From: Helicobacteraceae bacterium
GTDB taxonomy: Bacteria > Campylobacterota > Campylobacteria > Campylobacterales > Sulfurimonadaceae
Length of the DNA stretch: 64,000 bases
Assembly (NCBI GenBank): GCA_027038835.1
Contig: JALWGC010000019.1
Location: forward strand, 88,968-152,967
Reading direction: 5' to 3'
The notes beneath the pieces were generated by a model, which was not told where the DNA came from, did not search any database, and saw only the letters and a program-made list of their open reading frames with translations. Positions 1 through 64,000 of this stretch are shown here, one piece after another (the first letter of the stretch is position 1; each line of letters opens with the position of its first letter). The translations under genes and the position numbers were made by a program.

Positions 1-101
1 CAAACGCCAAGCAGTTGGCGTCTTTTGTGGACTCCGTCGCTTCGTCCTTCGGACATGAAGCTTTGGTGCGGCTGCGGCAAACGCCAAGCAGTTGGCGTTT
101 G
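1..101. repeat. Duplicated hairpin repeat downstream of groEL
   Basis: A 21-base sequence beginning CAAACGCCAAGCAG occurs at 1-21 and again at 78-98. Each copy carries the palindrome CAAACGCCAA-4-TTGGCG; only the second copy is complete to TTTG. The two copies are 77 bases apart, so this may be the edge of a tandem repeat that continues to the left of the window. No gene could be supported in this stretch. Confidence 0.6.
78..101 (-). terminator. Possible groEL terminator hairpin
   Basis: A perfect 10-bp stem with a 4-base loop (arms 78-87 and 92-101) lies 13 bases past the groEL stop codon. A second, outer pairing of gctgcg (71-76) with cgcagc (107-112) could extend it. The minus strand shows no clear T-run after the stem, so it may be a stability element or a rho-assisted terminator. 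Confidence 0.45.
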
Positions 102-113
102 CTTATCGCAGCC

Positions 114-1751
114 TTACATCATGCCCATTCCGCCCATGCCGCCCATATCAGGTGCTGCAGGGGCAGCCGGTTTATCTTCTGGGATCTCGAAGACTGCGGC
201 TTCGGTAGTTAGAAGCAAGCTTGAAACCGATGTCGCATTTGTAAGAGCGACTCTCTCCACTTTAAGTGGGTCGATGATACCCGCTTCGAACATATCGACA
301 TACTCACCTTTTGCAGCATCGAAACCGGTTGTCTCATTGTCCGCATTTTCAACGGTATTGACAACAACTCCTGCATCGTATCCGGCATTTGTCGCTATTT
401 GTTTCATCGGTGCTTTGACAGCTCTTAAGATGATATCCGCACCTATTTTTTGATCGCCTTCTAGCTCAAGGTTCACTTTTGCAGCTGCTCTTACAAGTGC
501 CGCTCCACCACCAATGACGATTCCTTCTTCAACCGCCGCTTTGGTAGCTGAGAGTGCATCATCGACTCTATCTTTTTTCTCTTTCATCTCAGTCTCAGTT
601 GCAGCACCTACTTTGATGACCGCTACACCACCGCTAAGTTTCGCAAGTCGCTCTTGAAGTTTTTCTTTATCGTACTCGCTTGTAGTTGTCTCGATTTGCG
701 CTTTGATTTCGTTGATGCGTGCTTGAACCGCCTCTTTGTTACCTGCACCGTCAACGATTGTCGTATTGTCTTTATCCATAACGATACGACCTGCTTGTCC
801 AAGGTGCTCAAGTGTCGTTCCTTCAAGTGTGTGTCCTGTTTCTTCGCTAATGACCGTACCACCTGTAAGAACCGCTATATCTTGAAGCATCGCTTTTCTT
901 CTATCACCGAATCCCGGTGCTTTTACGGCTGAAACGTTAAGCACACCTCTTAGTTTGTTCACAACCAAAGTAGAAAGCGCTTCCCCTTCTATATCTTCGG
1001 CAATGATAACCATAGGTCTTCCGCTTTGTTGTATCTGCTCGAGTACTGGAAGAAGGTCTTTTAGGCTTGTAATCTTTTTATCAGTCAAAAGGATGAACGG
1101 ATTTTCAACTTCCGCAATCATCTTTTCGGTATTTGTAATGAAATACGGGCTTAGGTATCCACGATCGAACTGCATACCCTCGACTACATCGAGCTCATCG
1201 CTAATCCCTTTTGCTTCTTCAACCGTGATAACACCGTCTTGTCCTACTTTTTCCATCGCTTCTGCGATCATATCACCGATAGCACTGTCGCTGTTAGCCG
1301 AGATGGTCGCAACCTGCGCGATTTCGTTTTTATCTTTGATAGCTTTCGCATTGGCTTTGAGGTTTTCCAAAATCGCTTCACACGCTTTGTCCATACCGCG
1401 TTTCACTTCGATAGGGTTCGCACCGGCTGTGATGTTTTTAAGCCCCTCGCTAAAAATTGCATTGGCAAGTACGGTTGCAGTTGTAGTTCCATCACCTGCT
1501 TCATCAGCCGTTTTGCTGGCAACTTCTTTGACAAGTTGTGCTCCCATATCTTCGAGTTTGTCGCTAAGCTCGATCTCTCTGGCAACCGATACACCGTCTT
1601 TTGTAATAACCGGAGAACCGTAACTTTTTTGAATAAGAACATTGCGTCCTCTTGGTCCCATAGTCACTTTTACCGCATTTGCGAGTTTTTCAACACCTTT
1701 TGCGAGTTTGTTTCTTGCTTCATCTGAAAAAATTATCTCTTTTCCTGCCAT
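114..1751 (-). CDS. groEL: Chaperonin GroEL (60 kDa)
   Basis: ATP-driven tetradecameric folding chamber of the cytosol. The 545-residue product is the usual length and ends in the Gly/Met-rich tail (GGMGGMGMM). It contains the ATP-site GDGTTT motif near residue 87 and the GRNVLIQK region of the N-terminal equatorial domain. A reading frame two codons longer would start at GTG; the ATG at 1751 is chosen because AGGAG lies five bases before it and the product then starts MAGKEI, as in other GroELs. It follows groES by 41 bp and shares its promoter. Confidence 0.98.
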
Positions 1752-1792
1752 AATCACTCCTTTTTTTCTTTACTTTCTATATATAGCTAAAA

Positions 1793-2053
1793 TTATCCCT
1801 TGATTCCAAGTATGTCGGAAACCTCTAAAACCAAATACTCTTTTCCGTCTAATACAAGCTCGGTTCCCGAATACTTACCAAAAACGACCACATCACCCTC
1901 TTTGACATCCTCAACATCACTTCCGATAGCGAGCACTTTCCCTTCAGAAGGTTTTTCTTTCGCATTGTCGGGGATGATAATCCCGCTTGCAGTCGTATTG
2001 GTTTCTTCTACTCTTTCTACTAAAACTCTATCACCTAGTGGTTTGAAGTTCAT
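1793..2053 (-). CDS. groES: Co-chaperonin GroES (10 kDa)
   Basis: Heptameric lid of the GroEL chamber. The 86-residue protein starts [14 protein letters not shown], the classic GroES beginning, and contains the mobile-loop segment [13 protein letters not shown] around residues 17-29. AGGAGG stands five to six bases before the ATG. It is the first gene of the groESL operon, with a strong sigma-70 promoter and an inverted repeat immediately upstream. Confidence 0.98.
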
Positions 2054-2104
2054 TTCAACCTCCTATTTAAGTTGATTCATTTTCTATCAATTTTTTCAGC
2101 AGGA

Positions 2105-2133
2105 ATTGTACACAATTTTTTTAACAATGTCAA
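2105..2133 (-). promoter_or_regulatory. groESL sigma-70 promoter
   Basis: On the minus strand a perfect -35 TTGACA (2128-2133) is followed after exactly 17 bases by a -10 TACAAT (2105-2110). The -10 lies about 50 bases before groES. A perfect -35 stands out here because most other promoters in the window show only a -10. Confidence 0.85.
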
Positions 2134-2134
2134 G

Positions 2135-2159
2135 AAGTTTAGTCATTCTCACTAAACTT
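2135..2159. promoter_or_regulatory. HspR/HAIR-like operator upstream of groES
   Basis: The inverted repeat AAGTTTAGT-N7-ACTAAACTT abuts the groESL -35 box. The 7-base spacer equals that of the HspR-associated inverted repeat (CTTGAGT-N7-ACTCAAG), and each inner 7-base half matches that consensus at five of seven positions. HspR is known to repress heat-shock operons in Helicobacter and Campylobacter. HspR binding here is an inference; CIRCE (TTAGCACTC-N9-GAGTGCTAA) is not present. Confidence 0.5.
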
Positions 2160-2206
2160 TCTTAAAAAAATAAAAGAAACTTTATTTATTTTAAGAAAAC
2201 AGATAC

Positions 2207-2212
2207 TATAAT
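2207..2212 (+). promoter_or_regulatory. -10 element of the glutaredoxin-like gene
   Basis: TATAAT in the context atacTATAATtgc, 28 bases before the ATG at 2240. No -35 is evident; A/T-rich tracts upstream are typical of Campylobacterota promoters. Confidence 0.5.
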
Positions 2213-2239
2213 TGCAAAAAAGAAAAAAGGAGAAAATTT

Positions 2240-2482
2240 ATGGAAAAGAAAAAACAAAAAAAGATAGTCCTTTTTACATCTCCAAGCTGCCATTGGTGCA
2301 AAGTCGCCAAAGAGCACTTCAAAAAAAACGGTCTGAAATTTAAAGAAATAGACATCACCAAAGACGAAAAAGCGGCAAAGGACTGTGAGAGACACGGTTG
2401 TAGAGGTGTACCGGTAGTACTTGTCGGCAGCAGATGGATTTGCGGCTTCGATCAAAAAGCCATAGAAAAAGCTCTTGGTTAA
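2240..2482 (+). CDS. Glutaredoxin-like thiol-disulfide protein
   Basis: An 80-residue single-domain thioredoxin-fold protein. It shows the redox motif C17-H-W-C20 after the first strand (VLFTSPS), the cis-proline segment GVPVV near residue 59, and a C-terminal helix. These are features of the glutaredoxin/NrdH group, which reduces protein or ribonucleotide-reductase disulfides in the cytosol. AAGGAG precedes the ATG. The specific partner cannot be told from sequence. It stands alone between groES (divergent) and tRNA-Met. Confidence 0.8.
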   Translation: MEKKKQKKIVLFTSPSCHWCKVAKEHFKKNGLKFKEIDITKDEKAAKDCERHGCRGVPVVLVGSRWICGFDQKAIEKALG

Positions 2483-2505
2483 TAAACTTTTAAGCAAAAC
2501 ACCAC

Positions 2506-2511
2506 TATAAT
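2506..2511 (+). promoter_or_regulatory. -10 element of tRNA-Met
   Basis: TATAAT in the context ccacTATAATtgcgacc, 20 bases upstream of the mature tRNA 5' end. The tRNA therefore appears to have its own promoter after the glutaredoxin-like gene. Confidence 0.6.
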
Positions 2512-2531
2512 TGCGACCTCCAAACATAAAT

Positions 2532-2608
2532 GTCAAGGTAGCTCAGCTGGTTAGAGCGCTGGTCTCATAAGCCGGAGGTCGGGAGTTCAAGTCTCCCTCT
2601 TGACACCA
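2532..2608 (+). tRNA. tRNA-Met (CAT anticodon)
   Basis: A complete 77-base cloverleaf: acceptor GTCAAGG pairs with TCTTGAC (one G-U pair), D-stem GCTC/GAGC, anticodon loop CTCATAA with anticodon CAT, T-arm GGGAG-TTCAAGT-CTCCC, discriminator A and encoded CCA. The acceptor starts with a G-C pair, so it is not an initiator. Elongator Met is most likely; a lysidine-modified tRNA-Ile read from CAT cannot be fully excluded without comparison. Confidence 0.9.
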
Positions 2609-2829
2609 TCTAAAATCCCCTAAATAACGAACTTTCAAGCACTTTTATCAAAATCACAATCACTTAAGAAACTGTCGGTGTTCACCTTGGGGTTCACTCT
2701 TATTCCGCCCATTCTAATATCAAGTGCAATTTCACCTAAGTTTTGCCAGACAACAACCTGCTCATTTCACTACGCCCATTCTTAAAAATTGCACTTGTTT
2801 TTAGAATTGGCATTTTTAGAATTGGCGTT
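2609..2829. other. Non-coding repeat-rich stretch after tRNA-Met, possible integration scar
   Basis: About 220 bp between convergent tRNA-Met and pfkA. It holds a 12-base inverted repeat (CAAGTGCAATTT at 2721-2732 and its complement at 2786-2797), a direct repeat CGCCCATTCT at 2706 and 2773, and a close direct repeat TTTTAGAATTGGC at 2799 and 2814. On the minus strand an open frame from about 2700 to 2626 encodes a short charged tail (starting MGGIRVNPKVNTD), which may be the broken 3' end of a lost gene. tRNA 3' ends are common integration targets, but no integrase or duplicated tRNA end is visible. Confidence 0.4.
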
Positions 2830-3792
2830 TCAGTCTAAATGTTCGAGTGCGTTTAAGATATCGTTGGGTATTTGGTATTTGTTTGCAGCAACTTCCGCTA
2901 TATCGACAAATTCGAAACTGCCTTCTTTATAGCCGATCGCTTTACCTATACGCTCGTTTGACAAAAGTGCATCGACAGCTTTGGTTACGAACGATGCAGC
3001 CATCATTCTATCGTAAACCGTTGGGTTTCCTCCCCTTTGAATATGTCCTAAAACACTTATACGTGTTTCAAAACCAAAAGTCCGCTCTATCCACTCTTTG
3101 AGTTCTCTGGAAGCTTCACACCCCTCAGCTACGACTGCAAGCAGGTATTTTCTGCCGTTTGCTATCTCGTTTGTGAGTTTCTTTTTTGCCGACGACTTCT
3201 CAAACTTCTTTTCGGGAATCAAGCAAATTTCCGCTCCGCTTGTAAGTGCGGAAACGGCAGCGAGGTAGCCACATTCTCTCCCCATCGTCTCCACGACGAA
3301 CGCTCTGTTGAACGCGCTTGCGGTATCTTTTATCTTGTCTATCGCATCGCGGATGACGTTCAGCGCGGTATCTACCCCCAAGCAATAGTTCGTTCCGTAG
3401 ATATCGTTGTCGATAGTTGTCGGAATACCTACAAAATTGATACCGAACTCTCTGTAAAAAAGCTCCATAGCACGAAAGGAACCATCGCCCCCTAACACGA
3501 CAAGCGAGTCTATCCTCTCTTTTTTTAGATTTTCATACGCCTGTTCTCTAAAGGAGCGTTGAAAGAACCGTTTGGAACGCGAAGTACGGATGATAGTACC
3601 CCCTAAATGGATAATACCCGCTACATCTTTGTAGCTCGCTTCTTTCAAACTACCATCGATAAGCCCCTCCAAACCGTCATATATGAAATACGGTTTTTCC
3701 CCTTTTTCATAAACATAATCGACGAACTTCTTTATAGCCGGATTCATCCCCGGAGCATCACCACCTGAACACATTATCGCTATCGCCATCAT
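2830..3792 (-). CDS. pfkA: ATP-dependent 6-phosphofructokinase
   Basis: Phosphorylates fructose 6-phosphate to fructose 1,6-bisphosphate in glycolysis (cytosol). The 320-residue length is typical of bacterial PfkA. Visible motifs are GGDAPGMN near residue 10, GGDGS near 101, the catalytic TIDND near 124, METMGRECGY-type VETMGR near 168, and the substrate loop GHIQRGGNP near 249. The glycine in GGDGS and a non-lysine before TIDND fit ATP rather than pyrophosphate use. Its ATG overlaps the stop of the upstream RND gene (ATGA), so translation is probably coupled. Phosphofructokinase is missing from well-studied Helicobacter and Campylobacter, so its presence is notable. Confidence 0.93.
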   Translation of the reverse strand: MMAIAIMCSGGDAPGMNPAIKKFVDYVYEKGEKPYFIYDGLEGLIDGSLKEASYKDVAGIIHLGGTIIRTSRSKRFFQRSFREQAYENLKKERIDSLVVLGGDGSFRAMELFYREFGINFVGIPTTIDNDIYGTNYCLGVDTALNVIRDAIDKIKDTASAFNRAFVVETMGRECGYLAAVSALTSGAEICLIPEKKFEKSSAKKKLTNEIANGRKYLLAVVAEGCEASRELKEWIERTFGFETRISVLGHIQRGGNPTVYDRMMAASFVTKAVDALLSNERIGKAIGYKEGSFEFVDIAEVAANKYQIPNDILNALEHLD

Positions 3793-6700
3793 CGAATCCT
3801 GTAAACAACCGCATAAAGCAGTGGGATATAGAGCAAATTAAGCACCGTCGCCCAAGCGATACCGAACCCAAGTGAAATCGCCATAGGCTGGAGTATCATC
3901 GCCTGTCCCGAAGCGAAGAACATCAACGTAAAAAGCCCCAACACGGTGGTCAAGGAAGTAAGCAATATCGGTCGTAGTCGTGTTCGAGCACGCCGCATAA
4001 GCTCTTCGGAATCTTTCGCTCGTTTGATAAAATCGACCATGATAAGTCCATCGTTGACAACTACTCCTGCAAGCCCGACAATGCCTATAAGCCCCGGCAT
4101 CGAAAGGTTGAGCCCCATGATAAAATGCCCGACAAAAACTCCAAGAAGCACAAGAGGAATGGTAGAGATGACGACAAGTGATTTGACGATCGAATCGAAC
4201 AGCCACACAAGGGTGATAAATATCAAAAATATCGCTATGGTTCCCGCTTGCATCATTTCACGAATATTTTTTTCATTCTCCTTCTCTTCCCCTTTGACAA
4301 CCACTTTGAACCCTTTGTTTTTGAGCTCGTTCAAAAGCGGTTTTAGTTTTTTCATCACCTCCATCGGAGTGATTTTTTTCTTATCGACCGTCGCGAATAC
4401 GTTTCGAATCCGCTCACCGTCTTCTTTTTTGATGGTAACGAATCCTTGCTTATAGATAAAATCGGCAATATCTTGAAGTGCGACAAGCTGTTTTCTGCCC
4501 GGAACTTGTAATTCCACCTCTTTTATGGAGTTTATGTAGGTGTCCAAACCGCTTTCGATTCGAATTCTCAAAAGCCCTTCGTCATTGAAGAGTTTTCCAT
4601 ACTCCCCTTTGAGGTAGTACGCTTGAAGTTGTTGCTGTAAAATACGCTCATCAAAACCAAGACGTTCTGCGTATTCGTTGAGCTTCAACTTCAATTCCTT
4701 CTCCCCTATGTCGGCATCGTCGGAGATATTGAACACCCCGTTTATCTTCCCAAGTGCATGCTCTATCAAGTGCAGTCCACGCACTATCTCTTTGTCCTTT
4801 TTGCCGCTTAGTCCAACTTCAATATCATGTGCGACTATACCCGCACCCGGAACTTTGACGACGAACTCTTCAAAAACTTTTTTGCCGTTTTTATCTTTGA
4901 GCTCTTTGACGTTTGCAAGCTGTTTTTGCACCTCTTTTGCTATCTCTTTGGCACTTTTCGTTCGGGTAAGAACCTTTTTGTCGTATTCGAGCGAAAGGTA
5001 GGGACTTATGTATTTATCGAAAAAGTTCACCGGGGCTCTTTCATGTAAATCTATGAAAATATGAAACATATTTTCCCCTAAATCGACTCTGTTTTTGGCA
5101 TCCATCTTGAATCCGACAACCGAAGTGATGGAGGAGATGTTTTGTTTGTCCATATACTTTAGCAACACATTTTCGACTTGTGTAACGTACTTTTCGGTAT
5201 CTTGCAAATCGTTGTTGATATCGACTTTACCGTACACGTACACCTGTGTCGTGTCGAATTCGGGAAAAAGTTGAAATTTGGAATGTTTGAGCATCACCCA
5301 CTCCGCTATCAAGATGCCCACTACCATAACGCCAAGCCAAATGTAACGATGGCGGAACAAAAAGTGCAACAAAGCGTCATAACGTGCATACATCCGTTCC
5401 CAAAACCGTTTGGTAAAACTCCCCTCTTTCGAAACACGCAAGAAATCTTTCGCATGAAGCGGGAGAAAATAAAACGCTTCGAAAAGGGAAGAAAGAAGTA
5501 AAACGGTTATCATAATAGGGATGATTCGAATGAACATCCCCATCTCTCCCGTCATCAAAAGCATAGGTAAAAACGCGAAAATCGTCGTTAGCGTCGCAGT
5601 CACGACTGCCGGAAACATCTCCAATGCACCCTGAATGACCGCTTCACGCCGCTGCATCCCCTCTTCGAGATGGCGATAGATGTTCTCCGCAACCACTATC
5701 GCTTCATCGACAAGCATCCCAAGTGCGATGAGCGCACCAAGGAGTGAAAGCATATTGAGGCTGTCTCCAAGCATCTCAGTCGCGACAAGTCCTATCATAA
5801 AACTCACCGGTATCCCCATCGCGACGACGATGGCTATACCGCGGTTGATGAAAATGAGCATCGCTATAAAAACGAGCATCAACCCAAACGCGATATTGGA
5901 AAAAACGACGTTAAGGCGGTTTTTGACCCATACGGAAGTATCGGTATAGATGCTGTATGTCACTTGAGGGTGCTTTTTGTGCAGTTGTTTGAGTAACTTT
6001 CGAATCTGCTTCACAAGTGCTATGGCGTTACCCTGCTTGCTTTTGGTTACGTTTACCGAGATGTTGCGTTTACCGTTGTAGTGGGAAAGTTCATTTTCGT
6101 CGCTGAGCTTGAAAGCGACATCGGCGATATCCCCTATGCGTACTTTTTTATCCCCTACCGAAATGATGGTATCGGCGACTTCTTTGTCGGTTTTAGGACC
6201 GTTGTAAGTGGAGATGTAGAGATGGGAAGCTTTTTGTTTGATAGTTCCTATAGGAAAAATGGAGCTAATGCCTGAAATCGACTGCACCACCAATGTCGGA
6301 TCGAGCCCATAAGCTTGCATCTTGTGAAAATCGAGGTCGATATCGAGCTCCATATCGGCATCCCCTCGGATGGTGATATCGCTCAAATCTTTAAAAGCCG
6401 AGAGTTTTTCTTTGAGCTCGTCGGCATATTCCAAAAGCTCTTTTTTACTCAAATCTCCAGAAAGAGCGATAAGTACAAGAGGGAAAGAGTGCTGCTTTAT
6501 CTGCGCAGTCGGTTCGTTCATATCGCTTGGAAGGTCGCGTTTGAGGTTGGAGATGACATCTTTGACATCTTGAAGCACCAAGATGTTGTCGCTTCCCTCT
6601 TTGATATCGGCGGTGATGTTGAAAAAACCGTTTTTTATAAACGTGGTGATGTCGCTTAACTCGCTGATATTGTTAAGATCGCTTTCTATCGAATCGACGA

Positions 6701-6893
6701 TCATTTTATCGAGTGTATCGGCACTCGCTCCCGCATACGCCCCTTTGATGGTAATTTTGTCCATGTTCATCGGAGGGAAAATCTCTTTTGGGATATTCGT
6801 ATAGGCGAAAATGGAAAGCAAAAGGATAAAAATCAAAAATATATGATTTAGTAGCGGCTTGTCTATGGCGAATTCTAAAAATTTTCTCAACAC
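3789..6893 (-). CDS. RND-family efflux transporter permease
   Basis: A 1034-residue inner-membrane proton-driven exporter of the AcrB/HAE superfamily. It has an N-terminal membrane helix (about residues 13-31), a large periplasmic loop, a block of helices near 330-480, a second periplasmic loop, and a final helix block from about 870. TM4 carries LVDEAIVVAEN, where the second proton-relay Asp of AcrB is Glu; TM10 carries GVVVNDGLIMVD. No adaptor or outer-membrane partner is encoded nearby, and the substrate is unknown. The start is GTG with GGAG upstream inside the end of ftsL. It sits between ftsL and pfkA in one unit. Confidence 0.9.
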   Translation of the reverse strand: MLRKFLEFAIDKPLLNHIFLIFILLLSIFAYTNIPKEIFPPMNMDKITIKGAYAGASADTLDKMIVDSIESDLNNISELSDITTFIKNGFFNITADIKEGSDNILVLQDVKDVISNLKRDLPSDMNEPTAQIKQHSFPLVLIALSGDLSKKELLEYADELKEKLSAFKDLSDITIRGDADMELDIDLDFHKMQAYGLDPTLVVQSISGISSIFPIGTIKQKASHLYISTYNGPKTDKEVADTIISVGDKKVRIGDIADVAFKLSDENELSHYNGKRNISVNVTKSKQGNAIALVKQIRKLLKQLHKKHPQVTYSIYTDTSVWVKNRLNVVFSNIAFGLMLVFIAMLIFINRGIAIVVAMGIPVSFMIGLVATEMLGDSLNMLSLLGALIALGMLVDEAIVVAENIYRHLEEGMQRREAVIQGALEMFPAVVTATLTTIFAFLPMLLMTGEMGMFIRIIPIMITVLLLSSLFEAFYFLPLHAKDFLRVSKEGSFTKRFWERMYARYDALLHFLFRHRYIWLGVMVVGILIAEWVMLKHSKFQLFPEFDTTQVYVYGKVDINNDLQDTEKYVTQVENVLLKYMDKQNISSITSVVGFKMDAKNRVDLGENMFHIFIDLHERAPVNFFDKYISPYLSLEYDKKVLTRTKSAKEIAKEVQKQLANVKELKDKNGKKVFEEFVVKVPGAGIVAHDIEVGLSGKKDKEIVRGLHLIEHALGKINGVFNISDDADIGEKELKLKLNEYAERLGFDERILQQQLQAYYLKGEYGKLFNDEGLLRIRIESGLDTYINSIKEVELQVPGRKQLVALQDIADFIYKQGFVTIKKEDGERIRNVFATVDKKKITPMEVMKKLKPLLNELKNKGFKVVVKGEEKENEKNIREMMQAGTIAIFLIFITLVWLFDSIVKSLVVISTIPLVLLGVFVGHFIMGLNLSMPGLIGIVGLAGVVVNDGLIMVDFIKRAKDSEELMRRARTRLRPILLTSLTTVLGLFTLMFFASGQAMILQPMAISLGFGIAWATVLNLLYIPLLYAVVYRIR

Positions 6894-6898
6894 CTCGC

Positions 6899-7189
6899 TT
6901 ACTCCTCGTCGTCAAACATCGTATCGGCTATTTGATTTTTAAACCGCATCGCTTCGACGGAAGATTCTATCACTTTATTTTCCTCTTTGAGTAAATCACG
7001 CTCCGCTCTTAGTTTGGCGATTTTTCTGCTTTCGTAGTAAATTTGCTGATGAATGTAGATTTTGAAAAACGCCAATGCGATAACGATGGCCATCACGAGG
7101 TAGGTCATAGCCAAGTAGTTCACATCGAGTTTTTTCTTCGGTGCTATCACCTCCTCGATCGAGTCTAAAAGTTCATCTTTATCTTTCAA
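6899..7189 (-). CDS. ftsL: FtsL-like septum protein
   Basis: A 96-residue bitopic membrane protein: short cytoplasmic N-terminus, one transmembrane helix at about residues 26-43, then a heptad-rich coiled coil (about 50-82). This architecture and its place directly after rsmH are diagnostic of FtsL, the small divisome protein that works with FtsB/FtsQ. Its primary sequence is poorly conserved, so the call rests on topology and position. It overlaps rsmH by 11 bases. Confidence 0.7.
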   Translation of the reverse strand: MKDKDELLDSIEEVIAPKKKLDVNYLAMTYLVMAIVIALAFFKIYIHQQIYYESRKIAKLRAERDLLKEENKVIESSVEAMRFKNQIADTMFDDEE

Positions 7190-8099
7190 TTTGAAACACC
7201 CTCAACTTCGCGCTTCTGCTACGTGGGTTTTGCGCCATCTCTTCTTTTGTAGCGGTTATAGGTTTCTTGGTGAGAATTTTTCCAAGAGCATGATCGTTGC
7301 CGCAGGTACAACGCATCGCCTCGCTTGGACAGATGCAAGATTTCGCCCATTTGGCAAAACGCTGTTTGACGATGCGATCTTCAAGCGAATGAAACGAGAT
7401 GATACCCACGGTGGAACTTTCAAGTTCGCTTCGCTCTATGGCATCCAAAAGGCGTGTCAATTCACCCAGTTCGTCGTTGACTTCGATCCGAATAGCTTGA
7501 AACACAAGGGTTGCAGGGTGGATTTTTTTCGTTTTTGGCAAGAACGACTCCAACATCTTGCTCAATTCGATCGCCGAAGAAAAAGGTCGTTTGGAGCAGA
7601 TGAGAGAAGCGACCTTTTTGGCGTTTTTCAACTCGCCGTACTCTTTGAGTATTCGCTCGAGCTCACCTTGAGAATAGCCGTTTATCACATCTGCGGCACT
7701 TAAAGGGCGCGATGCGTCCATTCTCATATCAAGCGTCTGGCTAAGAAACGAAAAACCCCGCTCTTTTTCATCGAGCTGCAACGAAGAAACCCCAATATCG
7801 GCTAAAATCCCTCGAGGTTGCACCCCTTCATCGAGTATGTTTTTCAAAACCTCGCTAAAACGCCCTTTGCGGATTTCGACACGATTCCCGTATTTTGCGA
7901 GCCTTTTTGTGCTGAACTCGATGGCGGTTTTGTCTTGGTCTATCCCGATAAGTTCGATGTTTGGATTGTGTTCTAGAAGCAGTGAAGAGTGTCCACCGTA
8001 CCCCATGGTACAATCAACGACCACCCCTTTGTCGATATGTGCGAAACTCTCCAGCACTTCATTGTACAAAACGGGGATATGGGGTATGTTCTCACTCAA
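7179..8099 (-). CDS. rsmH: 16S rRNA (cytosine-1402-N4)-methyltransferase RsmH (MraW)
   Basis: SAM-dependent methyltransferase acting on C1402 of 16S rRNA. At 306 residues it has the usual length and begins HIPVLYNEVLE, followed by the SAM motif DCTMGYGGHS near residue 29, GIDQD near 52 and the family signature ISFHSLEDRIVKQ near 233. The start is TTG at 8099, supported by AAGGA about nine bases upstream. First gene of the rsmH-ftsL-RND-pfkA unit; a -10 TATAAT lies about 30 bases before it. Confidence 0.95.
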   Translation of the reverse strand: MSENIPHIPVLYNEVLESFAHIDKGVVVDCTMGYGGHSSLLLEHNPNIELIGIDQDKTAIEFSTKRLAKYGNRVEIRKGRFSEVLKNILDEGVQPRGILADIGVSSLQLDEKERGFSFLSQTLDMRMDASRPLSAADVINGYSQGELERILKEYGELKNAKKVASLICSKRPFSSAIELSKMLESFLPKTKKIHPATLVFQAIRIEVNDELGELTRLLDAIERSELESSTVGIISFHSLEDRIVKQRFAKWAKSCICPSEAMRCTCGNDHALGKILTKKPITATKEEMAQNPRSRSAKLRVFQIER

Positions 8100-8126
8100 A
8101 TGCGCATCCTTGGAAAATATAGGTAT

Positions 8127-8165
8127 ATTATACTAAAGATATGTAAAGCTTTAAAATTATATAAT
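8127..8165. promoter_or_regulatory. Divergent -10 elements between rsmH and the receiver protein
   Basis: On the minus strand TATAAT at 8127-8132 serves rsmH; on the plus strand TATAAT at 8160-8165 stands 34 bases before the ATG at 8200. Neither has a convincing -35 box. The 100-bp divergent region is strongly A/T rich. Confidence 0.55.
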
Positions 8166-8199
8166 CAAACTCTAATATTTTCAAGCAAAGGTTATCTCT

Positions 8200-9405
8200 A
8201 TGCAGATTTTACAGAACAATCTCTCTATACTTATCGTCGTTCTATTAGGCGTTGGGATACTCTTTTTCCTCTACAGAATCTTTCGTACGAAAAAGACCGA
8301 TATCATCCAACTCAACGAATACACGACAGACGTTGTCGATGATATCTACGCTCAAAACAAACCTTTGAAAAACGACGTTTTCAAGCAAAAGAGCATCAGC
8401 GACGACGCAGCGCCTCAAGAGAGTGCGCCCGAAGAAAAGTCGCTCAAACGACAAGACGAAGTTGGGCAGCCCACACCGCCTCAAACTCCCAAAAAGGAGC
8501 CAAAAGAACCTCTTGAAGAAACGCACGCGCAAGAGCTTGCGATGCAGGAACAACCACAAGAGGTTCCTCACAACCACAATCCACAAAGCCGAGCGAAAAA
8601 AGTATCGGTTCCTCCACATGGAAAAATATCCAAAGAGGATTTCAAACATTTCAGCGGTATCAAAGTCTTGGTAGCCGAAGACAACCTCATCAACCAAAAG
8701 GTCATAGCCGGTCTTTTGGACGGTTCGGGCATTGTCTTGGAATTCGCCAACGACGGTTTGGAGGCCATTAGCTACCTCAACAACCAAAAAGATTTCGATA
8801 TCGTTTTGATGGATGCCCATATGCCCAATCTCGATGGGTTCGAAGCGACGAGAAAAATTCGAGAACATGAAGAGTTTTCGGACATTCCCGTAGTCGCTCT
8901 AAGCGGTGACGTCGCAAAAGACGACATCAAAAAAATGTACGAATCGGGGATGGATGCCCATTTGGAGAAACCGCTCAAAATGGATGCGTTGTATGACGTA
9001 CTCTACGCTTTCACTACAAAAGAAGAAGAAAACAAAAAAGAAGCAAAAGAGCAAACGCAAGCTTTGAAATTCTCTCAACTCGACACCCAAAAAGGGATAG
9101 CTATTTCAGGTGGAGATGAAGGTTTTTACAAAGAGATTCTACAAGAGTTTCTTCAAGATTACGAAAATGCCCATGAAAACGTAAAAGAACTCCTTAGCAA
9201 AGGAAAGCTCAAAGACGCGGATGCTTTGTTACTCGATATCATGGGGATTACTGCAAATATCGGTGCAGAGACGCTCCATAGCGATTCTATGAGACTCAAA
9301 CAATCGTTACAAAACGTCAAAACGGGGGAGTACAAGCCTGCGTTCAAAGCGTTTCACACCTCCTTCAAAGAGCTTGTGGAGCAGATAAAAAGCTACCTTT
9401 CATAG
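8200..9405 (+). CDS. Membrane-anchored receiver protein with a degenerate HPt domain
   Basis: A 401-residue protein. Residues 8-26 form an N-terminal membrane helix; about 40-145 is a charged, Pro/Glu-rich linker. Residues 153-272 are a CheY-like receiver with acidic pocket ED160-161, phospho-acceptor D205 in LMDAHMPN and conserved K257 in EKP. The C-terminus (about 300-400) resembles a histidine phosphotransfer domain, but the segment normally reading HTLKG is LDIMG (345-349), so the phospho-histidine is replaced by Leu345 and the Lys by Met348. It looks like an orphan phospho-signalling adaptor held at the membrane. No kinase is adjacent on this strand. Confidence 0.75.
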   Translation: MQILQNNLSILIVVLLGVGILFFLYRIFRTKKTDIIQLNEYTTDVVDDIYAQNKPLKNDVFKQKSISDDAAPQESAPEEKSLKRQDEVGQPTPPQTPKKEPKEPLEETHAQELAMQEQPQEVPHNHNPQSRAKKVSVPPHGKISKEDFKHFSGIKVLVAEDNLINQKVIAGLLDGSGIVLEFANDGLEAISYLNNQKDFDIVLMDAHMPNLDGFEATRKIREHEEFSDIPVVALSGDVAKDDIKKMYESGMDAHLEKPLKMDALYDVLYAFTTKEEENKKEAKEQTQALKFSQLDTQKGIAISGGDEGFYKEILQEFLQDYENAHENVKELLSKGKLKDADALLLDIMGITANIGAETLHSDSMRLKQSLQNVKTGEYKPAFKAFHTSFKELVEQIKSYLS

Positions 9406-10079
9406 ATGACGTAGCCCGCTCCGTAAACGTTTCTCAAAACTCCTTTTGGGAGTTTTGAGCGTAACCGTTTTATAAGCGATGTTACCGAATCGGAAGAAAA
9501 CTTCATCTCCTGATTGTTTGGATGGATCGTATAAAAAATCGTCTGTGCCGAAACCGGTTTGGAGAGGTTCTCGCACAAAAGGCGCATACACAACCTTTCT
9601 TTCGTTTTTAGGGGAATCTCCTCTTTGTTTCTATAAAGCTTTTCCCCTATCTTGTCCCAGTAAACATCATCGTCTAGATATACCCTTTTTTGTGTTTTTC
9701 GAAGCTCGAACACGCTTTTAAAAAGGATATCTTTGAGTTTTTCGACATTGATCGGTTTGATAAGATAGGTCTCAAGATGCAGTTCCACCGCTTTTAGAAG
9801 TTTTTCTTCTTCCGAATGCGCACTCATAATCACTATGCGCGTTTCTTTATCCTCCTCTCGAATCTTCGAAATGAGTGAAAGCCCATCGAGTGATGGCATA
9901 TTGATATCGGTTATGATGATATCAGGCTTTTTGTCTTTATATATCTTGTACGCTTCTTCCCCGTTTTGCGCGCTATATACCTTGACAAAAAAAAGGTGCA
10001 GATACTCGCTGATATACTCCAAAAGCTCTTTTTCATCCTCCGCGACAAGAAGCGATATGTCATTGATTCTACTTTCCAT
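9393..10079 (-). CDS. OmpR/PhoB-family response regulator, partner of the ODP histidine kinase
   Basis: A 228-residue two-domain regulator. The receiver (about 5-120) has acidic ED15-16, phospho-acceptor D58 in ITDINMPS, and the lysine of LIKP near 108. A C-terminal winged-helix DNA-binding domain (about 135-228) ends in the typical YGAGYVI hairpin. The ATG at 10079 is chosen over an adjacent GTG because AGGAG lies at the right distance. It overlaps the kinase gene by 11 bases, which marks the two as a cognate pair. Last gene of the nor/nir unit. Its 3' end overlaps the convergent gene by 13 bases. Confidence 0.88.
   Translation of the reverse strand: MESRINDISLLVAEDEKELLEYISEYLHLFFVKVYSAQNGEEAYKIYKDKKPDIIITDINMPSLDGLSLISKIREEDKETRIVIMSAHSEEEKLLKAVELHLETYLIKPINVEKLKDILFKSVFELRKTQKRVYLDDDVYWDKIGEKLYRNKEEIPLKTKERLCMRLLCENLSKPVSAQTIFYTIHPNNQEMKFSSDSVTSLIKRLRSKLPKGVLRNVYGAGYVIYER
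9433..9459 (+). terminator. Strong hairpin terminating the plus-strand receiver gene
   Basis: An 11-bp perfect stem CTCAAAACTCC / GGAGTTTTGAG with a 5-base loop, 27 bases past the stop codon at 9405. It lies inside the coding region of the convergent response regulator, so it must serve both as hairpin and as codons. There is no T-run directly after it. Confidence 0.5.
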
Positions 10080-11577
10080 CACCCTCTCCTATTTCGATGG
10101 TAAACGCAGCGCCCTTACCGACGTTACGTGCCGTTAATCTTCCACCCATATTGTCTTCGATTATCATCTTGGCTATGTAGAGTCCAAGCCCCGTTCCCAT
10201 AGACTGGTGCTTGGTGGTAAAATAGGGATCGAAAATCTTACCCAAATGCTCTTTGGCTATCCCCCCGCAATCATCCTCTATGACAAGGTAGATTCTTTTG
10301 TTTTTTGTATATAACCGTATCTTGACGTTGGCTTTTTTCATATGCTTCTCGACTACGATATCTCGAATGTTCGAAAGTATCGTAACGAGCACTTGAACGA
10401 ATTCGTTGATAAGCCCGTACGCTTGCAAGGTTTGGTCTATCTCAAGGCTTACAGCTACTTTGAACTCCTTCGAGATCGAGAAGTTGACGATATCGAGTGC
10501 TTTGTAAATAGCTTCGGCGATGCTAAAAAACGATTTTTCCTTATCGGGTCGGTAGTAGTTCATAAAATCCTCTATCGTCTCCGACATATACTCTATGTGG
10601 TGCTGCATACTCTCGAGTTTTTCACCAAGCTCCTCCGGACGCAGCATTTCCATCTGATTTTTCTCTTTTATTATCGCGACAAGGGTACCGAGTATCGCCA
10701 AAGGTTGACGCCATTGATGTGCGATATTGCCAAGCATCTCTCCAATCTCGGCGCGCTTCGACTGTGCAAAAAGCGCTCTGTTGCGCTCTTCTATGGTTCG
10801 CTCCTGCTCTTTGAGACGCTCTATGGTGTCAAGCAACTCTTCGTTGTATTTTTTGTCTATGTACAAACCGCAATCGAGTTGTTTCATATCTTCTATCAGC
10901 GAAGCGATAAAAGGTTTTTTGATGATAGAACCGTGTTGGGGAGCTATGAGATCGATATCGAGCGATTCGATTTTTTTCAAAGCGTAATTGAAAATATCTT
11001 TGCTTGGCATATACTCTTGATGGAACTGTTTCGCTTTTAAAAAATAGTCCTCACGCGCATAAAATTCCCAGCTTTGCTCTATACCTCCGAAAATATCTCC
11101 CGAAAACAATGTTTTGCTTCTTGGCTCGTACGTTACAAAAGCACCCGGCGAATGGCAATACGGAGTGGTCAAAAACTCTAACTTCAAACCGTTTTGGGTA
11201 AGAAGTTCGTAGTTGTTCTTGTCTATTTCATAGTAACTCGAGCGCACAAGATAATGTTTTATCAATACCGTCATACGTGAATGGGTGATGATTTGCAAAT
11301 CTTCTCTGTCTATGAGTTTTTCTATCTCCGGTACTGCGGCTACGAGGTCTGGGTCTTGATGATGCAAAACGATATATTTGATGTTTTTAAAGTCGGTAAC
11401 GCTCGCGATTTTTCGAGTCGTTTCTTCAAACTCTATCATCGAGCCCGGGTCAATCAAAATCGACTCTTCACCGTTTTCTATCAGGTAAGGATGGCATTGA
11501 AACGCATCATCGGGTAAATACATCCCGACCCAATAGATATTATCGGCTATTTTTACAGCCTCCTCATACCGTTTCAT
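10069..11577 (-). CDS. Histidine kinase with N-terminal ODP-like (di-iron metallo-beta-lactamase fold) sensor
   Basis: A 502-residue soluble protein. Residues 1-235 form a metallo-beta-lactamase fold of the flavodiiron/ODP type with a near-complete di-iron ligand set: H73-Q-D75-P-D77, H142 (YCHSPG), D161 (FSGDIFGG) and H215 (PQHGS). Flavodiiron enzymes have Glu where this has D75. A coiled linker (about 240-275) leads to a kinase: H-box IAHQWRQPL with H287, N-box N403, G1 DDCGGI (435-440) and G2 GTGLGL. No flavodoxin domain and no membrane helix are present, so it is probably a cytosolic O2 or NO sensor rather than a reductase. The ATG at 11577 gives the natural flavodiiron-like start and a 14-base overlap with cobA. 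Function as a gas sensor is inferred. Confidence 0.85.
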   Translation of the reverse strand: MKRYEEAVKIADNIYWVGMYLPDDAFQCHPYLIENGEESILIDPGSMIEFEETTRKIASVTDFKNIKYIVLHHQDPDLVAAVPEIEKLIDREDLQIITHSRMTVLIKHYLVRSSYYEIDKNNYELLTQNGLKLEFLTTPYCHSPGAFVTYEPRSKTLFSGDIFGGIEQSWEFYAREDYFLKAKQFHQEYMPSKDIFNYALKKIESLDIDLIAPQHGSIIKKPFIASLIEDMKQLDCGLYIDKKYNEELLDTIERLKEQERTIEERNRALFAQSKRAEIGEMLGNIAHQWRQPLAILGTLVAIIKEKNQMEMLRPEELGEKLESMQHHIEYMSETIEDFMNYYRPDKEKSFFSIAEAIYKALDIVNFSISKEFKVAVSLEIDQTLQAYGLINEFVQVLVTILSNIRDIVVEKHMKKANVKIRLYTKNKRIYLVIEDDCGGIAKEHLGKIFDPYFTTKHQSMGTGLGLYIAKMIIEDNMGGRLTARNVGKGAAFTIEIGEGDGK

Positions 11578-12310
11578 CGCTCCCAAACCACGCCAATTGT
11601 TCTCGAAGCTCAACCACCTTGCCGACAACTATAAGTGCAGGGGTAGGCAGATTTTTCGCTTTTTCTTCTATGTCGTTCAACTTACCGACTACAACTCTTT
11701 GTTGCGGTGTCGTCCCTTTGGAAATAACTGCTACGGGGAAATCGGGCGATTTGCCAATCTCGATCAGTTTTTTTGCGATATTGCCAAGGTTGTGCAGCCC
11801 CATCAAAAAGATGATAGTATCGTCGGTTTTGAAGTTCTCCCATGGAATCTGCGAAGCACTTTTTTTGGCTTCATGCCCCGTTACGACCCGAAAACTCACC
11901 GCTACACCTCTATGTGTCACGGGAATACCGGCATAAGCAGGTACACTGATAGCCGAAGTGATTCCGGGGATAATCTCAAAAGCCACACCCCGCTCTTTCA
12001 GGTACGCCCCCTCTTCTCCGCCACGACCAAAAACAAACGGATCGCCCCCTTTAAGACGGCACACGATACCGCTTTTAAGCGCTTCTTGGTAGATCGTTTC
12101 GTTTATCTCCTCTTGAGGGAGCGTATGTCTGCCATCCTCTTTTCCGACATAGACAAAACGGCAACCGTCTTTCGCCATCTCCAAAATTTTCGGATTTGCA
12201 AGACGGTCGTAGATGATAACGTCCGCTTCTTCTATGACACGTGCAGCTTTAAGGGTCAGCAGCTCCACATCACCCGGACCCGCGCCCGTTAGGTAAACTT
12301 TGCCACTCAT
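11564..12310 (-). CDS. cobA: Uroporphyrinogen-III C-methyltransferase (NirE/CobA, SUMT)
   Basis: Transfers two methyl groups from SAM to uroporphyrinogen III to make precorrin-2, the branch point to siroheme and heme d1. The 248-residue protein starts VYLTGAGPGDVELLT, and has LKGGDPFVFGRGGEE near 84-98 and the PGITSA segment near 114, all SUMT signatures. It lacks a fused CysG dehydrogenase; that activity is on a separate gene at 24399. Placed between nirF and the sensor kinase, it is the NirE of the heme d1 pathway and probably also serves siroheme. ATGA overlap with nirF. Confidence 0.95.
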   Translation of the reverse strand: MSGKVYLTGAGPGDVELLTLKAARVIEEADVIIYDRLANPKILEMAKDGCRFVYVGKEDGRHTLPQEEINETIYQEALKSGIVCRLKGGDPFVFGRGGEEGAYLKERGVAFEIIPGITSAISVPAYAGIPVTHRGVAVSFRVVTGHEAKKSASQIPWENFKTDDTIIFLMGLHNLGNIAKKLIEIGKSPDFPVAVISKGTTPQQRVVVGKLNDIEEKAKNLPTPALIVVGKVVELREQLAWFGSDETV

Positions 12311-13413
12311 CGTTTCTTCTCCTCGTATTGGTAGATAAATATTCCCGAAGGTTTTTTTATAGTGAATATCTCACGATTGAGCCAAAAACCGTTGGTATTG
12401 AGTACGGCAACTTTGTTCGTGTCATTGACGGAGACGTAAAGTTTCGGTTTTTCTTTGGACCATCGCACATGAAGCACTTTACCGTCAAACGTGTGGGTTT
12501 TGATGATTTTGAACGTTTTGGTATCGATAATTTGAATAGTCGGGAAATCTTTTCCGCTAAAAGTGACTGCGAGATATTTGCCATCGGGACTAAGTGAAGT
12601 GAACACGGGAAGCCCTTTTGTTTGTATCGCTTTTACGAACTTGAAATCGGGCGTATAAACAAACACTTTGTTGTCTCCAACAGCAGGAATGAAAACGTTT
12701 TTATCGCTGATGGACCAAAAACCGAAATGGGGTACTTTAAGCACCGGTTTTCTATCTCCAAGTTTAAGCTGAATCTTCTCAAACTTCAAACTATCGAGAT
12801 CGACCACGCCAAACCATGGACTCATAAAGTAACCGTTAATGTACTTGTCCCCTTTTATCATCGCATCAAACGGCATAGTACCGGTATGCTCGAACTCTTT
12901 GACCAATGCAAAGTGAGGTTTACCGTTTTTGTAGCTTTTTTTATAGACCGCTATCGCGTCTTTGTCCATTTCGGAAAAGACAAGATAATCTTTATATATT
13001 TTTATACCGACGTTTCGAGAACCGGTTTTGATTTTTTGGATCGGTTTTAGATCACGTGTTAAAATATCGACACTTTTGTCGTCGTAGTTCGCAACCGCGA
13101 CAAAATCTTTGTCTATAACGAATCCTATGGCACTTTTACTCGTTTTATACTCGTTGAGTTTTTTTTCTTTTATCGGATCGAAACGTACGACATATCCGTC
13201 ACGACTGATCAAATACCCGTCATGGTCGTAGAACTTGATAATGCCATGATTGAGATTGTGCATATGCTCCATTCTGCCTCTTGGCAATCCATCTTCGATA
13301 ATTGCCACACTGCTACTTTCACGCTCGACGACGAAAATTTTCTCTTTCGCACTGAGATTCGTCATTCCAATCCCAATTACCAATGCACCTAAAAGTAGTT
13401 TTTTTATTTTCAT
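12307..13413 (-). CDS. nirF: Heme d1 biosynthesis protein NirF
   Basis: A 368-residue beta-propeller protein related to the d1 domain of NirS. An N-terminal signal peptide (about residues 1-22, LLLGALVIGIGMTNLSA) sends it to the periplasm, where NirF carries out a late step on the d1 precursor. Histidines at 50, 52 and 56 (MEHMHNLNH) lie where NirF has its functional His cluster. There is no CXXCH, which argues against the related NirN. It overlaps nirJ and cobA by ATGA at both ends, so the three are tightly coupled. Confidence 0.85.
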   Translation of the reverse strand: MKIKKLLLGALVIGIGMTNLSAKEKIFVVERESSSVAIIEDGLPRGRMEHMHNLNHGIIKFYDHDGYLISRDGYVVRFDPIKEKKLNEYKTSKSAIGFVIDKDFVAVANYDDKSVDILTRDLKPIQKIKTGSRNVGIKIYKDYLVFSEMDKDAIAVYKKSYKNGKPHFALVKEFEHTGTMPFDAMIKGDKYINGYFMSPWFGVVDLDSLKFEKIQLKLGDRKPVLKVPHFGFWSISDKNVFIPAVGDNKVFVYTPDFKFVKAIQTKGLPVFTSLSPDGKYLAVTFSGKDFPTIQIIDTKTFKIIKTHTFDGKVLHVRWSKEKPKLYVSVNDTNKVAVLNTNGFWLNREIFTIKKPSGIFIYQYEEKKR

Positions 13414-14534
13414 ATTTCCCTCTCTCTTTCTTCTTTAGTTAAATAACACGACGGGTCTTCCGCCCATAAATCGCCGCTGATGGCGTACGCTCTGGCTCTT
13501 GAACCTCCGTTACAGATGGCTATGTGTTTGCAAGTGCTACATATGCCGCTAATATCACGCGGATGCTTTCGAAGCTTGTCTAAAAGCTCTCCGCCCTTCC
13601 AGATTTCTCTAAAATCCTGCTTTAAAATGTTCCCTACCGTAAAAGGGAAAAACGGGTCGGGTCTGACATCCCCTTCGGAATTGATATTAAGCAGTTTTCT
13701 CCCTGCCGAATTTCCGCCCCATTTTAGAAGTCGGTCTTTTAGTTTCTCTTTTTTATCGGGGTATTTCTTTGCAAAACGCTCAAGAAGCATTATCGCATCC
13801 ATCTCCATATTGCCCGTCACTATCTCGATATCTCTGCCGTTTTCATAGTACTCAAATGCCTTATCGAGGATGAACTCCACCGCTTCTCTGCGCTGCTCTT
13901 TACTCAAATCCATCTTGAGGTTGTCCAACCCTCTCCCGCTGTAAACAAGGTGGGAAATGTAGATTTTTGGGATATTCTCTTTTTCGGCAAGTTCGAAAAT
14001 GAAGCGCAAAGAACCTATGGTGTCTTTTGTCATTGTAAAACGGATACCGACTTTGGAGTTACCCACTGCATTAGCGAGTTTGACCGCTTTTAGCGTTTCT
14101 TTGAACGCGCCGGGAAGCCCTCGAAAATAATCATGCGTTTTTTCATCGCCGTCGATGCTCACGCCGACATAGTTGAACGTCTTGGTGATTTTTTCGACAT
14201 TCCCTTTGGTAAAGTAAAGACCGTTACTTGAAAGGTAGGTAATGATGCCGTTTTGTTTGCAAAACTCGGCGATTTCGAAGATATCTTTTCTCGTTAGCGG
14301 CTCACCGCCGGAAAATATGATAAACTTCACCCCCGCTTCTTTCATCTGCAGAATCGTCTTTTTTATATCTTCCGTCGTCAAGGTATCGACCGCATCGAGC
14401 CCCGACTTGGAATAACAGTGCAAACAGTTGAGGTTACATCGGTTGGTGAAGTTCCAAATGGCGATGCTGCCATCGAGTGAGCGTTCGAGTTTTTCCTCCA
14501 CTACCGAAGCTATGAGGTTAGATAGTCGAAACAT
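13410..14534 (-). CDS. nirJ: Radical SAM heme d1 biosynthesis protein NirJ
   Basis: A 374-residue radical SAM protein that removes the two propionate side chains of didecarboxysiroheme on the way to heme d1. The [4Fe-4S] motif is C33-X3-C37-X2-C40 (NRCNLNCLHC); FSGGEPL follows near residue 92. The C-terminus carries a SPASM-like set (CSTCKHIAICNGG and a later Cys) for an auxiliary cluster. The ATG at 14534 overlaps the stop of the cytochrome gene (TGATG) with GGGAG upstream; an in-frame GTG one codon earlier is less likely. Confidence 0.92.
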   Translation of the reverse strand: MFRLSNLIASVVEEKLERSLDGSIAIWNFTNRCNLNCLHCYSKSGLDAVDTLTTEDIKKTILQMKEAGVKFIIFSGGEPLTRKDIFEIAEFCKQNGIITYLSSNGLYFTKGNVEKITKTFNYVGVSIDGDEKTHDYFRGLPGAFKETLKAVKLANAVGNSKVGIRFTMTKDTIGSLRFIFELAEKENIPKIYISHLVYSGRGLDNLKMDLSKEQRREAVEFILDKAFEYYENGRDIEIVTGNMEMDAIMLLERFAKKYPDKKEKLKDRLLKWGGNSAGRKLLNINSEGDVRPDPFFPFTVGNILKQDFREIWKGGELLDKLRKHPRDISGICSTCKHIAICNGGSRARAYAISGDLWAEDPSCYLTKEEREREI

Positions 14535-14842
14535 CACTTCGCTCCCTTGTACGAAAGTACATAATCGCTTATAGCGTCCAGCTCTTCGGGTGAGAGGTGC
14601 AACTGTGTCATAACGCTACGTTTGTAACCGAACTTCTTGTACATCGTCCTCGGTGAAGAGATATACGCCATGATTTCCGCTTTGGAGCGTTTTTTGGCTA
14701 TCTCGCTAAAAGGGGGTCCAAACGCCATTGCACTCTGATGATGGCACCCCCAACAGTAGGTTTTGAAAACTTTCTCACCGCTTACGTCGCTTGCAAACAA
14801 CGAAAGGGAAACGAACAAACTAACAAACACCATTCTTTTCAT
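14534..14842 (-). CDS. Small periplasmic monoheme cytochrome c (NirC/NirM-like)
   Basis: A 102-residue class I cytochrome c. A signal peptide (about residues 1-17) precedes one heme site CWGCH near residue 30, and a likely axial Met lies in RSVMTQ near 78. Such proteins in nir operons donate electrons to NirS or assist d1 loading. The second of two close ATGs (14842) is chosen because AGAGGA directly abuts the first one at 14848. Which role it has cannot be told by sequence alone. Confidence 0.85.
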   Translation of the reverse strand: MKRMVFVSLFVSLSLFASDVSGEKVFKTYCWGCHHQSAMAFGPPFSEIAKKRSKAEIMAYISSPRTMYKKFGYKRSVMTQLHLSPEELDAISDYVLSYKGAK

Positions 14843-14911
14843 TTTCATTCCTCTTAGATAACTATTTATTCTACCCTATTAAAACCATCAAAAGAACAAT
14901 ACCCCACATAT

Positions 14912-16024
14912 CTATCGCACTTTGTAACTATAGTGTTTCATTAACGTCGGTTTGGTAAGCGTTTCATCTTCCAAATCCAACACTTTCGTACAGTTAGGTT
15001 TGGCCAAGAGAAGATACATCTTCACCTCCACGACATCCCCTTTTTGGATATTTGGTATTTCGTATGTCAATATTTTGGTCCGCTTCGCTCCAAGGTTGTT
15101 GACAAATCCTCTTTTTGTAGCGCTTGAAGGGATGATGACACTTTCGTTCTTATCGTTTAAAAACTCTATATGAAACGCTCCTTGTTTGTCCTCTGTCGGG
15201 TCTTTGGTAAAGTTACGCCATACAACTTCGCCATCTCTCACCACTTCGATATCGAGATACTTCATTCGTGCGGCTTGAATGATAAGCGGATGGGGCATCT
15301 TGTTCGTTACGATGACTTCTATGCCGTTTGGAATCTTCTTTACCGCCAAATCGACACTCTCTTTTCGCATCTCTTCATTATGGATACCGACAAATTCATG
15401 GGAATGATGCTGCATCCTCCCTTTTTTATTCGTTTTTTCCGCGCCTCCGTTTACCATAGGCATATGGCACTTGATACACTCTTTAGCGTCTTGATTCTCT
15501 TGTATAGCTTGAAAAATCAAAACATCTTGGTCGTTTCGTTTGTGGGAATGGCATCCCAAGCAAACGTTTTTATCGTAAATAGGGTTGTTGAGCATCGCAT
15601 GTTTATCGCTGTCGTCCGGGTCTTGAAGCGAGCCGTACATATTTGGTTTGTACCCTTCTACCTGTTTGGCAACGACGTTGATATTGTGCTTATGCGCTTT
15701 TTTCACATAAGCGATTTGGTGACAAAACATGCACCCTATAGCGTCTGTTTGATCCTCGTACAATTTACTTGGATGCTCGCTCCCTTCAACCAAAGCTTGC
15801 AGGTTTCGTGCTGCCGGCATATGGCAAGGAGCGCAGTCGTATTTTTTTTTGCTGACTTTATCTGCCACTTTTCTATGCAATTCATCGTTGAAATAGGTCT
15901 TGGAGTGGTAAGAGTTCTGATACTCGTAATAAATCTCTTCGTGACACTCTTTACAAGACTCGTTCGTTAGATATTTTGCATATAAAAATGAAGATAAAAG
16001 AGCGATTATGTAGAAAGTTCTCAT
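14912..16024 (-). CDS. Pentaheme cytochrome c, nirS-linked copy
   Basis: A 370-residue secreted protein with a signal peptide (about 1-16) and five CXXCH sites: CKECH near 24, CAPCH near 65, CMFCH near 97, CLGCH near 155 and CIKCH near 184. Extra His pairs (HHSHEF) could be distal ligands. From about residue 225 there is a heme-free, beta-rich C-terminal domain. Fold and spacing recall the cytochrome c554/NrfA-like multiheme group. It is a paralogue of the protein at 21752. The role is unknown; periplasmic electron transfer to or from NirS, or binding of nitrogen oxides, is inferred from position. Confidence 0.82.
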   Translation of the reverse strand: MRTFYIIALLSSFLYAKYLTNESCKECHEEIYYEYQNSYHSKTYFNDELHRKVADKVSKKKYDCAPCHMPAARNLQALVEGSEHPSKLYEDQTDAIGCMFCHQIAYVKKAHKHNINVVAKQVEGYKPNMYGSLQDPDDSDKHAMLNNPIYDKNVCLGCHSHKRNDQDVLIFQAIQENQDAKECIKCHMPMVNGGAEKTNKKGRMQHHSHEFVGIHNEEMRKESVDLAVKKIPNGIEVIVTNKMPHPLIIQAARMKYLDIEVVRDGEVVWRNFTKDPTEDKQGAFHIEFLNDKNESVIIPSSATKRGFVNNLGAKRTKILTYEIPNIQKGDVVEVKMYLLLAKPNCTKVLDLEDETLTKPTLMKHYSYKVR

Positions 16025-16052
16025 AGTTTCCCTCTTTTATTGTGTACACAGA

Positions 16053-16077
16053 TTCACACCCCAAAAAGGAGTGTGAA
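16053..16077 (-). other. Intercistronic stem-loop upstream of the nirS-linked pentaheme gene
   Basis: TTCACAC (16053-16059) pairs with GTGTGAA (16071-16077), continued by two more G-C pairs around one mismatch and a loop of five A/T bases. It follows the nirS stop by 8 bases on the minus strand. The T-run is in the loop rather than after the stem, so an RNA processing or stability element, or a partial terminator, is more likely than a full stop. Confidence 0.5.
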
Positions 16078-16084
16078 ACAAGGC

Positions 16085-17722
16085 TTACGCACCCGGAATA
16101 GATTGTCTATGCTCGATGGAGTAAGTAAATGTAGGAGTAGTCAAACCTTTGATATATTTGACGAATTTTCCTGTTTTAGCTTCGTAAATACCGATACGTC
16201 CGGTATTCCACTCACTAATCATAGTCCATTTACCATGATTTGCCGGCTCAGCGTGGAGGATTCTAGGTATTACCGCTTTGCCGTTTTTATCTTTTACAGT
16301 AGGTACGCTCCATTTGTAAAGTGTTTTATGAGTTACAGGGTCATACACTCTACCTGTTTTCGTACCGACTTCGATGATTCTATCGACTACGAGCTCTTGT
16401 TTGTTGATAAGATGCACTTTGTTCCATGCAGTAGGACCACCTAGAACGTTGTCAGACCAGATAAACGGCGTATGCTCACTTGTACCCACAAACAAACCAC
16501 CGCCTGCAGTTCTCACATGCGCTACAACATCCCAGTTACTGTCCCAGATAACGACATCACCCACGTTCATACTGTTTGTAGCGTAAAGCTGACCGTATCT
16601 TTCGTTGTACCAAGAAGAACCTTGACCCGGGTGTGGTTTCGAACCGGGACCGGTATAAACTTTTGTAACGAGTTTTTTGGTCTTGAAGTCAACGACACCC
16701 ATGACGTCACTTCCTTGTGAAGCGATAAAGAGGTAACGACCGATCTCTTTCCCTTCGTTTTCGAAACCGTCATGGAGGATTTTACCGATATTTGGAATAT
16801 CCCCTACGATTGGATAATCAGGTTTTGAGTAGTCTATAATATACACATGACCACCATCTTTGAGTGCAAATGCGATATACGGCCCGTATGGAGTATCGAA
16901 AATCCCCGCTACACGAGAAGAATTGATATTTCCATCCGGATCGATCACGCTTGAAGTCGGATACACTTTAAGCGGCTCGAGCGTCATAGCATCCATCAAA
17001 ATAGCACCACCCGGTACATAGTTACCTGCTACAAGGTATTTACCATCAGGTGAAACCGCAAGACCGCGAGATTCGCTACCGACTCTTACTTCAGCGATTT
17101 TTTGTTGACCTTTAGAAGCGAGGTCGAACATCGTGACCAAACCGTCTCTTGAAATAGAGTAAGCATAACGTGGCATACGCTTGTTGGTTACCGTTACGTG
17201 AACCGCGAAACCTGCATTGTGTTTTGAAAGAATTTTACCCGTAGTTCCGTCGATGAAAGCGACACGAGAAGCGTCACGCTCGGTTACGAAACAGATATCG
17301 GTAACTTTTTTCACATCTGCTGGATGAGGGTATTTTTTGTAGAGCTTCATTCTATCGTTGATTTTTACCCATTTTTTCTTCACGTTTTCAAGGCTAAGAA
17401 CTTCGATCTTTTTCCCTTTGAAATGTTGAAGATAATCGACCATTTTCTGTGCATCGGCTTTTGAGAAGCTGTTTTTAAACGGAGGCATCGCAGTACCCGG
17501 GCGACCGTTCAAAATAGTCTCAGCTAGCATATAAGCGTTTTTCCCTTTTAGCTTGGCAGGTCTAAGGTCTGCTCCGACACCACCTTCATGGTTAGGACCG
17601 TGACACCCTTGACACTCTTTTTCGAACACTTTTTCTACATCCATGTTGGACGTACCCGCAAAAACTCCTGTTGAAACCAACGCAATAGCAGCTGCCGACA
17701 TAACAAGTTTATTCAATCCCAT
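16085..17722 (-). CDS. nirS: Cytochrome cd1 nitrite reductase NirS
   Basis: Periplasmic enzyme reducing nitrite to NO. The 545-residue protein has a signal peptide (about 1-22), a heme c domain with C37-Q-G-C-H41 and MPPFKN carrying a probable axial Met near residue 79, then an eight-bladed d1 propeller beginning near 135. The d1 iron ligand is likely in FAVHVT near 172, and active-site histidines in LHDGFE and TSEHTPF. AAGGAG precedes the ATG. It lies between the nor genes and the d1 genes and is bounded by stem-loops on both sides. Confidence 0.97.
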   Translation of the reverse strand: MGLNKLVMSAAAIALVSTGVFAGTSNMDVEKVFEKECQGCHGPNHEGGVGADLRPAKLKGKNAYMLAETILNGRPGTAMPPFKNSFSKADAQKMVDYLQHFKGKKIEVLSLENVKKKWVKINDRMKLYKKYPHPADVKKVTDICFVTERDASRVAFIDGTTGKILSKHNAGFAVHVTVTNKRMPRYAYSISRDGLVTMFDLASKGQQKIAEVRVGSESRGLAVSPDGKYLVAGNYVPGGAILMDAMTLEPLKVYPTSSVIDPDGNINSSRVAGIFDTPYGPYIAFALKDGGHVYIIDYSKPDYPIVGDIPNIGKILHDGFENEGKEIGRYLFIASQGSDVMGVVDFKTKKLVTKVYTGPGSKPHPGQGSSWYNERYGQLYATNSMNVGDVVIWDSNWDVVAHVRTAGGGLFVGTSEHTPFIWSDNVLGGPTAWNKVHLINKQELVVDRIIEVGTKTGRVYDPVTHKTLYKWSVPTVKDKNGKAVIPRILHAEPANHGKWTMISEWNTGRIGIYEAKTGKFVKYIKGLTTPTFTYSIEHRQSIPGA

Positions 17723-17742
17723 TTTTTTCTCCTTTGTTTGGA

Positions 17743-17766
17743 TTGTGCCTCACAAGAGAGGCACAA
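17743..17766 (-). other. Intercistronic stem-loop between the nor genes and nirS
   Basis: A 9-bp perfect stem TTGTGCCTC / GAGGCACAA with a 6-base loop, starting 3 bases past the stop of the 50-residue membrane peptide and ending 20 bases before nirS. No T-run follows on the minus strand. It could protect the upstream mRNA 3' end or the nirS 5' end after cleavage. Confidence 0.55.
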
Positions 17767-17769
17767 GGT

Positions 17770-17922
17770 TTATTTTTCGTTTTCCAATCTCTTTTTCTCT
17801 TGATAGTAGATAAAGATCATTGGCAATACAACTAAAGTATGCAAAAAGATCGTCAAGGTCAAAGGACCTTGATTGAGCCATCCAAAAAAGCTTGGATTCA
17901 CATCTACAAACGGTTCGAACAT
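17770..17922 (-). CDS. 50-residue single-span membrane protein between norB and nirS
   Basis: Small ORF of 50 residues starting MFEPFVDVNPSFFGWL. One hydrophobic helix spans about residues 19-40 (ending MIFIYY), followed by a charged tail with several Lys and Glu. A good ribosome site, AAGGAG, is placed seven bases before the ATG, and the ORF begins 10 bases after norB and ends before the stem-loop, so it is well fitted to the unit. Not recognised as a named family. By position and topology it could be a small accessory subunit of NorBC, as CcoQ is for cbb3 oxidase, but this is inference. Confidence 0.7.
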   Translation of the reverse strand: MFEPFVDVNPSFFGWLNQGPLTLTIFLHTLVVLPMIFIYYQEKKRLENEK

Positions 17923-17931
17923 TTTCTCTCC

Positions 17932-19380
17932 TTATCTTTCATGTACCGGACTTTTACCGGAAGTGAGCAAGTCTTTAGCGAGGAAAACGAAACCAAGAAG
18001 GGTAACGACACCCATCACAAGTCTCCAATCCATCGCTTGTTGAAACCACATACCGGCTTGACCGTCGAAATATGCCTGCCAAGTACCACCCATTTGAGCA
18101 CGAGCTACAAGCACTTGAGAGTAACCGGCGATCGTAAGCGCTACCGTCATACCCACGACACCGGAAGTGATCAAACTAACACCCCAGATAGAAGCTTTGG
18201 TGTGATTCATCACTTTAATGCCGTTGGTACCTTGAATAGCAAGATACATCATACCGATAAGTATCGTCGCATACGCTCCAAAGAACGCCAAGTGACCGTG
18301 TGCCGCGGTAAACTGCGTACCGTGCGTATAGAGGTTGACTTGAGGCAACGTATGGAAGAATCCCCAAATACCTGCACCCAAGAAGTTACCAAACGCATTG
18401 AGCGTGATCCACGTAAATGCCGGTTTGTTTGTAATAACCGATTTTACATGATCTTCATCGGTATGCTCTGCACCCATCTGCTCACCTTGCGTTTTACCCC
18501 AGTCGTAAAGAACGTGGATGAACATCGCAACAAGCGGTAACGGTTCAAGTGCAGAGAAAAGTGCTCCGATTTCCCACCAGTATTCAGGTGTACCGATCCA
18601 GAAATAGTGGTGACCAAGACCCAAGATACCAGAACCAAAGAGCATCGCAACTTCGATCCACAGCCACATCTCGACAACTTTTCTGTGTGCACCGATGATA
18701 GTGATGAGTGCGTACGCTGCGAGTGAACCGACAAACACTTCCCAAGTCGCTTCAACCCAAAGGTGGATAACCCACCACCACCAGTACTGATCCATAGAGA
18801 TGTTGTCAGTAAAGAACATACCACAAAGGTACAAACCTGAAAACGCGATCATATCTGCCATAAGCACCGTTACGATACCGCTTCTGTTACCTTTCATTCC
18901 GGTAAAGAACAAGTTGGCGACAAACCCGAGTGCCACAACGACGATCCCAAGGTCAGCCCATCTTGGCGCTTCGATATACTCACGCCCTTCGGTGATGAAC
19001 CAGATGGTCGTATCGTCCGCCGGTCCAACTTGAATGAAAAGGTACACCAAAACGACTACGACGATAGCCGCTGCAAAGATCCAAAATAAAAGCTTCCCTA
19101 TTTTGATACCTACCGTTTCGATACCGGTTTCATCAGGTAGCAACCAATAAACGGAACCAAACATCGCAAAAACCATCCATACGACAAGCGCATTGATATG
19201 CAAGATTCTTGCAATGGAAAAGTCAAGCACACCGTAAAGGAAACTAGGCTCGACGAACTGAATAGCGGCTACCACACCAAAAACCAACTGCGCGCCGAAA
19301 ATGATCGCCGCAAACGTAAAATACCATGTAGCAAGCTGTTTCGATTCGCTTCCTACTCCTGTTAATGCATTATTTGCCAT
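17932..19380 (-). CDS. norB: Nitric oxide reductase large subunit NorB
   Basis: Catalytic, heme b- and b3/FeB-containing subunit of the cytochrome c-dependent NO reductase; reduces two NO to N2O in the inner membrane. 482 residues with about 12 helices. Ligand-bearing segments are visible: HINALVVW near 60, HLWVEATWEVF near 204 with the FeB Glu, GHHYFWIG near 254 with the FeB histidines, and AAHGHLAFFG near 344 with heme ligands. No quinol-oxidase N-terminal extension, so it is cNOR. The ATG at 19380 follows AAGGAG and overlaps the norC end by 11 bases; an upstream in-frame start would lie deep within norC. Confidence 0.97.
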   Translation of the reverse strand: MANNALTGVGSESKQLATWYFTFAAIIFGAQLVFGVVAAIQFVEPSFLYGVLDFSIARILHINALVVWMVFAMFGSVYWLLPDETGIETVGIKIGKLLFWIFAAAIVVVVLVYLFIQVGPADDTTIWFITEGREYIEAPRWADLGIVVVALGFVANLFFTGMKGNRSGIVTVLMADMIAFSGLYLCGMFFTDNISMDQYWWWWVIHLWVEATWEVFVGSLAAYALITIIGAHRKVVEMWLWIEVAMLFGSGILGLGHHYFWIGTPEYWWEIGALFSALEPLPLVAMFIHVLYDWGKTQGEQMGAEHTDEDHVKSVITNKPAFTWITLNAFGNFLGAGIWGFFHTLPQVNLYTHGTQFTAAHGHLAFFGAYATILIGMMYLAIQGTNGIKVMNHTKASIWGVSLITSGVVGMTVALTIAGYSQVLVARAQMGGTWQAYFDGQAGMWFQQAMDWRLVMGVVTLLGFVFLAKDLLTSGKSPVHER

Positions 19381-20023
19381 GAACCGCTCCTTGCATACGA
19401 CCGAAGTTTCTTGGGAATCCATTCGTGTCGATACTAGCCATATGTTTCAAAAACGCGACAAGCGCTACCGCTTCGTCATGTGTTATTCCAAGATTTGGCA
19501 TCATTCTTTCATGTGTCGGATATTGATCCGGATTCATCAAAAATGCCACCATAGCCTCTTCTTTAGAGTTTTTGCCGGTCATCGCTTGCATAGTGCCGCC
19601 GTCTTGCCAAGCCGGATCGAGCCAAGCTTTTGTAAGATCCGGAGCAAAATAAGCACCGTTACCAAGCAATGTATGGCAATCCATACAGTTTTTCGCTTGA
19701 GAAGCGAGTTTCCCCTTGTGTAAAAGCGCTGCAGCTTCTTCTTCGCTCCAGAACTTACCGAAAAACTTCTCTTTTTCAGGACCGATTTTTGGAACTTCAT
19801 GCCCTCTTCTGCTATCGAATACATAATCAACTTTATAGTTGATAACAGTTGGAGCAGGGACTCTTTTAGTCACTCCGTTTTTCAAATCTGCATCGGTTCC
19901 CATCGAGATTTGACCCATCGTATCGAACGTCAACCAAATCAACAATACCGACGCGACTCCTGTTACCCATGTTGCCGACCTTCGCCAAAAGCGATTGTCA
20001 CTCCATACGGATTTTTGTGCCAC
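19370..20023 (-). CDS. norC: Nitric oxide reductase cytochrome c subunit NorC
   Basis: Membrane-anchored monoheme cytochrome c feeding electrons to NorB. The 217-residue protein has an N-terminal anchor helix (about 14-32), then a periplasmic domain with C113-M-D-C-H117 followed by the family sequence LLGNGAYFAPDLTK and an axial Met in HERMMPNLG near 170. It is longer than the usual 150 residues mainly through a 60-residue insert between the anchor and heme. The start is GTG at 20023, five bases after AGGAGG; a nearby ATG is out of frame. Confidence 0.96.
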   Translation of the reverse strand: MAQKSVWSDNRFWRRSATWVTGVASVLLIWLTFDTMGQISMGTDADLKNGVTKRVPAPTVINYKVDYVFDSRRGHEVPKIGPEKEKFFGKFWSEEEAAALLHKGKLASQAKNCMDCHTLLGNGAYFAPDLTKAWLDPAWQDGGTMQAMTGKNSKEEAMVAFLMNPDQYPTHERMMPNLGITHDEAVALVAFLKHMASIDTNGFPRNFGRMQGAVHGK

Positions 20024-20035
20024 ATTACCCTCCTG

Positions 20036-20362
20036 TCAATGTTCATTTTCACGATGAACATGATCTTGCATATAATAAACCGCATGCGGAACCAAAAGCA
20101 GTCCCACCGCGGCAACAACCAGAGCTTTAGCCGTGAAATGATCCACATGCATCAGGCTCCCCATCAAATACAAACAGTACACGGTAAGAAGCCAAAAGCC
20201 ATAGCCTATTATCATAAACCATGGTTTTAGCAGTCTTACTTTCACTGCCGTAAAAAGCCCTACGTACAATCCTCCAAATACCAAAACAAGAGCAGAGGCG
20301 ACGAAAATGGTTAGAAAATCTCCCGATGCTATCTCCGGCGTCAATATAAGATTTTGCTCCAT
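20036..20362 (-). CDS. Membrane protein heading the nor/nir unit
   Basis: A 108-residue protein with three predicted membrane helices (about 14-36, 46-66 and 80-94) and a His-rich C-terminus (DHVHRENEH). It is the first gene behind the FNR-like operator and lies 12 bases before norC. It could be a NorE/NorF-type accessory protein or a quinone/cytochrome-linked helper, but no family is recognised. Good start with AAGGGG before the ATG. Confidence 0.7.
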   Translation of the reverse strand: MEQNLILTPEIASGDFLTIFVASALVLVFGGLYVGLFTAVKVRLLKPWFMIIGYGFWLLTVYCLYLMGSLMHVDHFTAKALVVAAVGLLLVPHAVYYMQDHVHRENEH

Positions 20363-20431
20363 TTTCTACCCCTTTTCTTATTTTTTCTTTAGAATCAAAT
20401 GTAGTTTATCATTCTTTAGGTTTAAAATTAA

Positions 20432-20445
20432 TTGACCTGTATCAA
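20432..20445. promoter_or_regulatory. FNR/DNR-like operator of the nor/nir unit
   Basis: TTGACCTGTATCAA, a CRP/FNR-superfamily box (consensus TTGAT/C-N4-A/GTCAA). The centre is 76 bases before the first ATG. If it acts at -41.5 the start site would be near 20397, with a -10-like GATAAA/ATAAAC at 20404-20410. It differs from the box at 24335 at only one base. Confidence 0.7.
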
Positions 20446-20528
20446 TTTTCCATACTAAAATAGAAATTATAAAAAAATACGCTTTTTTTGTTTCATTTTG
20501 TAACATTTCTCGATTTTTTTTCGAAAAA

Positions 20529-20555
20529 TTGACAATATTGTCATAATATTGTCAA
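20529..20555 (-). terminator. AT-rich hairpin: terminator of the 62-residue protein gene, or an operator
   Basis: An 11-bp perfect stem TTGACAATATT / AATATTGTCAA with a 5-base loop. On the minus strand it is followed by TTTTT, which fits an intrinsic terminator for the gene ending at 20635, though only two to three pairs are G-C. Its ends also read TTGAC and GTCAA, like the operators nearby, and it contains the palindrome TGACAATATTGTCA. Both readings are possible. Confidence 0.45.
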
Positions 20556-20634
20556 AAAATAGAAAAATTTCTTCGTTTAAGGTTAAAAGGAAGATTTTAG
20601 CAACAAAAAATACAATCTATACGATTTCTGTTGC

Positions 20635-20823
20635 TTACATATAATAAAAGAGGGAAGATAAAGAGAGTGTTACCACTATAGTGGTTACGACGACTACCGT
20701 TCTTTTTTTCGTTTCATCGAGCCCTAAGCGCTCTTCAAGATAATCACCGAGTTTCAAAGCCGGAAAAACGGTAAAAATAAGCATAGGAAAACCCATCACC
20801 ATTATCAAAACAAAATCATGCAT
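20635..20823 (-). CDS. 62-residue two-helix membrane protein
   Basis: Starts MHDFVLIMVMGFPM at an ATG (20823) preceded by AAAGGAG; a longer frame would lack a ribosome site. Two hydrophobic helices (about 4-22 and 41-60) flank a short charged loop with Glu, Arg and Lys. Not recognised. It stands alone between the nor unit and a divergent lipoprotein gene, with an FNR/DNR-like palindrome only 14 bases before its start, so it may be expressed or repressed with the denitrification genes. Confidence 0.6.
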   Translation of the reverse strand: MHDFVLIMVMGFPMLIFTVFPALKLGDYLEERLGLDETKKRTVVVVTTIVVTLSLSSLFYYM

Positions 20824-20836
20824 AACGCTCCTTTGC

Positions 20837-20850
20837 TTGACTTTCGTCAA
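20837..20850. promoter_or_regulatory. FNR/DNR-like operator between the 62-residue protein and the lipoprotein
   Basis: TTGACTTTCGTCAA, with perfectly symmetric half-sites TTGAC/GTCAA, the pattern known for NO-responsive DNR/NNR regulators. For the plus-strand lipoprotein at 20910 it lies about 40 bases before a start site implied by TATAGT at 20871-20876, a suitable activator position. For the minus gene starting at 20823 it is too close and would be repressive. Confidence 0.6.
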
Positions 20851-20909
20851 TAGAATTAATCATATATTTATATAGTATTATACCAAGATTACAAAAAAAA
20901 GGATATACC

Positions 20910-21287
20910 ATGCAAAAGAAGTTGATCGCAGGTGTCACTTTTTCGTTGGTTTTACTATTTGGTGGATGTTCGCATACTTCCCCTTCAGCCTCACAAGAAA
21001 GTGCGAGTCACTCCGAAAATGCCGTTTATAGCTCTGTAAAAAACGACAAGCAGTTGAAGAAACTGGTACTCAAAGCCGCTAAAGAACAAGGATGGCGCAC
21101 GACAGCGTTGGGTGAGAATGCGATAATCGCAGAAAAGTTCGATTCAGACAACCCAAAGGCGACAACTATCAAAATCGGTAACGGCGTTGTGGATTTTAAC
21201 AATATGGAAGGAACCGACTCGGGTGATATAGTCGATCTCAAAGAGTATATCGAAGACCTTCTAGAAGCACAACAAGAGGAGCATTAA
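20910..21287 (+). CDS. Small lipoprotein in the denitrification island
   Basis: 125 residues with a lipoprotein signal peptide ending LLFGGC (lipidated Cys near 20), a Ser-rich linker, and a small mixed domain (about 45-120) containing WRTTALGENAIIAE. Probably anchored to a membrane facing the periplasm. No family recognised. AAGGAT precedes the ATG. It is convergent with the 103-residue membrane protein gene, overlapping its end by 4 bases. Confidence 0.65.
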   Translation: MQKKLIAGVTFSLVLLFGGCSHTSPSASQESASHSENAVYSSVKNDKQLKKLVLKAAKEQGWRTTALGENAIIAEKFDSDNPKATTIKIGNGVVDFNNMEGTDSGDIVDLKEYIEDLLEAQQEEH

Positions 21288-21595
21288 TCTCCTCTTCTCT
21301 TCTGCTCTTGCTTTTTTTGTTTTAAATAGCTCGATTTTATCTGCATCAGTTCATAAAACGACACTTTCTCTCCGGCTTGTTCGATAAGCTTGTCGGTTTG
21401 TGGGTATTTTCCTTTCATCTTCGCTATCTCATTGTAACCTTGCGGTTTTATCTCGTTTGTAAAAGTCCCGATAGCCACCGCCCAAAGAAAAACGATAGCT
21501 ATCCATACAATTTTGAGCGATTTGACATAAATGCCCACCAAATGCAAAAGAAAAGTTACGACAATACCAATCCCTATCAGTAGATAAACACTCAA
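21284..21595 (-). CDS. 103-residue two-helix membrane protein
   Basis: Two membrane helices (about 4-24 and 29-46), then a polar tail rich in Lys, Glu and Gln with a coiled-coil look (about 75-100). The start is TTG with GGGGGAG upstream, inside the stop of the preceding small ORF. Not recognised. Last gene of the unit that begins with the siroheme decarboxylase. Confidence 0.55.
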   Translation of the reverse strand: MSVYLLIGIGIVVTFLLHLVGIYVKSLKIVWIAIVFLWAVAIGTFTNEIKPQGYNEIAKMKGKYPQTDKLIEQAGEKVSFYELMQIKSSYLKQKKQEQKRRGD

Positions 21596-21750
21596 TTCAA
21601 TCTCTCCCCCACCGGTTTAATAGATACGTTTACGTCTTGAAACATCTTTTTCTCGAACATAGTCACTCCCATCGTTCCAAGTAGCATCAAAAACACCACA
21701 AACGCCAAAATGACAAACGCCACGCCGTATCTTTTCAATATCTCTTTCAC
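21592..21750 (-). CDS. 52-residue single-span membrane protein
   Basis: Starts with GTG at 21750 two bases after the stop of the pentaheme gene, with AAGGAA upstream, and runs to a TGA that overlaps the TTG start of the next gene. The sequence begins VKEILKRYGVAF and has one long hydrophobic helix (about 9-30), then a short periplasm-facing tail with KPVGERLN. Position and ends fit translational coupling with both neighbours. Function unknown. Confidence 0.6.
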   Translation of the reverse strand: MKEILKRYGVAFVILAFVVFLMLLGTMGVTMFEKKMFQDVNVSIKPVGERLN

Positions 21751-21751
21751 C

Positions 21752-22885
21752 TTAGAGTTCCTTATGCAAAGTTTTGAGCACTTTAAAGCGTAACAACTCT
21801 TTGTCGGTTATATGAAACTTTTTAGCAATTTTAGGACTTACTTTGTAAAAACCGAGTACAACTTCGACCTGCGCGCCTTTTTTAACGGACTCTCCCAATG
21901 AAAACGCTTTGGTTCGCTCAGGTCTAAGCTGAGTGTTTTTAAGCATCTGAGTCGCTTCCCAAGGGGCTGAGGGTTTCCCCTCTTTTCCCAAAACTTTGAA
22001 AAAAGCGTACTTTTTCACAAGTGTTCTTTCTCCGTTTGTATAAACGTAAATCCTCAACTCCCCAAGCCGCATAGGATGCAAGAGCAATTCATGCGGTGCA
22101 AGGTTCGTTACAACCACATCGTAACCGTTTTGCCCTTGTTTCAACTCCATTTTTACATATTCGCTCAAAAGCTCTTCTGCAACGGACACCCCGGCAAAAC
22201 CGTGGAATCTATGCGTTTTCGTATGCTTGATAGTGGAAAAACTTCCTTGTACTTTTGGCATATGGCAAGTAATGCAATTACGTTTTTCACTCATGTGTTC
22301 ATCTGTTTTACAAACACTAAAGCCATGCCCGTTTTGTTTATGTGAATGGCACCCCATACAAACTTTTCCGTTATAGAAGTTTTCGTTGGAAAAGTCTATT
22401 TTATGAAACGGCGAACCATGTTCTTTTTTTACAAGTCCGAAAAAAGAACTTTTAAGCCCATACTCGACATCTTTTCGATTTTTCTGCGCCGCTCTGGCTC
22501 CAAATAGGGTATCGCCTCTTTTATCCAAAACATTCACGTTACTTTTGGTATGTTCTTCGATACTTTCGATACGGTGACAATACACACATGATATAGGCTC
22601 GTGCAGCTGTACTTCGTTTTTTTGCGGTAACCCTTTTAGTGCCGTATCTGCGGGTGTATGGCACTTCTTGCACTTGTAGTTTCCTTTTTTTCTATCGGGG
22701 TGCTTTTGCCATACTGCATTGTGCAACGGGTCTTTGAAAATCGAAGCTTTGGCATGCATCGAGTTTTTGTATTCTTTATATATTAAAGGGTGGCACTTCT
22801 GACACACTTTCGAAGAGCTAAGCGGTATCTCTTTGGCCTGCAAAGCAAACACAAAAAGCGAGACGATAAAAACAACTCTTTTCAT
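21752..22885 (-). CDS. Pentaheme cytochrome c, nirDLGH-linked copy
   Basis: A 377-residue secreted protein with a signal peptide (about 1-17) and five CXXCH sites: CQKCH near 28, CKKCH near 72, CVYCH near 100, CMGCH near 176 and CITCH near 203. It shares its layout with the protein at 14912, including IYKEYKNSMHAK after heme 1, CHSHK at heme 4, CHMP at heme 5 and a beta-rich heme-free C-terminus with an APHELLLHP-type segment. Gene duplication is clear. Its ATG overlaps the preceding gene by 4 bases. Confidence 0.82.
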   Translation of the reverse strand: MKRVVFIVSLFVFALQAKEIPLSSSKVCQKCHPLIYKEYKNSMHAKASIFKDPLHNAVWQKHPDRKKGNYKCKKCHTPADTALKGLPQKNEVQLHEPISCVYCHRIESIEEHTKSNVNVLDKRGDTLFGARAAQKNRKDVEYGLKSSFFGLVKKEHGSPFHKIDFSNENFYNGKVCMGCHSHKQNGHGFSVCKTDEHMSEKRNCITCHMPKVQGSFSTIKHTKTHRFHGFAGVSVAEELLSEYVKMELKQGQNGYDVVVTNLAPHELLLHPMRLGELRIYVYTNGERTLVKKYAFFKVLGKEGKPSAPWEATQMLKNTQLRPERTKAFSLGESVKKGAQVEVVLGFYKVSPKIAKKFHITDKELLRFKVLKTLHKEL

Positions 22886-23268
22886 TTTTTAGGCTCTTCG
22901 TAAATGTATTCGACACATCTGGCGGTGTGAAAATCTCTTATATATTCCGGATTGGTAAACACATCCCCTTTGAGACTCCAACCGTACTTTTTACTCACAA
23001 GCACCGAAGGCATGACTTCTCTTCTCATTTTATTCTCACATATCACCGTTTTACCCTGTGCGAAGAGTTGTTTTACCTCAGCCATTCTGTCGGTAGTGAT
23101 TTTATAATGCCACCCTATGAAGATGGCAAAGATGCTCGCCACCCCTATCATCCCCCGTTTGAAAGCGACACGAGGCATAAAATCTCTCGTCGTTACAAAC
23201 GCCGTTACAGCGAGAAAGAACAACCCTATGACGATATAAGGAATTTCGAGTTCGAAAAAGGTATTCAT
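22882..23268 (-). CDS. Two-helix membrane protein after the siroheme decarboxylase
   Basis: 128 residues starting MNTFFELEIPY at an ATG that overlaps the upstream stop (ATGA) with GGAG before it. Helices at about 8-27 and 37-55; the C-terminal half (about 60-128) is soluble and holds two Cys (VICEN and TARCVEY) and a conserved-looking KKYGWSLKGD. Not recognised. It may anchor or serve the pentaheme cytochrome encoded next. Confidence 0.6.
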   Translation of the reverse strand: MNTFFELEIPYIVIGLFFLAVTAFVTTRDFMPRVAFKRGMIGVASIFAIFIGWHYKITTDRMAEVKQLFAQGKTVICENKMRREVMPSVLVSKKYGWSLKGDVFTNPEYIRDFHTARCVEYIYEEPKK

Positions 23269-24275
23269 GCGCTTTTCTCCATATATTTTTCTTCCCACTC
23301 TCTAAAAGCGGGGGTAAAATACTCTATGCGCACTTTTTTGAACTCCCTCGAGCTATAAAGCGGCATATAGTTGTTTGTCGGTATCTCACGCGCCATCTCT
23401 TCGATGATGGAGTTGGTCTCATCATGTGTTTTTCCATGCACCATCGTAAAAAGGTTATAAGGCCAGTTTGGATATTTTGGGCGCAAGTAACAGTGGCTCA
23501 CTGCACTAAAAGCTGCCGCTTTGGCACCTATCTCTTCCCCTTTTTGCCCCTCTTCAACATCCCAAACCACCATGGCGTTGGCGTTAAATCCCGCCTTTCT
23601 ATGGTTGAGTATCGAAGCGAATCGCCGCATGACACCGGCATCTTGCAGTTTGGAAAGTATGTCGAAATACTCTTCGTAGCTTATCCCAAGGGTATCGACT
23701 ACCTTTTTAAACGGTTCTTTGACAAAATCGATGTCGTATTGCGTCAAGCGGATAACCTCTTTATATAACGGCGTTATTTCTATCTCTTTATGTTTGACCT
23801 TTTTGACTTTCTCTTTTTTCGCATCTTTTCCGGTCGTATCGAGCTTGACGTTGATTTTGAAAAGCTTGAGTGTCGGCAAGATGATAAAATCTTTCGCACC
23901 GCTGAGTTCAGCCAAACGTGCGACGGTCTCTTCCAACGTATAATCGCTTTGGGGCTCTATGGCGATAGTGAACCAAATGTTGAAATCGTGATTGCGTTCG
24001 TAATTGTGCGATATACCCGGATGGGCGTTTAGTATCGCCACCGCTTTGTCTATATCGTTTTCATCCACTTCAAACGCCACGAGCGAAGATTTATAACCAA
24101 GCCTTTTTGTGTCGAATATTGCCGAAGTTTGGCGAATGATACCCGCCTCTTTTTGCTCATTTAGAACCGATAGAACTTCATCTTCTGCTATACCCAGCTC
24201 GTTAGCTATCGCCTCGAAAGGTCTTGGTGTGAGAGGAAACGCCTTTTGTACTCTTGATAATATCTCGTCTTTCAT
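23265..24275 (-). CDS. Fused siroheme decarboxylase NirDL/GH (AhbAB-like)
   Basis: A 336-residue protein with two tandem AsnC/Lrp-like halves. The first half contains HNYERNHDFNIWFT (near 90-103) and the second SHCYLRPKYPNWPYNLFT (near 265-282), the two signatures of NirL/NirH-type and NirD/NirG-type decarboxylase chains. In Pseudomonas or Paracoccus these are separate or partly fused subunits; here one chain probably supplies both. It removes acetate carboxyl groups of siroheme to give 12,18-didecarboxysiroheme in heme d1 synthesis. The inner ATG (24275) has GGATGG at good distance; an ATG four codons upstream is possible. Confidence 0.88.
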   Translation of the reverse strand: MKDEILSRVQKAFPLTPRPFEAIANELGIAEDEVLSVLNEQKEAGIIRQTSAIFDTKRLGYKSSLVAFEVDENDIDKAVAILNAHPGISHNYERNHDFNIWFTIAIEPQSDYTLEETVARLAELSGAKDFIILPTLKLFKINVKLDTTGKDAKKEKVKKVKHKEIEITPLYKEVIRLTQYDIDFVKEPFKKVVDTLGISYEEYFDILSKLQDAGVMRRFASILNHRKAGFNANAMVVWDVEEGQKGEEIGAKAAAFSAVSHCYLRPKYPNWPYNLFTMVHGKTHDETNSIIEEMAREIPTNNYMPLYSSREFKKVRIEYFTPAFREWEEKYMEKSA

Positions 24276-24334
24276 GCTAAAAACCATCCAATAAATTAAT
24301 TTCTTTATTTTAGTAGAAAAAAGTTACTCTTTTT

Positions 24335-24348
24335 TTGACCTTTATCAA
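24335..24348. promoter_or_regulatory. FNR/DNR-like operator of the siroheme decarboxylase unit
   Basis: TTGACCTTTATCAA, one base different from the box before the nor/nir unit. On the minus strand TAAAAT at 24307-24312 would serve as -10; the implied start site at 24300 places the box centre exactly at -41.5, the class II activator position. It also lies 50 bases before the plus-strand sirC-like gene. Confidence 0.72.
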
Positions 24349-24398
24349 CTAAGTGCAAACTTTTTTAAGATATCATCATACTTAAAAAAAGGTAGAAA

Positions 24399-24965
24399 TT
24401 GGCTTATTTTCCGGCATTTATTCAACTTAAGAACAGAAAAGTCCTTATCGTCGGCGGTGGCAAAATAGCCAAAGAGAAACTCGAAAAACTGCTCGAGTTC
24501 ACCACCGACATTCGATTCATAGCTAAAGAGTTCGAGCCTACGCTGTTGGAGATGATCCAAAAACACTCTCTTGACTACACCCGAAAAAATTATGAAGAAG
24601 GGGATGCAAAAGAGTTCGGTATCGTCATAGCGGCTGTAGATGACATACAACTGCAAAAAAGGATTCACAAAGAAACAAGAAAGTATAATTGCCTCTACAA
24701 TGCGGTCGATGTTCCCGAACTTTGCGATTTTATCTTCCCTTCGTTCATCAAACAAGGGGAGTTGACCATCGCCGTATCGACTTCGGGGGCGTCTCCTGCT
24801 TTTGCGAAGCAGTTGCGTATCTATTTGCAAAATCTATTGCCAAAGAATATCGACGATTTTTTGCAAGAGATGCGAGCATACAGAAAAACACTCCCAAAAG
24901 GGAAAGAACGGATGAAACTGCTTGAAGAAAAAGCGAAACAATATATAAAAGGATGGAATGGATGA
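24399..24965 (+). CDS. Precorrin-2 dehydrogenase / sirohydrochlorin ferrochelatase (CysG-N, SirC/Met8 type)
   Basis: Oxidises precorrin-2 to sirohydrochlorin with NAD and may insert iron to form siroheme. The 188-residue protein opens with the family start YFPAFIQLKNRKVLIVGGG, a Rossmann glycine motif at about 17-21, then YNAVDVPELCDFIFPS near 105 and IAVSTSGASPAFAK near 128. With cobA and the NirDL/GH fusion it completes the route from uroporphyrinogen III to the d1 precursor. Start is TTG with AAAGGT upstream. Overlaps the next gene by ATGA. Confidence 0.92.
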   Translation: MAYFPAFIQLKNRKVLIVGGGKIAKEKLEKLLEFTTDIRFIAKEFEPTLLEMIQKHSLDYTRKNYEEGDAKEFGIVIAAVDDIQLQKRIHKETRKYNCLYNAVDVPELCDFIFPSFIKQGELTIAVSTSGASPAFAKQLRIYLQNLLPKNIDDFLQEMRAYRKTLPKGKERMKLLEEKAKQYIKGWNG

Positions 24966-25372
24966 ATTTCAAAAAATTGGTTTTTATAGGGATGGCGTTG
25001 GCGTTTTTCACACTTGGATTCATCTCCTTGCAACGTGCCCTTCCAGAACACAAAGAAGAACGCATCTACAAAGAGATAACCATCTTCAGCCCCTATAAAT
25101 TCGAAAAAGCGGTAGGTGGACTTAGCATCGTAAACACCCAGACCGGAAAAAAAGAAAAACCCGACGCCGCAAGTGTCATGCACAGAATGGACGAACTGCA
25201 AAAAGAGTGGGGAAAAAGCCATTTACTACTAACAGACAAAGCGGTTATCGTTCTTAACGACCAAGGTGTAGAAATAAAAACCATTGCTTTCAAGACCCCC
25301 TTAGAGCGTAAGTGGGTGAAACAATTCTACGGACTCACAACGAAAAAATCGACACAAACAGCTAGCCGCTAA
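24962..25372 (+). CDS. Membrane-anchored protein coupled to the siroheme enzyme
   Basis: 136 residues starting MNFKKLVFIGMALAFFTLGF, with one N-terminal helix (about 4-22) acting as anchor or uncleaved signal. The rest is a small soluble domain with LLLTDKAVIVLNDQG. The ATGA overlap with the preceding stop and AAAGGA upstream fix this start. No family recognised. Confidence 0.6.
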   Translation: MNFKKLVFIGMALAFFTLGFISLQRALPEHKEERIYKEITIFSPYKFEKAVGGLSIVNTQTGKKEKPDAASVMHRMDELQKEWGKSHLLLTDKAVIVLNDQGVEIKTIAFKTPLERKWVKQFYGLTTKKSTQTASR

Positions 25373-25398
25373 ATTGCCGGCTACTTCGCTATTTTTTT
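25363..25398. terminator. Terminator between convergent units
   Basis: TAGCCG (25363-25368) pairs with CGGCTA (25378-25383) across a 9-base loop, followed on the plus strand by a run of seven T a few bases later. It begins inside the last codons of the plus gene and ends inside the 3' end of the convergent TrkA-N/RyR gene. Confidence 0.5.
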
Positions 25399-27278
25399 CG
25401 AACCTCCGCTACCTCGTACCCTGCATTTGCCAAGTAGTTCGGGATGTAGAGTATGGCGTACATATCGTAGATGACGCTTAGTTGCAGCTCAGGTTTTTTG
25501 AACTTTTCAAGAGGCAAAAGGCAATCATGTGCTTTCTTGGCTTTGTTTTTTGTTTTGCCATGCTTCCAACCGTTTAGGTAATGAAACGCGTTCCACCGGT
25601 TGTGTTCGGTACGGATAAGTTTTTCAAACATCGTTTTATACTCTTTTGGGAAGTACTTCACCTCAAACGGTTTGCCGCTATAGAACTTCTCAAGCTCTTT
25701 GGAATACTCTTGTAAGAACGTATCACTAAGCCCCAAAGCATCTCGATTGGCAGCCAATTTCGCATCGAGAATCTCTCTATTTTTTTTCAAAAGCTCACTA
25801 CTGTTTTTGGAAGAAACGATTTTTTTCAACCCCAAAGCTTTTAGCTTCATATCTATATGTTTGCTTTGGGCTTTGCTAGAAAGCCTGTCGCTAAGGCGTG
25901 AAGCATCGAACCATTTTCTGATTATTTTTTGCATCATCTCTTCATCTCTCAAATCATAAAGCATCCAAGGGTCGTACTCCTGCGCATATCCAAAATGCAC
26001 CAACTTCGCGATAAGATCGTTCTTTTCATCGAGTAGATGTTCTCGTGTGCATATGTTTTTGACGTTACCGAAGCTGTAAAACTGCTTGAAACTCTCTTTG
26101 TCCGCATCGACTTTGCCACTCATATGATACGCGTTGAAGATGGCGAAACTCACCCGTGTTTTGAGAGTGCCATCAACCGCATCGGATAGATAAGTCTTGT
26201 TAAAGAGGTCTATCGCTATGTTGATATTTTTCTCTTCATCGTCATAACAAACGATCACATGAGTAAGATTTTTACCACTCCATAATGTTTCGTTTTCGAA
26301 GTATGCAGGTGTTTCGTTGTCGAGATTGTGCGCATATAAATCTACCACTTCGGTAATCCCCGTAAATCTTTTAAGCAGTTTTTCTTTGAAAGCTTCGGCA
26401 TTTTTATCGACCAAGTCGATAACCAGACGATTCTCGTTTGGCAAATGCGCTATCTTTGCGGCTTGATAGACGATGTTGGATGCAAGCTCCCCATCGCCCG
26501 CGACAACGATGCGAAAGCTCTCATCGCTTCGCATAATGGCATCATCCTCTCCATCGATGAAGTTCTCTTCAAAGAAGCTCTCCGCCGCCTCTTCGTAAAA
26601 AGAGAAGGTTTGGATGTCGATCTGCGCTTTTTTCTCCTTTTGCTGTGTTATAAATTTTTGGTGAAAAAGTGCATTCAAGTCCGGATTGATGATATGCACG
26701 ACCAGTTTGATGGGTGTTTTGACATCTTTGTCGATGTAGTAGTCGATGATGTTGGTGGCAAGCTCGATGTTGAGCCTGTCATTTCCAAGTGCGATGATGG
26801 CGAACTCCATCGTCTCGAAGTTGAGCTTGTCAAGATGCTCTTTTAAGAGCGCATCACCCGTCACTACTCCAAATCCGTATTTTCTGAAATATTCTATTTT
26901 GTCGTTTTGGGTGTTTTTCTCAAAGATTATGTAGCTTTTCCCTCTGTCTATCTCGTTCTCAAGCAACGCCGTGCTGAACTCCCCAAGTCCAAATACCACC
27001 GTATGGGGACGGCGTGAAATCTTTTTGACTATCTGAAAATTCACCGCATCTTTGAAGTAGATAAGCACCGCTATAACCGAAGCGGAGATGATGGAGGAAA
27101 ACTCCAAAGATGTCGATAGCGCATCGCTGAAGTTTTGTGACTGCACAGCAAGCACAAAACGAACCACAAAAGCCAAAGTAGCGACAAACCCTATTGTCAA
27201 AGCTTTGTTCTCGAGTAAAAAGTAAATGATACTTGGGGAGTTTTTGAACTCCTCGAAAAGCTTTTTTATTGCATACAC
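25389..27278 (-). CDS. Membrane protein with two TrkA-N (RCK-like) domains and a C-terminal RyR domain
   Basis: A 629-residue protein. Two membrane helices (about 27-45 and 58-75) are followed by a Rossmann NAD-binding domain (VVFGLGEFSTA near 94), a second Rossmann repeat (IVVAGDGELASN near 255), a helical middle region, and a C-terminal RyR-type repeat (about 550-600) with EHNRWNAFHYLNGWKHG. Two helices without a clear pore-filter sequence argue against a simple K+ channel. The RyR fold in bacteria is of unknown ligand; a nucleotide-sensing or transport-regulating role is inference. GTG start with AGGG upstream; the ATG four bases inside is out of frame. Last gene of the rpoN unit. Confidence 0.8.
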   Translation of the reverse strand: MYAIKKLFEEFKNSPSIIYFLLENKALTIGFVATLAFVVRFVLAVQSQNFSDALSTSLEFSSIISASVIAVLIYFKDAVNFQIVKKISRRPHTVVFGLGEFSTALLENEIDRGKSYIIFEKNTQNDKIEYFRKYGFGVVTGDALLKEHLDKLNFETMEFAIIALGNDRLNIELATNIIDYYIDKDVKTPIKLVVHIINPDLNALFHQKFITQQKEKKAQIDIQTFSFYEEAAESFFEENFIDGEDDAIMRSDESFRIVVAGDGELASNIVYQAAKIAHLPNENRLVIDLVDKNAEAFKEKLLKRFTGITEVVDLYAHNLDNETPAYFENETLWSGKNLTHVIVCYDDEEKNINIAIDLFNKTYLSDAVDGTLKTRVSFAIFNAYHMSGKVDADKESFKQFYSFGNVKNICTREHLLDEKNDLIAKLVHFGYAQEYDPWMLYDLRDEEMMQKIIRKWFDASRLSDRLSSKAQSKHIDMKLKALGLKKIVSSKNSSELLKKNREILDAKLAANRDALGLSDTFLQEYSKELEKFYSGKPFEVKYFPKEYKTMFEKLIRTEHNRWNAFHYLNGWKHGKTKNKAKKAHDCLLPLEKFKKPELQLSVIYDMYAILYIPNYLANAGYEVAEVRKK

Positions 27279-27317
27279 TTTTTCCCTTTCGTTATCGTTA
27301 CATACATAGCCGCTTCA

Positions 27318-28592
27318 TTACGAACAATTCAACTTATACAGTTTTTTCCGTTCGCTCGAGCCGGCGATATTGAGCTGTTTACGGTACTTGGCTATGGTTC
27401 TGCGCACCATTTTCACTTTGAATTTTTCTTGAACGAGCTGGAGTATTTTCATATCGCTTAGCGGTTTTTCTCTTGGCTCGTTTTTAACAAGCTCGGCGAC
27501 ATACTCCTTGATGGCAGCGTTGGATATATCTTCGTCTATGGCGGTGGTGAAGAAATCTTTCATCGGTATCACCCCTCTATCACACGCTATGAACTTGTTG
27601 GCGATCGCTCTTGAGATAGTCGAGGGGTTGTGTCCGAATTCATCGGCAAGTGTTTTGAGTGTAAGTGGCTTTATGTCCCCTCCGAGGAAAAAATCGTACT
27701 GATACTCCACTATCATCAGTCCCACTTTATACAAAGTCGCACGCCGCATCTCAAGCGCATCGACAAGGCTTTTTGCTTCTTTTAGCTTTTTGGTCACGAA
27801 CTCATGCGCTACACCGTAGTCGTTGTCTATTTTGATAACGGGGTAGTAATCGTCGTTGAGTTTGACCTCTATATTTCCATCATCGTCGAAAAAAATCATA
27901 ATATCGGGGATAACCTCCGGCGACTTTTCGACAAAATCGATATTTGGCGGATTTCTAAAGCGCGAAATCACATGCATCGCTTCACCAAAACGCTCCTCTT
28001 TTGCGTATGTATGGATGTTTTCCAAATCTTCTATCATCTTCTTCGCCAGAGCATACACCTCATCGCCAAGTTCGACGTTTTCAAGCTGAAACAAAAAACA
28101 CTCTTTGACATCTTTTGCTCCTATCCCGACCGGTTCGACATACGCAAAGCGCTTTCGCACACGCTCGAAACTCTCCATCTCCATACCGTTTTGCGCACAA
28201 AACGCCTCGCTGTCCCCTTCGTAGTAACCGTTTTCATCGAGATTTTCCACTATAAAACGCGCTATACTGCGAGATGACGGTGTTGGAAAAAGACGGGAGT
28301 CTATCTGCTCCTCGAGAACCTCGTAAAGGCTCTTCTGCCCGATGGTCAGCGCTTCTATCTTTTCACTCGAAGCGTTGGAGACGGAGCCGTAAAGTATCCG
28401 TTTTGGGATCGATTTGGAGAGGTTCTCCTCAAACGGGTTTTTCACCTCAACGACCGGATTGGATTCGACAAAAGGTTCTATGGCTTCTTGAAGTTCGCTC
28501 AAACTGCTATGGAGTATAGGGAGCCAGTTTCTAAGCGTTGTGGAGAGTTTGTGTTTCGCGGCAACGTTTTGGGTTTGTCTCAAAGCTGCCAC
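27318..28592 (-). CDS. rpoN: RNA polymerase sigma-54 factor
   Basis: Alternative sigma factor recognising -24/-12 promoters, used in Campylobacterota mainly for flagellar genes. 424 residues. The activator-binding N-terminal region has the repeated Leu/Gln pattern (LHSSLSELQEAIEPFVESNP), a core-binding region follows, and the C-terminal RpoN box is seen as VRRTIAKYRKQL near 400. The acidic region II is short, as expected in this phylum. GTG start; it follows lptB by 12 bases, as in many Proteobacteria. Confidence 0.95.
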   Translation of the reverse strand: MAALRQTQNVAAKHKLSTTLRNWLPILHSSLSELQEAIEPFVESNPVVEVKNPFEENLSKSIPKRILYGSVSNASSEKIEALTIGQKSLYEVLEEQIDSRLFPTPSSRSIARFIVENLDENGYYEGDSEAFCAQNGMEMESFERVRKRFAYVEPVGIGAKDVKECFLFQLENVELGDEVYALAKKMIEDLENIHTYAKEERFGEAMHVISRFRNPPNIDFVEKSPEVIPDIMIFFDDDGNIEVKLNDDYYPVIKIDNDYGVAHEFVTKKLKEAKSLVDALEMRRATLYKVGLMIVEYQYDFFLGGDIKPLTLKTLADEFGHNPSTISRAIANKFIACDRGVIPMKDFFTTAIDEDISNAAIKEYVAELVKNEPREKPLSDMKILQLVQEKFKVKMVRRTIAKYRKQLNIAGSSERKKLYKLNCS

Positions 28593-28604
28593 GACACACT
28601 ACCT

Positions 28605-29327
28605 TTAAAACTTGAATTCTTCGCCGAGATAATGGGTACGTACATCGGCGTTTTGGGCTATCTCTTGGCTTGTACCGCTTGCAAGAAGCGCGCCCGATTT
28701 GATGACGTACGCCCTGTCGCACACCGCCAGCGTTTCTCTGACGTTATGGTCGGTTATAAGTACGCCGATATCGTGCTCTACAAGCTGATGGATAACTTTT
28801 TGAATATCCAAAACCGCTATGGGATCGACCCCGGCAAAAGGCTCGTCAAGCAACAAGAACTTCGGTCGATTCACAAGCGCTCTGGCTATCTCCACACGCC
28901 GCCGCTCACCCCCTGAGAGGCTTATCCCTTTTCGGTTACGAATAGGTTCGATGTTGAACATATCCAAAAGCTCTTCTATGCGTTCTTGCTGTTTGTGTTT
29001 TTCTTTTATGGCGACTTGCGCGGCGACAAGCAGGTTTTCTTCCACACTCAAATCTTTGAAAACCGACGCTTCTTGAGGCAAATAGCCTATCCCCTTGATG
29101 GCGCGTTTGTGTAGCGGCAAAGAGGATATCTCTTCATCATCGAAAAACACTTCACCGCTTGTCGCTTCGATAAGACCGCAAATCATGTAAAACGTCGTCG
29201 TCTTGCCGGCACCGTTTGGTCCTAAAAGCCCCACAACTTCACCGCTTTTGACCTCCAAGCTCATACCGCGAACTATCTCGAGCGTTTTTATCTGCTTTTT
29301 TAGCTCTACCGCTTTTAGTGTATGCAT
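28605..29327 (-). CDS. lptB: LPS export ABC transporter ATPase LptB
   Basis: 240-residue cytosolic ATPase that powers LPS extraction by LptFG. Walker [10 protein letters not shown] near 35, Q-loop at YLPQEASVF near 84, signature [15 protein letters not shown] near 140, Walker [13 protein letters not shown] near 160 and switch His in ITDHNV near 195. The EASVF after the Q-loop and its location before rpoN identify LptB among ABC ATPases. It overlaps tsaE by 13 bases. Confidence 0.95.
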
Positions 29328-29731
29328 ACGATATACTCTCTTTTGTCAAAAGCGATTTTGTTTATGTCGATGGTAGCGACATCCAAACCGGCATCCAGAA
29401 GAAGGTTTTCCAAATATCTATCGCCCCATTCTACAAAATGCAGCCCCTCTTTTTCAAGCTCTTCGAGCATCCCAAGAGAGATGAAATGCTCCACCCCTTT
29501 GTTGTACAAGTCGTAATGGTACACCCCGTCGGAGTAGATATGTTGCAAAGAAAACGTCGGTGAAGTAACATCTTTGGTAATCCCAAGCTTCTTCGCGAAC
29601 GCCTTGACAAGCGTCGTCTTTCCGGCAGCCAAATCCCCTTTTAGAAGAACCACGCCGGATCGAAAATCGGCTAAAAATTCATCGACGAAACTCTCTATCT
29701 CATCGACTCCAAGCTCATACCGTTTTTTCAT
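29315..29731 (-). CDS. tsaE: tRNA threonylcarbamoyladenosine biosynthesis ATPase TsaE
   Basis: 138-residue P-loop ATPase partner of TsaB/TsaD in making t6A37 of ANN-decoding tRNAs. Walker [10 protein letters not shown] near 33, [12 protein letters not shown] near 56, HYDLYN near 72 and FVEWGDR near 98 are family hallmarks. The start ATG overlaps the trpD stop (ATGA). Confidence 0.95.
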
Positions 29732-30714
29732 AGTTTACTCGAAACCTCCACAATATCATGCAGCTTTTCAAACGCTATGCCAAACTCCAAAACATCGCGC
29801 GCCATATCGATACCCTCTTTCATATCTCGCGCCATACCGTCAACATAGAGCGAAGCCGCCGCGTTGAGCACGACGACATCTCGTTGCGCGTCACTGGCTT
29901 GGTTTTGCAAAATATCCATGATGATAGCACCGTTTTTCTCCGCATCGCCCCCTTTTATGCTTGCAAGCAAGTTTTTACGTATGCCATACTCCGCAGGGTC
30001 GATGACAAACTCTTTCGTTTCTTCACCTTCTATCATCGTTGCATAGGTCACACCGCTAATGCTTATCTCGTCCATCCCCTCTTCACTACTGACCACCATC
30101 ACGCGTTTCGCGCCGTTTAGCTTCATCGCTTCGGCCATTTTCGGCACGAAGCTCTTATCGAACACCCCAAGAAGCGACTTTTTCACTCCGGCGGGATTGG
30201 TAAGCGGTCCAAGGATATTGAAAACCGTTTTATCGGGAATCGACTTACGCACAGGCATGATGAACTTCATAGCCGGATGATGGTTTTGCGCGAACATAAA
30301 ACACCACCCCGTCTCTTCGAGCAGCTTGGCGTTTTGCTCGGGAGTGAGTTTTAAGCGCACTCCAAGTACTTCCAAAACATCCGCACTACCGCTTTTGGAA
30401 GTGATGGAGCGGTTACCATGTTTGGCGACATAACTACCTGCCGCCGCACACACTATGGAAGTCGCGGTCGAGATGTTGAAGCTTCCTATCTTGTCTCCGC
30501 CGGTTCCTACGATATCGATAGCTTTTTCACGCAGCTCATCGGAAATCGGCAGAGGAATCGAAAACTCCCTCATCACTTCCGCCGCCGCGGCTATCGTCTC
30601 TACCGGTGTGGTTGCATCGAGTTTCAAACCAAGGAGAAATTCCCGCATCTCCTCATCGTTCATTTCATGTTCGAAAAGTCTCAAAAACGCTTTTTTTGCT
30701 TCGTCGTACGTCAT
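29728..30714 (-). CDS. trpD: Anthranilate phosphoribosyltransferase
   Basis: Second step of tryptophan synthesis: anthranilate plus PRPP to phosphoribosyl-anthranilate. 328 residues, usual length. Motifs: IVGTGGDKIGSFNIST near 68-83, KHGNRSITSKSGSADVLE near 98-115 and FMFAQNHHPAMK near 140-151. It is away from other trp genes. The ATG at 30714 overlaps the preceding stop as TGATG; an earlier TTG is less likely. Confidence 0.95.
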   Translation of the reverse strand: MTYDEAKKAFLRLFEHEMNDEEMREFLLGLKLDATTPVETIAAAAEVMREFSIPLPISDELREKAIDIVGTGGDKIGSFNISTATSIVCAAAGSYVAKHGNRSITSKSGSADVLEVLGVRLKLTPEQNAKLLEETGWCFMFAQNHHPAMKFIMPVRKSIPDKTVFNILGPLTNPAGVKKSLLGVFDKSFVPKMAEAMKLNGAKRVMVVSSEEGMDEISISGVTYATMIEGEETKEFVIDPAEYGIRKNLLASIKGGDAEKNGAIIMDILQNQASDAQRDVVVLNAAASLYVDGMARDMKEGIDMARDVLEFGIAFEKLHDIVEVSSKL

Positions 30715-30959
30715 CAAAGTTCCTTTATATATTTGTCTTGTTCCGATTTCGGAGTCGATTTAGTCAGCGGTAGCGCCAACACCTCGTAACTTTTAGAACC
30801 GTTAAGGTAATTGAGCGTTATGCGATCCCCGACGTTTACGTCCTTACTCGCCTTGGCAACTTTGCCGTTTAATTCCACGACACCGTTTTTTATCATATCC
30901 TGCGCGACACTGCGCCTTTTAGTCAGATTTACACTGTTTAAAAATTTATCTATTCGCAT
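30714..30959 (-). CDS. S4-domain RNA-binding protein (Hsp15/RqcP-like)
   Basis: An 81-residue protein that is almost wholly an S4 domain: MRIDKFLNSVNLTKRRSVAQDMI, then NGVVELNGKVAKASKDVNVGD. Members such as HslR or RqcP bind stalled 50S-tRNA complexes. Which of the two it is cannot be decided from sequence. First gene of the unit that runs through trpD, tsaE, lptB and rpoN. Confidence 0.82.
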   Translation of the reverse strand: MRIDKFLNSVNLTKRRSVAQDMIKNGVVELNGKVAKASKDVNVGDRITLNYLNGSKSYEVLALPLTKSTPKSEQDKYIKEL

Positions 30960-31255
30960 AGGGGTATTGTAGGGAAAAAAAACTAAAAGTTTTGTAAGAG
31001 TGGAACAATTATTGCTAATTCTTGCCGCTTTGACGAAAATCGCTACAAACGTAGCTATTACGACCGCAACGAAGAGATATTCTTGATTTATTCTTAACTA
31101 TTTGGACTAAACAAAACATTCAATATAAATTCAACATAGACTTAATAAAATAACAATAGAAATCAATGTTTTATTATATTTATGTTATTTTTTAGTAAAA
31201 ATGATTTTGAACTCAACAAAATTTTCTAAACATTATAAAGGATAAAGGATAGATT
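30960..31255. other. 296-bp intergenic region with a sigma-54-like promoter and a possible mini-ORF
   Basis: Divergent region before the LVIVD lipoprotein. On the plus strand TGGAACAATTATTGC (31001-31015) has GG and GC twelve bases apart, as in -24/-12 promoters, although the consensus is TGGCAC-N5-TTGC. It is 240 bases from the next gene. Overlapping it, a GTG-started frame (31000-31086) would encode a 28-residue hydrophobic peptide starting MEQLLLILAALTKI, with only a weak ribosome site. A small hairpin GCTAC-N4-GTAGC follows near 31051. The rest is A/T rich with no clear feature. Confidence 0.35.
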
Positions 31256-32893
31256 TTGAAAAAAATACTCACTTTCACAACCATGACTGTGACATTGTCG
31301 CTGCTGGCTTTTTATGGCTGCGGTGGCGGAGGCGGTGAAACTTCATCCACCCCGCAGACAAGCACGCCAAAACCTACACGCAACACCCCACCCCAAGGTA
31401 CGGCGCAACTTGGAAACCTCGCTAATGCACATGTAAAAATCTTCGAAATCACTGACGATGGGAAAAGGATTCTCAAATGGAAAGAAAAAACTTCCAATGG
31501 TGACACTCTTGAGAAAATCGGTAAGTTCAATCTCCACGCCGATGAGCTAAAACCAAACACGTTCTACCTCTACGCAGTCAAAGGCGGAGAGGACTGGGAT
31601 GCCGACGACAACGGCATCAAAGACAAACAACCGACCAAAAACAAAGGCGTCGTAAGAGCCATAGCCAAAGGAAGCGAAATCAAAGAGGTCGCCGACGAAT
31701 TCAAAGTGACCATCGTCAGCGAAATCGTTTTTGAAAAAGTAGCCAAAACCCTCAAATACGACTTCGACCCAAAAACATTCGAAAAAATTCTACAAAAAGA
31801 AGCCGCAAGTGTCATACTAGACATAGACAACAACGGAGAAATAAACAACAAAGATATCATCAAATTCCACCCTCACAAAAAACGGCATAGATTGAAAAAA
31901 CATTACAGAAAAAAGCTTAGACACATCCTCTTTGCCATCCACGACGGCAAGCCTGCACTGGATAGAAAGTATCATATCGTAGCGAGATTGGGCAAAGTCG
32001 GCTTCGCTCACAAACTCGCTCTCTCAAAAGATGAAAACAAGCTGTTCGTAGCGGGTGGGCAAAAAGGGATATTCATCGTCGATATCACAAAAAAAACAAA
32101 GCCGAAAACCATTGAAAATTTCGCTACACCCGGCATAATCGCTTTGGATGTCGCACTTAGCGCAGATATCTCCAAAGCCTACATCGTAGATAAAACGAAA
32201 GGGTTGCTCATTGTCGATATCAACGCTTCACAAACGACACCGCTTGGAAGTTTCGAAACAGGCAACAACACCTACGCACTCGCTCTCTCCAAAGATGGTA
32301 AAAAAGCCTACATAACTGCGGGGAAAAAGGGAGTCTTCATCGTCGATATCACCGACGCACACAATCCGCTACTTCTTGGCAACTACGACACCAACGGCGC
32401 TTGTTTCGCTATTGCCATTTCGAATGACGAGAAAAAAGCCTACATAGCCGATGGAAGAAAAGGGTTGAAAATCATCGACGTATCCGACCCGGCGAACCCC
32501 TATTTGGCAGGTTCGTACAAAACAAGAAGCAACACCCAAAGCGTCGTCATCTCCAAAGATGCGACCAAAGCGTATGTATCGACGGGAAAGAAAGGGATAG
32601 CGATCATCGACGTCGAAGATGTTTCCCATCCGACGCTTCTTGGCAGATGCGACACCAACAGTACCATAACGAGCGTCACGCTCTCAAAAGACGAGAAGAA
32701 AATCTATGCAACCGATAACAAAAAAGGGATGGTCGTCATCGATGTAAGCGATGCCAAAAATCCAACCGTTATCGATTCTTACTTTGGTAAGAGGTTCTCC
32801 CCTCATCAAATTGTCATCTCCCATGATGGAACGAAAGCGTATGTCGCAAACGGGAAAAAAGGGATAACGATTGTAGATTTGGATGTTTTCTAA
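31256..32893 (+). CDS. LVIVD-repeat beta-propeller lipoprotein with EF-hand-like loops
   Basis: 545 residues. The signal peptide ends at FYGC (Cys near 22), followed by a Gly run and a Thr/Pro linker, so it is probably a surface or periplasmic lipoprotein. Two Ca-binding-like loops, DWDADDNGIKD near 114 and DIDNNGEINNKD near 189, precede a basic patch. From about 250 to the end there are seven LVIVD repeats of about 41 residues (pattern KAYI-GKKGIFIVDI), predicting a seven-bladed propeller. Start is TTG after AAAGGAT. Function unknown; similar proteins are cell-surface adhesin-like. Convergent with the next gene, overlapping 4 bases. Confidence 0.8.
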   Translation: MKKILTFTTMTVTLSLLAFYGCGGGGGETSSTPQTSTPKPTRNTPPQGTAQLGNLANAHVKIFEITDDGKRILKWKEKTSNGDTLEKIGKFNLHADELKPNTFYLYAVKGGEDWDADDNGIKDKQPTKNKGVVRAIAKGSEIKEVADEFKVTIVSEIVFEKVAKTLKYDFDPKTFEKILQKEAASVILDIDNNGEINNKDIIKFHPHKKRHRLKKHYRKKLRHILFAIHDGKPALDRKYHIVARLGKVGFAHKLALSKDENKLFVAGGQKGIFIVDITKKTKPKTIENFATPGIIALDVALSADISKAYIVDKTKGLLIVDINASQTTPLGSFETGNNTYALALSKDGKKAYITAGKKGVFIVDITDAHNPLLLGNYDTNGACFAIAISNDEKKAYIADGRKGLKIIDVSDPANPYLAGSYKTRSNTQSVVISKDATKAYVSTGKKGIAIIDVEDVSHPTLLGRCDTNSTITSVTLSKDEKKIYATDNKKGMVVIDVSDAKNPTVIDSYFGKRFSPHQIVISHDGTKAYVANGKKGITIVDLDVF

Positions 32894-34146
32894 ACACCCA
32901 AATCGACCTTTTTCTTTATATACTCTTTATAATAGCCGTATCCGCCGACGATGTTGCTTAGAAGCATAGAGGAGGAGAGGAAAAACAAAATCGACGCCAC
33001 GACAACGAAAAAGCTTCCAAAAGGTGTCAGCAAAAACGTCGCATACGAAGCGAAATAGAACCAAACCTGCCATTGCATCCGTTTGCGTTGTATCACTTCA
33101 CTCATCTCCGCTTCGAAAACCATCGAAGAGCTTAGATGAAACCAAGTCAAAAACGGCACTATCTTGTACAACATCGCATTTATAAGCGCGTAGATACCGC
33201 CAAAAAAAGCGAAAAACCCTACCGCTAACGCGACATCGGTTTTGAAAAAATCGTCAACACCAAAGAGCGATGCCGCCACACTTAGGTTGAGCATGGAAAA
33301 GTACCACAATGTAACGCTGATATCGCTTCGTGCCCGTTTTCTGTTTTTCAAGATTTTGATGCTGAAAAACGCAAATACCATTACACATAAAGCGAGCAAA
33401 ATCTTCAAAACGCTCACCAAATGTAAATTTTCATCAAGACGAAAAAATACGAACCCAAGAAGCAAAAGCAGTATAAGTTTATACAGATGCTCTTTTAGGA
33501 GTTTTGGAAATTCGTTCGCGACGAAAAACATAGGGATAATTCGGTACGAAACCGCATCGATCAGTAAAAAGACCCACCCAAACAACATAAGCGCTATATG
33601 GATTTCTCCAAATCTTACCGTATCGACAAACCCGCTATGCCCTATCAAAGCGATAAAACCAAACACCGTTGCAACGAACAAAAGGGCGAAACTCGCTGCG
33701 AAGTTTTGCACCAAGAAGTCCTTCTCCTGACTTTGAAAAACGGTGTTGAACGAGAGGTAGGCAAAGTACAAAAAAGCTCCAAGTAACATCGACCCGCCCA
33801 GATGCATCGACAAAGTTGTCTCGGACAAAAAACCGCCGACAAACAAAACCGCCCCAAGATTAAGCAAGCCGTAGATGAGATTTGCATTAGTAACGACGTT
33901 TTTATAAGGGATACCAAGCATCACGGGTAGCATTTGAAACATCGAGCCTATCATAATATGTGAAAAAAATCCGATGGTAAGTACATGAGTGAGCGCAATA
34001 GCTTCATACTCGTAGCGTGTTTGTATTTGGGTGCCAAAAAGTGCCGTTAGCACGCTCAAAACGACAAGATACACTCCACCCGTTATATAGAACCGAAGCG
34101 GTATCGCATATGGCGGTGCTTGCTCTAGACTAAGACCTTGAAACAT
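32890..34146 (-). CDS. Polytopic membrane protein, NnrS/heme-copper-like, in an NO-linked cluster
   Basis: 418 residues with about 12 helices and little else. Histidines sit inside helices: LTHVLTIGFFSH near 53 and 63, GEIHIALMLFGW near 182 and TWFHLSSS near 335. This recalls the NnrS and oxidase subunit I-like families that bind heme and are induced by NO. Assignment to NnrS itself is not certain. It follows DUF2249 and hemerythrin genes with overlaps, a combination typical of nitrosative-stress loci. Confidence 0.6.
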   Translation of the reverse strand: MFQGLSLEQAPPYAIPLRFYITGGVYLVVLSVLTALFGTQIQTRYEYEAIALTHVLTIGFFSHIMIGSMFQMLPVMLGIPYKNVVTNANLIYGLLNLGAVLFVGGFLSETTLSMHLGGSMLLGAFLYFAYLSFNTVFQSQEKDFLVQNFAASFALLFVATVFGFIALIGHSGFVDTVRFGEIHIALMLFGWVFLLIDAVSYRIIPMFFVANEFPKLLKEHLYKLILLLLLGFVFFRLDENLHLVSVLKILLALCVMVFAFFSIKILKNRKRARSDISVTLWYFSMLNLSVAASLFGVDDFFKTDVALAVGFFAFFGGIYALINAMLYKIVPFLTWFHLSSSMVFEAEMSEVIQRKRMQWQVWFYFASYATFLLTPFGSFFVVVASILFFLSSSMLLSNIVGGYGYYKEYIKKKVDLGV

Positions 34147-34363
34147 TTTTTCTCCATATTTTCATCAAAAAATCTCCCGGCTCGTCTTTGAGCACCTCGT
34201 ACTCCATATGACGCGCGGCAATCTCGCCAAAAAGGTGGCGAGGATTCATGCGGTGCTTAAAAAAAAGCACCTCGTTCTCTTGCAGCTGCTCCAACGCCAA
34301 AACAGCTTCTATAAGCGGCTTTGGCGCTTCAAGCTCACTTACATCGAGGAAAATCTCTTTCAT
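34130..34363 (-). CDS. DUF2249 family protein
   Basis: 77 residues starting MKEIFLDVSELEAPKPLIEA, with the family pattern of a short alpha/beta domain: a conserved DVSELE opening, an LQENEVLFFKH strand, and a PGDFLMKIW strand near the end. DUF2249 proteins are small TusA-like folds often found beside hemerythrin and NO-metabolism genes; the biochemical role is unknown. The ATG overlaps the hemerythrin stop (TGATG) and the 3' end overlaps the membrane protein by 17 bases. Confidence 0.78.
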   Translation of the reverse strand: MKEIFLDVSELEAPKPLIEAVLALEQLQENEVLFFKHRMNPRHLFGEIAARHMEYEVLKDEPGDFLMKIWRKNVSRS

Positions 34364-34794
34364 CACCAGTTTTGCAGTTTTTCCACCATTTCGTCGTTTT
34401 TGTCGCTTAGGTGCTGTTGCATCATCGTATAAAGCATCTGTTCCTCTTTCGCGTTGTGTTGTTGCAGTAAAATGTTCATCGACTCCCCAAGCCCGTAAAT
34501 GCGCTCTTTGTCTTTGGCGTTGTATGCTTCGTCCATCTTTTCAAAAAGCGATTTGGCTTGAGAATGTTCCATCCTCATCACTTGTGTCGGACCTTGTGTC
34601 ATACCTGTTCTTGCCTCGAATTCCGCAAAGAGATACTCCTCTTCCATATCGAAATGTTTGAGCGTTTCATCCTTAAAAGCGATATAGCGCTCCAAAGCGG
34701 TATCGAAATCTCCGTTTTCAACCGCTTCTTCCGCATTGGCGAGCAGATGGTCACACTCTCTGTGTTTGTGGGTCATAAAATCTTTTATCGTCAT
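34363..34794 (-). CDS. Hemerythrin HHE-domain protein
   Basis: A 143-residue four-helix-bundle protein. Potential di-iron ligands are HKHRECDH (9-16), HFDMEEEYLF near 48 with His and Glu, MRMEHSQ near 78 and QQHNAKEE near 113. Such HHE proteins bind O2 or NO, or act in iron-centre repair, in the cytosol. First gene of the unit with DUF2249 and the NnrS-like protein; own -10 TATAAT 24 bases upstream. Confidence 0.87.
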   Translation of the reverse strand: MTIKDFMTHKHRECDHLLANAEEAVENGDFDTALERYIAFKDETLKHFDMEEEYLFAEFEARTGMTQGPTQVMRMEHSQAKSLFEKMDEAYNAKDKERIYGLGESMNILLQQHNAKEEQMLYTMMQQHLSDKNDEMVEKLQNW

Positions 34795-34817
34795 ACTTTT
34801 CTCCTGCTTTTTTCGAA

Positions 34818-34876
34818 ATTATACCAAAATCGGATAATTTTACTCTTATTTGTAGTTTATCATTTTTGCATATAAT
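34818..34876. promoter_or_regulatory. Divergent promoters of the hemerythrin unit and the acyl-CoA synthetase
   Basis: Minus strand TATAAT at 34818-34823 for the hemerythrin gene; plus strand TATAAT at 34871-34876, 26 bases before the synthetase ATG. Between them, TGTAGTTTATCATT (34851-34864) is identical to 34 bases-upstream sequence in the nor/nir promoter at 20400-20413, in the same orientation relative to the minus-strand genes. Confidence 0.5.
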
Positions 34877-34901
34877 ACTAAAAAAGCAAAAAGAGGTTTT
34901 T

Positions 34902-36578
34902 ATGGATTATCCTTACAAAGGGCTAGAACCCTACACCTTGGCGAACCTTCTTGATAGAAGCGTCGAGCTTTACAGCGGCAACGAAGCGTTTGGAAGCGTC
35001 GAGGGGTTGGCGATGAGCTACAAAGAGATGAAGAAAAAAGTCGATGCCATGGTCGAAATACTTCGTCAAAACGGCATCAAAAAAGGGGACAAAGTCGCTC
35101 TTTTGAGTGAAAATATGCCAAACTGGCCTATTGCCTACTTCAGCATAACCTACATCGGAGCGGTAGTCGTGCCGATACTGCCCGATTTCAATCCCGCCGA
35201 CGTACACCATATACTTCGCCACTCCGAAGCGAAGGGGGTTTTCGTTTCTTCCAGACACCAACACACCATCGAAGACCTTGATGAAGCGAACGTCATGTTC
35301 GTAGTCAATCTCGATACCCTCACACTCATAGAAGACCTCAGCCGCTTTGGCTACATCGCACAATTTCGCCAAAAAATCGCGGGGAAAATCAAAAAGAACG
35401 AAGAGCATTACAAACCTCAAGAAGAGGACCTTGCTGCGCTACTTTACACCTCCGGTACGACGGGGCACTCAAAAGGGGTGATGCTCACTCACAAAAACCT
35501 CACCACAAACGCCATGAGCTCTTTTAGCGTGGTGGCTATCAAACCCGATGACGTTTTCCTCTCCATGCTTCCTTTGGCGCACACGTTCGAATGTACCGTA
35601 GGGATGCTCGTTCCGGTTCTCCACGGTGCTTCGGTTCGCTACCTCGACAAGCCACCTACCCCTTCTATCTTACTCAAAGCGTTCGCGAAGGTGCGCCCGA
35701 CGATGATGCTGAGCGTCCCGCTGGTTATAGAAAAAATATTCAAAAACAAAATCCTCTCGCGCATCAACGCTTCGTTCATCACTCGTACACTCTACAAAAC
35801 GGAGTTTTTCAAACGACTTATCCATAAAAAAGCGGGTAAAACACTTATGGAAACGTTCGGCGGCAGGCTACGCTTTTACGGTATCGGAGGTGCACCCCTG
35901 CCACGATACGTCGAAGAGTTCCTCTATGACGGCGGCATCCCCTACGTCGTTGGGTACGGTCTGACAGAAACCGCACCTTTGCTTTGTGGCACACCGCTTG
36001 GTACAACCAAAAAAATAGGCTCGACCGGACCTGCACTTTATGGCGTGAAACTCAAGATCAAAGACCCAAACGAACATGGCGAGGGGGAGATTTGCGCCAA
36101 AAGCCCAAGCGTGATGCTCGGCTACTACAAAGACGAAGAAAAAACCAAAGAGGTTTTCGATGAGGATGGGTGGTTTTTAACGGGTGATCTTGGCTACATA
36201 GACGATGACGGATATCTTTTCATCAGCGGACGCAGCAAGAACATGATTCTTGGGCCAAGCGGTGAAAACATCTACCCCGAACAGATAGAATCGATTCTCA
36301 ATCAACATCCACTCGTTCTCGATTCGCTCGTTCTCGATAAAGATGGCAAACTCGTCGCACGCATCCATCTGGATTATGAACAAGTCGATAAACTCTTCAA
36401 TGCCCAAAAACGCCCCGAAAGCGAGGTGAAAAAAGATATAGAAAACCTTTTGGAAGAGATACGCATCGAAAGTAACAAACGCTTAGCGAGCTTTTCGAAA
36501 ATCACGAAATTCATAGAACAGCAAGAGGAGTTCATCAAAACACCGACGAAAAAGATAAAAAGGTATCTGTATACGTAG
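34902..36578 (+). CDS. AMP-binding long-chain acyl-CoA/acyl-ACP synthetase
   Basis: 558-residue adenylate-forming enzyme that activates fatty acids. Signature LLYTSGTTGHSKGVMLTH near 182, GYGLTETAPL near 352, and the hinge region GWFLTGDLGYIDDDGYLFISGRSKNMI-type blocks near 425-450. The ATG at 34902 is chosen because AGAGG precedes it and an in-frame upstream ATG lies before the -10 box. Chain length and acceptor are unknown. In Campylobacterota it may recycle free fatty acids into phospholipid. Confidence 0.9.
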   Translation: MDYPYKGLEPYTLANLLDRSVELYSGNEAFGSVEGLAMSYKEMKKKVDAMVEILRQNGIKKGDKVALLSENMPNWPIAYFSITYIGAVVVPILPDFNPADVHHILRHSEAKGVFVSSRHQHTIEDLDEANVMFVVNLDTLTLIEDLSRFGYIAQFRQKIAGKIKKNEEHYKPQEEDLAALLYTSGTTGHSKGVMLTHKNLTTNAMSSFSVVAIKPDDVFLSMLPLAHTFECTVGMLVPVLHGASVRYLDKPPTPSILLKAFAKVRPTMMLSVPLVIEKIFKNKILSRINASFITRTLYKTEFFKRLIHKKAGKTLMETFGGRLRFYGIGGAPLPRYVEEFLYDGGIPYVVGYGLTETAPLLCGTPLGTTKKIGSTGPALYGVKLKIKDPNEHGEGEICAKSPSVMLGYYKDEEKTKEVFDEDGWFLTGDLGYIDDDGYLFISGRSKNMILGPSGENIYPEQIESILNQHPLVLDSLVLDKDGKLVARIHLDYEQVDKLFNAQKRPESEVKKDIENLLEEIRIESNKRLASFSKITKFIEQQEEFIKTPTKKIKRYLYT

Positions 36579-36608
36579 AACTGCCATTACTAATGACTTA
36601 TTACATGC

Positions 36609-36614
36609 TATAAT
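36609..36614 (+). promoter_or_regulatory. -10 element of ychF
   Basis: TATAAT in catgcTATAATtcc, 30 bases before the ychF ATG. No recognisable -35. Confidence 0.5.
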
Positions 36615-36643
36615 TCCAAAAAATTTTACTATCAAGGCAATAT

Positions 36644-37744
36644 ATGGGACTCGCAATAGGACTCGTAGGACTTCCAAACGTCGGAAAATCGACCACTTTC
36701 AACGCACTTACAAAAGCACAAAACGCCGAAGCGGCGAACTATCCGTTTTGTACGATAGAACCGAACAAAGCGGTCGTTCCCGTACCCGATGAGAGACTTG
36801 GCGAACTAGCTAAAATCGTCAATCCAGAACGCATACAATACTCCACTATCGACTTCGTCGATATCGCAGGTCTAGTCAAGGGTGCCTCTCAAGGAGAGGG
36901 GCTTGGAAACAAGTTTCTTTCCAACATTCGTGAAACCGAGGTCATCTTGCAGGTGGTTCGTTGTTTCGAAGATGAAAACATCGTTCACAACGAAGGAAGT
37001 ATCGACCCTATCCGCGATGTGGAGATTATCGAAGGAGAGTTAATTCTCGCCGATATCGAAGTGGTGCAAAACAGAATGGAGCGGCTGAAAAAACAGCTCA
37101 AAGCGGACAAAAAAGCTCAACCGAAATACGACATCGCCGAAGAACTCAGTGAGTGGCTGGCTGAGGGCAACTTGGCTCGAAACTTTCCAAAAGCCGACAC
37201 CGACGAGTACAAAGAACTCGCAAAAGAGGTGCGACTCCTCACCGACAAAGAGATCATGTACGCAGCCAACGTCGATGAAGATGGACTGCTTGAAGACAAC
37301 GAGTATGTCCAAGCACTCAGAGAACATGCGAACAAGAACAACAGCGAACTTATAAAACTGTGTGCAAAAATCGAAGAGGAGCTCGTAGGTCTTGAAGAGG
37401 ATGAAGCAAAAGAGTTTTTGGAATCACTCGGTGTCGAGGAGTCAGGTCTTGAGCAAATCATCCGCAAGGGGTTTGATAAACTCGGACTTATGAGCTACTT
37501 CACAGCCGGTGTCAAAGAGGTTCGAAGCTGGACTATCAAGAAAAACACCACCGCTCCAAAAGCGGCAGCCGTCATCCACAACGACTTTGAAAAAGGGTTT
37601 ATCCGCGCTGAAGTGATAAGCTATGAAGATTTCGTCAAATACGGCGGTGAAGCGGGTGCTAAAGAAGCGGGTAAAATGCGACTCGAAGGAAAAGACTACA
37701 TCGTCCAAGACGGCGATATCATGCACTTTCGATTCAACGTCTAA
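36644..37744 (+). CDS. ychF: Redox-responsive ATPase/GTPase YchF (OLA1 family)
   Basis: 366 residues, the standard length. G1 GLPNVGKST near 9, G3 [10 protein letters not shown] near 71, and the atypical NxxE specificity motif (NVDE near 208) that makes the family prefer ATP. A coiled-coil insert (about 130-200) and a C-terminal TGS domain (about 283-366, ending IMHFRFNV) complete it. A translation-associated P-loop protein present in nearly all bacteria. Confidence 0.97.
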
Positions 37745-37790
37745 TTAAAGTTTTATATAAGTGCGTTTTTACACACTTGAAAAAATATGC

Positions 37791-37796
37791 TATACT
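37791..37796 (+). promoter_or_regulatory. -10 element of the MntA-HepT operon
   Basis: TATACT in atgcTATACTaaacc, 33 bases before the antitoxin ATG. A weak hairpin (AAGTGCG...CACACTT, about 37760-37778) before it could end ychF transcription. Confidence 0.45.
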
Positions 37797-37828
37797 AAAC
37801 CAAAGCAACTCTAAAAAAGGATGTTAAG

Positions 37829-38128
37829 ATGTCATATCAGCTCAGTAGAACAGATATACTAAACTTTTTAACATCCCATAAAGAAAAATTACAAAAAGAG
37901 TTTTACATCACCAAAATAGGCTTATTTGGCAGCTATGCAAAAGATTGTGCAAATGAAAATAGTGATATAGACATAGTTATAGAATCTACAAAAAAAGATT
38001 TCTTTCTGCGAGAAGAGCTAAGGGAGTATCTTGAGTCAAACCTGAAAAAAAATGTTGATATTGGGTACTTAGATACTATTCGCACTTTTTATAAAAACAA
38101 GATACTAAAAGATATCATCTATGTCTAA
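37829..38128 (+). CDS. mntA: MntA-type nucleotidyltransferase antitoxin
   Basis: 99-residue minimal nucleotidyltransferase. The catalytic signature is GLFGSYAKDCANENSDIDI (residues about 32-50): GS followed by the D-x-D pair. MntA antitoxins AMPylate a Tyr in the HepT toxin and so silence it (type VII). It is followed by HepT with an 8-base overlap. This pair is visibly more A/T-rich than its neighbours, suggesting horizontal arrival. Confidence 0.85.
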   Translation: MSYQLSRTDILNFLTSHKEKLQKEFYITKIGLFGSYAKDCANENSDIDIVIESTKKDFFLREELREYLESNLKKNVDIGYLDTIRTFYKNKILKDIIYV

Positions 38129-38564
38129 GAAGAGGAGAAATATCGAACTTTTTATAGTTGATATCTTCATTGCAATTGAAAAAATAAGAAATTATACAAG
38201 TTCGTTTCGTAGTGCAAATGATTTATTACATAGTAGCTTACATTGGGATGCAACTATCAGGCAATTAGAGATTATTGGTGAAGCATTGAACAAACTGTTA
38301 GTCGATGAAAAGTTTGCAAAACACTCTCCTAAATATTTTAGAAGAGTGGTAAACTTTAGAAACAATATTGTTCATGGATATTTTGGTATAGATGCCGAAG
38401 AGGTATGGAATGTGATAACTCTGCATTTAAACTCACTTCAAGATGATATTCAAAATATTGTTGAAAACAACGTCGATATTTCTGAAGCAATTGAATCGGA
38501 AATTGAAGAATATAAGAAACTTAACGATGTAACAATCGTCAAATTTCTCATGAGTTTACAATAG
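38121..38564 (+). CDS. hepT: HepT-type HEPN ribonuclease toxin
   Basis: 147-residue all-helical HEPN protein (DUF86). The catalytic RX4HXY motif is seen as RNNIVHGYF near 104-112, with the Tyr that MntA modifies. HepT dimers cleave RNA, often tRNA. ATG overlaps mntA. The C-terminal 30 residues are an Ile/Glu-rich extension. Convergent with psd, 4 bases apart, so there is little room for a terminator. Confidence 0.87.
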   Translation: MSKKRRNIELFIVDIFIAIEKIRNYTSSFRSANDLLHSSLHWDATIRQLEIIGEALNKLLVDEKFAKHSPKYFRRVVNFRNNIVHGYFGIDAEEVWNVITLHLNSLQDDIQNIVENNVDISEAIESEIEEYKKLNDVTIVKFLMSLQ

Positions 38565-38568
38565 ATTT

Positions 38569-39393
38569 CTATAGCATTTTCGCTATAGTCTCTGCGAACT
38601 TCACTTTTTGTCCAACTTTTACAAGCGGCTTTATCATCCCTTCTTCACTCACAATCACGATAGTCGAGCCCATCTCGAAACATCCAAAATCATCCCCTTT
38701 GTTCAAGTACAGTTCTTCAAATTCGTACAAAGTCGGTTTTTCTACATCGGCGTTGGTTTGAAGTTCGGGAATGAAGTTCACTTTCATCACGCCGACGTTG
38801 AGTGCCGAGACAAGGACTATGAAAAAGCGCTTTTTGTTTTTTACCGCTTCACACTCTATGACGACCCGTTCGTTTTCCACAAAAAGGTTGAGCCGTTTTT
38901 TGAGTGAAGGGAAATTGACCGGATAGAACTTTCCGGGTATGTGCACCGCTCGAAGCACTTTCAGATTTGTCGGGATATGGTAGCGGTGGTAGTCCTTTGG
39001 CGAAAGGTAGAAGTTGATAAAATCTCCCCCCTCCATTTTCTCTTTCGATTCTTTTGGAACAAAATCGCCCAAAAGCTCATTAACACGGTAGCGCATCCCT
39101 TTTATCTGCAAAGCGTAGTCGTTTTTCACTTTTCCCACTTCGGTTATAAGCGAATCGCACGGGCTTATGAAATCGTCCGCATCCAAACTGAAACTGCGCA
39201 TCTCTCTTAGGTTTCTCGTAAAAAGTGCATTGAGAGTTTTGTAATGATGCGGTGGATAGAACTCGCTCATATCCAGCCCCATCAGTTTGACATAACTTGC
39301 ATTGATAATATTTTGAAACCAACTTGGAAACGCTTTTGAAGCGAACTTTCCGAAATTTTGTGATATAAGTGAAGTTATATGTTTTTTATTCAT
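38569..39393 (-). CDS. psd: Phosphatidylserine decarboxylase proenzyme
   Basis: Makes phosphatidylethanolamine at the inner membrane. 274 residues. The self-cleavage motif is MGST at 241-244, with Ser243 expected to become the pyruvoyl group. DYHRYHIP near 135 and HIPGKFYPVN near 152 hold conserved His. Shorter than E. coli Psd but usual for Campylobacterota. Overlaps truD by 8 bases. Confidence 0.93.
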   Translation of the reverse strand: MNKKHITSLISQNFGKFASKAFPSWFQNIINASYVKLMGLDMSEFYPPHHYKTLNALFTRNLREMRSFSLDADDFISPCDSLITEVGKVKNDYALQIKGMRYRVNELLGDFVPKESKEKMEGGDFINFYLSPKDYHRYHIPTNLKVLRAVHIPGKFYPVNFPSLKKRLNLFVENERVVIECEAVKNKKRFFIVLVSALNVGVMKVNFIPELQTNADVEKPTLYEFEELYLNKGDDFGCFEMGSTIVIVSEEGMIKPLVKVGQKVKFAETIAKML

Positions 39394-40468
39394 CTAATCG
39401 TATCTCCTTTTTTGCTATCTCTTCTAAAAATACTGTGGCATAGCTCCCTTTTGGCAACGAAAATTTAAACTCGAACCACGCGTCTTCCTCTTTGTATCTG
39501 CCCTCTATCTCTTCTGGGAACACCCACGCATAACGTCTCGTTCCATCAGCTAAAATCTTCTCATCGAAACTTTTCTCTATCTCTCGTGCGTACTCGACAG
39601 CCACTTTTGCACGTTTACCGCACAAAAGCCCGGTAACGGCGACATCTTTTTGCATAAAACGCGACGCTTCACTCTCCTCGCCGTCATACTCGAACAACCT
39701 GCCATAAGGGTAATGCTGCATGATATCACCACTTAAAAGCTTGAAAATATGCTCTTGCGCTTTCATCTTTTTTATCTCGTTTGCAGGAAGATTGAGTAAC
39801 GATTCGAGTTCGTTTACGCTAAATTCACTAACGAGCTTGCTTATTTCGACCCTTTTGGATAGCCAAAGATTGAAGAGATGGCTCTGATACGCGTTTACTA
39901 GCAATCGTCTCACTTTTGGATTGCGCTCTTTTTTCTCCCCTTTGGCGATTTTCTCACCCAATACATGATTATCGCCGCTATTGCCAAAACGCTGATAGCC
40001 AAAAAAGTTGGGCATCCCGTAACGCTCTATCATCTTCAAAACTTCGAAAATCTTCACAGCATCGCTTGGCATGACCTTTTTGACACGGATGAAAAACCGG
40101 TTGCCCTTGAGATGCCCCATGCGGATTTTGTTGTTGTGGTACGTTGCAGAAAGGATCTTCACGTTTGGATGGGAAAACCGCTTCATCTGCTCCTCGTACT
40201 TTCTATGAAGCGAAATATACTGATAGGTAAGCGCGTGTTTGTCTTTGAGCCCCGCATAGCCTATCTCTTTGTTTTTTATCCCAAGATGGCGGGTTATGGC
40301 GTCTATAAGCTCGAACGTAGAGAGGTTTTTCTTGCGGATATGCAACACAAGGTGCTCCCCCTCACCGCTAAACTCATATAGCGGTATCTCCTCGACGACG
40401 AAATCGGCGGCGTTTTGACGAAAATGAAAACTTATTGGAGCATGGGAAAAAGCGTAAAGTCTATCCAA
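39386..40468 (-). CDS. truD: tRNA pseudouridine(13) synthase TruD
   Basis: 360-residue TruD-family enzyme. The catalytic Asp is in GYAGLKDKHALTYQ (near 68-81); NRFFIRV near 122 and NFFGYQRFGN near 155 are also family motifs. Start is TTG at 40468 with AAAGG upstream, overlapping thiL by 8 bases. Confidence 0.92.
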   Translation of the reverse strand: MDRLYAFSHAPISFHFRQNAADFVVEEIPLYEFSGEGEHLVLHIRKKNLSTFELIDAITRHLGIKNKEIGYAGLKDKHALTYQYISLHRKYEEQMKRFSHPNVKILSATYHNNKIRMGHLKGNRFFIRVKKVMPSDAVKIFEVLKMIERYGMPNFFGYQRFGNSGDNHVLGEKIAKGEKKERNPKVRRLLVNAYQSHLFNLWLSKRVEISKLVSEFSVNELESLLNLPANEIKKMKAQEHIFKLLSGDIMQHYPYGRLFEYDGEESEASRFMQKDVAVTGLLCGKRAKVAVEYAREIEKSFDEKILADGTRRYAWVFPEEIEGRYKEEDAWFEFKFSLPKGSYATVFLEEIAKKEIRLDE

Positions 40469-41276
40469 AATGATGCCTTTTGCAAATGTTTTTGTATTTT
40501 TTGTTCGTCGCTTTTGCGAATATCGTCAAAGGCGTTCTTGTTTGTTTGGCGCGGCGTAAAAGCGCTTGTTTGTAACGCGGATCGAATGCTACGAGCATCT
40601 CGTACTCCTCGCCGCTGCATCCTACCTCTTTGGAGATTTTTCGCATAAAATCAAACCCTTTTTCGTTTATTGTAGCAAGTTTTTCCAAATCGCTAAAAAG
40701 CCCATCGCTTATATCCATCCCCACACGCAAATAACGCCTTGCTTTGGCAACGAACGCATTTCGCAATTCAATGGAGACAAATTTCGATTTTTTATGGATT
40801 CTACCGCCTCGCATCAGTTTTGTCAACTCTTTTTTACTTTTGCCGAGCTCGCCGGTATATGCAAGCAAATCCCCCTTTTTCAACCCTTTTCGAAAAAGCG
40901 GTTTTTTCGCTTTGGAAACGATGGTAACGCTGATGTCGAGTTTCTCTCCAGCAATCGTATCGCCCCCTATTATTTCGAGTGCGTACTTTTTCGCTGCCTC
41001 GTCAAACCCCTGCGCGATTTGTTTCATGTGATGCGCTGTTATCCCTTTTGGCATCGAAACCGCCAAAAGAGCGTACATCGGAGTCGCATTCATAGCCACC
41101 GCATCGGAGATGTTCACAACCATCGATTTGTAAGCGGCTTGTTTGTAGGTTATCCACTCTTTTTTGAAGTGCACATCCTCGAAAAAAGCGTCTTTTGAGT
41201 ACACTATTCCATCGATAAAAGCACCGTCATCCCCCGTATTTTCCGATGCTAACAATGAAATAAAATATTTTTCCAT
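40461..41276 (-). CDS. thiL: Thiamine-monophosphate kinase
   Basis: Last step to thiamine diphosphate. 271 residues. GDDGAFID near 16, VVNISDAVAMNATP near 54 and GGDTIAGE near 104 give the metal and ATP sites; VGMDISDGLFSDL near 190 is the second signature. Shorter than E. coli ThiL (325). ATG at 41276 chosen; a GTG two codons earlier is also in frame. Confidence 0.92.
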   Translation of the reverse strand: MEKYFISLLASENTGDDGAFIDGIVYSKDAFFEDVHFKKEWITYKQAAYKSMVVNISDAVAMNATPMYALLAVSMPKGITAHHMKQIAQGFDEAAKKYALEIIGGDTIAGEKLDISVTIVSKAKKPLFRKGLKKGDLLAYTGELGKSKKELTKLMRGGRIHKKSKFVSIELRNAFVAKARRYLRVGMDISDGLFSDLEKLATINEKGFDFMRKISKEVGCSGEEYEMLVAFDPRYKQALLRRAKQTRTPLTIFAKATNKKYKNICKRHHFG

Positions 41277-41355
41277 ATCCACGCACTACCCTTTAAGAAT
41301 AAATTAATACAATACTATATAAAATGCACCGCGATTATAACATAAGGGGCTTTCA

Positions 41356-42555
41356 ATGAAGAAACCAACCAAGCTATCCATAGCAAAAATTCTCAGTAAT
41401 TTATCAGGTATGTTGCTATTGAACACGTTTTTTGTAGTGATTGTCGCTGCTTTTATTTTGGAGCAGAACTATTCATACAAAAAAATAGAAAATCTGGATG
41501 AACAAAAACGGATAATCCAATCACTTATGAACATCCCGCGCGAAGATATAGAACTAGCGAAAATCCAGTTCAACGGCAAAAGCGACATGTTGCTAGTGAA
41601 GATAAACCAACTCAAGCAACTCTATACATACGATTTTGTAGGAAACTACATCATCTTCTCCAAAAAAGAATACTTGACAGATCTCGATGAACTTGTACGT
41701 CTGACAAAAGCGTTCAACAAAGCTGCGGAACAATACTACACCACCGACCACAGCTACGACGAAGAGAACAGAGAAAGACTCATGCAGGCTTTTGCCAAAC
41801 TCAACGGCAAAATAGATGAACTCTACATCAAAAACGTCCGCTACAACAAACAAAAAAGTTTCATCATCGCGCAGTTCGCGACGATTATGCTCGTTCTTTC
41901 CATCATCACGACACTTTGGTACAGAAGAAGAATCAAAACGATTCTCGACGATATCTTGTTCCTCTCGGCCATCCATGCGAACAAACCTGACCATGAGATC
42001 AAAACTATCGAAATGGACGCTATTAGAATGCGTATGAGAAGAAAAACGGGTGAAACGGGAGACAAAAGCCTTATCGACCCGGTAACGGAAATCCTCAACC
42101 ACAAAGGTTTACGTGCCATTTACGGACAGAAGAAAAACCTAAAAGGGTCGTATTTCACCTCCGTTACCGTCATAGAGATAGACAATTTCTCCAAATCCAA
42201 CCGCGGTATTCCGCAAGAATTGGTACAATCGGTCTTGAAAAAAGTCGCCTTCACACTTTCTCTTTTCGAACAAGCCGCGGACGTGATTGCAAGAACCGAC
42301 TACAACCAGTTCACGATCATACTCGTTCGTGAATCGAAAGAGCAATGTCTCAAAGATATCGAAACGATTCAACAAAACATCTCCGAAATCAAGTTCAAAC
42401 TCCCTAACGGCAAAACTTCCGAAGTGAGTATAAGCGGCGGTTTCGTACTCAAACCGAACAACAAAACTCTTGAAGAAACCATCAAACAAGCACTCCAAGC
42501 GCTCCATACCGCGAAACAAAAAGGGGGCGGTACCATAGCACAATCTTCCACATAG
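41356..42555 (+). CDS. Membrane sensor with degenerate GGDEF domain
   Basis: 399 residues. Two helices (about 19-35 and 169-187) enclose a periplasmic helical sensor (about 36-168). The C-terminus (about 240-399) has the GGDEF fold with a metal Asp (EIDNF, D276), but the active-site motif RxGGDEF is RTDYNQF at 313-319, so it should not make c-di-GMP. It may bind a nucleotide or a partner. AAGGGG precedes the ATG. Confidence 0.75.
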   Translation: MKKPTKLSIAKILSNLSGMLLLNTFFVVIVAAFILEQNYSYKKIENLDEQKRIIQSLMNIPREDIELAKIQFNGKSDMLLVKINQLKQLYTYDFVGNYIIFSKKEYLTDLDELVRLTKAFNKAAEQYYTTDHSYDEENRERLMQAFAKLNGKIDELYIKNVRYNKQKSFIIAQFATIMLVLSIITTLWYRRRIKTILDDILFLSAIHANKPDHEIKTIEMDAIRMRMRRKTGETGDKSLIDPVTEILNHKGLRAIYGQKKNLKGSYFTSVTVIEIDNFSKSNRGIPQELVQSVLKKVAFTLSLFEQAADVIARTDYNQFTIILVRESKEQCLKDIETIQQNISEIKFKLPNGKTSEVSISGGFVLKPNNKTLEETIKQALQALHTAKQKGGGTIAQSST

Positions 42556-42571
42556 GAAAACTCGACTAAAC

Positions 42572-42594
42572 CATCGGACTCACTTGGTCCGATG
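42572..42594 (+). terminator. Hairpin after the degenerate GGDEF gene
   Basis: CATCGGAC (42572-42579) pairs with GTCCGATG (42587-42594) across a 7-base loop, 16 bases past the stop. The stem is G/C rich; what follows is TATAAAAACG rather than a T-run. Confidence 0.5.
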
Positions 42595-42666
42595 TATAAA
42601 AACGTAACAAACCCCCACTTCCTCCAAATTATAAGCTTGTTTAACCTTTTTACAATAATTTCTTGA

Positions 42667-42672
42667 TATAAT
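42667..42672 (+). promoter_or_regulatory. -10 element of sdhABE
   Basis: TATAAT in cttgaTATAATtggg, 31 bases before the sdhA ATG, which has AAGGAAAG as ribosome site. Confidence 0.55.
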
Positions 42673-42702
42673 TGGGCAATATTTTTACTCGAAGGAAAGC
42701 GA

Positions 42703-44415
42703 ATGAGTATTCCCGTTTATACTTACGATGCGGTAGTTGTCGGAGCCGGTCTTGCCGGCTGTGCAGCCGCGAGAGAACTACAAAAAGCAGGCAAGAACGT
42801 AGCCGTGCTAACGAAACTCCATCCACTTAGAAGCCACTCAGGTGCTGCACAAGGCGGTATCAACGCCGCTTTGAGCGACGAAGACAGCGTAGAGCTGCAT
42901 GAGTTCGACACCGTCAAAGGTTCGGACTATTTGGCCGACCAAGATGCAGTCGAGTTCATGTGTAAAAACGCTCCTGAAACTATCCGTTGGGCTGAGAGAA
43001 TGGGAGCGGCTTTTAGCCGTACACCCGAAGGTAAAATCGCCCAGCGCCCTTTTGGTGGACAAAGTAGCCCAAGAGCATGTTTTGCCAAAGACAGAACAGG
43101 GCTTACCCTTTTGCAAACCATGTACGAGCAAGCGTACCGCGAAGGGGTGAAATTTTGGGACGAGTGGTATGTCGCCGACATTATCTACAAAGACGGTAAA
43201 GTCAGCGGTGTAGTCGCTTTCAACATCCGCGACATGCAAGTAGCCATCTTCAACGCGAAAAGCGTCATGTTCGCAACAGGCGGATACGCAAGATGCTACA
43301 AAATCAACTCCAACGCTCACGCCAACACGGGTGACGGTCTTTCTATCGTAGCGAGAAAAGGGATTCCGCTTGAAGATATGGAGTTCGTTCAGTTCCACCC
43401 ATCAGGTCTAAGCGGTAACGGTGTTCTTATCTCCGAAGCGGCTCGCGGCGAGGGTGGGCGTCTTTACAACAGCGAAGGGGAGCGTTTTATGGAAAAATAC
43501 GCTCCAAACGCTTTGGAACTTGCTTCACGCGACGTGGTCAGCCGTGCGATTTTAAACGAAATCCGCGAAGGTCGCGGTGTAGGTCCGAGAAAAGATGCGG
43601 TTTACCTCGACCTTACACACCTCGGTAAAGAAAAAATCATGGAACGCCTACCGGAACTTCGAGACTTGGCATTGACGTTCCTTGGAATAGATATGATAGA
43701 AGCGCCTATTCTCATCTCGGCGACCGCGCACTACTCCATGGGCGGTATTCCAGTTGACATCCCGGGACATGTACGTAAAAACAACGACGAGTTCATCGAA
43801 GGTTTCTACGCTGCCGGCGAGTGTTCATGTGTAAGCGTTCACGGTGCGAACCGATTGGGTGCGAACTCCGTTCTTGAAGCGATGCTTTTTGGTCGCTATG
43901 TCGGAAAAACGATGGTCGAAGAGATAGACGGTATAGAGCTTCGTCCGGCAACGGAAGAAGATGCCAAAGACGCACTCAAAGAGATAGAATTCGTTCTTAA
44001 AAACAACGGCACAGAAAGCGTACCGCAACTTCGAGACGAACTACAAACGACTATGACCGAAAACGCAGGTGCATTTAGAACGGGTGAATCGCTTCAAATC
44101 GCGTTGGAGAAAATCAACGAGCTTAGAGAGCGCTACAAAAATATCCGCATCGAAGACAAGAGTAAAATTTTCAATACCGAGCTTCAAGAAGCTATCGAAT
44201 TCGGGCATATGCTCGATTATTCCAAATTTATCGTCGAGTGTGCCATAGCGCGTAAAGAGAGCCGCGGTGCACACTACAGAGAGGATTGTCAAGAAAGAGA
44301 CGACGAAAACTTCCTCAAACACACGATGGCATATATGGACAAAGAGGGGAACATCACGCTTGACTACATGCCTGTTACTCTTGGAAAACATGAGCTCAAA
44401 GAAAGAAAATACTAA
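42703..44415 (+). CDS. sdhA: Succinate dehydrogenase/fumarate reductase flavoprotein, type E (SdhA)
   Basis: 570-residue FAD subunit. FAD motif [13 protein letters not shown] near 13-25; [14 protein letters not shown] near 46 carries the His for covalent FAD; HANTGDG near 206, the catalytic region FVQFHPSG near 228, and [14 protein letters not shown] near 377 follow. Sits with SdhB and the CCG-domain SdhE, so it belongs to the non-classical complex without a di-heme anchor. Direction (succinate oxidation or fumarate reduction) is not set by sequence. Confidence 0.95.
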
Positions 44416-44426
44416 AAGGGAATACG

Positions 44427-45398
44427 ATGAGTACTATCGAAACTAAAAAAGTAAAATTTAAAGTATTTCGCTTCAACGCCGATGAGGATTATCTCCCTTA
44501 TTACGACGAATACGATATGGACGTAACTTCCGAAGATGTCGTCCTTGACGTGCTTAACCGCATCAAATGGGAACATGACGGAAGCTTCTCTTACAGACGA
44601 AGTTGCCGACACGGTATTTGCGGTGCATGCGCCATCAAGGTAAACGGCAGAAGCACACTCGCTTGTAAAGAGCGTATGTTCGACATGGTAGAGCTTTTCG
44701 GCGAAGAGCTCACGCTCGACCCACTTAGCCAAAAACGCGCTATCAAAGATATGATTATCGACAAGGGTGATTTTTGGGAGAAACACGCAGCGGTCACGCC
44801 ATACCTCGTTGCCGACATCGAAGAAGAACCTGAAAGTGAAAACATCGTCTCTCCTGAAGATGAGCACAAACTGCTCGATGCCGACTTGTGTATCCAGTGT
44901 GGGGCGTGCCACTACGCATGTCCGGTTGTGGAAATCAACGAAGAGTACTTCGGTCCTGCGGCTTTCGCGGCAGCGTACAGATTCAGCGCGGATGTTCGAG
45001 ACGAAGACAAAGAGCGTCTCAAAAACGTCAACAAAATGGGACAAGGTGTTTGGGACTGTGTCAAATGTTTCGAATGTGCCGAAGTGTGTCCAAAAGAGAT
45101 CAATCCTATCGAGAAAATCACCAAGCTCCACCAGATGGCGTTCCAAGAAGGGGTCGCCGAAAACAACGTCGCGGTTCGCCATGCGGTCGGCTTCAAAAAA
45201 TCGATTCAAAAACGGGGTGTACTTGACGAAGGCGGTCTTGTGCTTTATTCCGAAGGTTGCGGCATAGTCAAACATGTTCCAGTCGCACTGAAAATGTTCA
45301 AAAAAGGGAAAATCGCTCTTCCTTGGAACATTCCGACATCAGAAAATATGGATGAGATCAAAAAACTTGTCAAATCATCCTCAACCGCTAAGTTTTAG
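44427..45398 (+). CDS. sdhB: Succinate:quinone oxidoreductase iron-sulfur subunit (SdhB, type E)
   Basis: 323 residues. [2Fe-2S] ligands in CRHGICGAC near 57-65 plus a later Cys in TLACKE; C-terminal clusters in CIQCGACHYACP near 155 and CVKCFECAEVCP near 211. The chain has an extra 70-residue C-terminal tail, seen in SdhABE complexes. Eleven bases after sdhA, ten before sdhE. Confidence 0.95.
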   Translation: MSTIETKKVKFKVFRFNADEDYLPYYDEYDMDVTSEDVVLDVLNRIKWEHDGSFSYRRSCRHGICGACAIKVNGRSTLACKERMFDMVELFGEELTLDPLSQKRAIKDMIIDKGDFWEKHAAVTPYLVADIEEEPESENIVSPEDEHKLLDADLCIQCGACHYACPVVEINEEYFGPAAFAAAYRFSADVRDEDKERLKNVNKMGQGVWDCVKCFECAEVCPKEINPIEKITKLHQMAFQEGVAENNVAVRHAVGFKKSIQKRGVLDEGGLVLYSEGCGIVKHVPVALKMFKKGKIALPWNIPTSENMDEIKKLVKSSSTAKF

Positions 45399-45407
45399 GA
45401 GAATAAT

Positions 45408-46289
45408 ATGAGTAAATTGAAATACGCACTTTTTACGGGATGTACCGCTAAACAAAGTACACCTGAACAATATATGTCAACTATGGCGGTAGCTAAAAAA
45501 CTCGGCATAGAGCTTGTTGAGCTTGTAGAGGCTTCATGCTGCGGAGCTTCCCACCTACAAGATTACGACGAGTTCCTCTCGCTCGTTCTCAATGCCAGAA
45601 ACATCGCATACGCGGAAAAACACGGTTTGACAATGGTAACTATCTGTAACACTTGTCAGCTCAATACCGCTATGACCAAACACAAACTCGACAACGACCC
45701 CGAGCTCAAAGCCAAAGTCAACGAAAAACTTGCCGAAGTCGGTCTTGAGTACAAGGGAACATCGAAAATAACCCATTTCCTCTACGCTATCATCGACGAT
45801 ATCGGATTGGATAAAATCAAAGAGATGGTCGTAAAACCCCTTTCTCAGTTCAACATCGCGCCGTTTTACGGATGCCACAACATCCGCCCAAGCGAACTTG
45901 CCAACGAAGGGCACAAAACACCTGAGAGCCCATACCGCCCTACTTCACTCGATGATCTTATCATCGCTTGCGGCGGTGAAGCGGTCGATTACGAAGAGAA
46001 AAACAAATGTTGCGGTTTCCACGTAGAATTGCAAGCTCCTAAAACCGCTGCCGTACTTACCGGAAACGCCATAGCGGGTGCGATGGACAACAATGCCGAC
46101 ATGATGGTAACTCCTTGTCCGCTTTGCCATCTCAAACTCGACACACAAGCCGAACATGCCGGTGAAGCGATAGGTCGTGAACTCGAAATGCCTGTACTTC
46201 ATATGCAACAAATGGTAGGCCTCGCTCTTGGATGTGATCCAAAAGAGCTTGGCTTGCAACACCACGTCGTGGACGTCAATTTCGTTTAG
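45408..46289 (+). CDS. sdhE: Succinate:quinone oxidoreductase CCG-domain subunit (SdhE, HdrB-like)
   Basis: 293 residues resembling heterodisulfide reductase subunit B. Two Cys-rich CCG sets are seen: CCGASH near 44 with CNTCQ near 83, and CCGFH near 200 with CPLCH near 241. These hold an unusual iron-sulfur centre, and the subunit replaces the membrane anchor of classical SQR. Name as used for S. acidocaldarius/Campylobacter type E complexes, not the flavinylation factor also called SdhE. Confidence 0.93.
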   Translation: MSKLKYALFTGCTAKQSTPEQYMSTMAVAKKLGIELVELVEASCCGASHLQDYDEFLSLVLNARNIAYAEKHGLTMVTICNTCQLNTAMTKHKLDNDPELKAKVNEKLAEVGLEYKGTSKITHFLYAIIDDIGLDKIKEMVVKPLSQFNIAPFYGCHNIRPSELANEGHKTPESPYRPTSLDDLIIACGGEAVDYEEKNKCCGFHVELQAPKTAAVLTGNAIAGAMDNNADMMVTPCPLCHLKLDTQAEHAGEAIGRELEMPVLHMQQMVGLALGCDPKELGLQHHVVDVNFV

Positions 46290-46325
46290 TCCCCTCCCGC
46301 TTTAAGCAGGAACAAGAAATATCAC

Positions 46326-46352
46326 AAAACTTTCGCTTTTTGCGGAAGTTTT
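46326..46352 (+). terminator. Terminator after sdhABE
   Basis: An 11-bp stem AAAACTTTCGC / GCGGAAGTTTT (one G-U pair) with a 5-T loop, 36 bases after the sdhE stop. The descending arm ends in TTTT, followed by C. Confidence 0.65.
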
Positions 46353-46377
46353 CACACAATAACCAGAGGTTAAAGCC

Positions 46378-46884
46378 ATGAACTACAAGGTGCAACCAAA
46401 AAACGTCGAAGTCCCCTACCCCGATGGAAATCTCATCGTTTCCAAAACAGACCTCAAAGGTAAGCTCACTTACTGTAACGAACTCTTTATCGAAATGAGC
46501 CGCTATACCGAAGAAGAACTCCTTGGACAACCCCACAACATCATTCGCCATCCCGATATGCCGCGTATCATTTTTAAACTTCTTTGGGATACCATCCAAC
46601 AAGGCAACGAGATAAACGCGTATGTAAAAAACATGGCTAAAGACGGTGCGTACTACTGGGTTTTTGCAAACGTAACACCTTCGTACGACCATAACGATAC
46701 CATCATCGGCTACTTCTCGGTTCGTAGAAAACCAAAAAGAGAGTCGCTACAAATTATCGAACCTTTATATGCGGAGCTTTTACAGCTTGAGAGAACAGGC
46801 GGCATGGAAGCGTCGAAAAAACGTATTGACGACATACTTGAACAAAAGGAACTCTCTTATGAAGAATTTATCCTCTCTATCTAA
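46378..46884 (+). CDS. PAS-domain energy-taxis sensor (CetB/Aer-PAS-like)
   Basis: 168-residue soluble protein with one PAS domain (about 20-125). The Aer-type flavin-binding signature is clear: [19 protein letters not shown] and NIIRHPDMP near 54-62, then [14 protein letters not shown]. It probably binds FAD and senses redox state. The gene overlaps the next, a chemoreceptor lacking a periplasmic sensor, which parallels the CetB/CetA pair of Campylobacter jejuni. Confidence 0.85.
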
Positions 46885-48313
46885 AATCAGCGTATTTAGC
46901 ATCGTTATTATCGTTACGTTGTTGCTAAGTTTTATCGTCTCGTTCGTAATATACGGTTTTTCATGGGTGCTTATGGCTTTGAACCTTATCAATCTCGTAC
47001 TGATTTTCTCCATCTACACCTATGTCAAAAAGATGAAAAATTACATCGAAGAAGTCGTACACATTTTCGAAGAAGCCAGAGAGGGAAATTTCGAAATAAG
47101 AAAAACCCACATCGCCGAAACGGAAATTCTCGGCAAACTCGGGTGGGACATCAACAACTTTCTCGATCAACTCGAAGTGTTCATACGTGAAGTGAACACC
47201 TCCATAGACTACGCTTCGCAAAACAAATACTACCGCCGCATCGACACCAACGGTTTGAACAAAGGTTTCGAAAAAACCTCCAAAAAAATCAACGCCGCCA
47301 TCGATGCTATGGAAGCGGAATATCTCGCTCAAATCGAGAAGAACTTCGCCGCTGAACTCGGTAAAACCGGTAAACCGCTTGTGGCAAGTTTCCAAGCGAT
47401 TCAACAACAACTCGCCGAAGGGGTCGAAGAGCTCAAAGAGACGGCGAAAAAAGCGCAAATTACCGCGGAAGCATCGAACCAAAGCCTTGTCGAAAGTGAA
47501 GCGGTTATAGAAAAACTACTCAAACTTTCGCAATACATCGACCAAAACGTCGTAGCGGTAGAAAGCTTGATAGCTAGAACAGACGAAATCAACGCCGTAG
47601 TCGATCTTATCAAGGATATCGCCGACCAAACCAACCTTTTGGCACTCAACGCCGCCATCGAAGCCGCACGTGCAGGTGAACACGGCAGGGGCTTCGCCGT
47701 TGTCGCCGACGAGGTGAGAAAATTGGCCGAGAGAACCCAAAAAGCGACGGGGGAAATAAGCATCTCCATCCAAACGCTCAAGCAAGAAACCAATACTATC
47801 TCCGAATCTGCAGAGATTATGAACAGTGTTTCGAGCGAGTCGGTCGCGACGCTAGAGAGTTTCAAAGAAAAACTCCTTCAGTTCAACAAAGATACCGACA
47901 TGATGAAAGTGGATGCAGAAGAGCTCAAAAGCGCCTTGATGGTGGTTCTTATAAAAATAGACCATATCCTTTTCAAATCCAACGCTTTTAGCCGAGTTAT
48001 GAGCCACAGAGGAAGCGAAGGCGTTCCAAGAGATACCGAGTGTCGCCTTGGTAAATGGTACTATAGCGAAGCCAAAGAGACGTTTGGTTTTACAAAAGCG
48101 TACAAAGAGATAGAAAGACCTCACAGAATCGTCCATGAAGCATCGATTGCAGCGGAAGAACTTTTCAAAGAGAAATACGACCCGAAAAACGCACCTGTGG
48201 TTATAGAGAAATTCAAAGAGATGGAAAATGCGAGCCTCGAGCTCTCGCAACTCCTCGATGAGATGTTACGAGAATACTACAACTACAACAACAGCCGCAA
48301 GGCAGGCAAATAA
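46859..48313 (+). CDS. Methyl-accepting chemotaxis protein (CetA-like) with C-terminal CZB domain
   Basis: 484 residues. Two close helices near residues 12-53 form a hairpin with no periplasmic domain. A helical linker precedes the signalling tip near 240-290 ([38 protein letters not shown]). The C-terminus (about 365-455) is a chemoreceptor zinc-binding domain: [16 protein letters not shown] and PHRIVHE supply the His3Cys zinc set. The ATG at 46859 has AAAGGA upstream; longer frames lie in the PAS gene. Likely relays PAS-domain redox signals and zinc or oxidant signals to CheA. Confidence 0.88.
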
Positions 48314-48315
48314 AA

Positions 48316-48341
48316 GACCGAAAGCTACTTCGCTTTGGGTC
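48316..48341. terminator. Bidirectional hairpin between chemoreceptor and mogA
   Basis: GACCGAAAGC (48316-48325) pairs with GCTTTGGGTC (48332-48341) around one mismatch. It overlaps the last codons of mogA, the final gene of the long minus-strand unit. Confidence 0.5.
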
Positions 48342-48858
48342 TGAAAACTTTGATCACTTCTTCGTTGGCTTCGATATAGCGTCCTCCTATAAGGTCTATA
48401 CAGTACGGTACGGCCGGAAAAACTGCATCCAAACACTCTCGAATCGACTTTGGTTTTCCCGGTAGATTGATTATAAGCGATTTTCCTCGAATCCCCGCCG
48501 TTTGCCGAGAAAGTATAGCCGTAGGAACATATTGCAAGCTCACCGCTCTCATCTGCTCACCGAATCCCGGCATCATCTTTTGGCATACGTTTTCGGTCGC
48601 TTCCGGTGTAACGTCTCTTGGCGCAGGTCCCGTTCCACCGGTCGTAACGACCAAATCACACCCTTTTTCGTCACAAAGCTCTATCATCGTTTTCTCTATG
48701 ACATCTTGTTCATCCGGAATACATCTGTATTCTATCTCGAAAGGGTTGAGCAGATACTCTTTCATCGTATCTTGTATCGCCATTCCTGAAATATCTTCGT
48801 ATATCCCTTTACTCGCTCTGTCGCTTGCGGTTATGACACCAATTTTGATTGTATCCAT
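48325..48858 (-). CDS. mogA: Molybdopterin adenylyltransferase MogA
   Basis: Adenylylates molybdopterin before molybdate insertion. 177 residues. IGVITASDRASKGIYEDISG near 5-24, TTGGTGPAPRDVTPEAT near 72 and INLPGKPKS near 133 are MogA hallmarks. The ATG at 48858 overlaps the bioV stop (TGATG) and has AGGAG upstream. Confidence 0.93.
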   Translation of the reverse strand: MDTIKIGVITASDRASKGIYEDISGMAIQDTMKEYLLNPFEIEYRCIPDEQDVIEKTMIELCDEKGCDLVVTTGGTGPAPRDVTPEATENVCQKMMPGFGEQMRAVSLQYVPTAILSRQTAGIRGKSLIINLPGKPKSIRECLDAVFPAVPYCIDLIGGRYIEANEEVIKVFRPKAK

Positions 48859-49379
48859 CAATTACTCCTTAAAAAATGATTCGCCTCTTTGATGAAAGTT
48901 ACATCGGCTACTTGGCTGAAAAACTCCAAAGCTCCCACAACATCTATCACACCGTCTTTCCCACCTAGATAAACCTCTATGCTCACTCCAAGCTTTTGAA
49001 GCTCCAAAAGTCGGCTCAAGCTCCATTCGTACTCCAAAAGGGTCTGCAAATCCTCCAAAGTATCGAATTTCGTCTCCACATCGGCGTTTTGGTACGGTGA
49101 AAAACAGCTTCCCAAAAAGTTATGCAAATAGCGGTTCGGGTCGGCTTTGAACGCTTTTGTCTGAAGCCGTTTGAAACTTTTGGGTTTGGTTTGAAAAAAA
49201 GCTGGCGAGAGTAATGTGAGTCTATCGACCCTTTTTTCCTCTTTTATCTCTTTTGCTACCGCTTCGAACGCTTTTATGGCTCCATAGCTAAATCCGTAAA
49301 CGAAAAAATCCCCCTCCTCGACAAAACCGTCAAAGAGTCGTTTTTCGTTTTGTAAACAAAATCCACTATAGAACTTCAT
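48858..49379 (-). CDS. bioV: Pimeloyl-ACP methyl ester esterase BioV
   Basis: 173-residue small alpha/beta hydrolase. The start [12 protein letters not shown], nucleophile elbow GFSYGAIKA (Ser near 31), a late Asp in GGKDGVID and His in EANHFLR match BioV of Helicobacter, which frees pimeloyl-ACP for biotin synthesis. It is about two thirds the length of BioH. Overlaps the FtsH-like gene by 14 bases. Confidence 0.85.
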   Translation of the reverse strand: MKFYSGFCLQNEKRLFDGFVEEGDFFVYGFSYGAIKAFEAVAKEIKEEKRVDRLTLLSPAFFQTKPKSFKRLQTKAFKADPNRYLHNFLGSCFSPYQNADVETKFDTLEDLQTLLEYEWSLSRLLELQKLGVSIEVYLGGKDGVIDVVGALEFFSQVADVTFIKEANHFLRSN

Positions 49380-51018
49380 CTAAAATAGCTCTTACCTGTG
49401 ATTTCGTTATCGATTCGTTTTGCTCCAAGAGGGTTTTTATTTTCACGACCGCTTCTTCGAAAGACAATAAAAGTTCTTTGGTTTCATCGTACATTTGGCT
49501 GAGAATCTTTTCACATTCGTTCGACTCCGCGGCGATACTCGAACCCATTCCGTATTCCATCACCATAGCTTTTGCCAAACTCTTCGCTTCTGCTATATCG
49601 TTTTGCGCACTGCTTGCGTGTTCACCGTATTCGATATCGCAAAGCACCACACCGCCAAGAAGCGTTTTTATTTTTTGCTCCAACTCGCTTTGCAGTAGCG
49701 GTAGATTCTGTCCCGGAGGGGTCAGACGTTCGTTTGAAAGCAGTAGTTTTTCAAACGGCAAGTCGAAGTGGGTCGCCATAAGCACTTTTCCCGTTTGGTA
49801 CGTGATGCGATGGCGTTTTTGCCTTTCATTGAGCACGAGCATCTTTTTCTTGCCAAAGACGACTTTGTCTTTCACCCCGTAAAAATGCTCCATCGTCACT
49901 TTGGAGTCGTTTTGTCTGAGTGCGAGCAAAGCCGCTTCGTTGACGAACGATGAGAGCATCGCTCCGTTGAAACCGACCGTTATAGAGGCGATTTTCTCTA
50001 CATCGACATCGTTTGGGATGTTTTGCAAATATTTTTTCAAAATCGACGCACGCTCGTTTTTCGTCGGCAAATCGACAAACACTCGTCTATCGAATCGCCC
50101 CGCACGAAGCAATGCAGGATCCAGCACCTCTATCTTGTTCGTCGCCGCTATGACGATAACTCCGCTTTGCGACTCAAAACCATCCATTTCGGTCAAAAGC
50201 TGATTGAGCGTAGCTTCCCTTTCATCGTTGCGGTTCCCCTCGCGCTTTTTTCCTACGGCGTCTATCTCGTCGATAAAAACGATAGAAGGGGCGTTCTTTT
50301 TCGCAGCGGCGAAAAGTTCATGTACTCTTTTGGCTCCCATTCCGACATAAATCTGTACGAAACTCGCTCCACTTTGGTAGTAAAAAGAAACTCCAGCGGC
50401 ATTGGCTACCGCTTTGGCTATCATCGTCTTTCCGACTCCCGGAGGCCCAACAAGCAACACTCCACGCGGCAATCTCGCACCGAAGCGCTTGTACTTCTGC
50501 GGATTTTTCATAAAATCTATAATCTCTTGAAGTTCCTCTTTGACATCTTCTATTCCGCCGATATCATCGAACGTTACATCGGTCTTGACAGCTTCGATAG
50601 GCTCGTTTTGCTGGGGTTGTTCCTCTTTTAATTTGCTCTTTTGAGGCTGCGCGGTAGTTGGTTTTTCCACCCCTTTTTGCCATCTTCGAAACAAAATGGA
50701 ACCAAGCCCGATGAAGACGACCGCGATGAATATATAGAGAATGATATTGGAAGTTTTATCGTAAACCACTTTGTGGTGTGCGAAGATTTCCGGATCGACA
50801 AGCTCGATGGGTATTTTGTAGATCCCCGAAGCGGTTTTCAAAAAAAGATAATCCGACGATGCGACCAGCTCTTTGACTTGACCGTTTCGCAACAGTTCGT
50901 TCGCTTTTTGCAGCGTGATGTTACGGGAGTTGTCCCGAAGCAAGGCAAACAGCACAAGCAAAACGATAATAACGGCCGAAACTAAAATGACGATTCGATT
51001 AAGCTTCAAAGACGGCAT
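49366..51018 (-). CDS. FtsH-like AAA+ protein lacking the HEXXH protease site
   Basis: 550 residues. N-terminal helix (about 8-26), a short periplasmic part, second helix (about 92-108), then an FtsH-type AAA+ domain: Walker A GPPGVGKT (191-198), Walker [12 protein letters not shown] (246-256), pore loop [10 protein letters not shown], and second-region [11 protein letters not shown] (303-313). Where FtsH has YHEAGH this chain has YQTGKV (407-412), so the zinc ligands are gone; it is also shorter than FtsH by about 90 residues. Probably an unfoldase or chaperone rather than a protease. Helicobacter and Campylobacter carry a like homologue at the same site. Confidence 0.88.
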
Positions 51019-52255
51019 AGTTGCACTCCGGTTTCACTTCGTAGTCGGTTATCTCGAGCCAATTACCGACAAGGTCTATGGAGGATTTTACCTTAATTTG
51101 GTTAAAAAACTGATCATACCCATGGTAATACCCCTCTTTGAAACTCTCTATGAGAACGACCAAAGGGCGTGTTTGACTTTTTCTAAAAGCGTAGTTCTTC
51201 TCTTGGACGATAGCCTCTATTTCATGGAGTCTTTCTTTTGCCGTTTTACCGTTTATCTGAGGCTTGAGCGTTGCCGATGGCGTACCGTCACGTTTCGAGT
51301 AGGTAAATGCGTGCAAATGGGTCAGATGGATGTTTTTGAGGTTTTCTACCGCTTCTTGCCATATCTCTTGAGTTTCTCCGGGATGTCCGGTTATAAAATC
51401 CGTCCCAATGGCGAACCCTTTTTCTTGCAAGAACGAAAACAGCTCTCTATCTTGGTTGTAAACGTTTCTTCGGTTCATCAGTTTTAGCATCTTTGGGGAA
51501 GTGTGCTGCAGCGCTATATGCAGATGTTTTTCAAGCCACGGTTCATCGAGAAGTTCTTTGAACTCTTCAGTAACTTGAATCGGCTCTATACTCCCAAGAC
51601 GTATGCGTCGAACACCCCGAACGTAGCTTATTTTTTTCAAAAGTTTCGCAAGGGAACTTTTGGTATCTACTCCGTAACTTCCAAGGTTTGTACCGGTAAG
51701 TATGAACTCCCCAAACCCGTTTGCGGCAAGCTTGGTTATCTGTTCGATTATACGTGACTCGTCAAGGCTTCTCGCATCTCCACGCACATAAGGGATGATG
51801 CAGTAGGAACAACGAAAATTACACCCCTCTTGAATCTTGATAAACGCTCTGCTTTTACCTATGAACTCCCCGACAACCGCTTCATCTACGAACTGCAAAT
51901 CGCCTATCTCGTAAAACCCATCAGGGCGCGAAAGGAGCTTGTTGATTTGCGTTTTTTCACTTTGACCGAAAACCCCTGCGACTCTTCCCTCTTTTAGGAG
52001 CTCCTCCCCTTTGGTATGCGCTCCACATCCCGTGAGATAAATCTTCGGCGATGTCGTTTTTTCCAGCTTGGAGATGTAATTGCGCACATTACTGTCAGCA
52101 CCGTTGGTAACGGTACAGGAGTTGATCACCACCACGTCCGCTTCCGCTTCGTTTTCGGTGATGTCGTAGTCTTTGAGTGCACTTTTCATCACTTGCGAAT
52201 CGTACAGATTCGTCCTGCATCCAAACGTCTTGAAGTATATCTTTTCTCTACTCAT
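50999..52255 (-). CDS. mtaB: tRNA t6A37 methylthiotransferase MtaB-like
   Basis: 418 residues. UPF0004 domain with three Cys (FKTFGCRTN, NSCTVTNG, LTGCGAHTK), radical SAM motif CNFRCSYC near 140 for a second cluster, and a C-terminal TRAM-like end. The CRTN and TVTNGAD sequences favour MtaB over MiaB or RimO. The ATG at 52255 overlaps the mscS-like stop (ATGA). It overlaps the FtsH-like gene by 20 bases. Confidence 0.9.
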   Translation of the reverse strand: MSREKIYFKTFGCRTNLYDSQVMKSALKDYDITENEAEADVVVINSCTVTNGADSNVRNYISKLEKTTSPKIYLTGCGAHTKGEELLKEGRVAGVFGQSEKTQINKLLSRPDGFYEIGDLQFVDEAVVGEFIGKSRAFIKIQEGCNFRCSYCIIPYVRGDARSLDESRIIEQITKLAANGFGEFILTGTNLGSYGVDTKSSLAKLLKKISYVRGVRRIRLGSIEPIQVTEEFKELLDEPWLEKHLHIALQHTSPKMLKLMNRRNVYNQDRELFSFLQEKGFAIGTDFITGHPGETQEIWQEAVENLKNIHLTHLHAFTYSKRDGTPSATLKPQINGKTAKERLHEIEAIVQEKNYAFRKSQTRPLVVLIESFKEGYYHGYDQFFNQIKVKSSIDLVGNWLEITDYEVKPECNYAVFEA

Positions 52256-53919
52256 ACCGTCGTACCGTCGTTTGGTTTTCGTTGCGGTTTGCTTTTTTCG
52301 ATATTGATTTGTTGTGTCGGGTATGCGATGGTGATGTCCTCTTCGGCATTGAAAGCGTCTATGATTTCGGTTGAGATGACACTTCGAAGCGTGAGCGTCG
52401 CATACGCATTTGTCAAATACCACGCTTCGATATCGATACCGTAGTCTTTGATGAACGAATAGATTCTCGGCTCGACGTTGGTGTTTTTGAGGCTATAATG
52501 GTGGCGCAGTTTGTTAAGCTGTTTACGCGTAATGTCGGTATAACCTTTGGAGTATTTTTTCGCTATCTCTTTTGCCAAATGCATCGCTTTTTTATGGTTC
52601 GAATCGAACGTAATCGCAATCTTCACCCCATCCCACACCGTTTTGAGCGAGTAGTGGGTGTAGTTGGCGATCATACGGGTGAAGATGTAGTTGTTCGGTA
52701 TGAAGATAATACGCCCTGCCCGTCTGTTATGCTCCACCGATGTGAGGGTGATATCTTCCAAGATAGTTATACGAAGTAGTGATATATCCAAAACATCGCC
52801 TATGTACCTCATCCCATCCATATCGACTCTGATTCTATCACCCACATGGATACTTCCGCCAAAAACGATAACCAACCAGCCAAGGATAGACATGAACCAG
52901 TCTTTCATCGCAATCGCGATACCCGCGGAAGCGAACCCCAAAATCGTTACGAGATACGAAACGTTTTCGATATAGTTGAAAAAAACGATAAGCAAGATAA
53001 TGGTGAAATTGGCAAACGTTATGAACTTGTTCGCCATATAGAAACGTTCGTTGTCGGTAATGTACTTTTTGATGATAAGTTTGAGAATGAAAAAACTCAA
53101 AAACACCACAAAAACGATTATACCGAGATTGCCGAGTTTGACCACTTGCGCTTTTATCTCTTTGTTGAGGTTGGTTTCTATCACATCGAGACGTTTTTTA
53201 TACACATCGACCGTAACGTTCATAATGTCAAACGCCGTTTGGAACTTCTCTAGCTCCTTGCTTCGTTCTCTCAAAGCTTGAACGTATTTTTCCTCTTTCG
53301 TAAGCCCCGCAAGCTCTTTGTAAACTACAATCTCCTTTTTCAAAAGCGCTATAAGGTTTTCAAGTTCCTCTTTTCGCTGGATGTAGTTTTCAAACTCCTG
53401 TTTAACGGTTTTCAAAAAGGAGATAGCGCTGAAAATATCGAAAGGGTTCACCACCTTTGGAACGTTTTCTATCGTCGGCGGCGTTATCAACTCCGAAAAC
53501 GGAGCGGAGCCTTTCTCTTTGAGTTCGTTTAGCTGAGTGGTAAGAATCTTCTGTTTCGCGACAAGCGATTCGAGTGTTTCGAGCTCTTTTTTCTTCAGTT
53601 TTCTCTTTCGTTTGAGCCGTTTTATCTGTTTTTCGATACTTTTTAGGTTTTTTTCCACTTCCAATCGGGTAAGATAGGAAGAGTAGCTTTTTGTCCAGAT
53701 TTTTTCCTGCTCCAATTCGCTCTCTATGTTTTGAAGTTTGACAAACAAAACCGAAATCTTCTCTCGTATGCGCTCTTTTGCCAACTCCTCTTGACGCTGT
53801 TTTTCCAACTCGAGTTGCTCTTGCGTCTTTGTGGTGTCTGATACGTTGTTTTCTTGTATTTGTGCCGAGAACAAAGCACTTCCAAGAACAAAGAGAAATA
53901 AAAAGAGGTGTTTCATCAT
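52252..53919 (-). CDS. MscS-family mechanosensitive channel with long periplasmic coiled coil
   Basis: 555 residues. Signal peptide (about 1-19); a coiled-coil region (about 30-250) rich in Glu, Lys and Leu; then three or four helices (about 263-350), and the MscS pore/beta domain with GFASAGIAIAMKDWFMS near 325-341 and GGSIHVGDRI near 349. The large N-terminal part is typical of MscK/YbdG-size members. ATG next to the aroB stop (either of two ATGs). Opens under membrane tension. Confidence 0.88.
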   Translation of the reverse strand: MMKHLFLFLFVLGSALFSAQIQENNVSDTTKTQEQLELEKQRQEELAKERIREKISVLFVKLQNIESELEQEKIWTKSYSSYLTRLEVEKNLKSIEKQIKRLKRKRKLKKKELETLESLVAKQKILTTQLNELKEKGSAPFSELITPPTIENVPKVVNPFDIFSAISFLKTVKQEFENYIQRKEELENLIALLKKEIVVYKELAGLTKEEKYVQALRERSKELEKFQTAFDIMNVTVDVYKKRLDVIETNLNKEIKAQVVKLGNLGIIVFVVFLSFFILKLIIKKYITDNERFYMANKFITFANFTIILLIVFFNYIENVSYLVTILGFASAGIAIAMKDWFMSILGWLVIVFGGSIHVGDRIRVDMDGMRYIGDVLDISLLRITILEDITLTSVEHNRRAGRIIFIPNNYIFTRMIANYTHYSLKTVWDGVKIAITFDSNHKKAMHLAKEIAKKYSKGYTDITRKQLNKLRHHYSLKNTNVEPRIYSFIKDYGIDIEAWYLTNAYATLTLRSVISTEIIDAFNAEEDITIAYPTQQINIEKSKPQRKPNDGTTV

Positions 53920-54965
53920 CTACCTTTGAACTCCGATAGTACCGCCAAAACATCCTCTTTGGCGATATCGTCGCGAATCTCTACATCACCTATCCCTTTT
54001 GGAACGATGAACTTGATTTTACTATCACCGCTTTTTTTGTCGAGATAGAACGCTTCGTAAAACGCTTCTACATCTTCGATGTCGTAACTCGTAGGCAAAT
54101 CGAAACGTTTTAGCAATGTTTCCACCCGTTTTGCCTCCTCTTGGCTCATCAAACCCAAACGAACCGCCAAAGCGTTCGCCATCACCATCCCGATAGCGAC
54201 ACTCTCTCCATGAAGATATTTTTTATAACCTGTTTGCTGCTCTATGACATGCCCGAACGTATGTCCGTAGTTCAAAGCCGCACGCAATCCCCTTTCTTTT
54301 TCGTCTTGCGAAACGACGTCGGCTTTGGTTTGGACGGAATGTTTGATAGCGAGTTTGAGATTTTCTTCGTTCGATAAATCGGCATTTTCCAAAAATTCGA
54401 AAAACTCACGATTGAACGTTACCGCCATCTTGATTATCTCCGCTACCCCTGCGCCGAACTCCCTTTTTGGCAACGTTGAGAGAAAATGGGCATCGATATA
54501 CACGCCACGCGGCTGATAGAACGCGCCTATAAGGTTTTTACCATAAGCGTTGTTGATGCCGGTTTTACCCCCGACACTCGCATCGACTTGGCTCAGTAGA
54601 GTCGTTGGGATTTGCACGAAATCGATTCCGCGCTGGTAGATGCTTGCGGCGTATCCGGTCATATCCCCTATCACTCCGCCTCCAAAAGCGACAAGGAGAG
54701 AACTTCTGTTGAAACGGTGATTGAAAAGCGCCTCGAGGATATAATCGATCGTTTCTTGGTTTTTGTACTCTTCGCCGTCTTGTACGGTTATGACGTAGAG
54801 TTCTTTGGCTGCTATCCGCTCGAGCAGATACCCAAGATGCAACCCCGCAACTTTGGTGTTCGTAACGATCGCGACTTTCGTGTCGAAGCGAAGTTTGGGC
54901 AGTGTATCGATTGTGATATCGTAAGAATTGTCTATAACTTTTTTCAGCTCTATGGGTACTTTCAT
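53916..54965 (-). CDS. aroB: 3-dehydroquinate synthase
   Basis: Second step of the shikimate pathway. 349 residues. FGGGVIGDMTGYAASIYQRG near 93-112, PTTLLSQVDASVGGKTGIN near 119-137, and metal-binding LNYGHTFGHVIE near 235-246 are AroB signatures. Zinc and NAD dependent. ATG is well separated (60 bp) from the upstream gene. Confidence 0.96.
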   Translation of the reverse strand: MKVPIELKKVIDNSYDITIDTLPKLRFDTKVAIVTNTKVAGLHLGYLLERIAAKELYVITVQDGEEYKNQETIDYILEALFNHRFNRSSLLVAFGGGVIGDMTGYAASIYQRGIDFVQIPTTLLSQVDASVGGKTGINNAYGKNLIGAFYQPRGVYIDAHFLSTLPKREFGAGVAEIIKMAVTFNREFFEFLENADLSNEENLKLAIKHSVQTKADVVSQDEKERGLRAALNYGHTFGHVIEQQTGYKKYLHGESVAIGMVMANALAVRLGLMSQEEAKRVETLLKRFDLPTSYDIEDVEAFYEAFYLDKKSGDSKIKFIVPKGIGDVEIRDDIAKEDVLAVLSEFKGR

Positions 54966-55025
54966 TATCTTTTTCCAAATATGTAAATTGGATTACATTC
55001 TACTTAAAAATCGCTAAAAACGGGG

Positions 55026-56432
55026 TTAAAGATTATCTACCGGAATGAACATTTGGTGAAAATCCTCCAGATGGTGGTACATCAAATCGCTATCGGTCGA
55101 AAAGTAGGAATAAAAAACCCTTTTAGTGAGTTTTTTCGAAAACGGCACGAAATGAAGAAAGTTCTTATGGCTTTTGAGTACCCGAATCGGGTTTTCCTCC
55201 TCTTTGAAAACCTTGATGTTTTTCGAAAATATCGCGGAGAGATTGTAATAATGTTCGATAACTTGCTCTTTTATCTCTTGATGCTCTTTTATGAAATTGT
55301 AAAGCTCTATTTTCAAATCGAACTGCTCCGAAAAGTCGAAAATAGCGTTGGATATCTTCTCACTCTCCCTGCTCTCGGAAACAATGAGAGCCGCCTCCTT
55401 GATTTGCTCGAACGGTTTTTGGGAAAGTTTCAAAACCGGTACTTGCATCCCGTAAAGTATCTTTCTCATTTCGGTATCGAAAAATATCTCGTTGGAAACG
55501 AGCACGAAACCGACATGAAAGCGCTTTTTATCTTCGGCTACCACCCCGTAGCGATCCCCTTCGTAAAGCACATCGACAAAGGTGGAAAGGTCGCTTTGGG
55601 ATTTTATCTCTTCGAGTAGCTCTATGTCGTTTGGATTGACGATGCGGATAAAGAGCTCTTTTGCGAGTTTTTCTTGAATAAACTTCGCTTGCATGAGCAT
55701 CAGCCTGATAGAATCGGGGTCGTTTTTCGTCATATCGACATAAAGGTACAACGACGTACCAAACGGTTCAGGAAACTGTCCAAGCTCCCTTTTTATCACC
55801 CGATACACCGTTTTGAGCACTTGCGGTTCACCCACGAGAAGCAAAATGTCGTTTGGCTGAATCATCCTGCGCCGTGTCGGCAAAAGAAGCTCTCTGTTTC
55901 TGTAAATCGCGGCGATTTTCCAATTTTTCTGCTGGATGACTCCAAGATGTTTGTACACGAAAGAGCTACCAAAGGGAACGGAAACCTCCATCACCTCCCC
56001 CTCGCCCAAACCGACGTTTTGCGCGATGACGGGAACGTTTGGCAAGAAGTCGATGAGTTTCGATGCGAGGATATCTTTGGCGTTTATGAAAACGACCGAA
56101 CCGTCTTCGTAAGAAAGTCCCCATTCATCCATCACGACGACACGCAGATGTTTTTTTATCATTTTGATATTTTTAATGGTGTTTTCGACATCCGCTTTGT
56201 TGTCCATCGCTATAAGTACTTGGATGAACTCCATTTTCAAAATATTGGAAAGTTTGTAAATGCTGGTAGGGTCGAACTCGAAAAACTTGAAACGGGAGGG
56301 ATTGACCCGCTCGTACTCTTTGGCTTTGAGTTCTACGACGTAGTAAATATTTTCACTCGTATAGGTGTCTATGACACGCTGAATGAAGTGCGTACCGACA
56401 TCGCCGCTTGAGAGGATGAGAATCTTTTTCAA
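55026..56432 (-). CDS. TrkA-N/TrkA-C domain protein (COG3400-like)
   Basis: 468-residue soluble protein. N-terminal Rossmann-like part beginning ILILSSGDVGTHFI, with a changed glycine motif, then a TrkA-C/RCK-C fold (about 148-205: VSVPFGSSFVYKHLG and LLPTRRRMIQPND), then a long C-terminal region specific to Campylobacterota relatives. Probably a ligand-binding regulator of ion transport; the partner channel is not nearby. Four bases after thiS. Confidence 0.7.
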   Translation of the reverse strand: MKKILILSSGDVGTHFIQRVIDTYTSENIYYVVELKAKEYERVNPSRFKFFEFDPTSIYKLSNILKMEFIQVLIAMDNKADVENTIKNIKMIKKHLRVVVMDEWGLSYEDGSVVFINAKDILASKLIDFLPNVPVIAQNVGLGEGEVMEVSVPFGSSFVYKHLGVIQQKNWKIAAIYRNRELLLPTRRRMIQPNDILLLVGEPQVLKTVYRVIKRELGQFPEPFGTSLYLYVDMTKNDPDSIRLMLMQAKFIQEKLAKELFIRIVNPNDIELLEEIKSQSDLSTFVDVLYEGDRYGVVAEDKKRFHVGFVLVSNEIFFDTEMRKILYGMQVPVLKLSQKPFEQIKEAALIVSESRESEKISNAIFDFSEQFDLKIELYNFIKEHQEIKEQVIEHYYNLSAIFSKNIKVFKEEENPIRVLKSHKNFLHFVPFSKKLTKRVFYSYFSTDSDLMYHHLEDFHQMFIPVDNL

Positions 56433-56435
56433 CGC

Positions 56436-56639
56436 TTACCCTCCGCCGACGAAGTCGAGCAACTCCAATTTATCGCCGTTTTGAAGCATCTCTTTGGCCC
56501 ACTTGTCTTGTTTGACTATCTGCATGTTTTTCGCAGCCGCCATCACTTTGCCCTCGAGGTTCAACTCCTTGATCACATCTGCCAAACTCACTCCCTCTTT
56601 AAATTCCCGCTCTTCTCCGTTTATGGTTATCTTCATCAT
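56436..56639 (-). CDS. thiS: Sulfur carrier protein ThiS
   Basis: 67-residue ubiquitin-like protein starting MMKITINGEEREF and ending in GGG, of which the terminal Gly pair accepts sulfur as thiocarboxylate for thiazole synthesis. One extra Gly at the end is unusual. Two adjacent ATGs overlap the stop of the upstream gene; GGAG stands before them. Confidence 0.88.
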   Translation of the reverse strand: MMKITINGEEREFKEGVSLADVIKELNLEGKVMAAAKNMQIVKQDKWAKEMLQNGDKLELLDFVGGG

Positions 56640-57823
56640 TGTAACTCCGTAATTTTTCCAAAAATCTCTTCGCCATTATAAAGGGAGTTGCTATTTTCAA
56701 TCTTATAAGAAGCTTCTACATCCAAAGCTAAAAATTTCTCTATACTTTCTCCCACCTCCAATCGAGGCGCTTTTTTGGCAAGCTGACGCAACGGATTCTC
56801 AACGGTCAGTTCGATAAGGGTTTCGAAGTCGATTATGCCGCTTTTTACAAGCTTGGTATAATACAGTCCATACCCTTCTGCGAGTGCACTCGAACCATAC
56901 GCCGCATCGAAAAACGCCACCTCCTTGTTCACGGGTGAGCTTGGCCTGTGCAAAAGGGTAAGCGTGTCTATTTCACCGTTTTTAAGCTTTTGTACGAGCT
57001 TCTTTCTCATCGACTCTTCCACAAGCGGCGGGTCGAGTTTTACCGTAGTGTTGAAGTCTTCACACGCTTCGTCGCTAAAGAGCAGATGGTGTAAACTCAC
57101 CTCTGCACGCACATCGACACCCTCGTTTTTCGCTTTTTGAATCATATCGAGACTGCGCGGACTGGCTATGCTTTGAAAACCGATAGCTATACCGTAATAT
57201 CTGGCTATTTCTATCATGCGCGAAACATGCACCACTTCGCTAAGCTCGGGAATCCCTGCAAGCCCGAGTTTGGAGCTGACATCCCCTTCGAACATCACAC
57301 CCTGAGAAACGAGCGAGTTGTCTTCGGCTTTGACAAAAAGGGTGGTTTTGTACATTTTGACATATTCCGCCACTTTCATGGCGATATTGTTTTTGGCGAA
57401 AGTGCTCATAACGGGAGCGATACCCCCTTTTTTGAGCAGTATGGCGATGTTTGCAAGTGAAAGGTCGTCCAAAAGCGCGTTTATGGCTATTTGTATATCG
57501 ACATCTTTGATGTCTTTTGTCGAGTTCTGCGCAAATTCCAAGACGATTTCGTTGTCGATGCGAGGGGTGGAGTCGCTTTGGAGCACAATCGTTCCCACAC
57601 CCCCTTTTTTTGCTTCGTTGGCGACTTTTTTGATGTTGGTAGCATTGAGAACACCGTCTTTTAGGCGTACGTTACAATCGACAAGTTTGGGCACTATGTA
57701 AGCGCCATGCATATCTTGTGCATCATCGGCTTGGATGTTGCTGGCTATCGTGGTTATTTTCCCGTTTTTCGTTTCGATATCGACTTTTTCACCGCTGCTT
57801 GTTCGGCAGTTTTTGTAAACCAT
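56636..57823 (-). CDS. Dihydroorotase-like protein without metal ligands
   Basis: 395 residues of amidohydrolase fold, closest in layout to type I dihydroorotases. The metal-binding DxHxH is D49-C-N51-V-R53, both His lost; the late TDHAP region is LHRPSSPV, where the catalytic Asp is missing. EVSLHHL (near 240) and DPPL are kept. It should be inactive, like PyrC' partners that assemble with aspartate transcarbamoylase. No pyrB is in the window. Sits between the phosphatase gene and thiS. Confidence 0.8.
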   Translation of the reverse strand: MVYKNCRTSSGEKVDIETKNGKITTIASNIQADDAQDMHGAYIVPKLVDCNVRLKDGVLNATNIKKVANEAKKGGVGTIVLQSDSTPRIDNEIVLEFAQNSTKDIKDVDIQIAINALLDDLSLANIAILLKKGGIAPVMSTFAKNNIAMKVAEYVKMYKTTLFVKAEDNSLVSQGVMFEGDVSSKLGLAGIPELSEVVHVSRMIEIARYYGIAIGFQSIASPRSLDMIQKAKNEGVDVRAEVSLHHLLFSDEACEDFNTTVKLDPPLVEESMRKKLVQKLKNGEIDTLTLLHRPSSPVNKEVAFFDAAYGSSALAEGYGLYYTKLVKSGIIDFETLIELTVENPLRQLAKKAPRLEVGESIEKFLALDVEASYKIENSNSLYNGEEIFGKITELQ

Positions 57824-57864
57824 CTATCTCTCCAGTTTTAGGTGTTTGTATTTTACCCAAAAAA

Positions 57865-58650
57865 TTATAATCTTTCGAGTATGTAGCGCACTTTGTCATT
57901 CTCCACATCGACCCTTATAAAATGGAAAAAACCTCTATCGCGACTGTGTGGAGCGCCTGCACCTCCGGTTACAATAAAAGGCACGCCGTCCCAATCGCCC
58001 CGAAAGTACGCGTGTATATGGGAAGAAAAAACCATCGTAACGCCGTATTTTCTAAAAAGCTGTAAAAGTGCATACGCGTTTTTCGTATCTTTGAGGCTGT
58101 GCCCTTTGGCGAGTTTTCCTTCTCTTGGGTCAAAAAGCGGCACATGTAAAAAAACGAAACGGTGCGTATATTTGCGCGCTTTTTCAAGCTCTTTTTCCAG
58201 CCACTTCATCCGTTTTTTCTTCACTCGCTTTTTATTCGCGTCATCTACGATAATGAAGTAGCTGTTGGCATAGGAAAAAGAAAAATCGGTTTTTCCGATG
58301 AAACGCTCGAAGTTGGTTTTATCTCCAAAGAAAAACGGAATTTCATGGTTGCCTATAATGCTGATTATCGGTGTTTTTGCGTTTTTGAGTAAGTCGATGT
58401 ATCGTACAAACTCCTCTTTTGCCCCGTTGGAGGTGATATCACCGTTGTTTAGAGCAAACGCCATAGCGCTTTTGTCGATTTTTTCGATGATTTTTTTAAA
58501 CACCTCCTCGCCGTCACGATTGTCCCCCATGACCGCAAAAGAGAAAACCGAACTTTGGTTTCGTTCTCCAAGGCGCTCAAGCGAAATTTCGTTGTACGGC
58601 TTGGCATAAAGGGTAAAAAAAACAAAGAGTGAAAAAAACAGCGCTCTCAC
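57865..58650 (-). CDS. Secreted calcineurin-like metallophosphoesterase
   Basis: 261 residues with a signal peptide (about 1-16). Metal sites: VMGDNRDG near 40, NNGDIT near 69, GNHE near 99, LHVPLF near 168 and SSHIHAYF near 210. The first motif is GDNR rather than GDxH, as in many periplasmic family members. Substrate unknown. ATG overlaps the dsbD stop. Confidence 0.87.
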   Translation of the reverse strand: MRALFFSLFVFFTLYAKPYNEISLERLGERNQSSVFSFAVMGDNRDGEEVFKKIIEKIDKSAMAFALNNGDITSNGAKEEFVRYIDLLKNAKTPIISIIGNHEIPFFFGDKTNFERFIGKTDFSFSYANSYFIIVDDANKKRVKKKRMKWLEKELEKARKYTHRFVFLHVPLFDPREGKLAKGHSLKDTKNAYALLQLFRKYGVTMVFSSHIHAYFRGDWDGVPFIVTGGAGAPHSRDRGFFHFIRVDVENDKVRYILERL

Positions 58651-60404
58651 TTACGCAAATTCTCCAAAAACTCCTCCGATTCGACAAATCCGACAACCCT
58701 TTTAGCACGCACCTCCTGCCCTTTCTCATCTATAAAAACGACAACCGGAGGACCAAATACCCCATACTCTTTGGCAAGCTCTTTTTGCGCTTTCCCGTTT
58801 TTGGTCAAATCGGCACGGATAAGTACGAAATCTTTCAGCGCCTCTTGCACTTTGGCATCGCTGAAAGTTTTCTCATCGAGCTCTTTACACGCCGTACACC
58901 ATTTTGCGGAAAAGTCGAGCAATATCTTTCGACCTTCGTATTTTTCAAGCATCATATCGAGCTGTCCAAGCGTCGTAACCCTTTGGAAATCGAGCTCTTT
59001 TTTCACACCTTCTTGTGTGCTTTTGGAAACCGCGACACTTTTTTGTAAAAAACCAAGAGGCTCGCTCAAACTTTTGCTTCCGGCAAACGCACCAATTGCC
59101 AGTACAATGGAGTAAAAAAGCAGTGCAAGCGCGAGCGTTCTTTTGAAAATATGGCTTTTGGCATCCAAAGCACCGAGATAGATGGCACTCCCAAGCCCAA
59201 GAAGCGCCCATAACAACATCACTACATAAGCGCTTAAGATTTTTTCCAACATCCATATAGCCACGCCAAGCATCAAAATACCAAAAATCCCGTTTACAAG
59301 CGTCATCCAAGGACCGGGACGCGGCATCAATTTTCCAGCCCCCGTACCGACAACCAAAAGGGGCACGCCCATTCCAAGGCTCATAGCGAACAAAGCGAGT
59401 GCTCCAAGCCATGCATCACCGGTTTGACCTATATACACAAGCGCTCCGGCAAGCGGCGCGGCAACGCAAGGTCCGACGATAAGCGCTGAGAGAAACCCCA
59501 TGATAGCCACACCCACGACACCCCCTTTGTCTTGCCCTTTAGAGCTGACTTTGGCGACGAAACTGTCTGGGAGTTTAAGTTCATAGTAACCGAACATACT
59601 CATAGCCAGCGCAACGAAAATCGCCGCGAAACTAACGACTACGTAAGGGTTTTGCAATGCAGCTTGGAGGTTGCTTCCAAAAAGCCCCGCCAAAACACCC
59701 GCTATGGTGTAGGCAAGCGACATCGCCAACACATACACCAAAGAGAGAAAAAACGCTTTTTTCGTCGTTATCCCCTTCCCTTGAGAAACGATAAGACCCG
59801 ATATAATTGGAATCATGGGAAATACACAAGGAGTAAGCGCAAGCAACAGCCCAAAACCGAAAAACGACGCTACTATCATCCATAAACTTCCCTCTTTGAG
59901 GGTCTGTGCTATGGCATCGACGCTGTTTTCGCTTTGGGGGTGTCGTTCTATGGTACTTTGTGCGGTTTTGGCACTTTGGCTACCTATTTTCGAAGTGTCT
60001 ATTTGCAAAGTGTAGCTTTTTTCCACCGGTTCGTAACACAGTCCCATAGCACTACACCCTTGAAAGCCAAAAACAAAGCGCGCGTCCACAACACCGGCGG
60101 TATCGGAGTTCTTTTTCAACACGACGACAAACGTCGGCTCCCCTTCATACACTTTATCGCCGTCATGCTCTATCGGCTTTGGTTTTTCGATCTTGTCTAT
60201 GCTTACATCGGGCGTACCTGCAAGTTCGAACTTAAGCGCACTGTCGTAGATGTATATCTGCTCCGCCAACTTCACTTTCGCTACGATTTTTCCGTTTTCT
60301 ACACGCACGGAGGGTTTGAACGCCTCTTGGGGGGAAACGAACTTCCCAAACCCGCCAAAAAGAGCGAGCGGCATCAACAACAAAAACAAAAACTTATACT
60401 TCAT
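58647..60404 (-). CDS. dsbD: Thiol:disulfide interchange protein DsbD
   Basis: 585 residues, three parts. Signal peptide (about 1-17) and periplasmic alpha domain with Cys pair GCSAMGLC near 115-122; eight-helix core with LTPCVFPMIP near 190 and VGPCVAAPL near 311; C-terminal thioredoxin-like domain with WCTACK near 502. Carries electrons from cytosolic thioredoxin to the periplasm. With so many c-type cytochromes encoded here, it probably keeps apocytochrome CXXCH reduced. Lead gene of the 12-kb unit. Confidence 0.95.
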   Translation of the reverse strand: MKYKFLFLLLMPLALFGGFGKFVSPQEAFKPSVRVENGKIVAKVKLAEQIYIYDSALKFELAGTPDVSIDKIEKPKPIEHDGDKVYEGEPTFVVVLKKNSDTAGVVDARFVFGFQGCSAMGLCYEPVEKSYTLQIDTSKIGSQSAKTAQSTIERHPQSENSVDAIAQTLKEGSLWMIVASFFGFGLLLALTPCVFPMIPIISGLIVSQGKGITTKKAFFLSLVYVLAMSLAYTIAGVLAGLFGSNLQAALQNPYVVVSFAAIFVALAMSMFGYYELKLPDSFVAKVSSKGQDKGGVVGVAIMGFLSALIVGPCVAAPLAGALVYIGQTGDAWLGALALFAMSLGMGVPLLVVGTGAGKLMPRPGPWMTLVNGIFGILMLGVAIWMLEKILSAYVVMLLWALLGLGSAIYLGALDAKSHIFKRTLALALLFYSIVLAIGAFAGSKSLSEPLGFLQKSVAVSKSTQEGVKKELDFQRVTTLGQLDMMLEKYEGRKILLDFSAKWCTACKELDEKTFSDAKVQEALKDFVLIRADLTKNGKAQKELAKEYGVFGPPVVVFIDEKGQEVRAKRVVGFVESEEFLENLRK

Positions 60405-60433
60405 AACAACACGCCTTGAAAAGATTTTGTATA

Positions 60434-60439
60434 ATTATA
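60434..60439 (-). promoter_or_regulatory. -10 element of the dsbD unit
   Basis: Minus-strand TATAAT in gagTATAATtatac, 30 bases before the dsbD ATG, whose ribosome site is AAGG. No other clear promoter was seen between here and mogA. Confidence 0.55.
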
Positions 60440-60470
60440 CTCTATAAATATGCAATAAAAACGTAACGAG

Positions 60471-61664
60471 CTATGCGGTGTGAAGTTCTTTTATTTCCGT
60501 AGCGAGGACAACTTTGTTTCTACCTGTTTTTTTGGCTTCGTAGAGCGCTTTATCGGCATGTTCGATGACATCGCCGATAGAAAGCCCCTCCTTGAAACAA
60601 CTCACCCCTATGCTAATGGTCTTTTTACCGACTTCGGCAAAATTTTCTCTCTCTATTATATAGCGCAGATTCTCCGCCAAAACGGCAGCTTGTTCCAAGG
60701 TTGTATTTGGAGCGATGATGAGAAACTCCTCCCCTCCCCATCTTCCGACGATATCGGTCCCTCTTGTGTATTTTCGTAAAATCGAAGCTACTTTGACAAG
60801 CACCTCGTCCCCTACCAAATGCCCGTACTCGTCGTTGACCGCTTTGAAATGGTCTATATCTACAAGTACGACACAACAAGGGACGTTGTACCTTTGAAAC
60901 TCCTGCATAACCCTTTCCATTTCCGTTTCGAGTTTCACCCTGTTATAAAGCCCAGTCAGTTTGTCCGTTACGGAGAGTTTTTCAAGCTTTTTGACATACT
61001 CTTGTACCTGCTGTTCCATCTGATTGGAGTATTTGTGTTCCAAGAAAAGGTTTCGCTGGTTGTACTCGGCAATATATGCACTAAAACCCGAAAGCAAAAT
61101 AGTGGAGAAAAAGAGTGATTGCAAAAACAAAAACGATATAGTATCAAGTTGCGATTGCAACACGAACGCTATCGCTACGTCGATAACCACTACCATAACC
61201 AACGCGTTTATGAAACGGTTTCCAAAAACGGTAAACGCGGCGGTTATGAACAAAACGAAGCCCGCATCGTACAAAACATACACCAAGCTGTCTTCAGGGT
61301 AATAGGAGCTGATTTTTAGCAGTATAATCCCCGTTATTATCGTCAAAATGGAGCTGAAAAACTGCAGCTTTGCGATGGAATACTCTTGTCTATAGTTCAA
61401 AAAAGTATAAAGCGCTATCAAAAAAACACCCTCTATGCTTCTTATCTTCAACAGCTCTTCATCGAGTTTTGGAAACACTATGTGGTCAAGCATCGCATAG
61501 AGGGAAAAGAGTATGATAGTAAGCAAAATTCCGAATTTCATCATCACCAAAGCGGTGGCGTTGAAATCGCGCATGAACTCCTTTTCAAACACTTCATTGT
61601 CGAACGAAAGGGTAAAAGGGTTGATATTGACATTGAAGTATCTATTGTAGTAAAATCGTTTCAA
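60471..61664 (-). CDS. Membrane diguanylate cyclase
   Basis: 397 residues. About six helices (from about 40 to 205) form a membrane sensor, a short coiled coil (about 208-235) follows, and then a GGDEF domain (about 238-392) with DKLTGLYNR, DIDHFKAVND and an intact active site GRWGGEEF near 318. Predicted to make c-di-GMP. The I-site RxxD before the motif is RGTDIVG-type: RGTD is present, so product inhibition is likely. TTG start with AGAGGA upstream. Confidence 0.9.
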   Translation of the reverse strand: MKRFYYNRYFNVNINPFTLSFDNEVFEKEFMRDFNATALVMMKFGILLTIILFSLYAMLDHIVFPKLDEELLKIRSIEGVFLIALYTFLNYRQEYSIAKLQFFSSILTIITGIILLKISSYYPEDSLVYVLYDAGFVLFITAAFTVFGNRFINALVMVVVIDVAIAFVLQSQLDTISFLFLQSLFFSTILLSGFSAYIAEYNQRNLFLEHKYSNQMEQQVQEYVKKLEKLSVTDKLTGLYNRVKLETEMERVMQEFQRYNVPCCVVLVDIDHFKAVNDEYGHLVGDEVLVKVASILRKYTRGTDIVGRWGGEEFLIIAPNTTLEQAAVLAENLRYIIERENFAEVGKKTISIGVSCFKEGLSIGDVIEHADKALYEAKKTGRNKVVLATEIKELHTA

Positions 61665-61792
61665 TTTTCCTCTGAACCTTTTAGTTAAAAATTAAAGCAC
61701 GATATTATCATAAATTTCATTATAATTCGGTTAACTTCTGTTACAATATTTTCAAACTTACAGCATGCCATCTTGTTATCACCTCCAAACGA

Positions 61793-63778
61793 CTACAAGT
61801 TTGCATGAAACAGTGCTTCGAAATCTTTGGCACGAAGCGGCTTCGAGCAGTAATACCCCTGATACATATCACACCCCAGTTCTTTGACAAGCTGCAACTG
61901 TCGCTCGCTCTCGACCCCTTCTGCGACTATCTCGAGGCGGAGCTGTTTGGCTATTTTGACTATCATCTCGACAAACGCGGCATCTTGTTCGTCATCGATG
62001 GAGTCTATAAAGCCTTTATCGACTTTTATCGTATCGTATGGAATCTTTTTCAAATACGACAAAGAGGAATACCCCGTACCGAAATCATCGAGCGACAAAC
62101 TCACACCAAGACGTTTTATGGCATCGAGCTTTGCTATTTTTATCTCTATATCTTTGATAAGAACACTTTCGGTAAGCTCTATATCGAGCATTTTCGGGTC
62201 TATGTCGTTTAGGCATTTTTCGATATGCAAAAGTAAATTCTCATCTTCGAACTGCGTACCCGAAACATTGACCGACACCTTTACGTCTTTCAACGCTGTT
62301 GGACTCCACAAGCGTATCTGCTTGCATGCTTCTTGGAGTATCCACTCCCCAAGAACGATAATAAAGCCGTTTTGTTCCGCAACGGGGATGAAACTATCTG
62401 GAGAGAGCACACCCCTTTCTGGGTCGTTGAGGCGAACGAGCGCTTCGCAAGCGACTATTTTGTTCGTCGCTAAGTCCACTTTTGGCTGGTAATACAGCTC
62501 GAACCAACCGTTTTCAAGCGCTTTTTGCATCAACTTCTGCATTTTGACCTTTTCCTCGACATACTTGTTGAGCGACTCGGTAAAGAAATGGTAGCGGTTC
62601 TTTCCATCCGCTTTGGCGAGATACATCGCTATATCGGCGTGTTTTAAAAGTGTGTTCGTATCTTTACCGTCTTTTGGGAACACCGCCACACCCATACTCA
62701 TCGTAACGACAATGTTACTCTCTTTTATCCGCAGCGGTTTTTTAAATATAGCGGTAATACGCTCTAAAACGTTTACAATGGAGACTTCCTCTTCTATTTC
62801 CGGCAAGACGATAACGAACTCGTCCCCGCCGAAACGAGAAACTATATCGTTATCACGCACGGCACCGACAAGTTGTTTCGCCACTTCTTTGAGCAATTCA
62901 TCGCCATACTCATGCCCAAGGGTATCGTTGATGTTTTTAAAGTCGTCCAGATCGATGAACACAAGCGCGAACTTTTCGTTAAAACGGCTATTTTTCGAAA
63001 CGAGCCAATCAAGCTTTTCGATTAAACTTTTACGATTGAAAAGACCGCTTAGGGGGTCTTGTGTGGAGAGTTTATACAGCTTCTCCTGTTCTTTTTTCAA
63101 CCTTTTGAAGGTTTTTATCAGCGCGAGTCTTATCCACTCGAGTTCGCTTATGAGAAAACTTCCCGGCGGATTGGTACTCGAAATTGCGAACTCCCGTAGC
63201 TTCTCCAGCGGTAAAATGATAAAACGCCTCATAACACTGTAGAAAGTAAAAAGGAACAATGCAGAAAAGAGCACGAAAAATATCATGGCATTTTTTACAT
63301 GATTGTAGAACAACGAGTCGATATATTCCAAATCGGTATAGACATGTACTGTAAAATAGTGGGGCGTGAACTTTTTGAACAGACGGATTTGAAAAGTGTA
63401 GCAACGCTGTTTGAAAATATCGGCTCGCTCTATCTCTATGACGGGAAGACAAGAGATATTTCGATGGTATTCCACTTCTTTTCTGTCGGTAGTGTAGATG
63501 ATTTTATGTTTTTGGCTCACGATGTGCACATCTTTGATCAGGATATTCGTAGCTACGGCATTGTCAAGATACGCGGTGACGGCGTATGGGTTCTCCACTT
63601 CCATATTGGTTTTAAGAAAATGGCGAAGAGAGAGGATTTTCGTTTGAATATCGTCTCGTAAAAGAGTGGAAACGTTTTCTTTCGACTTGAAATAAAAATT
63701 GACGAACAAACCCGTCATCACTATATACAAAATCGCTACGACACTCAAACTGAAGGTCTTGATAGAAAAGCCTTTCAC
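61793..63778 (-). CDS. Membrane GGDEF-EAL protein
   Basis: 661 residues. Helix 1 (about 9-28), a periplasmic sensor of about 130 residues, helix 2 (about 166-186), HAMP-like linker, GGDEF domain (about 240-395) with intact RFGGDEF, then an EAL domain (about 410-655) with CEALVRL, the NVSGTQF and ELTESVL metal segments and DDFGTGYSSL. Both active sites look complete, so it may make or break down c-di-GMP. The start ATG overlaps the upstream stop. Confidence 0.92.
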   Translation of the reverse strand: MKGFSIKTFSLSVVAILYIVMTGLFVNFYFKSKENVSTLLRDDIQTKILSLRHFLKTNMEVENPYAVTAYLDNAVATNILIKDVHIVSQKHKIIYTTDRKEVEYHRNISCLPVIEIERADIFKQRCYTFQIRLFKKFTPHYFTVHVYTDLEYIDSLFYNHVKNAMIFFVLFSALFLFTFYSVMRRFIILPLEKLREFAISSTNPPGSFLISELEWIRLALIKTFKRLKKEQEKLYKLSTQDPLSGLFNRKSLIEKLDWLVSKNSRFNEKFALVFIDLDDFKNINDTLGHEYGDELLKEVAKQLVGAVRDNDIVSRFGGDEFVIVLPEIEEEVSIVNVLERITAIFKKPLRIKESNIVVTMSMGVAVFPKDGKDTNTLLKHADIAMYLAKADGKNRYHFFTESLNKYVEEKVKMQKLMQKALENGWFELYYQPKVDLATNKIVACEALVRLNDPERGVLSPDSFIPVAEQNGFIIVLGEWILQEACKQIRLWSPTALKDVKVSVNVSGTQFEDENLLLHIEKCLNDIDPKMLDIELTESVLIKDIEIKIAKLDAIKRLGVSLSLDDFGTGYSSLSYLKKIPYDTIKVDKGFIDSIDDEQDAAFVEMIVKIAKQLRLEIVAEGVESERQLQLVKELGCDMYQGYYCSKPLRAKDFEALFHANL

Positions 63779-64000
63779 TGCAAAAGCTCCTCTTTTTCAT
63801 ATCCCATGGGCTCTATCACTTGCAAAAGCTTTTGTGAAGGTTTGTTTATCCATTTGATTTTTTTCAAACCTTCCACATACTCTTCGTACGAGATGTTTTT
63901 AAGGTAGTTTTTGACTATTGCGTACGATTTCTTCGGCTCTTTTCGTATCTGCTCTATTTTGGCATCTATCACCTTTTTCAAAGCTTCAAGCTGTGCTTTG
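63775..64000 (-). CDS. C-terminal part of a protein cut by the window edge
   Basis: The frame is open to the end of the window (no stop upstream), so the 68-residue version starting TTG at 63981 is probably not the real start. The visible piece is helical and Lys/Glu-rich, ending MGYEKEELLQ, and overlaps the GGDEF-EAL gene by 4 bases. It could be the end of a periplasmic substrate-binding protein that pairs with the GGDEF-EAL sensor, but this is a guess. Confidence 0.5.
   Translation of the reverse strand, partial: KAQLEALKKVIDAKIEQIRKEPKKSYAIVKNYLKNISYEEYVEGLKKIKWINKPSQKLLQVIEPMGYEKEELLQ

Follow-up and report, generated by a model that had tools for sequence, protein, structure and literature searches.

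An ODP-domain histidine kinase and its OmpR-type partner at the end of a nor-nir operon: a candidate anaerobic switch in Campylobacterota

The nor-nir operon and its terminal kinase-regulator pair

The window analyzed here is a stretch of 64,000 nucleotides from a Helicobacteraceae bacterium (GCA_027038835.1, contig JALWGC010000019.1, positions 88,968 to 152,967), in which a histidine kinase and a response regulator are encoded by the last, overlapping genes of a norCB-nirS-nirJF-cobA unit. The nir genes around the kinase match Pfam or NCBIfam models, and the features of the region are as follows (window positions):

9393..10082, minus strand: OmpR-family response regulator (receiver D59 and K109; Response_reg, Trans_reg_C), its start overlapping the kinase stop
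10069..11577, minus strand: soluble sensor histidine kinase with the domain order ODP-HisKA-HATPase_c (502 aa, ATG at 11577; from ORF, Pfam and predicted structure)
10090..10389, minus strand: HATPase_c domain of the kinase (aa 397-496; Pfam)
10543..10743, minus strand: HisKA dimerisation/phosphoacceptor domain (aa 279-345; H287)
10930..11502, minus strand: predicted ODP di-iron sensor domain (aa 26-216; H73, D75, D77, H142, D161, H215; Pfam and alignment)
11564..12310, minus strand: cobA-type uroporphyrinogen-III C-methyltransferase, overlapping the kinase start
12307..13413, minus strand: nirF-like cytochrome d1 domain protein
13410..14537, minus strand: nirJ-like radical SAM protein
14534..14848, minus strand: small cytochrome c, opening the overlapping gene run that ends with the regulator
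14912..16024, minus strand: multihaem cytochrome c
16085..17722, minus strand: nirS, cytochrome cd1 nitrite reductase
17932..19422, minus strand: norB, NO reductase subunit B (matches 3o0r, E 1.5e-94)
19370..20023, minus strand: cytochrome c subunit of norC type, so named from context (cytochrome c domain)
20036..20362, minus strand: gene for a 108-aa protein that matches no Pfam model; it opens the nor-nir operon
20432..20445, no strand assigned: palindrome TTGATACAGGTCAA of Crp/Fnr type, within the promoter of the norC operon and conserved in genomes with and without the kinase
20539..20556, minus strand: candidate response-regulator box TTTGACAATATTATGACA, 11-bp spaced, the best match in the window

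The reading frames and coordinates of kinase and regulator are as an earlier note on this DNA had given them, and its numbering of the six ligand residues is exact with the ATG at 11577. That note had described an ODP domain fused straight to a HisKA/HATPase kinase without a flavodoxin domain, with an OmpR-type partner, and the Pfam matches bear this out: the ODP match (PF19583) spans profile positions 1-194 of 194 (E 1.9e-62; 211 bits against a gathering score of 27.2), HisKA and HATPase_c follow where Pfam finds no flavodoxin domain, and the regulator carries Response_reg and Trans_reg_C. No other ODP-family match was found in the window genome at E 0.001. The six ligands are invariant across 24 aligned ODP kinases, and the pattern HQDPD/H/D/H agrees with both solved ODPs in an alignment to the 6qrq and 6qnm sequences. 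Aligned to the flavodiiron NO reductase 1ycf, where the stretch reads HTESDH, the window kinase reads HQDPDL, with D75 in place of the glutamate and L78 in place of the final histidine, and the flavodiiron H-x-E-x-D-H motif is absent. The predicted structure (mean pLDDT 83.4, pTM 0.52) has its best PDB matches in the ODP entries 6qrq, 6qwo and 6r9n (TM 0.80-0.83 by target length), and its ODP fold continues into a single helix, residues 242-308, that bears H287. Fold prediction and ligand alignment, which the earlier note had proposed as a check, both gave the ODP rather than the flavodiiron type.

The kinase boxes are intact (H287, N403, D435 and GTGLGL), as are D59 and K109 of the regulator, which has a winged helix (Pfam), in keeping with a HisKA/OmpR two-component system. 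No transmembrane segment was seen in the kinase (best 19-residue hydropathy 1.31), which we take to be a cytosolic sensor with an ODP input predicted, from sequence and model, to bind iron and O2. Genetic linkage and co-occurrence point to a partnership of the two proteins, and phosphotransfer between them is putative.

The oxygen-binding di-iron proteins of Treponema denticola and Thermotoga maritima (6qnm, 6r9n, 6qrq, 6qwo) belong to the same Pfam family and share with the kinase its fold, the H-x-D-x-D / H / D / H ligands and the lack of a flavodoxin domain. The T. denticola ODP is described as a separate chemotaxis oxygen sensor coupled to a chemoreceptor homolog, whereas the window ODP domain forms one protein with a HisKA kinase that has an OmpR-type partner. 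Flavodiiron NO/O2 reductases (1ycf, E. coli flavorubredoxin) share a metallo-beta-lactamase-type di-iron core with the kinase but differ in having a flavodoxin domain, glutamate as second ligand and a histidine after the third; by its domain content, the window protein is probably a sensor and not an enzyme.

Distribution and linkage of the pair

Scoring nirS as present at a match of E 1e-60, we found it in 22/23 kinase-bearing genomes versus 29/374 without the kinase, the exception being G357, which carries the pair. A regulator ortholog (at least 48% identity) occurred in all 18 of these 23 genomes that were tested and in 0/10 tested genomes without the kinase, one of which (G360) has a 57% kinase variant. 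The kinase terminates the nir operon in 17/23 kinase genomes. Beyond the window, pair and nir operon occur together in 16 further sampled genomes; this linkage arose once in the tree, and the many nir-linked genomes therefore represent few independent events. In relatives the pair adjoins nrdD, encoding the oxygen-labile ribonucleotide reductase, or ilvB instead of nir genes, and it directly precedes nrdD in eight unique loci, which fall at no fewer than two positions of the tree.

Co-occurrence with nirS, the position at the nir-operon end and a box at the nir-island operon described below uphold the claim of a cytosolic ODP-type pair tied to denitrification. The proposal that it is an O2 or NO sensor for denitrification is upheld in part: Sulfurovum-type and nrdD-linked pairs lie off the nor-nir operon, which is in part the case that the earlier note had named as refuting; three of the nrdD-linked loci have nirDLGH 3-4 kb away. 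These pairs argue for an anaerobiosis system recruited to denitrification, not a denitrification-only sensor.

We also looked at the kinase slot of five pair-less genomes (setting aside G026, G036 and G306), where a Crp/Fnr regulator was expected; the neighbors there were a Sel1-repeat protein (G009, G128), a protein of no family (G014), a TetR protein (G238) and a thioesterase plus reductase (G360), with no Crp/Fnr regulator among them.

A probable regulator box, a putative small RNA and Fnr-type sites

A promoter box, TTTGACA-N3-TTTGACA plus a -10 element, lies after the regulator gene and ahead of a putative small RNA in 20/22 scorable nrdD- or ilvB-linked loci. With a criterion of at least 9 of 10 core letters no more than 300 bp past the regulator stop, the tandem box was present in 12/14 scorable ilvB loci (in L174, one of the two misses, it spans the regulator stop), 8/8 nrd loci, 9/34 nir loci (missing in the other 25) and 0/2 others; among random 300-bp pieces drawn from these loci, true sites included, 39/2000 scored equally high. 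An Rfam search of the small RNA from five loci of b- and c-type, and of window positions 8000-26000, gave no match. In the window genome the small-RNA model had no match, a search for the box plus -10 pattern found no copy, and the bare repeat at two mismatches occurred 96 times versus 53 for the reversed control, with the promoter layout at 0/11 inspected sites.

A second genomic site of the tandem box precedes the nir-island operon in 5/5 sampled Sulfurovum-type genomes with the pair, which is unlinked to the nir operon there, and an Fnr-type box lies beside it. The same operon has no tandem box in G203 and G364, the two pair-less genomes examined. In Sulfurovum-type genomes the operon has a gene weakly like DUF2249.

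The earlier note had the pair bypassing the usual FNR route, which the promoters do not support. A TTGA-N6-TCAA box lies upstream of the norC operon in 16/16 genomes with the pair and 7/8 without (at a different distance in L104, one of the seven), against 2.9% of random 260-bp pieces, and a search of the window genome with PF13545 and PF00027 found two Crp/Fnr-family proteins. Since Fnr-type boxes occupy the same promoters, the pair would act alongside Crp/Fnr-type regulators, not instead of them. On the side of the note, neither of these two proteins has the cysteine pattern of the usual FNR iron-sulphur cluster.

Proposed mechanism and alternatives

We consider it reasonably probable that kinase and regulator work in the cytosol as a two-component system which reports oxygen loss and controls an anaerobic regulon. 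The ODP domain would bind a di-iron centre, whose state, reduced or with O2 bound, would shift the coiled-coil helix that holds H287, and this change would set the balance of kinase and phosphatase activity and, with a sign that we infer, the output. The phosphorylated regulator would bind tandem TGACA repeats 10-11 bp apart, beside or replacing the -35 element; this box is its probable binding site. Targets in relatives may be the adjacent small-RNA gene (putative), nrdD and the nir-island operon beside its Fnr-type box, with Crp/Fnr-type regulators working on the same promoters. In the window, the norC-nirS operon is the best candidate target; as it ends with the two genes of the pair, feedback would result if it is the target.

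The sensed ligand is presumably O2 and possibly NO, and the evidence at hand fits O2, NO, Fe(II) or peroxide alike. That the domain senses NO instead of O2, making the pair an NO-responsive switch for nor and nir, is in keeping with the shared operon, the distant relationship of ODP to flavodiiron NO reductases and the Sulfurovum-type box at an operon with the DUF2249-like gene, but we judge it unlikely, given that the pair also sits before nrdD and in the nirS-less G357, that its ligands are of the ODP type, and that the title of Muok 2019 calls ODPs sensors of Fe(II)/O2.

On another reading, the pair is a passenger at the nir-operon end, cotranscribed while controlling other genes (small RNA, nrdD) and neither nor nor nir. 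Consistent with a passenger, a recognisable box is absent from 15/16 scored norC-operon promoters of pair-bearing genomes, L121, the closest row to the window by tree path, has none at this promoter, and nor-nir promoters keep the Fnr-type box with or without the pair. Against it, the only strong box match in the window lies at the norC-operon promoter (score 21.4, next best in the window 11.8), strong boxes lie upstream of the norC operon in L120, L123 and L143 and of nirS in L135, and the nir-island box is found in all five unlinked Sulfurovum-type genomes. What weakens the window match is that its repeats are spaced 11 bp and not 10 bp, that the sequence around it is AT-rich and palindromic, and that scores of 19.0 and 20.0 turned up in two of 15 Markov windows. 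We regard the passenger as improbable. Two other motifs were not taken as regulator boxes: the block TGTTTC-N5-GTTAC, which occurs at norC promoters of genomes with the pair and resembles such a box, did not score highly with a matrix trained on post-regulator boxes, and the TTTGACA motif ahead of the small cytochrome gene shares its place with a promoter also present in pair-less genomes.

Less likely still is that another OmpR-type regulator binds the tandem box and its tie to the pair is indirect: five of the 21 matches in a genome pattern search lie in pair-less genomes, and a similar 11-bp GTGACA repeat, which we did not count as a regulator box, precedes nrdD in Sulfurimonas-family genomes with and without this regulator, but in three genomic contexts the 10-bp box comes directly 3' of the gene for this regulator, the promoter-plus-RNA model has matches next to the regulator in four genomes and, among nine pair-less ones, only a weak match in G315, and two genomes that lack the regulator also lack the nir-island box.

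More tentatively, and with somewhat less than even confidence, we propose that ODP kinase, OmpR-type regulator and adjacent regulator-driven small RNA formed one ancestral Campylobacterota anaerobiosis module, in which a non-haem di-iron sensor would give the oxygen input that FNR supplies elsewhere, and which moved from nrdD to the nor-nir operon, drawing denitrification genes into its regulon. The Crp/Fnr proteins without iron-sulphur cluster ligands were seen in the one genome checked.

ResDE/SrrAB-type O2/NO two-component systems combine respiratory control with a small RNA output, RsaE/RoxS. The likeness of the pair to them would be one of function: it has a different sensor domain, no membrane segment and an unrelated lineage. 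For a denitrificans species, the picture to date is seemingly mostly constitutive (PMC6682613). Searches of open-access literature aimed at ODP or di-iron kinases gave no paper on an ODP histidine kinase. With its partner's probable site at anaerobic, denitrification and putative small-RNA genes in relatives, the pair has the look of a previously undescribed switch for anaerobic life. A sensor and its partner can now be named, together with a probable DNA box and probable targets of three kinds, and pair-less genomes serve as natural controls; the ODP domain, known from chemotaxis, would thereby gain a role in gene regulation, and the analysis draws attention to an unnamed, putative small-RNA gene.

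Elsewhere in the window, a membrane protein (32890-34146) named NnrS by eye is called unnamed here, as neither Pfam nor NCBIfam backs that name. The same ODP input domain was also found with other outputs, in ODP-GGDEF, ODP-GAF-hybrid-HK and ODP-SpoIIE proteins; the ODP-GGDEF forms are a separate clade in the tree, and ODP-PAS-HK forms belong to the nrd-linked loci L179, L181 and L191.

The ODP sensor kinase and its response regulator

The kinase and regulator genes described in the earlier note, the last genes of the norCB-nirS-nirJF-cobA unit, are both real and intact:

10069-11577, minus strand: sensor kinase with an oxygen-binding di-iron protein (ODP) domain (ORF, Pfam)
9393-10082, minus strand: response regulator (ORF, Pfam)

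Six adjacent genes overlap, from the small cytochrome gene at 14848 down to 9393, including 14-bp overlaps between kinase and cobA and between regulator and kinase. The sensor region is an ODP domain, matched by Pfam over the full domain length, and the PDB sequences nearest to it are two solved ODPs. Structure prediction and alignment to ODP and flavodiiron ligands agreed with this assignment; the predicted kinase structure best matched PDB entries of ODPs, among them 6r9n, the peroxy di-iron form. All six ligands proposed earlier (H73, D75, D77, H142, D161 and H215) were found with the same numbering, and the residues at the ligand positions are of the ODP type: a glutamate of the flavodiiron NO reductase 1ycf is replaced by D75 in the window, ODPs also having D there, and the next histidine of 1ycf corresponds to L78 in the window and to V in ODPs. 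No membrane segment was predicted in the kinase, and H287 is placed by the model in a 67-residue helix directly after the ODP domain. We conclude that ODP is a real two-component input, a role of which we found no published description in the literature searched.

Across the loci compared (L-numbers), ODP domains are coupled to five or more kinds of output (L079, L086-L099, L145, L179, L190, L198), namely histidine kinase, PAS-histidine kinase, GAF-hybrid histidine kinase, GGDEF and SpoIIE, the SpoIIE phosphatase form occurring in a Leptospiraceae MAG. The ODP kinases of L141, L145, L147 and L151 are ~960 aa long and lie next to further kinases and receivers, that of L145 being a GAF-containing hybrid. 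Two ODP proteins (L098:9347-10846, with a GGDEF match, and L099:10004-11518) lack several of the metal ligands (NYEPD; Y in place of H) and are candidates for natural metal-free forms.

Gene contexts and distribution of the pair

Once identical regulators were removed, 61 loci remained: 36 nir-linked (context a), 15 ilvB-linked (b), 8 nrdD-linked (c) and 2 other. Context a comprises the window and 16 further genomes from the same family, with the order nirJ-nirF-cobA-kinase-regulator standing behind nirS and, L069 excepted, norCB. The placement in one unit with NO and nitrite reductase genes holds in context a, but neither in context b, Sulfurovum-type genomes in which the pair is divergent from ilvB and unlinked to nirS, nor in context c, in which it lies immediately 5' of nrdD and nirDLGH is found 3-4 kb upstream in three loci (L179, L183, L191). 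NrdD has a Pfam match in L179, L157 and L150 and was assigned in the other loci through its similarity to L179; nrdG follows nrdD in all four c loci whose contig continues (L078, L179, L181, L183), and a thioredoxin gene precedes the pair in one branch. On a tree of 96 ODP domains, the nir-linked loci group with one upstream-truncated locus in a single clade (support 92/83, below the starred level) in which the window branches deepest, the nrd-linked loci require at least two changes, and the GGDEF fusions form a separate clade. From this topology, nir linkage seems to have arisen in a single event and then been inherited, and nrd linkage would be ancestral or gained more than once. ODP proteins 69-71% like the window domain also occur in MAGs labelled Gammaproteobacteria/Pseudomonadota (L163, L164, L169, L155), through transfer or mis-binning, and one contig (L130:1-5900) bears two cytochrome d1 biosynthesis sets (nirJ, nirF, cobA) on opposite strands.

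Among 397 sampled Campylobacterota genomes (G-numbers), 99 have some ODP-domain match and 23 a close kinase ortholog (>=70%), G360 being the sole other genome with a kinase variant (57%). The co-occurrence with nirS that the earlier note had proposed to survey is pronounced (22/23 kinase genomes versus 29/374 others; Fisher P 4.5e-21, uncorrected for descent), and nrdD, not found in the window genome, is present in 21/23 versus 166/374. A regulator ortholog accompanies the kinase in each of the 18 genomes tested out of the 23 and is absent from 10 genomes without the close kinase ortholog, with 37% matches in G238 and G360. The pair is missing from eight same-family nirS genomes (G009, G014, G026, G036, G128, G238, G306, G360), in none of which kinase and regulator were found 3' of cobA; G360 carries its variant elsewhere in the genome.

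A tandem box and Crp/Fnr-type control

In many loci a TTTGACA-N3-TTTGACA box, the candidate regulator site, stands 3' of the regulator stop, followed after 11 bp by a TATACT-like -10. Counting boxes with at least 9/10 core letters no more than 300 bp past the stop, and excluding 3 of the 61 loci for short flanks, we found it in 12/14 b, 8/8 c, 9/34 a and 0/2 other loci. Its start lies no more than 62 bp from the stop except in L070 (203 bp), and in L174, one of the two b misses, it spans the stop codon. Further boxes precede nrdD in context c, ~40 bp 5' of its start in L179, L183 and L181 (the nrdD frame of L181 has an early stop codon) and ~320 bp before it in L191. An 11-bp spaced GTGACA direct repeat precedes nrdD in many Sulfurimonas-family genomes (L200-L225), with or without an ODP kinase.

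Searching 16 genomes (10 with the pair, 6 without) for the box plus -10 with up to two mismatches gave 21 matches, versus 5 for the reversed control. Five of the 21 fell in pair-less genomes (G009, G036, G128 and two in G315), none was found in G332, which has the pair, and G387 has two additional sites. In each of the five Sulfurovum-type genomes with the pair, one site lies 3' of the regulator and another 5' of an operon for a membrane protein without a name and a 113-aa protein with weak similarity to DUF2249 (E 0.004). In the four islands fetched, this operon adjoins cysG-N and nirDLGH, near nirJ and cobA; its box lies immediately upstream of an Fnr-type box. The same operon (54-79% identity) occupies the same place in G203 and G364, which have nirS and no pair, with the Fnr-type box kept and no tandem box found. 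Judged by sequence comparison, there is good evidence for a putative anaerobic and denitrification regulon of the pair. In the window, 32890-34794 holds consecutive genes for a hemerythrin, a DUF2249 protein and an unnamed 418-aa membrane protein; proteins related to this membrane protein are also found in nir islands and, in L120 and L143, ~1 kb past the ODP pair.

A matrix built from 29 boxes picked out a site near the window norC promoter, where an Fnr-type box is also found:

20539-20556, minus strand: candidate regulator box (matrix), ~180 bp before the first nor-nir operon gene
20432-20445: Fnr-type box (TTGA-N6-TCAA), kept in genomes with and without the pair

The candidate scores 21.4, the next site in the 64 kb 11.8, and the best scores of 15 Markov windows range from 11.8 to 20.0, two reaching 19.0 and 20.0; its spacing is 11 bp, versus 10 bp in the box after the regulator. 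A matching site stands at the same place in L120, L123 and L143, whose kinases are the most similar to that of the window (70-71% identity), and in L135 a site precedes nirS. None was found in the norC-operon promoter of L121, nearest to the window by tree path, and such a site is absent from 15/16 norC-operon promoters scored. The window site is suggestive only as a possible regulator target.

The earlier idea that this system bypasses Fnr-type control finds no support: the box at 20432-20445 is conserved, and a TTGAY-N4-RTCAT site (one reversed) lies 5' of the kinase in 17/19 context b loci, a pattern present in 2.7% of random 260-bp pieces. These sites suggest that the pair acts alongside, and perhaps under, Crp/Fnr-type control. 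Both Crp/Fnr proteins found in the window genome are devoid of the FNR cysteine cluster, so that the ODP kinase could provide the oxygen input.

A putative small RNA

A short hairpin RNA is predicted downstream of the box. In its b-type form the two predicted stems comprise 17 pairs, of which 6 are changed on both sides in one or more sequences, and the loop is C-rich; a search of five b and c loci gave no Rfam match to it. A model that combines the b promoter and RNA, and whose c and a matches lean partly on the box, was run on 28 genomes. It missed G332, G253 and G356, though the box follows the regulator there, and gave no match in the window genome or in the eight pair-less genomes other than G315, which has a weak one. 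It matched G218, G220, G162 and G318, each time just 3' of the regulator. A second, weaker match lies between ilvB and the kinase gene (L165:7954-8101), and L160:166-241 matches the c-di-GMP-I-GGC riboswitch slightly below the gathering score.

Follow-up and report, generated by a model that had tools for sequence, protein, structure and literature searches.

The pentaheme cytochrome c552 of Thermochromatium tepidum (structure 5ZE8) has been grouped with the Geobacter ExtKL proteins and the pentaheme cytochromes (PHCs) of cable bacteria, in a family for which an immunoglobulin-like domain has been described and which is related to the archaeal nanowire cytochromes (PMC11976967). c552 itself is without a clearly assigned function, and a role in sulfur metabolism has been suggested for it (PMC11976967); for ExtKL, participation in selenite reduction has been proposed (PMC5877670). 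A published link between this c552/PHC family and denitrification was not found in the papers searched. In S. denitrificans, the bc complex supplies NirS and NorBC with electrons by way of cognate cytochromes c, and regulators of the Nss type in Wolinella respond to nitrate, NO, and N2O (PMC6682613).

Here, a 64-kb stretch of DNA (the window) from a member of the Sulfurimonadaceae, a bacterium of the sulfur-oxidizing type, is shown to encode two proteins of this family, designated P1 and P2, among genes of denitrification (Table 1). For a family in which structures have been solved but to which the literature consulted assigns no function, the link to nirS, the common operator-like sequence, and the members that neighbor nos genes offer a function that can be tested. 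They also bear on the electron route to NirS and NOR in the Campylobacterota, which are important denitrifiers at sulfidic interfaces.

Table 1. Genes and operator-like sites of the P1 and P2 runs, in window coordinates
Feature	Coordinates	Strand	Basis and remarks
SUMT-like uroporphyrinogen methyltransferase	11564..12310	-	sequence and context
NirF-like cytochrome d1 beta-propeller	12307..13413	-	Cytochrom_D1 3e-22, no heme c
NirJ-type radical SAM protein (heme d1 synthesis)	13410..14537	-	TIGR04051 1e-114, below its cut-off
NirC-like monoheme cytochrome c	14534..14848	-	domain scan and position
P1 pentaheme cytochrome, clade A1	14912..16024	-	370 aa, between nirS and nirC
NirS, cytochrome cd1 nitrite reductase	16085..17722	-	Cytochrom_D1 8e-63 and heme c domain
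NorB-type nitric oxide reductase large subunit	17932..19422	-	COX1 1e-51 and context; subfamily inferred
NorC-type cytochrome c subunit	19370..20023	-	Cytochrom_C 2e-7; inferred from context
NorX, small membrane protein heading the run	20036..20362	-	conserved before NorC in relatives; no Pfam match
TTGATACAGGTCAA operator-like site	20432-20445	-	upstream of the NorX...NirS-P1 run
U103, small predicted membrane protein after P2	21284..21595	-	order conserved in relatives; no Pfam match above cut-off
P2 pentaheme cytochrome, clade B3a	21752..22885	-	377 aa, within the nirDL run
U138, small predicted membrane protein between nirDL and P2	22882..23298	-	order conserved in relatives; no Pfam match
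NirDL-type siroheme decarboxylase	23265..24287	-	PF17805 6e-52, PF22451 7e-27
TTGATAAAGGTCAA operator-like site	24335-24348	-	upstream of nirDL-U138-P2-U103

Two Pentaheme Cytochromes of the c552/PHC Family

Both open reading frames lie where a first-pass annotation of the window had placed them, each with five CXXCH motifs, a C-terminal domain free of heme motifs, and a signal-peptide-like N-terminus. The motifs are CKECH (residues 24-28), CAPCH (64-68), CMFCH (98-102), CLGCH (155-159), and CIKCH (183-187) in P1 and CQKCH (28-32), CKKCH (72-76), CVYCH (100-104), CMGCH (176-180), and CITCH (204-208) in P2. Their spacing, which that annotation had described as matching, is similar but not identical, with motif-to-motif distances of 40/34/57/28 in P1 and 44/28/76/28 in P2. 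Because the two proteins align nearly end to end at 30% identity (E = 1e-44), they are homologs, with chance excluded, and the paralogy that had been claimed for them is borne out. A third pentaheme homolog of the same genome, P3 (C13:44585-45658), had been missed; it lies between argF- and trpS-like genes. On plasmids, homologs of the pentahemes are represented by a single weak match.

Pfam recognizes only generic heme domains in P1 and P2 (PF13435 and others), of which PF13435 spans only the first hemes, about 80 residues, and in an NCBIfam scan no model reaches its own cut-off for either protein. An hmmsearch profile built from 45 relatives matched 5ZE8 over the full length (E = 3e-44), the alignment covering positions 16-359 of the 367 in the profile, and the next match was the selenoprotein MccSep (E = 1e-16). 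AlphaFold models of the two proteins (pLDDT 91.7 for P1 and 88.0 for P2) likewise have 5ZE8 as their top Foldseek match, with E-values of 1.7e-21 (P1) and 2.0e-19 (P2) and a TM score of about 0.7, and this is the sole convincing full-length structural match for either. P1 and P2 belong to the T. tepidum c552/PHC family, a known family. In both models the C-terminal domain without hemes is mostly beta structure, and an immunoglobulin-like domain has been described for the family; this region of P1 and P2 is therefore taken to be that beta domain.

Fold and profile thus run counter to a kinship with NrfA, HAO, or cytochrome c554 beyond generic heme motifs, a comparison that the first-pass annotation had raised. 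NrfA identity was rejected as there is no CXXCK motif, the profile match is weak and partial, and NrfA is absent from the Foldseek matches at E <= 0.001; octaheme HAO and tetraheme c554 were rejected given the five hemes, the lack of a full-length match, and their absence from the same set. Nor do the proteins fall among the ExtKL/MccSep selenoproteins, with P1 scoring 22.8 bits against the NF040886 cut-off of 250 and no in-frame TGA.

Clades and Gene Neighborhoods

Of 200 genomes assigned to the Sulfurimonadaceae, as judged from the matching contigs, 155 encode at least one member of the pentaheme family, which is thus larger than a pair; the genome studied here encodes three (P1, P2, and P3). 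A maximum-likelihood tree separates clade A, which contains P1, from clade B, which comprises B1, B2, B3a (the P2 group), and B3b; the branches that join distant outgroups are long and unsafe, and some borders between B3a and B2 are weakly supported. Clade A1, that of P1, resides mostly in nir operons, and its sister A2 is found partly beside the nir cluster and often away from nir. Genes of B1 often adjoin NhaA-like or other unrelated genes. Ten matches of the P2 search lie 4-15 kb from nosZ, and those that were fetched fall in B3b; some of these nosZ-near genes are downstream of a nos operon and have a NosL-like gene and a Crp-type regulator as neighbors. Other B3b genes, at five loci, are in operons with two small membrane proteins, joined where checked by an FMN_bind protein and a porin and in one case by an adjacent ApbE; such operons are predicted to be a flavin-linked electron transfer module or context.

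The P1 run, entirely on the minus strand, has the order NorX-NorC-NorB-(small ORF)-NirS-P1-NirC-NirJ-NirF-SUMT-(ODP-histidine kinase)-(response regulator), and the P2 run reads nirDL-U138-P2-U103. The first-pass annotation had placed one pentaheme in each denitrification unit; the unit of P2 is one of heme d1 synthesis (nirDL) rather than a second reductase unit. Both arrangements extend to relatives: nirS and P1-type genes are adjacent in 9 of 10 A1 loci, which come from Sulfurimonadaceae as well as from contigs that carry the labels Nitratifractor and Campylobacteraceae, and the order nirDL-U138-P2-U103 recurs across genera.

Several other features of these runs were observed. The histidine kinase, which is fused to a beta-lactamase-like domain of the ODP type (PF19583; 10069-11628, minus strand), is followed by an OmpR-type response regulator (9393-10082, minus strand), and the pair, kept in the nir run at six loci of relatives, is a candidate O2/NO-sensing two-component system. 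Two stable hairpins are possible transcript processing points: one at 17743-17766 (z = -2.9), in the interval from the small ORF that follows norB to nirS, and one at about 16040-16078 (z = -1.85), in the interval from nirS to P1. A Nitrospinota contig carries a distant pentaheme homolog near nirDL-, hemB-, and SUMT-like genes, and one genome (92% complete) has the nirDL-U138-P2-U103 order and nosZ, with no nirS found.

A Common Operator-like Site

An FNR-type palindrome heads both runs, in agreement with the operator previously proposed for each unit. The window contains three matches to the pattern TTGAYN4RTCAA, where 0.47 would be expected, and two of the three precede the P1 and P2 runs; but the pattern was defined after those two sites had been seen, so that this enrichment is biased and the counts in relatives provide the separate test. 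A strict FNR-box scan allowing 2 mismatches found 59 sites where 51.6 were expected, and hence no enrichment. The third site, at 20837-20850, is upstream of a small membrane ORF adjoining the nor run, and a similar ORF of 60-64 aa adjoins NorX in several relatives.

Among relatives, the site is found upstream of NorX at 13 of 13 loci and upstream of NirDL at 10 of 12. Directly upstream of the pentaheme genes themselves, it is present in all 19 B2 cases, most of them located away from nir, in none of 15 for B1, and in none of 15 for A2, with a background of 50 among 1309 other genes. The apparent absence of the site from A1 operon heads is an artifact, since operons were traced with gaps of up to 60 bases allowed and this limit split the long P1 run; the NorX counts are to be used instead. 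Together, these counts strongly support a place for P2-type pentahemes in the denitrification regulon, irrespective of where in the genome their genes lie.

Co-occurrence with nirS

Across 201 genomes, B2/B3 members and the main nirS type occur together in 62, the pentaheme alone in 6, nirS alone in 18, and neither in 115 (p = 3e-28; clades of table matches were assigned approximately, by E-value cut, and the p values account for kinship at the genus level only). The same link is seen in genomes without nosZ (11/4/8/102) and within the largest genus (51/4/15/25, p = 8e-9). In that genus B1, a sister clade, shows no link with nirS (p = 0.82) and thus, as part of the same protein family, serves as an internal negative control. 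Apart from three genomes that are 56-70% complete, all genomes with a clade A member have nirS, and clade A alone is only marginally linked to nirS within the largest genus (p = 0.05). Occurrence in many non-denitrifying relatives, which the earlier reading had held would speak against it, is seen for the family as a whole, through B1 and the P3 type, but not for the clades of P1 and P2. Thirteen genomes of the main nirS type have no A or B2/B3 member, so these pentahemes are not essential donors everywhere.

A Proposed Role in Electron Delivery

Since the P1 and P2 branches travel with denitrification genes and with their control sequence, the two proteins are most likely dedicated relays for denitrification; that they are periplasmic five-heme electron relays incorporated in the denitrification regulon is given a probability of just under 0.6. 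Operon position, the common operator, and co-occurrence with nirS all uphold their tie to denitrification, and the electron carriage to NirS/NorC suggested for them at the outset is, as a prediction, the best reading. The genome encodes a bc1-type cytochrome b, NapB, nirS, and norCB; no match to tetraheme NapC/NirT (PF03264) was found in the whole genome. It likewise has no nosZ (TIGR04246), nor does another genome of the genus, and denitrification here may end at N2O. The proposed direction of electron flow and the proposed partner proteins are as follows. P1, encoded at the position in nir operons used elsewhere for a donor cytochrome, would pass electrons from cytochrome bc1 or the cytochrome c pool to NirS and perhaps to NorC, and P2, presumably produced together with the two small membrane proteins of the nirDL run, would provide electrons for the nor/heme d1 branch. 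Points that weigh against this reading are the frequent location of A2 away from nir without the site directly upstream, the marginal link of clade A to nirS in the largest genus, the nirS genomes devoid of these clades, and a conserved Cys/His pair in P2 that hints at something beyond a relay.

The same neighborhoods could be read as pointing to maturation or insertion of heme d1, with P1 and P2 accepting electrons from tetrapyrrole oxidation by NirF/NirC or supplying electrons to the pathway. NirF with NirC makes the keto groups of heme d1, the oxygen coming from water (PMC13168839), an oxidation that would need an electron acceptor; because of this reaction and of the placement of P1 between nirS and nirC-nirJ-nirF and of P2 directly in the nirDL run, this explanation is retained, as an unlikely one. 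Stand-alone B2 and nos-neighboring B3b copies misfit a purely heme d1 role, as does the existence of nirS genomes without these clades.

Heme Ligands and a Variable Cys/His Pair

How far P1 and P2 could act as enzymes rather than relays depends on their hemes and on residues outside the heme motifs. In an alignment of 103 members, the five CXXCH histidines and His-40, His-142, His-209, and His-245 (P1 numbering) are invariant. His-50 is present in all A1, A2, B1, B2, and B3a sequences, missing from six members of one clade and from the distant P3. A conserved candidate distal histidine was found in this way for every one of the five hemes, which suggests five bis-His hemes without a vacant site in P1 and P2, favoring electron relay over catalysis. 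The alternative offered in the first-pass annotation, action on nitrogen intermediates, becomes less likely for this reason.

A second feature lends some substance to an enzymatic role. Cys-192 of P2, outside the heme motifs, is invariant in A2, B1, B2, and B3a, is aligned in 5ZE8 and MccSep, and in most members of these clades is paired with a histidine at P2 position 270, which aligns close to the selenocysteine loop of MccSep. With Cys-192 and His-270 in an active site, the proteins might act on nitrite, NO, hydroxylamine, or a sulfur or selenium oxyanion, for example as detoxifying reductases, and the proposal for ExtKL in selenite reduction (PMC5877670) fits such chemistry. The pair is nonetheless lost in P1's own clade, where A1 has Phe (10/10) and Gln (9/10) at these positions; in B3b the cysteine is replaced by Thr, Val, Ile, Ser, or Ala and the histidine by Gln (26/26). 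Two separate branches linked to denitrification operons have therefore lost it. Given also the candidate distal histidines and the lack of CXXCK or any other known catalytic heme feature, an enzymatic function is as improbable as one in heme d1 maturation. With the pair lost, P1 would be a pure relay, and P2 would retain a possible redox site.

That P1 and P2 are general periplasmic or extracellular electron transfer proteins of the PHC or nanowire-like kind, co-regulated under anoxia and without a denitrification-specific partner, is very improbable, for despite the family's ExtKL, cable-bacteria, and reported nanowire kin and the lack of a nir link in B1 and P3, the clades of P1 and P2 show specific nirS co-occurrence, nir-operon position, and a common operator.

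The reading of P1 and P2 as dedicated denitrification relays can be extended, as a tentative proposal, to the Campylobacterota denitrifiers more broadly. Step-dedicated pentahemes (in the nirS operon, the nirDL/nor unit, the nos neighborhood, and standing alone) might form a periplasmic electron-distribution system that replaces the usual small donors, the nirS-operon and nos-linked branches having independently shed the Cys/His site in passing from redox enzymes to pure relays.

Comparison with Known Systems

Donor cytochromes encoded in proteobacterial nir operons include NirM, NirT, and NirB. P1 shares with them its position in the nir operon and its proposed role, although the families are unrelated. 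The closest structural relative, T. tepidum c552, has the same five hemes and C-terminal beta (immunoglobulin-like) domain and is matched over its full length in fold and profile, but at only about 22-24% identity and in a host that is a purple sulfur phototroph. ExtKL/MccSep (NF040886; 9WT8) and the sPHC of cable bacteria have the five-heme layout in common with P1 and P2; unlike ExtKL/MccSep, P1 and P2 contain no selenocysteine and are not surrounded by an ext-type porin cluster. The archaeal nanowire cytochrome AvECN, the structure of which is presumably 8E5G, is more distant, with a weak profile match (0.003) to part of the heme domain only and four hemes rather than five, and P1 and P2 show no sign of polymer formation. 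With NrfA, HAO, and cytochrome c554, generic CXXCH patterns alone are held in common.
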